The notes under the pieces: model-generated
Databases searched by the model: none
What the model was told of the DNA's origin: nothing
The model's input: the letters and a program-made list of their open reading frames with translations, nothing else
Assembly (NCBI GenBank): GCA_026770615.1
Contig: MU632052.1
Coordinates: 4,716-24,815, forward strand
From: Pavlovales sp. CCMP2436
Lineage: Eukaryota > Haptophyta > Pavlovophyceae > Pavlovales
Reading direction: 5' to 3'
Length of the DNA: 20,100 nt
Part shown: positions 1 to 20,100 of the stretch, piece by piece
Position numbering within the stretch: the stretch's first letter is position 1
Layout: each line of letters begins with the position of its first letter
Translations under genes and position numbers: made by a program

Positions 1-3
1 AGT

Positions 4-256
4 GTCAAGAAACTTTCTTTTTAATCTAAGCCTAGTAACGCCCCTCCCTCCCTCACGCCCCTCCCTCTCTCACCCCCCCCCCGCAACCCACACCCACACA
101 CACACACAGCTCGCTAAGGCGGGGTACCAACGCTGGCCTCTAAATGCCAAGGGACTTTTTTTTTTAATCCGAGCCTAATAATCTCCTTCCCCCCTTCCCA
201 CACACACACACAGCTCGCCAAGGCGGGATACCAACGCAGGCCGCTAAGTGCTAAGG
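4..256. repeat. Diverged tandem duplication
   Basis: Copy 1 is about 4-151, copy 2 about 152-256. Both run from an actttyttttttaat start through aagcctartaa, a C-rich tract and a (CA)n run to cagctcgcyaaggcggg, rtaccaacg and aagg. The second copy is shorter in its C-rich part. Confidence 0.75.
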
Positions 257-318
257 AGTGCGCCCTCGGCCCGCTTGCAACGGCAGGTATAACTAATTTG
301 CTACTCCTATTGGGCTGA

Positions 319-397
319 CGCGGGGAGTGAGATAGTGCATGAGACGACCGATGCGCTGACTCTCCCATGGTATGCCCGTACGCCCTCGGGCTGCAGG
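319..397 (-). repeat. Repeat family R3, copy a
   Basis: Reverse-oriented copy of the family containing CTTGCAGCCCGAGGGCGTAC and CATCGGTCGTCTCATG; other copies at 4888-4920, 5179-5298, 7903-8020 and 12822-12878. Confidence 0.75.
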
Positions 398-398
398 G

Positions 399-481
399 TT
401 TGGCAGTTGCCCTGGATTCGGTCAAGTCCGGATGCAAATCACTCTGCTGCCACGAGTTGTTACACATTCATACTCGCACCA
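399..481 (+). repeat. Repeat family R2, copy a
   Basis: About 83 bp from tttggcagttgcc to actcgcacca; five copies in the window, all within non-coding sequence. On the opposite strand the centre carries a GATTCGAATCC-like B box in other copies; here it is degraded. Confidence 0.8.
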
Positions 482-580
482 TCCCTACTATTTTTCCAGT
501 TTTTTAAATATCTTGACTTCTCGGACAAAAACATAAAGGGCGAACTCAAGGGAAAGGCTTCTATAAAATTCAGTTGTAGC

Positions 581-628
581 AATAACATGAATGGCACATT
601 TCTCGTGCTCGCCTACTATCTTCTGATC
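581..628 (+). repeat. Repeat family R12, copy a
   Basis: 48-bp sequence with ggcacatttctcgtg and ctatcttctgatc, matched in inverse orientation at 9469-9516. Confidence 0.75.
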
Positions 629-780
629 GTCGAACACGGACCCATACACACGGGCACAGCCCAGCCGCGGTCCGGAATAGACATTGTGAACCGCAGCCAA
701 TAATAATATAATTGGTATTGAGCAAAACCGCATTTTAAAATGCACATTGCAACGGCATGTAGAACAATATTTAAATGTAT

Positions 781-848
781 GGGGTTTCTGGCTGGCGGTC
801 TTTCAAGTTCAAGTCAAGCTGATATTAGCGCTCCGACGCAGGCTACTG
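781..848 (+). repeat. Repeat family R11, copy a
   Basis: Contains tctggctggcggt, caagctgat and ttagcgctccgac; an inverted copy is at 14141-14205 in intron 20. Confidence 0.7.
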
Positions 849-965
849 CGCGCTACGCCAAAGTGGGGAAGTGGAATATAATCCTTACTTATTGTTCTCT
901 ATTTTTTTCTAGTCATTCACCACTATTCATATATTATAATATATTCCTGTATTATAACCCGTTAG

Positions 966-2667
966 TTCTTCCGCCGGTGGACGGTCAGCGCGCGCTGCAG
1001 CTCGCGGACGTGGCGGCCTGGCTGGTCATCAACTCCATGCGCAGCGAGACAACACAGGTACTTAGTTATTGTCATGAAGGAAAGCAAAATTATGCACAAA
1101 ATTTTGCAGACTGAAGTAGACCACTTGCTCCAATAGACTGATTGTTATTTCAAAAGCAAACCCGATTTGTTTGGCAATTGCCCCGGATTCGGCCGAGTTC
1201 GGATTCGAATTAGTCTGCTGTCACGACTTGTTACACAATCGTACTCGCACCAAACTAACTTATACGATCACAAACATGACATTAATACTTCACCTCTACT
1301 ACCATCTCTGCTGTCAGGACTGATGTCGGACGTCGACGAAGGCAGTGAGTGAACACCACCTGTTGAACCATGCTGAGCAGCTAATAATAACTTATACTTA
1401 TACTACGCATATATCATGAAAGCCACCTCCCTCGACGCATAGGGCGTTTGCGGGTGTGTTGAAGGGTCGTACTAACTAACTAACTAACTAACGCAAACAG
1501 TTCGACCAGCTTAACGCCCAGAACCTCGCCAATATCTGGCGCAAGAACGCCTTCAAGCAGCTCATGGGGGGCTACACGGCCTTCCGCGTCAAGGGTGGGT
1601 TGCTGTCAAGTCATGCATGTGTGTGTGTGTGTGATGTGATGTGATGTTATGATGCCCCTTCAGCACAACCGCCAGCGCCCTAGGCAATGGGGGAGGTGGC
1701 ATTCTTGATATCTGCAATGGGCCGGTTACTGTTTGGCAAAGTAGAATTTGGTGGGCCTGGCATCGAAGCTACAAGACGGGTGCGCCGCCACGGGGCCGGC
1801 CTTGACCCAGGAATCCGAACCGGGCCCGGCACGGAACCGGTTCCCGTTACCACGCCGTTTAATACGGGCTGCTAGGAAACACGAGCCAGGCTCATTATTC
1901 CTTGTGTGAACATTTCCAATGTAACGTCCGTCCCCGGATGGGTCAACCCGGACCCGAGCGATGAGAAACACTCGACTAAAGGCAACAAGGCTTCTGTGTT
2001 ACAGGGGATCGCGGGCAATAAGAAACCGTCATGTTAAGAAACTGGGCCTCATTTTTGTGCCCTTTAATGGTAATTTCGGCAAAATTAAAGCAATGTGTGT
2101 ATGTATTTGCTAAGAAACTGAGCCCCCGTCTCAAAATCGCCCTTCTTACTGCCCGCGACCCCTGGTAAGGGTCATCGCTGTAACTGCCCTTTATCTCAGA
2201 GTGTGGCACAGAGTGTGACAAGGGGCAGTTACACTCGGTGTCACACTCTGTGCCCTTAAGGGTTAATCGCTGTTTTTACCCTTTGTCTTTTGATGTCACA
2301 CTCTGTGCCAGAGTCGTCACACGCTAGCCTCGCTCAGAGCTCCGAGTCTCGTTGTGCTATTATATTTGTCGACAACAAATAAGTATTACCTTGTGTAAGA
2401 CTACTAATTCCTGACCGAATTGATTGATCCGGACCAGCGGCCAAAGCCGCGCGAAAGCGATGAATTAACAAGCCAACGGCAACGCTATCGGTCACTAAAT
2501 TAGTTGTATGTAATAGCCTCTCTCAGAGTCGTCTCGTGTTAATGGAGGAAGCTCTTAGTGAGGCTATCGTGTGACGTTTCACTGTGTTGCCTACAAGTCG
2601 AGCAGCTCTCTGTCTCTCTCTCTCTCCCTCTCCCTCTAACACACACACGCACACATAACCATTCCCC

Positions 2668-2712
<45 letters not shown>

Positions 2713-3053
2713 GCAGCAGTTCGCGTTATTAATAATTACAAATAACCAGTCGGGGGAGGGGGGGGGATTATCTTACCTCCCCCCCCTTCCCCCCTCCCCC
2801 ACCCCATGCCCACCCCCGCAGACGAAGACGCGCAGCAGTTTCTTAGCAAATTATATACACACAATGGTTAAATGTCGCTTAAATATTATCGAAGGGCACA
2901 CAACATGAGGTTCAAGTTCTCAACGTTACGGCTTCTTATCGCCCGCGACCCCCTGGACTACACATAACCGCAGATGAAGACGCGCAGCAGTTCGTGCTCG
3001 AGTCGCTCGGCCACGCGTTCCTCTCCGCAAAACTGGGCAACACGGGTCGGCAG
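966..3053 (+). CDS. Exons 1-3: unrecognised N-terminal segment (residues 1-88)
   Basis: Exon 1 (966-1057) reads LPPVDGQRALQLADVAAWLV and onward, after a gttag acceptor and before a gtactt donor. Exon 2 (1501-1594) contains FDQLNAQNLANIWRKNAF and ends one base into an Asp codon that exon 3 (2974-3053, DEDAQQFVLESLGHAF) completes. Coding-like GC content and the phase match across both introns support them. The exon 1 acceptor is the weakest: a ctag acceptor at 911-914 is also open in frame but would add AT-rich, Tyr/Asn-rich sequence that looks intronic. I recognise no domain here. The segment is predicted helical and leads directly into the thioredoxin-like fold, so it may be its N-terminal extension. 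Confidence 0.68.
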
Positions 3054-6000
3054 GTAAAATTTATACAGGGGGTCGCGGGCAATAAGAACGGCGCTTTTGA
3101 GACTGAGGCGTGGTTTCTTAGCAAATCACATACAAACAATGGTTAAATTTTGCTTAAATTACTATTGGAGGGCACACAAATGAGGCTCAGTTTCTTAACG
3201 GTACAGTTTCTTATTGTCCGCGATCTCCTGTACCTATTCTGCTGAAGCCAGGTCTCGGTTGCCAGGAATATAAAAAAAACCGTACTGGTTAAAAACCAGT
3301 TTACAGTTGTACGCGGGCCAGCAGATAACTAATTCGCTTATCCTATAAGCTAGACTCCAGGCATCTCAATAGGAGATACGGTGGGATTGAAGAAGAAGAA
3401 GAAGAAGAAGAAGAAGAATGATAATAGTCATAGTAATAGTAATAATAGTAATAATAACACAAATAATAATGATAATGATAATAATAATAATAATAGTCAT
3501 AGTCATAGTCATGGTCAAGGTCATAGTCCTAGTCCTAGTTCAAGTTAGAGTCCTAGTCCTAGTCCTAGTCCTAGTCCAGTCCTAGTTCCAGACCTAGTCC
3601 AGTCCTAGTCCTAGTCATTAGTCATAGTCATAGTTATAATAACAACAATAATAATAGAACCGTATTAATCGTAATCGTAAGAATGATAACAATAACAGCA
3701 ATAGTAGTAGTAGTAGTAACATTAATCGTTCGGGGTAGAGGGCAGGAATGGGTAAAACTTTGGTGCGAGTACGAATGTGTAACAACTCGTGACAGCAGAC
3801 TGATTCGAATCCGGACTCGGCCGAATCCGAGGCAATTGCCAAGACATGCAGACGCAGTTGCAAAACTTCAACTTCTTCTTCATCTTCTTCATCTTATATT
3901 ATTACTACTATAATTCTTATTCTTATTCTTATTCTTATTACAGGCGCTCGACGGTAAAGTTGTCGCCCTCTTCTTCGGGGCCGAGTCCGACACGACGGAC
4001 GCCCTCTTCGCCTCGTCGGTCGGGATCAACCTCGTGCAGGTGATTTTTTCTTTTTCTTATTACTAATGCTACTATTATTTATAATGTGTGCGTGTGTGTC
4101 GCCACGTTCGCTCCCGACTTGGAGGGGCAGGCGTTCTTTTTATTATTATGTATTTATTTAATTATTTGTCAATTTCAAGGCTCGTCGGTCGGGATCAACC
4201 TCGTGCAGGCAATTTCTAATTTTTCAGATGCCTTTGTTTGGCAATTGCCTCGGATTCGGCCCAGTCTGGATTCGAATTGGTCTGCTGCCACGAGTTAATG
4301 CACAATCGTACTCGCACCAAAACAAAAATTAAGAATTACCTTGTGTAAGACTACTAATTCCTGTCCGGGTTAACTAATCCGGACTCAGTGGCCAAAGCCG
4401 CGCGGAAGCTAAAGCAAACCGGACATAGAAGTCCAGCATTCCCGTCTAATCACTCCATAGCTTCAAACACGTGATTTCTGCTAATTTCTTCTCTTCTCTT
4501 CTCAGCACAATTTCGCGCCGCAATTGCACTGGTTTTTGAGGCCATATATTAATATATTAATGAAGGAGGGGGAAGGGGGGGGAGCCTGTGACATCTGCTA
4601 CTTCTTCGTCACCAACCTCACCTCTACCACCAGCCCTGCTGCCAAGACTAATGTCTGCCGTCGACCAAGTCAGTGAGTGAACACCATCTGTTGAACCATG
4701 CTGAGCGTCTCTCAAAATGCGTGTTTCTGCTGACACGATTCGTTGCAAAATCATGCTTGCCGCGTAACATTTTCTACCGCAAAATAAACGCCTCCATCGA
4801 GAATGCCGAACCAGTACTCTTCCAAATTCCCTTCCTTTTAAATCTCAGCCACCTTAATTTTTCCCGATTTGAAAAGTGGCTATTTTTGGGCTGCAAGTCG
4901 GGGGACGTTAAAAGAACTATTATTAAAAGTGACAAAAAAATGGCGGTGTTTTGAACTACAGGCGCTCAGGACCGTGTACGGCCACTTCGGCGATAGTCTT
5001 GAGGTGGTCTTCGTGAGCGCCGCCGGATCCCAGGAGTGGTTCGCCGACGAGTTCGCCGAGCACCCCTGGCTGGCGATTCCCTACTCCCACACCGCGCGGC
5101 GTAAGTTGCTGCGCGAGACGTTCAACGTCACCTCGGCCACTGAATCACTCGGTAATTGCTCCTTTTTGTTTTGTTTTAATCGTGGTTCTTTTAGCGTCCT
5201 CCGACTTGCAGCCCGAGGGCGTACGGTCATGGCATGGGTGGGTCGGCGCATCGGTCGTCTCATGCGCTTGTTTCACTACCCGCGTCGTCTCTTCGCCACT
5301 CCTCGTCGCTACTGTATAATTTTGAAGAAGTCGTGCACTTATTTGAGCTTGGGAATAATGAGCTTGACTCGTGTTCCCTGGCGCCCCGTATTAAACGGTG
5401 TGGTAACGGGAATCAGTTCCGTGCCGGGGCCGGTTCAGATTCCTGGATCGAGGCCGGCCCCGTAGCGGCGCGCCCGTCTGGTAGCTTCGTTGCCAGACCC
5501 ACCAAATCCTACTTTTGCCAAAAAGGCGTGTTCTTTGAGAATTATCCTCCCCCCGATCATGACGCTCGCAATGACTCGTATTGCTAAGCCATTGTATGCC
5601 CTCCTCCGACTGTCTTCCCCTGACTGCCTGTCCGCTACATACAACATCCATTAGTCGTTTTGCTCGACACGGATGGCCGCACGATCACACGCGACGGCGC
5701 ACGGCTCGTGCAACTGGCGGCGGCGGCGGAGGCGGCGGATGAGCACCACAAGAAGGTTTTTTTTTTTTTTTTTTTTTACTAATAGGTATTCAAGCTGGCG
5801 TCTGACTGTCCTGGAAGTTGTGCTTGTCTGAACGCTGCGTCGCCCATTGCTTACTGCGTGCCTTTCTTGAAATATTAATAAGTGGTGGGGACGGTATCCG
5901 TGTGCTCTGCAAAGGTCCCTTGATCCGAGTGTTTCTCAACACTTGGGTCCGATGGAGACCTGTCAGGGGACGGACGTATTTCTAGATATGTACACTATTT

Positions 6001-9000
6001 CTGCTCTCGCTCTCTAAGGGCCCATCACTCTTCGCTGCCCTCCTCACCTTCCGCTGCCCTCTGCTCCCCTCCCTCTCCGCGGCCCATTCGCTGCCCCCCC
6101 TCTGCTCCCATCCCTCTCCGCGGCCCATTCACTGCCCCCCCTCTGCTCTCCTCCCTCTCCGCGGCCCATTCGCTGCCCCCTCTGCTGTCCCCACTCTCTC
6201 CGCCCACCCATCGCTGTTCGCGAGCAGCGCCTGCTTGAGTCGCAGCACGACCTCGAAATGAGTGCGCGCGAGCGCAAGGTGCTCGCCCGCGACGAGGCCA
6301 AGGTCAAGCCGATTGAGTATGAGCTCAGCGCCGCGCTAGAGAAGGTGCGCTTGCTGGAGGCCGATGACCTCGCCGAGGTGACGGCGTTTTTCGCGCTCTC
6401 CTCCGTGCCAGAGCCGCTGCAGCAAGAGCTCGACAACGCGGCGGCAGGCTACGGCCGAGCGGTAGAGGCGGTGCGCGCGCTGAGCGCCGAGCAGGTCGCG
6501 CACTTTGCCGGGCTCAGGGCCCCGTCGGAGAAGGTGTGCGTCCTCGCCGAGACAGCGTGCCTCGCTTTCGCGCTCAAGCCCGACTGGCCGACGTGCGTTC
6601 AGAAGCTGCTCATCGTCTCAACGTTCGCCAGCCGCGTCGCCAAGTTTGAGCGCGACGCGGTGCCGCCGGCCGCCTTGCGCGCGCTCGCAAAGTACGCCGC
6701 TGCGGGCGCGGCCAACGCCGCAGCGGTGCAGCGCGAGGGCGGGATGGGCGCGCTTGCGCTGCACGGGTGGCTCGTCGCGCTCTCGCACCTGGCCGACGCG
6801 TCTGACGAGGCGCGCACTGACTCGGACAAGGCGAGCGCCTCGCACACGATGGGCCTCGTCTGCGAGTGCGTGTGCGACCTGCTGGGACTTGAGGAGGCGC
6901 CAGACCTTGCGGCACTCATGGCCGTCGCCGCGACGGCCGAGCTTGCCGCGTCGGCGGGCGGCGCGCAGGGCGGCGATGACGACGACGACGAGGAGGAGGA
7001 TGCAGCGGAGGAGGAGGAAGCCGGCCATCTGGAGGCGGTTCAGTCGCGCCTGCTGCGGATGAAGCAGTTTGCCACGATCCTCGAGAAGGACATCCGAGCG
7101 ACCAAGGCCACCGTCGGCCCGATGCTCGACCAGCTGCGCTCTGCCGCGTCGGCCATCAACCAGTTCGAGCAGGGCAACTTTGAGAACCTCTGCCGCAACC
7201 CGCAGATCGTCGAGGTGAGTCCCCCCCCCTCTCTCATTCTGTGCAAATGTCTAGGAGTACGTCCGTCCCCTGACAGGTCTCCACTGGACCCGAGCGTTCA
7301 CTCGGATCAAGGGACATTTGCAGAGCACACGAATTCGTCCCACTGCCCTGAACCCGTCCCCTCCCTCCCATACCACTGCCCTGAACTCTACCTTCTGCGC
7401 CCTGACGACCCTCCCACTGCCCCCCCCCATCCCACCCCCACCCCTCTTGCCACCAGGGTGACGAGGTCTGCCGCGACACTTTTGCCTTCACGATCAAGGC
7501 ACTCGACGCCGCGGACCCGTCCAACGCCAACAAGAAGCCGGCCGACGACGAGGGCGCGAGCAAGAACGAGCCGCTGGCCGTGCAGGTCAAGAAGCTGCTG
7601 GGATTCGCCGGTGACCGCCTCGTGGGCGAGAACTACAGCCTCTTCTGCGGGCGTGTGGAGCAGCTTTCTGGCGAGGCCGAGGCGGGGAGGGTGCGTGTAG
7701 AGGAGTGGCCCAAGCTCTGCTCGCTCGGTACGTCGATCACGCATGCGCTGATGTAGCGGACGTGCCCCCCCCATTCCCCCCTGAGAATACAACTGACTTG
7801 CCCCCCCACCCTCCCCCTCCTTGCACGTCAGGTACTTCGATCACGCACGCAGTCAACTCAAGCGGCCGCAACAACGGCTCGGCTGTCAACCAGGTTTTTT
7901 TACGATAGTTCTTTTAATTTCCCCCGACTTGCAGCCCGAAGGCGTATGGGCATGACACGGGAGGGTCAGCGCATCGGTCGTCTCATGTGCTATCTTACTC
8001 CCCGCGTCGTCTCTCCGCCACGATCCTGAGATTGGTATAGAGATACATATACATGGACATGTACATCTGACCCACTGCCTATTTACTTGCATTCCTACTG
8101 CCTCATGACAAGTTCTAAATTATATATTATATATCTATATCTATACCAATCTCATGACCAGTTCTCGTGCGTGCGCTACCTCTCGTCGTGGGCACGCGCG
8201 CTGGGGTCCTACCTCGAGTCGTACGGTGAGCTGCTCTCCAAACAGAAGCAACTGGATGCGGTGCGCGCCGAGGCGGCGGCGGCGCAGAAGATCATTGACG
8301 AGGACTTGCACGCCGTCATTGCCGCCGAGTCGGCAACCCTGCCGGCCGATGTGGACCCGCTCTGTCTGCGCTCCGTCAGGAAGCAGCTCCGCCAGCGCGG
8401 TTTGCGCGCCGTGCCGCGCGCCGCGCTGATTGTCGCGCTGCAGAAGACGCTCAATAGCGAGGACGAGGCGCTTGAGCTGCTGCAGCGGCTGCCGCGCGCG
8501 CGCTCGGCGCTCACGTACCTCGCGCAGCCGAGCAAGCTCGCCGAGCTGCTGTTGCCGGCGCTGCTGCCCAGGCAGCTGCGCAAGGTGCGCCAAGCCCTCT
8601 GGCCCTCTCTCTCTCGCCCTCTGCGCAATGCCTATGTGACCCCCTGTGTGACCCTATCTGACTCGTGTGATCTCCATGCCCCCCCCCCCCCCAGGTGAGC
8701 GCGGTGCTGCGCGACGGGCTCCTTCTCGCCACCTCCGCGGTGGGCGACGAGCTTCGTGCCGTGATGGTGGCCAAGACGGCAAGGGTGCGCGAGGCGGCTG
8801 AGGCGAAGAAGAAACTTAAGCTCGAGGCCAAAGCCAAGGCCGGCGACGCCAGGAAGGCGGCGGCCGAGGCGCGCGCGCTGGCCAAGATGCTCGTCAAGAC
8901 GCTCAGGGCCGAGGAGCGCGCGCGCAAGGTGGCGGCTGGGAGGGTGAGCGGGGAGACTGAGGAGGACGAGGAGGACGAGGAGGATGACGAGGAGCAGGGC

Positions 9001-12000
9001 ACGTCGGCCGCCGAGGACGACGACGACAAGGAGGGCGGGGAGGAGGAGGACTACGTGCACGAGGACGTGTTCACCGAGAGCGACCGTGTGATCGGCAACT
9101 GGAAGGACTACGGGAGCTGGTATCCCGGACAAGTTTGCCGGTACGACCCGGAGACTTCCACGTACGAGATTCACTACGACGACGGAGACCAAGAGGTGGG
9201 CGTACTACTTCTAACCCTAACCTTCACACAACTCTCTGATTGCCTATAGAGCAACAACTTCAACCCAAACCCCAACTCAACCCTAAAGGGGATCACGGGC
9301 AATAAGAACGGCGAATATAAGGTAGGCGTGCTACTGTTTAGCTATTTATTCGTAAATACTCAATTAGACTTTACAGAAGTTATTGATGTTTGAGCGCTCA
9401 GCCCTGGTAATTCGTCGCCGGGCCTGCTTTAGCTGGGCTGCGCCCGTGAGTAGAGATCTGGTGCAATTGATCAGAAGATAGTACCCGAACACGAGAAATG
9501 TGCCATTTTCGTTATTGCTGCACACAACTCTCTCACTGCCCACAGAGCAACAACTTCAACCCAAACCCCAACTCCAACCCTACAGGGGATCGCAGGCAAT
9601 AAGAACGGAGAACTTGAGGCTGAGGCTCGGTTTCTTAGCAACATACATACAGACAATGGTTAAAATTTGGTTAAAATTACTATTGAAGGGCTAAAAAATG
9701 AGGCTCAGTTTCTTAACGTTACGGTTTCTTATTGCCCGCGATCCCCTGTACTCAACCCCAGATGGGCGTGCCCCCAAGCCGCATGCGGCGCGAGAAGAAC
9801 GACGGCGACGAGGAAGAGGACGAGGAGGCCAAGCCCGACGCGTCGGACGAGAGCTTCTCGTGGACCTTCTCCGCGCGCATGCTCAAGCTCCCCGAGGGTG
9901 CCGAGCCGCCCGCGCTCACGCGCGCCGAGACGGCACTGCTCGCATGGCTCGTCGCAACAATGGACGCGGCCTCGGCGCTGCAGGCGACCGAGCCGCAGCG
10001 GCAGAAGGTGTGTACATATCCATCAAAACGTTCGGCCCTGAGAATATTCCGAACGAGCCTGAATATATAATTGTAAACTGGTTTTTAACTAGTGCGATTT
10101 TTATTTTCCTAACAACCGAGACCTGGCTCCAGCAGAAGACGCACGAGCGTGACATGGCCAGTTGCCAACGCCTCGTCGCTGTAGACCTGATCACCTGAGC
10201 CCTAGCCTGACCCTGCATCTCTGCACCACTCCCCTCCTGCAGGTGGCCATGCTCGACCGGCGTCTGGCGAGCCGCACGCGCGACCTGGATCGGCAACTCT
10301 CGCTCAAGCGCGCCAAGCTCGCTGCCAAGGCCACGGCGCTGGGCATCGATCCCTTCCCGCGGACGGCCGACTTCCCGTGGGCTTTCCTCAAGGTACAAAC
10401 ACACACACACATACATGCGCGCACATAAACACACACGCACACACATGCGTGCACATAAACACACACATGCACATAAACACACACTTCGATCCACATGGGC
10501 GCTGAGGTGATTGCCCTGGAGATGGGCCGCTTTGACGGTTTTTTTTTGTTTTTTTTGCAGGAGCGCTCGGCTATCGAAGACGAGCTGCGTCTCGCCATCG
10601 GCCTCCGCGATCTACGGACGCTTGACGCGCTCATTCCACACGCCGAGGGCAGTGGCCTGCACAAGGCGACGTCGAGCGTGCTGTTCGCCGCGCAAGAACT
10701 GTGTGAGACCCTCCACGCCGAGGGCGCGACGACGCGGCGCGTGGGCAAGCTCTCGATCCACGATGGGCGCGCCGTTCGCCAGCCCTCGACGCCCAAGCAG
10801 CAGGTGCGCTGTTATATTTCTGATAGGGATTCAAGCTGGCGTCTGACTGTTCTGAATGTTGTGCTGGTCTGAGCGCTGCGTCGCCCATTGCCTGCTGCGT
10901 GCCTTAGTTGGCTGCGCTGGCTTGGGCGCCACCGCGCGTGCCAATGGATCTCCGGTAGTGTGCCCAGGCAATCGCTGTTATATACTATTCGGAAGGGGGG
11001 GGGATGCTCTGATTCATTCTGACATTTATTCGAGTAGACTAACCGCGACTTGTTAATTACACTCAATCCTTGTAAAGGCCCCGGCCGACACGCCGTTGCG
11101 CGCCGAGCTGACGCGCGCGCTCGACGTCTTCATCGAGCACGTGGAAACGGACGTGGGCGAGGGCGTCCCCGTCGCGCGCAAGTTTGTGGACGTGCTCGCA
11201 GAGTACGTCTATTGATTCCTAGCTAATGGTTTAGGACCTCAGCCCTCGGCCCTTTTGGGCCGAGGTCCCGAGTTCAAGTGTTGGTGCTTTACGCCTTTGG
11301 CCCCTTTTCAAGTTCTCGCAGAGGACGCATATTTCTTCTCTGCTTTTCTTCTCTCTCTCTCTCTTTCTGCCTTTGTGAAGCTGATCCGAGTCATGGTTGA
11401 TTGGTTGATTGAAACGGGCAGGGGTCGGCTATGGTCAAACTTACATACGAACAATGCTTAAATGTTATACAGGCGCAAGGATGACTTCCTCGACTTCCTC
11501 ACGAACAATGCTTAAACTTACATACGAACTATGCATAAAATTACATGCGAACAATGCTTAAACGTCATACAGGCGCAAGGATGACTTCCTCGACTTCCTC
11601 ACGAGCGAAGAGGATCTGGCAATGGTTTCGAAGATCCTCAGCGCCGTCTCGAACAGCGAGGGTGTTGGCGAAATCGAGACGGAGCAGTGCCGCGAGCAGG
11701 AGGCGGAGAAGGAGAAGGTACTTGTCGACAACAAATCTCACCGGGCCAGCCCCCTCTTCGTTTGAGAGTTTTTTGGGGAAATGATATTAAATGAATATGA
11801 ATAATTTCTTGTTTGAAATTCTGAAGAGACGTCTAGACGCAGAATTGAGCAGTGCCGCGAGCAGGAGGCGGAAAAGGAGAAGGTGCGTGTCGACAACAAA
11901 TATGAGAAATACTAATTCTTTTATTTCTAATTCTCCCCCCCCCCCATACTGTGCCCACCTGAACTAATTTGCATATGAGGACCCATACTAGATATTTGCA

Positions 12001-15000
12001 CATGCCTTTTCCTGTTCGCAGCACTGCTCATCTGGAGCTGAACCCCCCCCCCCCTTGATATGTGTGTTGTCTTATTTTAGGACCAAGAGCAAGAGCAGGA
12101 GATCGAGATGGAGCGCTACGCAGATCTCGCCTACCAGGTAATAATCGTAAGAAAATGATCAATAACAGCAATAGAAATAACAAAAGAATTCAGATCTAAC
12201 AAATAGTAATAGCAATCATAGCAATAATCGAATACCTTCTAATACCTGCTGTCCACTCTCTCTTTCTCCACCCTCTCCCTCCCCTCCCCACTCTTTCCCT
12301 CCCCCCCACTCTCTCTCCCCTCCCCTCCACTCTCTCCCTCTCCACTCCACTCTGTGTGTAAATATCTAGATTACCGTCCGTCACCTGAAGTCTCCACCGG
12401 ACCCAAGCGTTGAGAAACACTCGGATCAAGGGACCTTTGCAGAGCACACATATACCTCTCTTCCCCCTCCAGCGTGACGGCGAAAAGGCACGCCGCTGGC
12501 CTTTGGACTTGTATACCATTAAAGACCTTCTGATACCCTCTATCGGTCTTCTAACGGCCTTCTCATATCTTCTAATATATTCTTATATCTTCTGTCGGTC
12601 TTCTACCGGCCTTCTAATGCCTTCTAATGCCTTCTAATGCCTTCTAATGCCATATTAATATCTTTTAATCTCTTCTATCTTCTAATCATCTCAGCGCGAC
12701 GGCGAGGAGCCACGTCGCTGGCCTTTCCACGCGCTCGAGTCGCCGACCGAGCTCTTCGAGGCTGGCGCGTTTTATCCCGCTTCAGGTGCTAATTCAGGGT
12801 GCTAATAACCCTTTTTTGAATCATAGTTCTTATAACGCCCCCTGACTTGCAGCCTGAAGGCGTACGGGCATGACATAAGACCTACTGAATAAAATGCTTA
12901 TTCGGTCTTAAAATCGTATTCAATCCTCTGCAGTGTGTACCCGACATATTGAATATGTAAGGAAGCTTCACTTTATTTGCCCACACGGTTGAAATATACG
13001 GAAGCCACCGTTGCCAGTTCTCACTCCGTTGCCCCCCCCCATTCCCTCCCCCCGCAGATTTCCGGCTCTACTCCCGCTCGTCGCTGCCGTTTCCGCAGTA
13101 CCTGCACATGTCTCGCAACTACTTTGATCTTAACTGTAAGTACCCGCACCCCCCTTCCCCCCTCCCCTCCCCCCACCCACACACACACTCCCACTCCCAC
13201 CCATATGTCGCGTAATTGCTTTGATCTCAACTGTAAGTATTCGCTACCCACCCCCCTCCCCCCCACTCCCACTCTCACCCACTAGTATTACTTCTTTTGG
13301 AAGGAACACAGATCTCTCTTGGTCGACAACAACAAATAAGAATTATCTTGTGGAAGACTACTCATTTCTGTCCGGATGAACTGATCCGGACTCAGCGGCC
13401 AAAGCCGCGCGAAAGCCAAAGCCAGTGGCAAAGCTATCGCTTAAGGTAGTCTGGATCTCAATCTAGTGTTATGCTATGGTATGATGCTCCGGCTACCGCT
13501 GGGAGCGCAGTCTCTGCGCCCAGGATGCCCCGGGTGTCAGCGTCTGAGCGTCACTCTGTTGAGCTTCAGCGTCACCTTGCGGTGGTGCCAAAGCGCCGAC
13601 AAAGCCTCGGATACTGAGTTATTTATTGCAACTCGTGCGTTGCAGGGGTCGGCGAGCGGCGGCTCAAGAACGTCGTCTGTGCGCTGGACTGGGTGCCGTC
13701 GGCGCGCGCGCTCGCGCCCGCGCCGCCTCGCGCCGCGGAGCTCAGCACAGCCCAGGTAACGTATTCTATTTTTATTACCTCAGCACGGCACAGGAAACTA
13801 ACTTGCTAATCCTCTTAGGCTAGATTCTAGGCATCTCAATAGGAGAACTGCCTTTGTCTGGCAGTTGCCCCGGATTCGACCCAGTCCGGTTTCGAATAAG
13901 TCTGCTGTCACGAGTTGTTACATATTCGTACTCGCACCACATATTCTCTTTAAATTATCTCAGGCGACGAAACTATATAATGTTTATACGTGAGAATAGT
14001 TTTATCATATTTGCACCTCATAGCGTTCTCTTGTATCATGTATAGAATAGAATGTAATATATCTCATCCCTCTTCGTCCCCCCCCCCTTATAAAGTAATA
14101 CGTATCCCGTATTATATTACCTACATTGCATATAATATATCGGAGCCTGTGTCGGAGCGCTAAGATCAGCTTGATGATTTGTCACACCGCCAGCCAGAAC
14201 CGCCCTTCATTATTTAATATAATGTGATGTATATGTATTAACGCAGGCGACCAAGCTGCGCAACGCCCCCCCCTCCCCCTCTAAAGTTATACTTATCCCG
14301 TATTATATGAATACTGATAGGGATTCAAGCTGGCGTCTGACTGTTCTGAATGTTTTGCTGGTCTGAGCGCTGCGTCGCCCATTGCCTGCTGCGTGCCTTA
14401 GTCGGCTGCGCTGGCTTGGGCGCCACCGCGCGTGCCGATGGATCTCCGGTAGTGTGCCCGGGCAAGGGCGTTTAGGGAGATGATCTGCTGGTTGCTGTTT
14501 GTCGTGTTCCCACGCTGGGCAGCGATCGGGGCCCATATATTTCATATAATTTACCTCTCGGAATAAGTGGCGTCGTTATGAACCGACGACGATGAGGGGT
14601 CTCGAGCGGAATAAAGTATATGTAATATAACATAATTTCTTTGCATTCCGCAGGCGACCAAGCTGCGCAACGCGCTGCGGCTGCTTGACACAGACGGCAC
14701 GGGCGTGTTTGAGGCGTCAGAGGTTAGTTATGTTATGTTATGTTATGATGCCACTTCTACCGCCTGGGGCGCAATCTCTGCGTCCAGGAGGCAGAGGTTA
14801 GTTATGAACTATGTTCAACAACTGCCTTTATACTAATGTTTTATATTGCTGATAGGGATCCAAGCTGGCGTCTGACTCACCCACCCCCCCGCCCATTGTG
14901 CGGATGGCAGGTGTGCGAGGCCCTTTTATCGGTTTATTTTATTCATAAAAGCCACCTCCCTCAACGCCTGGGGCGTTTGCGGGTGTGTTGAAGGGTCATA

Positions 15001-16549
15001 CTAACTTCTAACTAACTAACTAACTAACGGTATAACTAACGCCTGTGATAACACTATGGGCAGGTGTGCGAGGCACTTCGCTCCGCCGAGGACATCACGC
15101 TCACCGAGCCGGAGCTGCAGGAGCTGCTGCGCGCCGCCGCCGACGGTGAGGGCGACTCGGCACGCGCGGGGCCTCGCCGCTCGGCGGGCGGCGGGCGCGT
15201 GGGCACTGGCTTCGAGGAGACGGGGCAAGTTAACGGGCACGCGCTCACGATGAAGCAGCTGATGCGCGTGCTGACGTCGGGCACGCTGCGCAAGGAGGAC
15301 GCAGGGCGGCAGCGTGTGGTGCTCTCACTCGGCGAGGTACGCTTTTATTGGGCGCGGCGAGTGGCCGTTAGTGCACATACATACGCACCGACGCTTACTC
15401 TGACTCCAAATCGAGTGATTTTGTTTCCACCCGTTCGCACACCTCAGAACGGGAATCATGATAAGTTATGATGCCCCTTCTACCGCCTGGGGTGCAGTCT
15501 CTGCGTCCAGGTGGCCCCGGGTGTCAGCGTCTGAGCGTCACTCTGTTGAGCTTCAGCGTCACCTTGCGATGATACCAAAACGCCGTGTAAGAATATGCAT
15601 CTTCCCCAGGCGGAGACCATCCGCTGCTCAATGGCATTGTTTATATGTAAGTTTAAGCATTGTTCGTATGTAATTCCCAGGCGGAGACCATCCGCTGCGC
15701 GCTCCACCTGCGCCAAGCGCGCGCCGAGCCGCTCGTGCCCGGCGCGGACGTGCAGCTCGCGCTGCGCTGCGTGGCGGCGCAGGACGTGGTGCTCGACGCG
15801 TCGGCCGGCTGGAGCAAGCCGCCGCAGTACCAGGCGCAGGCGGCGCACAACTGGTAAGCTTCTCAGTGTTATGTTATGTAATGATGCCCCTTTTACCACC
15901 TGGGGTGCAGTTTTTGCGTCCAGGAGGCCCTGGGTGTCAGCGTCTGTGCGTCACTGTCGAGTTTCAGCGTCACCTTACAGTGATACCAAAACGCCGACAG
16001 AGCTTCGAGCGAAATCGGTATTCTCGTGAAAATGGTTGTCAGTACTGCTGTAGTATTTGCATCCATGATGACTGAACAGATCTCTAGGCAGGACGTCTGT
16101 CCCCGGAAGGTCAACCGGACGTGAGCCTAGGACCACTCCAAGCACACAGATCCCCCCCCCTCCCCCCCTAAGCCTGGTTACTCAGAGAGCCTGCGGGGCC
16201 AAACCGACTAGGGATCCTCGTATTCATGATGTCAACGTATTTGTATTTAGTACCAAACAATCAGTACCCGTTATGTGACTCTCTTCTCCCGCCCTGCGCG
16301 TCCCCACTGAACCCCTCCCCTCCCCTTGCACCCCCCCCCCCCCCCCCCCCCCCACCACCAGTTGCCGCTTCATCGACTGCGCGATGCACTTCGCGCCCGC
16401 CGAGCTTAACATCCTGCTGCGCTCAATCCCCGCGCCACCCGCGCGCCGGCGGATCTGGTTCTCGATGGCGCTCGCGTGCAGGCGACGGATGTCCAGGCGC
16501 TGGGAGCAGACGCCGCTCGCGCGCCTATTTGCCCTCGAGGACGAATGGT

Positions 16550-16582
<33 letters not shown>

Positions 16583-19500
16583 CGTGTTCCACCTGGCCAC
16601 CTTTTGCATGCCACCTCACCTCCCACCCCCCCCCTCGCCACCTACCGCCTGCAGGTCGCTCCTCAAGCAACGCGCGCAGGCGGTGCGCGTGCGTTTGGCG
16701 ATTCGCGCCCGCGGGCTGCAGCTGCACGATGCATTCGTCAAGTTCGACGCCGACCAGAACGGACTGCTCAGCCTCGCCGAGGTCTACGGTGCGCTCGACT
16801 GGCTGCTGATTCCAGACATCAACGCGGCTGACATCCTCTTCTTCGTGCGCTCGATCACTTCTAAGCCGCACATCACCTATGCCGTAAGTCCGCCCTCGGC
16901 CCTCCTTTGGTCCCCCCCCCCGGTCCCCCGGTCCCCCTACCACCCACCACTCCTGCAATGCGCACAATAATCGCACACGCCCCCTCTGCACGCATCCACC
17001 CACCCCTATATCTTCGCAGGACTTTGTCGAGGCGCTCTGCCCGCCCGAGGAGCTCGAGGGAATCAACCTCTTGGCTGACGCGGCGGCCGCAGACGGCCAC
17101 GGCCCCTCCTCGAGCAGCCCCACCTCGACGCTCGACCGCCAAAAGTCCAAGGTGGCTCCCAAGGGCGAGGCGGAGCTCGCCGCGCTGCTCGAGTCGACGA
17201 TCGACGACGAGCGGCGCGCCGAGGCCGTGCTCGAGGAGTCGGAGGCAAAGCACGTCGCCGAAGCGCAGGCCAAGCTCGAGGCGGCGCTCGTTGACTCGGA
17301 CTTTGGCTGGCTGCGCCAGGCGCGGCGCGCCGCGGCGGCAAACCCGCGCACGACGCGCACCACGTCCTTCTACGACCTGAGCCGCGGCACGCTCGGCTCG
17401 CAGGTATGGCTGAGATGATTAACTGGTTCTATCCGAACTGAGGCTGCCCATTTGGGTTTTTTTTTTTACTTACTAACACACACACACACCACTGCCCAGG
17501 AGGGCGGCCCGCAGTGGCTTGAGGGGCGTGGCAAGTGGCTCTTTGTCAAGCACGGCGGGTTGCGCTGCGTCAAGCTCTGGCCGAGTACCTTCTTGGTGCT
17601 GCGCGTCCCGTTCCGCAAGTACGTTGCCGCCCAGGGTTTTACACATTTAGGTTCCGGGAATGGGAATTCCCGGAAGATGTAAAGCCCTGTTGCCGCTCGC
17701 TGCCCTGCGCTCGCTGCACCGCTTTCGCCGCACCGCTCTCCGCTCAACGCGTGCTGTCCGTATTTCACTTGCCGCCCTTTTTCGGTGCAGGAACGGCGGC
17801 GGGACACACCTCAACCAGTACACGCTCAGCATCCACCTCAAGTGCCTCGACGCATCAAGCCGCAACCTCGTCTCGGCGGCGGGCTGGGACCAGTGGGCCG
17901 CCGCCAAGGAGAATGACGAGGAGGCGCAGCTCAAGCTCGACGGCGACTGCCGGCCGGGCGCGCTCCAGCAGTTCGGCGACGGTGACGCGTCCGCACTCGC
18001 TCACCGCGAGTGGCACACCGTCACGATGACCGTCGACACGACTGCCAACATGATGCGCACCTACGTGGACGGCGAGCAAGTATTCGCCACCCCCCCTGCT
18101 CCCTTGGCTGGCCGCTTTGCACACTTCACTCACGTCGAGCTCACGCAACTCCCCATGTTCCCACTGCAGTCGCTCGAGCTTACCTCGCCTAAGGTGGGCC
18201 GCGACGCGCAGTTCGCGCTCAAGGGTCGCCTCGCGCTCTTCTACAGCAAAACGCGCCGCGACGATGACGAGGTGGAATACGACTCGGTAAGCCACCTCGA
18301 TTTCCCCCCTACGACTCGGCCGAATTTCATTGTCTTCTGCCATGCCCCGTGCTACTTATCTCTGAGCAAAATGGCCCTTTGTATGCGACATGTAACGCTT
18401 GCATAGATCTACGTGAGGGCCGTGTCGGTGCACAACCGCGTGCTCAGCGCCGATGCCATCAAAGCCGAGGCGGCCGCCTTCCAGCGAATGCTCCTCGAGG
18501 ACGCCATCGCTGCCGCACCGCGCCACCTGCGCGCACCCCTCGCCGAGCGTCAGCTCGACGAGCCCGCCGAGTCGCTCGGCGAGTTGCGCGAGCGGCTCGT
18601 CGGGATACGCGACGAGCTCGGCGCACGCGCGAGCAGCCTGTGGGCCGCCCTGCTGATGCGCGACGGGCGCACCGCGCAGGACTTGCTCGGCTCGCTCGAC
18701 GGGCACCAGCGCATGCAGCTTTCGCACTGGCGCTCGCCCAACGTTGAGAGCGATGAGAGCGCGGGCATCCCCGGGGAGCACCTCCTCCACGCCGCCGCAT
18801 TCTCGAACAACCTCCAAGCGCTCGAGCTGCTGCTTGCCGCGGCCGAGGACGAGGCGGCACTCTGCGCGCGCGAGCACTCGACCAACTCAGTGGGCGGCCT
18901 CGAGCGCAAGCAGGCGGCCGGCGCGGGCAAGCTCGAGCGGCGCAAGGCGGGCGAGCCACCGGCCGCACAGTTCGCGAGCAGCGGGCGCATGCTGCTCGTC
19001 GATCGCGGGGAGGACGACCCAACGGGCGTCCGTAGCAAGCTCGTCAACCGCAGGGGCGCCAAGACCCGCTGCACGCCGCTACACGCCGCGGCCAGCGCAG
19101 GGCACTCGCACGTGATCGAGAAGCTCATCGACGCGGGTGCGCCCTCGTCCTCTTGCCGCTTGCTCCTGCGAGCGCCTTCTCCTCCCTGCCTCTGCGCTCT
19201 GGCCCCTTCTCCTTTCCGCCGTAACGCGACCCCCATCCCCCCGTCCATCTCCGCCCCCGCCCCCTCCCCTGCCTATACGCCGCGCACAGGTGCGATTGTC
19301 GAGGCGCAATCCGCGACGATGCGCACGCCGCTGCACTACGCATGCGCCAAGGGCTGGGCCGAAGCCGCGCTCGCGCTCGTCACCGCAGGTGCGCGCCACC
19401 GCCAGCGCCGCCACGCGTGTCGCTTGCCGCGCCCCCGTCGGCCTCACCCCCCCCCCCTTGCCATCCACGGCCTGCAGGTGCCGACCCGTACCGCACGGTT

Positions 19501-19923
19501 CCCGGGCTCGAGACGCCCATCGCGCTGCTGCGCAAGTGGGCCGGCGCCGACCCCAAGGGCGAGGTGGCGGTTCGCGCAATCGCCACCTTGTGGGAGCAGA
19601 ACGGTGGTGGCGATCAGGAGGCCGCTGGCGACGAGGGCGACGACGAGGGGGACGATGACGAGGATGAGGAGGCACGCGGCGTCTCGGAGAGCTTTGGCGA
19701 CAGCAAGCGCCTCGGGCGCGGCTCAAAGGACAGCAAGAACACCTCAAAGGACGGAACACCCCCTAAGCGCGACGGGACGACCTTGGATGCCGACCACATC
19801 GACGTGGACAACCTTTACGGCGATGAAGACGACCAGCTGCGCCGGCGCGACGGCGACGGCACCTATGCCGACTCGGACAGGGAGACGAACAGCGACGCCT
19901 ACGAAGAGGACGAGGAGGAGTGA
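966..19923 (+). CDS. Giant multidomain protein gene, 3' part (31 exons, 5' partial)
   Basis: Exons: 966-1057, 1501-1594, 2974-3053, 3944-4039, 4962-5151, 5655-5755, 6228-7214, 7457-7727, 7832-7893, 8162-8584, 8695-9195, 9762-10007, 10243-10392, 10561-10803, 11078-11202, 11573-11717, 12081-12137, 12695-12785, 13058-13135, 13646-13755, 14654-14722, 15064-15336, 15681-15853, 16362-16547, 16655-16883, 17020-17403, 17500-17618, 17791-18286, 18407-19136, 19290-19388, 19478-19923. Seen directly: every intron is GT...AG, all 30 junctions keep frame (19 phase 0, 7 phase 1, 4 phase 2), no internal stop, and split codons give sensible residues (for example W at 13135/13646 and 16547/16655). Domains in order: degenerate thioredoxin-like, dynein-stalk-like, Tudor-like, EF-hand, EF-hand, LamG-like, ankyrin, acidic tail. 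This suggests a scaffold with calcium sensing; function is inferred only. The first three exons are the least certain. It could be two adjacent genes, but no stop, start or untranslated gap supports a split. Confidence 0.88.
1170..1253 (+). repeat. Repeat family R2, copy b
   Basis: Well-preserved copy in intron 1: tttggcaattgccccggatt to gtactcgcacca, with ggattcgaat in the centre. Confidence 0.85.
1291..1380 (+). repeat. Repeat family R10, copy a
   Basis: Runs from cacctctactacca to agtgagtgaacaccacctgt tgaaccatgctgagc; second copy at 4619-4706. Confidence 0.8.
1415..1493 (+). repeat. Repeat family R7, copy a, with branch-point motifs
   Basis: aagccacctccctc, an inverted core around cgcatagggcg, then gtgtgttgaagggtcgtact running into (taac)n. 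It ends 7 bases before the exon 2 acceptor (cgcaaacag). The canonical TACTAAC branch-point sequence lies about 30 bases upstream of that acceptor. Copy b at 14944-15030 sits likewise before exon 22. Confidence 0.8.
1734..1902 (+). repeat. Repeat family R9, copy a
   Basis: About 169 bp, tggcaaagtagaatttggtg to gctcattattcc. Nearly colinear, in inverse orientation, with 5351-5520. GC-rich centre with ggccggcc, so it could fold; no coding capacity. Confidence 0.85.
1904..1974 (+). repeat. Repeat family R8, copy a (partial)
   Basis: Shares acgtccgtcccc, cccggacccgagcg and gagaaacactcg with copies at 7241-7330 and 12354-12450. Confidence 0.7.
2000..2167. mobile_element. R1 TIR element, copy a (full length)
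   Basis: About 168 bp bounded by imperfect terminal inverted repeats: tacaggggatcgcgggcaat at the left and its complement (ttcttactgcccgcgacccc) at the right. The interior has ttaagaaactg and its inverted counterpart, so the element is nearly palindromic. No ORF. A clear target duplication is not seen. MITE-like. Confidence 0.82.
2368..2495 (+). repeat. Repeat family R4, copy a (hairpin-forming)
   Basis: Starts gtcgacaacaaataag, contains accttgtgtaagactactaa and the gcggccaaagccgc hairpin followed by gcgaaagc. Other copies at 4329-4420 and 13322-13442. Confidence 0.8.
2590..2816. repeat. Simple-sequence tract in intron 2
   Basis: (TC)n, (CA)n, then (CG)n to about 2717, followed by a G-rich run and poly-C stretches up to an acceptor-like cccgcag at 2815-2821. 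Confidence 0.85.
2816..2840 (+). repeat. Extra copy of the exon 3 acceptor and exon start
   Basis: 25 bp matching 2968-2992 with one mismatch (acgaagacg versus atgaagacg). Includes a functional-looking ccgcag acceptor. A shorter third match (gcgcagcagttcg) lies near 2710-2724. Confidence 0.9.
2839..2955. mobile_element. R1 TIR element, copy b (left end missing)
   Basis: Begins directly after the duplicated exon start at tttcttagcaaa, a point about 45 bp inside full-length R1, and continues to the right TIR (ttcttatcgcccgcgacccc). It ends 18 bases before exon 3. Confidence 0.8.
3064..3232. mobile_element. R1 TIR element, copy c (full length)
   Basis: 169 bp with 25-bp TIRs (tacagggggtcgcgggcaat... 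and complement ending ctcctgta). It begins 10 bases after the intron 3 donor. Interior has gtttcttagcaaatcacata and gaggctcagtttcttaacgg as in copy e. Confidence 0.87.
3323..3376 (+). repeat. Repeat family R13, copy a
   Basis: Shares taactaattcgcttatcct-like start, gctaga and ggcatctcaataggaga with 13790-13847. Confidence 0.75.
3389..3735. repeat. Microsatellite block in intron 3
   Basis: (GAA)n at 3389-3418, then ATA/AAT-rich and AGTCCT/AGTCAT hexamer arrays to about 3630, then further AT-rich simple sequence and (TAG)n. Near 3667-3704 a stretch (taatcgtaagaatgataaca...) resembles the start of intron 17 (12138-12175). Confidence 0.85.
3759..3842 (-). repeat. Repeat family R2, copy c
   Basis: Complete copy in reverse orientation; read on the + strand it carries ctgattcgaatccggac, close to a tRNA B-box (GGTTCGANTCC), about 40 bases after tggtgcgagtacg, a loose A-box-like string. 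Confidence 0.85.
3870..3940. repeat. (TTC)n/(TTATTC)n tract before exon 4
   Basis: Pyrimidine-rich simple repeat serving as the polypyrimidine tract for the ttacag acceptor at 3938-3943. Confidence 0.8.
3944..5755 (+). CDS. Exons 4-6: tryparedoxin/nucleoredoxin-like domain lacking the CxxC site
   Basis: Residues 89-217 follow the tryparedoxin/nucleoredoxin pattern. A strand GKVVALFFGA (92-101) is followed by the position where WCxxC is expected. A middle strand LEVVFVSA is followed by QEWFADEF and HPWLAIPY (154-161), a signature of this family. FNV (174-176) and the last strand VVLLDTDGRTITRDG come after that. At the active site the sequence is ESDTTD: the Trp is Ser103 and both cysteines are Asp (104 and 107). 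The cis-Pro of the usual IPTL is Thr180. The fold is therefore probably kept while thiol redox chemistry is lost; a binding or scaffold role is inferred. Exon 6 ends in an Ala/Glu-rich helix (EEAADEHHKK-like). Both introns inside the domain are repeat-filled; intron 4 carries an identical 28-bp copy of the exon 4 end. Confidence 0.8.
4181..4208 (+). repeat. Extra identical copy of the exon 4 end
   Basis: 28 bp identical to 4012-4039 (encoding SSVGINLVQ). The true copy is followed by gtgatt; this one by gcaatt. The intervening 141 bp is AT-rich. Confidence 0.92.
4237..4320 (+). repeat. Repeat family R2, copy d
   Basis: tttggcaattgcctcggatt to tactcgcaccaa; lies 28 bases after the duplicated exon 4 end. 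Confidence 0.85.
4329..4420 (+). repeat. Repeat family R4, copy b
   Basis: Hairpin family, directly after R2 copy d. The gtggccaaagccgc stem keeps a G-U pair where copy c has G-C, and the tetraloop-like gaaa is ggaa. Confidence 0.8.
4619..4706 (+). repeat. Repeat family R10, copy b
   Basis: cacctctaccaccagccctg through agtgagtgaacaccatctgt to atgctgagc; colinear with 1291-1380. Confidence 0.8.
4888..4920 (-). repeat. Repeat family R3, copy b (fragment)
   Basis: gggctgcaagtcgggggacg followed by ttaaaagaactat, the inverse of the left end of copies c and d. Confidence 0.7.
5179..5298 (+). repeat. Repeat family R3, copy c
   Basis: About 120 bp from gtggttctttta through gacttgcagcccgagggcgt and catcggtcgtctcatg to cgcgtcgtctcttcgcca. 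Lies 28 bases after the exon 5 donor. Confidence 0.82.
5351..5520 (-). repeat. Repeat family R9, copy b
   Basis: 170 bp, inverse-oriented partner of 1734-1902, high identity by eye over the whole length. Confidence 0.85.
5779..5865 (+). repeat. Repeat family R5, copy a (partial)
   Basis: Follows a 20-base poly-T that starts at the exon 6 donor; caagctggcgtctgactgtc, then cgctgcgtcgcccattgc. Longer copies at 10821-10970 and 14315-14464. Confidence 0.75.
5899..5992 (-). repeat. Repeat family R8, copy b
   Basis: Inverse copy: tgtgctctgcaaaggtccct tgatccgagt through gtcaggggacggacgt to tctagatatgtaca. Confidence 0.8.
6060..6190 (+). repeat. 41-bp pyrimidine-rich tandem repeat before exon 7
   Basis: About three and a bit units of tctgctccc, ccctctccgcggcccattc, rctgcccccc, spaced 41 bases (6060, 6101, 6142, 6181). 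It forms the pyrimidine tract for the gagcag acceptor ending at 6227. Confidence 0.85.
6228..7214 (+). CDS. Exon 7: dynein-stalk-like helical domain plus acidic linker
   Basis: The largest exon (329 codons, residues 218-546). Seen: a charged helix (RLLESQHDLEMSARERKVLA), two helical half-repeats of similar pattern (ELSAALEKVRLLEADDLAEV and LDNAAAGYGRAVEAVRALSA), then a segment with PSEKVCVLAETACLAF, LKPDW (333-337), FERD.VPP (357-364) and a KY pair, then GWLVAL. In dynein heavy chains the stalk and microtubule-binding segment has the same order: coiled coil, NPP..V..V.EAVC, KPDW, F.KD.IP, KY, then WV.A. The match is by eye to the family pattern (Pfam MT/PF12777 type). An acidic run (DDDDDEEEDAAEEEEAG, about 6974-7022) separates it from another helix ending in NPQIVE. 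No AAA+ motor motifs are seen in the window, so this is not a dynein motor as such. Pyrimidine-rich repeats precede its acceptor. Confidence 0.72.
7241..7330 (+). repeat. Repeat family R8, copy c
   Basis: gtgcaaatgtctag through acgtccgtcccctgacaggt to ggacatttgcagagcacac; ends partly inverse (gcaaatgtc / gacatttgc). Confidence 0.82.
7457..8584 (+). CDS. Exons 8-10: second dynein-stalk-like helical segment
   Basis: Residues 547-798. Exon 8 starts GDEVCRDTFAFTIKAL, has a low-complexity Lys/Asp/Asn insert, then VQVKKLLGFAGDRLVGENY. Exon 9 is only 62 nt (TSITHAVNSSGRNNGSAVNQ). Exon 10 starts FSCVRYLSSWARALGSYLES followed by a coiled-coil-like helix (KQKQLDAVRAEAAAAQ). The order 'KKLLG ... SSWARAL..Y ... 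coiled coil' resembles the second half of a dynein stalk (KKLLG ... LC.WV.A...Y ... returning coiled coil), so exons 7-10 may be one or two stalk-like units. The second half of exon 10 is Leu/Arg-rich helical sequence that I do not recognise. Exon 8 ends with one base of a Gly codon; its boundary with exon 9 is marked by a 20-bp direct repeat flanking the whole intron. Confidence 0.75.
7727..7850 (+). repeat. Direct repeat flanking the whole of intron 8
   Basis: 7727-7746 and 7831-7850 match 18 of 20. The first copy starts at the last base of exon 8 and supplies the donor (g/gtacgt); the second starts at the acceptor G and continues as exon 9 (g/gtactt). The intron between is only 104 bp and C-rich. 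Confidence 0.9.
7903..8020 (+). repeat. Repeat family R3, copy d
   Basis: About 118 bp, starts 10 bases after the exon 9 donor; gatagttcttttaattt, gacttgcagcccgaaggcgt, gcatcggtcgtctcatg. Confidence 0.82.
8027..8154. repeat. Inverted repeat in intron 9
   Basis: tgagattggtatagagata (8027-8045) is mirrored by its near-complement ending 8154, enclosing AT-rich sequence. A 15-base copy of the exon 10 junction (ctcatgacaagttct, 8102-8116) lies in the loop, 49 bases before the true one (8151-8165). Confidence 0.75.
8695..10392 (+). CDS. Exons 11-13: charged helix, acidic linker and Tudor/Agenet-like module
   Basis: Residues 799-1097. Exon 11 begins with a helical stretch, then a Lys/Ala/Glu-rich probable coiled coil (EAAEAKKKLKLEAKAKAG), then acidic runs (EEDEEDEEDDEEQG; EDDDDKEGGEEEDY). 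Residues 928-975 read VIGNWKDYGSWYPGQVCRYD...YEIHYDDGDQE joined across intron 11 to MGVPPSRMRR. The W-Y/F-P-G ... Y.I.YDDGD.E ... VP...(I/M)R pattern is that of small Tudor/Agenet-like barrels, which bind methylated Lys/Arg or act as protein-interaction modules; the ligand here is unknown. The pattern runs cleanly across the E|M junction, which supports placing all of 9196-9761 in the intron. Exons 12-13 continue with acidic linker and helical sequence (FSWTFSARMLKLPEG; VAMLDRRLASRTRDLDRQL). Confidence 0.78.
9225..9608 (+). repeat. Duplicated segment in intron 11
   Basis: 9225-9310 and 9521-9608 share cacacaactctct, agcaacaacttcaaccca and the left end of R1. Each unit is preceded by a copy of the exon boundary sequence or by other repeats. 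The first copy (9284-9318) keeps only the left TIR of R1. Confidence 0.85.
9469..9516 (-). repeat. Repeat family R12, copy b
   Basis: Inverse of 581-628: gatcagaagatagta then acgagaaatgtgccat. Confidence 0.75.
9581..9750. mobile_element. R1 TIR element, copy e (full length)
   Basis: 170 bp, tacaggggatcgcaggcaat to gcccgcgatcccctgta. Flanks are ctccaaccc and ctcaacccc, a possible 8-9 bp target duplication with one indel. It ends 11 bases before the exon 12 acceptor. Confidence 0.87.
10395..10490. repeat. CA-rich microsatellite in intron 13
   Basis: acacacac / acatgcgcgcacataaac / acacatgca units starting at the exon 13 donor. Confidence 0.9.
10561..12137 (+). CDS. Exons 14-17: helical segment ending in an EQEQE-rich stretch
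   Basis: Residues 1098-1287. Exon 14 (81 codons) begins ERSAIEDELRLAIGLRDLRT. Exon 15 is APADTPLRAELTRALDVFIE and onward, ending two bases into a Glu codon completed by exon 16 (RKDDFLDFLTSEEDLAMVSK). Exon 16 ends TEQCREQEAEKEK and exon 17 is DQEQEQEIEMERYADLAYQ, so together they form a Glu/Gln-rich helix. All four exons are short and GC-rich against AT-rich introns, with clear acceptors (tttttttgcag, ttattttag). No named domain is recognised. The Gln/Glu stretch just before the RRWPF block also occurs, as I recall, in giant DUF3638-type proteins; that is a weak recollection, not a match I can test. Introns 15 and 16 carry long junction duplications. Confidence 0.78.
10807..10983 (+). mobile_element. 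R5 repeat, copy b, flanked by 11-bp direct repeats
   Basis: The repeat proper is about 10821-10970 (tgatagggattcaagctggc to gtgtgcccaggcaa), about 150 bp, with only about four differences from 14315-14464. cgctgttatat occurs at 10807-10817 and 10973-10983, consistent with a target duplication. It lies at the start of intron 14. Confidence 0.8.
11195..11333 (+). repeat. Duplicated exon 15 end and donor
   Basis: 11195-11213 (spanning GA/gtacgt) and 11315-11333 match 16 of 19; the second copy has lost the GT donor (gaggac). Confidence 0.75.
11244..11265 (+). other. Perfect 9-bp hairpin in intron 15
   Basis: cctcggccc / tttt / gggccgagg. Followed by a weakly tRNA-like gagttcaagtg, but no cloverleaf. 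Role unknown. Confidence 0.6.
11441..11604 (+). repeat. Duplicated exon 16 acceptor and exon start
   Basis: 11441-11504 and 11541-11604: 64 bp with three mismatches, offset exactly 100. Both copies contain tacag/gcgcaagg and the codons for RKDDFLDFLT. Copy 1 runs into aacaatgcttaaa, so its frame ends at a stop soon after. Confidence 0.92.
11682..11901 (+). repeat. Duplicated exon 16 end and donor
   Basis: 11682-11736 and 11847-11901: 55 bp with three mismatches, offset 165. Both span aaggagaag/gt and continue to gtcgacaacaaat, the sequence that also opens family R4. Confidence 0.92.
12230..12355. repeat. Pyrimidine-rich tract in intron 17
   Basis: ccactctctc / cctcccctcc units with no coding potential, preceding R8 copy d. 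Confidence 0.75.
12354..12450 (+). repeat. Repeat family R8, copy d
   Basis: gtgtgtaaatatctag through ccaccggacccaagcg, gagaaacactcggatcaagg to gcagagcacaca. It immediately precedes the extra copy of the exon 18 start. Confidence 0.82.
12471..12504 (+). repeat. Extra copy of the exon 18 start
   Basis: 34 bp, five mismatches to 12693-12726. Preceded by its own ccccctccag acceptor; would read RDGEKARRWPL in place of RDGEEPRRWPF. Confidence 0.88.
12530..12690. repeat. (CTTCTAATGC)n-type simple repeat before exon 18
   Basis: Tandem ttctaatgcc and related atcttctaat units, giving the pyrimidine tract of the exon 18 acceptor. Confidence 0.85.
12695..13755 (+). CDS. Exons 18-20: conserved-looking RRWPF / FPQYLHMSRNYFD / ERRLKN block
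   Basis: Residues 1288-1380. Exon 18: RDGEEPRRWPFHALESPTEL then a FYPAS end. Exon 19: DFRLYSRSSLPFPQYLHMSR NYFDLN. Exon 20 opens with a Trp codon split across intron 19, then VGERRLKNVVCALDWVPS, then Ala/Pro-rich linker. Density of aromatic residues and the sharp motifs suggest a well-conserved core. I recall similar motifs in very large protist and fungal proteins of DUF3638/DUF3645 type (often labelled ubiquitinyl hydrolase 1-like), but I cannot confirm this and no catalytic residues are identified. Splice phases 1 and 1 fit exactly. Introns 17, 18 and 19 each hold a copy of an adjacent junction. Confidence 0.75.
12781..12805 (+). repeat. Tandem duplication at the exon 18 donor
   Basis: ttcaggtgctaa followed at once by ttcagggtgctaa; the donor GT is in the first. 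Confidence 0.8.
12822..12878 (+). repeat. Repeat family R3, copy e (partial)
   Basis: catagttcttataacgcccc then tgacttgcagcctgaaggcg tacgggcatgaca. Confidence 0.78.
13105..13244 (+). repeat. Duplicated exon 19 end and donor
   Basis: 13105-13147 and 13202-13244: 43 bp, eight mismatches, offset 97. Both keep aact/gtaagta. Five of six differences in the coding part are synonymous. Confidence 0.88.
13322..13442 (+). repeat. Repeat family R4, copy c
   Basis: Best-folded copy: stem gtccggat (13370-13377) with atccggac (13384-13391), stem gcggc (13395-13399) with gccgc (13404-13408), then gc-gaaa-gc (13409-13416). Confidence 0.82.
13481..13600 (+). repeat. Repeat family R6, copy a
   Basis: atgatgctccggctaccgct gggagcgcag through gggtgtcagcgtctgagcgt to accttgcggtggtgccaaag. 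About 120 bp; other copies at 14745-14791, 15468-15585 and 15881-15996. Confidence 0.85.
13790..13847 (+). repeat. Repeat family R13, copy b
   Basis: ggaaactaacttgctaatcc to aggcatctcaataggagaac; directly precedes R2 copy e. Confidence 0.75.
13857..13939 (+). repeat. Repeat family R2, copy e
   Basis: tctggcagttgccccggatt to gtactcgcacca. Confidence 0.83.
14141..14205 (-). repeat. Repeat family R11, copy b
   Basis: Inverse partner of 781-848: gtcggagcgctaagatcagc ttgat and ccgccagccagaac. Confidence 0.7.
14242..14266 (+). repeat. Extra identical copy of the exon 21 acceptor and start
   Basis: 25 bp identical to 14649-14673 (cgcag/gcgaccaagctgcgc...), offset 407. The copy then runs into a poly-C tract. 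Confidence 0.92.
14315..14464 (+). repeat. Repeat family R5, copy c
   Basis: About 150 bp nearly identical to 10821-10970. It lies inside a wider inverted pair attatatgaa (near 14302) / ttcatataat (near 14541). Confidence 0.85.
14654..15853 (+). CDS. Exons 21-23: EF-hand and following helical region
   Basis: Residues 1381 to about 1552. Exon 21 (23 codons) reads ATKLRNALRLL then a 12-residue loop DTDGTGVFEASE (1392-1403) with D1, D3, T5, E9 and E12 all suitable for calcium and Gly at position 6: a canonical EF-hand whose loop ends exactly at the exon boundary. Exon 22 supplies the exiting helix (VCEALRSAEDITLTEPELQE) and probably a degenerate partner hand interrupted by a Gly/Arg-rich insert (GPRRSAGGGRVGTGF), ending LTMKQLMRVLTSGT. 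Exon 23 (AETIRCALHLRQARAEPLV...) continues to a Cys codon split across intron 23. Calcium binding is inferred from the loop residues. Confidence 0.82.
14718..14806 (+). mobile_element. R6 repeat, copy b (short), flanked by 15-bp direct repeats
   Basis: cagaggttagttatg occurs at 14718-14732 (the exon 21 donor) and 14792-14806. Between them lies a 5' part of R6 (14745-14791: atgatgccacttctaccgcc tggggcgcaat...). The direct repeats look like a target duplication of the splice donor. Confidence 0.88.
14850..14898 (+). repeat. Repeat family R5, copy d (fragment)
   Basis: gatagggatccaagctggcg tctgact then poly-C and gcccattg. Confidence 0.65.
14906..15074 (+). mobile_element. R7 repeat, copy b, flanked by copies of the exon 22 start
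   Basis: ggcaggtgtgcgaggc is present at 14906-14921 and, as the real acceptor and exon 22 start, at 15059-15074. Between them lies R7 (14944-15030), including gggtcatactaac and (taac)n. The 16-bp repeats look like a target duplication. Confidence 0.87.
15468..15585 (+). repeat. Repeat family R6, copy c
   Basis: atgatgccccttctaccgcc tggggtgcagtctctgcgtc to gatgataccaaaacgccg. Confidence 0.87.
15605..15698 (+). repeat. Duplicated exon 23 acceptor and start
   Basis: 15605-15627 and 15676-15698, 23 bp identical, offset 71. Both have cccag/gcggagaccatcc; the second is the true exon start. Confidence 0.92.
15881..15996 (+). repeat. Repeat family R6, copy d
   Basis: atgatgccccttttaccacc tggggtgcag to gtgataccaaaacgccg, 27 bases after the exon 23 donor. 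Confidence 0.86.
16080..16148 (+). repeat. Repeat family R8, copy e (diverged)
   Basis: atctctaggcaggacgtctg tccccgg and caaccggacgtgag, ending agcacacag. Confidence 0.6.
16330..16353 (+). repeat. Poly-C tract before exon 24
   Basis: A run of 24 C residues just upstream of the accaccag acceptor; similar but shorter C runs precede exons 11 and 19. Confidence 0.9.
16362..17403 (+). CDS. Exons 24-26: helical region with second canonical EF-hand
   Basis: Exon 24: CRFIDCAMHFAPAELNILLR ... ARLFALEDEW, a motif run I associate with large EF-hand proteins of oomycetes and other protists (from memory, untested). Exon 25 begins with a Trp codon split across intron 24 and continues SLLKQRAQAVRVRLAIRARG, with the loop DADQNGLLSLAE (1645-1656): D1, D3, N5, S9, E12 and Gly6 make a canonical EF-hand. 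The partner position ITSKPHITYADFVEALCPP spans intron 25; it resembles the end of a second, degenerate hand (ITYADFVEAL). Exon 26 then gives Ser-rich linker and a charged probable coiled coil (EAELAALLESTIDDERRAEA). Phases 2, 2, 0, 0 fit throughout. Confidence 0.83.
16549..16581 (+). repeat. (CAA)n microsatellite at the intron 24 donor
   Basis: The donor gtaaca leads straight into about ten CAA units. Confidence 0.9.
17500..18286 (+). CDS. Exons 27-28: LamG/concanavalin-like beta-sandwich
   Basis: Residues 1819-2023, continuing a little into exon 29. Exon 27: EGGPQWLEGRGKWLFVKHGG ... FLVLRVPFR, ending two bases into a Lys codon; exon 28: NGGGTHLNQYTLSIHLKCLD then REWHTVTMTVDTTANMMRTY VDGEQVFA and FALKGRLALFYSKT. 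The sequence 'NQYTL.I.LK ... W H.V.(M)TVD ... (R)TYVDG ... GRLALF' is typical of LamG/pentraxin-type jelly-roll domains, with the last strand IYVRAVSVHNRVLSADAI at the start of exon 29. Such domains bind carbohydrate or protein. No signal peptide can be judged because the N-terminus is outside the window. Intron 27 between these exons carries a 58-bp MITE. Confidence 0.83.
17624..17697. mobile_element. 58-bp hAT-like MITE in intron 27
   Basis: The element is 17632-17689: cagggttttaca at the left, tgtaaagccctg at the right, with ttccggga/tcccggaa forming an inner stem. It is flanked by ttgccgcc (17624-17631) and ttgccgct (17690-17697), an 8-bp target duplication matching 7 of 8. CAGGG-type ends and 8-bp duplications are hallmarks of hAT-superfamily non-autonomous elements. 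The left duplication begins 5 bases after the exon 27 donor. Confidence 0.83.
18407..19923 (+). CDS. Exons 29-31: ankyrin repeats and acidic C-terminal tail
   Basis: Exon 29 (18407-19136) finishes the LamG-like fold, adds a helical stretch, then ankyrin-like EHLLHAAAFSNNLQALELLL, a charged insert of about 70 residues, and TPLHAAASAGHSHVIEKLID. Exons 30-31 give TPLHYACAKGWAEAALALVT AGADP and TPIALLRKWAG. TPLH, the GH/GW turn and the AGA(D) end are ankyrin hallmarks; at least three repeats. Introns 29 and 30 both split the first Gly of the AGA turn in phase 1. The tail after about 19600 is Asp/Glu/Gly/Lys-rich (GDEGDDEGDDDEDEEARG; YEEDEEE) and ends at TGA 19921-19923. No polyadenylation signal is recognised in the remaining 177 bases. 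Confidence 0.87.
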
Positions 19924-20100
19924 GCCGCTTCGTCGCTGGGGAACGTGGGCTGGCGCGAGCAGGCGCGAGCGCGGGCGCGAGCAGGCGCGAGCGCGGGCGC
20001 GAGCAGGCGCGAGCAGGCGCGAGCAGGCGCGAGCAGGCGCGAGCGCGGGCGCGAGCGGGCGCGAGCGGGCGCGAGCGGGCGCGCGCGGGCGTGAGCGGCG
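19924..20100 (+). repeat. 3' flank with GC-rich minisatellite
   Basis: After the stop codon a 10-12 base unit (gcgcgagcaggc / gcgcgagcgcgggc variants) repeats from about 19952 to the window end and continues beyond. Probably 3' UTR or downstream sequence; no terminator or polyadenylation motif is seen. Confidence 0.85.

What the first reader, a model, noticed from the sequence alone, without database searches (positions are those of the whole stretch)
2816..15698. At least 13 of 30 introns contain a second copy of their own splice junction
Introns 2, 4, 8, 9, 11, 15 (both ends), 16, 17, 18, 19, 20, 21 (both ends) and 22 each hold a 12-64 bp direct repeat of the exon edge plus splice site. Some are acceptor copies (introns 2, 9, 15, 17, 20, 21, 22), some donor copies (4, 15, 16, 18, 19, 21), and in introns 8 and 11 the repeats flank the intron. 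Chance cannot explain 25-64 bp near-identities placed exactly at splice sites. The pattern implies an active process that inserts DNA at exon-intron borders and duplicates the target, giving new, shifted or longer introns. Introner elements are known in several algae, but a mix of duplication lengths and many different inserts at one locus is not a pattern I know.
Basis: partly seen in the sequence, partly recalled or inferred. Interest (0 to 1): 0.88.

Follow-up and report, generated by a model that had tools for sequence, protein, structure and literature searches.

The report
Introns lengthened by splice-edge duplications
In one gene of a probable marine alga, ten of thirty introns hold a second copy of their own exon edge and splice site, most likely left behind when mobile DNA inserted across the junction, which would let introns grow without changing the protein.

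Summary
The window holds one 2,446-aa open reading frame in 31 exons. Controls gave 0 of 300 and 0 of 179, so chance is excluded. It is not one process. Intron 21's donor copy flanks an antisense, 5'-truncated LINE end; intron 16's 55-bp copy flanks a truncated piece of a multi-copy element, flush with that family's terminus. Introns 15, 18, 19 and 20 look like tandem duplications. Best reading: target-site duplication (LINE-type insertion or staggered-break repair) spanning a junction, tolerated because the outer splice site survives. Targeting to junctions is not proven: repeats in the interior of the same introns do not differ significantly when tandem arrays are counted (p = 0.08); junctions exceed them when arrays are left out (p = 0.002 to 0.015). 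Elsewhere 3 of 62 predicted introns show it, so this gene looks exceptional, but most of the sampled genome was withheld.

The parts
971..19922 (+). Host gene: 31 exons, 30 introns, 2,446-aa ORF (5' end lies in withheld sequence); thioredoxin-like, EF-hand and ankyrin domains
   Evidence: the contig upstream of the window reads N
2816..2992 (+). Intron 2 acceptor: copies 2816-2840 and 2968-2992; insert 2841-2967 is mostly the truncated 3' part of TIR element A
4012..4209 (+). Intron 4 donor: copies 4012-4040 and 4181-4209 (29/29); insert 4041-4180 has no second copy in the readable genome; inner copy has GC in place of GT
7718..7850 (+). Intron 8 (7728-7831) flanked in register by a 19-29 bp direct repeat: candidate intron gain
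9222..9619 (+). Intron 11 interior: 102-bp repeat (9222-9322, 9518-9619) around a ~189-bp multi-copy element (9334-9522)
11429..11604 (+). Intron 15 acceptor: copies 11429-11504 and 11529-11604 beside a 23-bp minisatellite; tandem-type
11682..11901 (+). Intron 16 donor: copies 11682-11736 and 11847-11901 (52/55); insert 11737-11846 is a truncated multi-copy element whose family terminus is flush with the left copy
12470..12726 (+). Intron 17 acceptor: copies 12470-12504 and 12692-12726; a 10-bp minisatellite fills much of the space between
12781..12807 (+). Intron 18 donor: 13-bp tandem repeat across the donor
13105..13282 (+). Intron 19 donor: near-tandem copies 13105-13186 and 13202-13282
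14078..14673 (+). Intron 20 acceptor: copies 14211-14266 and 14619-14673, with a linked repeat 14078-14117 / 14269-14308: tandem-type duplication, probably filled by elements later
14712..14806 (+). Intron 21 donor: copies 14712-14732 and 14786-14806; insert 14733-14785 is the antisense, 5'-truncated 3' end of LINE family D with a (TTATG)n tail
14906..15078 (+). Intron 21 acceptor: copies 14906-14925 and 15059-15078; insert contains element H (14943 to ~15025) with a (CTAA)n tail
15605..15698 (+). Intron 22 acceptor: copies 15605-15627 and 15676-15698 (23/23) around 48 bp resembling the interior of element A, inverted

Best explanation
Ten of this gene's 30 introns carry a second, mostly intact copy of their own exon edge and splice site, most likely made as target-site duplications when LINE-type or other mobile DNA inserted across the exon-intron junction. 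Shown: the copies; the foreign element pieces in introns 16 and 21 (donor); the LINE identity of family D (by coordinates); the decoy splice sites. Inferred: a nick or staggered break opens about 14-55 bp around a junction, cDNA or filler DNA is joined in, and gap filling doubles the target. Because the doubled stretch contains the splice site, the outer copy would still splice at the same exon base, the inner copy becomes an intronic decoy, and the intron grows without change to the protein. Inserts wholly inside exons would be lost by selection. A minority (introns 15, 18, 19, 20) likely arose by local tandem duplication, with the same tolerance.
For: Copies and controls. Intron 16 insert: 22 of 30 other scored copies of the family start within 1 bp of the insert's first base (q77-79), and 22 of 30 stop at q187-196, about where the right copy starts. 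All 6 fetched copies run on past that point with related sequence (by eye), so the insert is truncated there, over a 4-6 bp overlap (GAGC/GAGCAG) with the right copy. Intron 21 donor: all 39 other scored family-D copies (568 candidates) stop within 1 bp of each other at q102-103, where this piece is cut, and begin at q33-43, by its (TTATG)n tail; the three other D copies in the window run longer. Two of those 39 lie 1,618 and 1,615 bp downstream, in sense, of reverse-transcriptase matches (C439, C218); C439 also has an endonuclease match 1.9 kb upstream of its RT. Three of 9 endonuclease matches precede an RT match by 1.9-2.1 kb on the same strand. Decoys: 9 of 11 keep GT or AG, and use of any of the 11 would give a premature stop. 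Inserts of introns 8, 16, 21 (both) and 22 match nothing beside their copies. Identity from 74% to 100% suggests repeated events over time.
Against: Only two junction inserts are firmly tied to mobile-element ends. In intron 21 (donor) the left 7 bp of the inner copy also match family D, so the sure duplication is about 14 bp. Intron 4's insert has no other readable copy. Intron 2's insert is a fragment of a TIR element whose whole copies show TA at both ends and no evident long repeat (by eye). Intron 21's acceptor insert is longer than element H on both sides. No adjacent flanking repeat was found at 3 other copies of the intron 16 family within ~1.5 kb; the best match near the element was 10 bp and not flush. 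Introns 15, 18, 19 and 20 look tandem. Elsewhere only 3 of 62 predicted introns show junction copies (5 of 62 by BLAST). No RNA reads, and no alleles or orthologous genes lacking the inserts, were available.
Confidence: 0.58

Rival explanations
1. Repair of staggered double-strand breaks with capture of filler DNA, without retrotransposition: overhangs of about 14-55 nt are filled in and whatever DNA is at hand (element fragments, minisatellite, unique sequence) is joined in.
For: Inserts are heterogeneous: truncated TIR element (intron 2), no second copy (intron 4), minisatellite (intron 17), sequence like the interior of element A (introns 15, 22). Short overlaps occur at joins. Daphnia neointrons show such repeats (PMC4202315).
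Against: In introns 16 and 21 (donor) one end of the insert is the natural terminus of its family, unlikely for random fragments. The repeats here are longer than the 4-12 bp reported for Daphnia exon ends.
Confidence: 0.27
2. Local tandem duplication of junction-spanning segments, with later insertions separating and disguising the copies.
For: Introns 15, 18, 19 and 20 have adjacent or near-adjacent copies or, in intron 20, a linked 40-bp repeat showing that a larger unit was doubled. Tandem duplication occurs elsewhere in this genome: L005 and L013 (188 bp at 98%).
Against: Inserts of introns 8, 16, 21 (both ends) and 22 match nothing within 250 bp beside their copies; introns 4 and 17 show only weak low-complexity matches. 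Intron 2's insert matches element A of intron 3 at 82%, less than that copy's 87-92% to its best relatives elsewhere. The inserts of 15 and 19 (24 and 15 bp) gave no match and are too short to judge. An element sitting exactly at the boundary of a 55-bp tandem pair (intron 16) would be a coincidence.
Confidence: 0.1
3. The pattern is an assembly artefact, for example collapsed haplotypes joined in series.
For: Two copies are identical over their whole length (introns 4, 22), and no reads could be examined.
Against: Copies span 74-100% identity with different inserts, the 2,446-aa frame is intact, and a 447-aa part of the gene finds no second locus in the readable genome.
Confidence: 0.03

Closest known systems
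Neointrons of Daphnia pulex formed by staggered-break repair (PMC4202315)
   Same: Direct repeats of exon termini and of intron interiors, repeated insertions in one intron, length growth (55 of 90 neointrons with internal repeats; abstract and passages seen).
   Different: There the exon-end repeats are 4-12 bp and the introns are new. Here repeats are about 14-82 bp, double existing junctions, and some inserts are identifiable mobile elements.
Introners (PMC9860276; Amoebophrya, PMC7789003)
   Same: Mobile DNA making intron sequence, with direct repeats at exon-intron borders (passages seen).
   Different: Target duplications are given as 3-9 bp for some earlier families (3-5 nt repeats in Amoebophrya) and the element is the intron. 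Here the element lies inside or beside an existing intron and the duplications are long and variable.
Non-LTR (LINE) insertion by target-primed reverse transcription
   Same: Family D: endonuclease plus reverse transcriptase, constant 3' end with a simple-repeat tail, 5' truncation, with a target duplication here.
   Different: The target duplication happens to carry a splice junction, so the outcome is a longer intron with a decoy site. TPRT features are recalled, not taken from a call.
Intron gain by tandem genomic duplication of a protosplice site (PMC2891723, PMC3443670)
   Same: A duplicated exon edge yields two splice-site copies (passages seen).
   Different: There exon sequence becomes a new intron; here the duplication spans an existing junction, in most cases with other DNA between the copies.
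Direct repeats near intron borders (Rogers and Bendich 2025, PMC11782384)
   Same: Reports 4-30 bp repeats around borders of 213 introns (abstract and passages seen).
   Different: Those compare the two borders of an intron with each other. Here in-register border repeats occur in only 1 of 30 introns; the copies lie inside the intron.

Membership tests
LINE / non-LTR insertion (intron 21 donor insert, family D) | Family encodes endonuclease and reverse transcriptase | tested here: met
   By coordinates only: 2 of 39 D copies lie 1,615-1,618 bp downstream, in sense, of RVT_1 matches; in C439 an Exo_endo_phos match lies 1.9 kb upstream of the RT.
LINE / non-LTR insertion (intron 21 donor insert, family D) | Constant 3' end with simple-repeat tail, 5' truncation | tested here: met
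   39 of 39 other scored copies start at the (TTATG)n side (q33-43) and stop at q102-103, where this piece is cut; the three other window copies run longer
LINE / non-LTR insertion (intron 21 donor insert, family D) | Target-site duplication of variable length | tested here: inconclusive
   19/21 bp here, of which 7 bp also match family D; flanks of the other D copies were not tested as a set
LINE-like insertion (intron 16 insert) | Family terminus at one end, truncation at the other, target duplication | tested here: met
   22 of 30 copies start within 1 bp of the insert's left end; 6 of 6 fetched copies extend on the right; 52/55-bp repeat
LINE-like insertion (intron 16 insert) | Target duplication at other copies | tested here: inconclusive
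   None adjacent at 3 copies within ~1.5 kb; the far ends of those copies are not defined
LINE-like insertion (intron 16 insert) | Reverse transcriptase near any copy | tested here: not met
Introner | Intron flanked in register by the target duplication | tested here: not met
   1 of 30 introns (intron 8) passes the score cut
Introner | Same element spliced as introns in many genes | not testable with these tools
   No RNA data or annotation; most of the sampled stretches withheld
Tandem genomic duplication | Copies adjacent, or DNA between them repeats beside a copy | tested here: inconclusive
   Fits introns 15, 18, 19, 20; not 8, 16, 21, 22; weak or ambiguous for 2, 4, 17
Cut-and-paste TIR transposon (element A in intron 2) | Target duplication made by the element itself explains the copy | tested here: not met
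   Whole copies show TA at both ends, no evident long repeat in 30-bp flanks (by eye); the intron 2 piece lacks one end

The most novel reading that the evidence does not exclude
Insertion in this genome is directed to exon-intron junctions (for instance by cotranscriptional nicking at splice sites), and long target duplications hand each intron a spare splice site: a splice-site relay by which mobile DNA pushes introns outward into exons without changing the protein.
Probability: 0.13. Interest if true: 0.82.

Novelty: new variant of a known kind. Interest (0 to 1): 0.5.

Why it matters
If true, it shows how a mobile element can land partly in an exon and stay harmless: the duplicated target carries the splice site, so the intron absorbs the insert. 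That would help explain intron lengthening next to exons, widen the zone in which insertions are tolerated, and leave a graded series (74-100% identity) in one gene for testing how the spliceosome chooses between near-identical sites.

Tried and rejected
Rejected: element A (TIR element) as the maker of the copies. Rejected: alternative splicing through the inner copies as their function, since all 11 uses tested give a premature stop. Rejected: introner birth as the general account; in-register flanks in 1 of 30 introns. Tried without result: adjacent target duplications at other copies of the intron 16 family (one search looked at the wrong right end, because the element runs on). Paralogs for comparison: none for the 447-aa part searched.

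The survey outside this gene is weak. A first run read withheld stretches as exons and was discarded. The second used 41 readable segments of 600 bases or more (131,884 bases), most of them around copies of element A and so not a random sample, and introns predicted by my own HMM trained on this gene alone. L001 and L031 (overlapping the window's contig) and L039 (34% GC) were left out by my choice; genes scoring under 30 were dropped before counting; of 129 predicted introns 67 were dropped by score or length filters and 62 kept. By BLAST at E <= 0.01, 5 of 62 had hits; by the scored rule 3 of 62 (2 of the 34 better-supported). Of the five, one (L005, 112-bp unit) looks like a real tandem duplication at a donor, one is the end of element A, one an exact 90-bp genomic repeat, two are weak. 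Paper searches returned no paper holding all their terms.
Full report
Setting. The window is C643:4716-24815 of an unnamed 119-Mb, 703-contig genome. It carries one gene: 31 exons, 30 introns and a continuous 2,446-aa frame with a thioredoxin-like domain, EF-hands and ankyrin repeats; its start lies in withheld sequence. Of 15 homologs found with a 447-aa query, the only two with a source name are from Prymnesium polylepis, so a haptophyte or similar marine alga is likely but not shown. The same 447-aa part finds no second locus in the readable genome.

Observation. Self-BLAST of each intron with 80 bp of exon finds junction copies at E<1e-3 in 10 of 30 introns (2, 4, 8, 15, 16, 17, 19, 20, 21, 22; intron 21 at both ends) and a weaker donor copy in intron 15. 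With a fixed local-alignment rule (score >=16, low-complexity filter) 10 of 60 junction segments, in 9 of 30 introns, match their own intron; 0 of 300 match another intron of the gene, and 0 of 179 exon-interior segments match an adjacent intron. The copies are not chance.

Against targeting. Of 217 intron-interior segments 20 repeat within their own intron, which does not differ significantly from junctions (Fisher p = 0.083). Eleven of the 20 lie in tandem arrays and two belong to the intron 20 junction event. Without these 13, and leaving out intron 15's acceptor as tandem, junctions are enriched (9/60 vs 7/217, p = 0.002); if introns 19 and 20 are set aside too, 7/60 vs 7/217, p = 0.015. 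Which comparison is fair depends on whether tandem arrays count. Interior copies also decay on both sides while exon copies are held by selection, which favours detection at junctions (inference).

What lies between the copies. Intron 16: with exon flanks included in the query, 22 of 30 other scored copies of this family begin within 1 bp of the insert's first base (q77-79), and 22 of 30 stop at q187-196, about the start of the right copy. All 6 fetched copies continue beyond that point with related sequence (by eye; three aligned), so the insert has its family's terminus on the left and is truncated on the right, with a 4-6 bp overlap with the target. The flanking repeat is 52/55 bp. No RT match listed lies within 3 kb of a listed copy. 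Intron 21, donor: all 39 other scored family-D copies (568 candidates) begin at q33-43, by the (TTATG)n tail, and end at q102-103, where this piece is cut; the three other D copies in the window run longer. Seven bases of the inner copy also match D, so the sure target duplication is about 14 bp of the 21. D copies at C439:85840 and C218:114106 lie 1,618 and 1,615 bp downstream, in sense, of reverse-transcriptase matches, and C439 has an endonuclease match 1,947 bp upstream of its RT. D is therefore very likely the 3' end of an endonuclease-type LINE, inserted here antisense and truncated. Intron 11 has, wholly inside the intron, a 102-bp repeat around a ~189-bp multi-copy element with a near-constant right end and several left-truncated copies.

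Inserts that do not fit as well. Intron 2: a truncated piece of TIR element A; it matches the element A of intron 3 at 82%, less than that copy's 87-92% to its best relatives elsewhere, so it is not evidently a local copy. Intron 4: 140 bp with no other readable copy. Intron 17: largely minisatellite. Intron 21 acceptor: element H with a (CTAA)n tail but extra sequence on both sides. Intron 22: 48 bp resembling the interior of element A, inverted (and the window sequence). Tandem type: intron 15 (23-bp minisatellite), 18, 19 and 20.

Consequences for splicing. Eight homologs were aligned: three cover junctions 15-24, four cover 17-24, one covers 22-24. They run ungapped within 6 aa of each junction covered, except P0002 at junction 17 (where its alignment begins) and P0011 at junction 21. 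So at introns 15-17 and 19-22 the outer copies are very probably the ones used; for introns 2, 4 and 8 this rests on the reading frame alone. Of 11 inner copies 9 keep GT or AG; using any of the 11 would bring a premature stop. Introns with copies are longer (median 440 vs 238.5 bp, n = 10 and 20, p = 0.009), and all 10 lie among introns 1-22, none among 23-30 (p = 0.03). Only intron 8 is flanked in register and is a candidate gained intron.

How general. In 131,884 readable bases elsewhere, 62 predicted introns passed filters; 3 had a junction copy by the scored rule against 9 of 30 here (p = 0.0017; against the 34 better-supported ones, 2 of 34, p = 0.012); by BLAST, 5 of 62 against 10 of 30 (p = 0.003). 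The predictions come from a simple HMM trained on this gene and are rough, the loci are mostly those around element A, and most of the further sample was withheld.

Mechanism. The most likely account is a target-site duplication across a junction, made by LINE-type insertion in intron 21 (donor) and probably 16, and by staggered-break repair or tandem duplication in others. The doubled target carries the splice site, so the protein would be unchanged and the intron grows. TPRT and fill-in steps are inferred from established knowledge of LINEs, not observed.

Known work. Staggered-break repeats in Daphnia neointrons (PMC4202315: abstract and passages), introners with 3-9 bp duplications (PMC9860276: passages), Amoebophrya introners (PMC7789003: abstract and passages), tandem duplication and sliding (PMC2891723: abstract and passages), a review (PMC3443670: passages), mechanisms in Drosophila (PMC3296678: passages), repeats near borders (PMC11782384: abstract and passages). 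In these searches I saw no report of existing junctions doubled by long target duplications, but I read only passages, and the library lacks most subscription papers.

Noticed in passing
window 2000-2164, 3064-3233, 9581-9751: Element A: ~170-bp TIR element (ends CAGGGGATCGCGGGC) with TA at both ends; 40 of 1,611 candidates scored in the genome.
   Followed up: partly
window 1407-1500 and 14943-15063: Element H carries a (CTAA)n tail that reads as repeated TACTAAC branch-point-like motifs just upstream of the acceptors of introns 1 and 21; 474 candidates genome-wide, 40 scored.
   Followed up: partly
window 5171-5308, 7895-8027, 12844-12876: Introns 5, 9 and 18 begin within 60 bp of the donor with the same repeat family (GACTTGCAGCC..), an introner-like placement.
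   Followed up: no
window 11431-11562 and 15628-15675; genome-wide: A 22-23 bp unit (ACATACGAACAATGCTTAAA) related to the interior of element A forms short arrays; 783 places with up to 2 mismatches, against 0 for the reversed control.
   Followed up: partly
L002, L003, L006, L022, L023: Families K and C (AT-rich 3' tails) are joined tail to tail across TA tracts, as if one inserts into the other's tail (output of 27 was cut).
   Followed up: no
L051, L053, L056-L059: The intron 16 family carries a long internal inverted repeat beyond the part kept in the window (by eye).
   Followed up: no
L013:1260-1660: A 188-bp tandem-type repeat (98%) of element A with its left flank: a recent local duplication elsewhere in the genome.
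   Followed up: partly
window 9210-9222: Short telomere-like CTAACCCTAACC at the start of intron 11 beside the 102-bp repeat.
   Followed up: no
window 8679-8694 and 16331-16361: Acceptors of introns 10 and 23 have pure C runs of 14 and 23 bases close upstream in place of a mixed pyrimidine tract.
   Followed up: no
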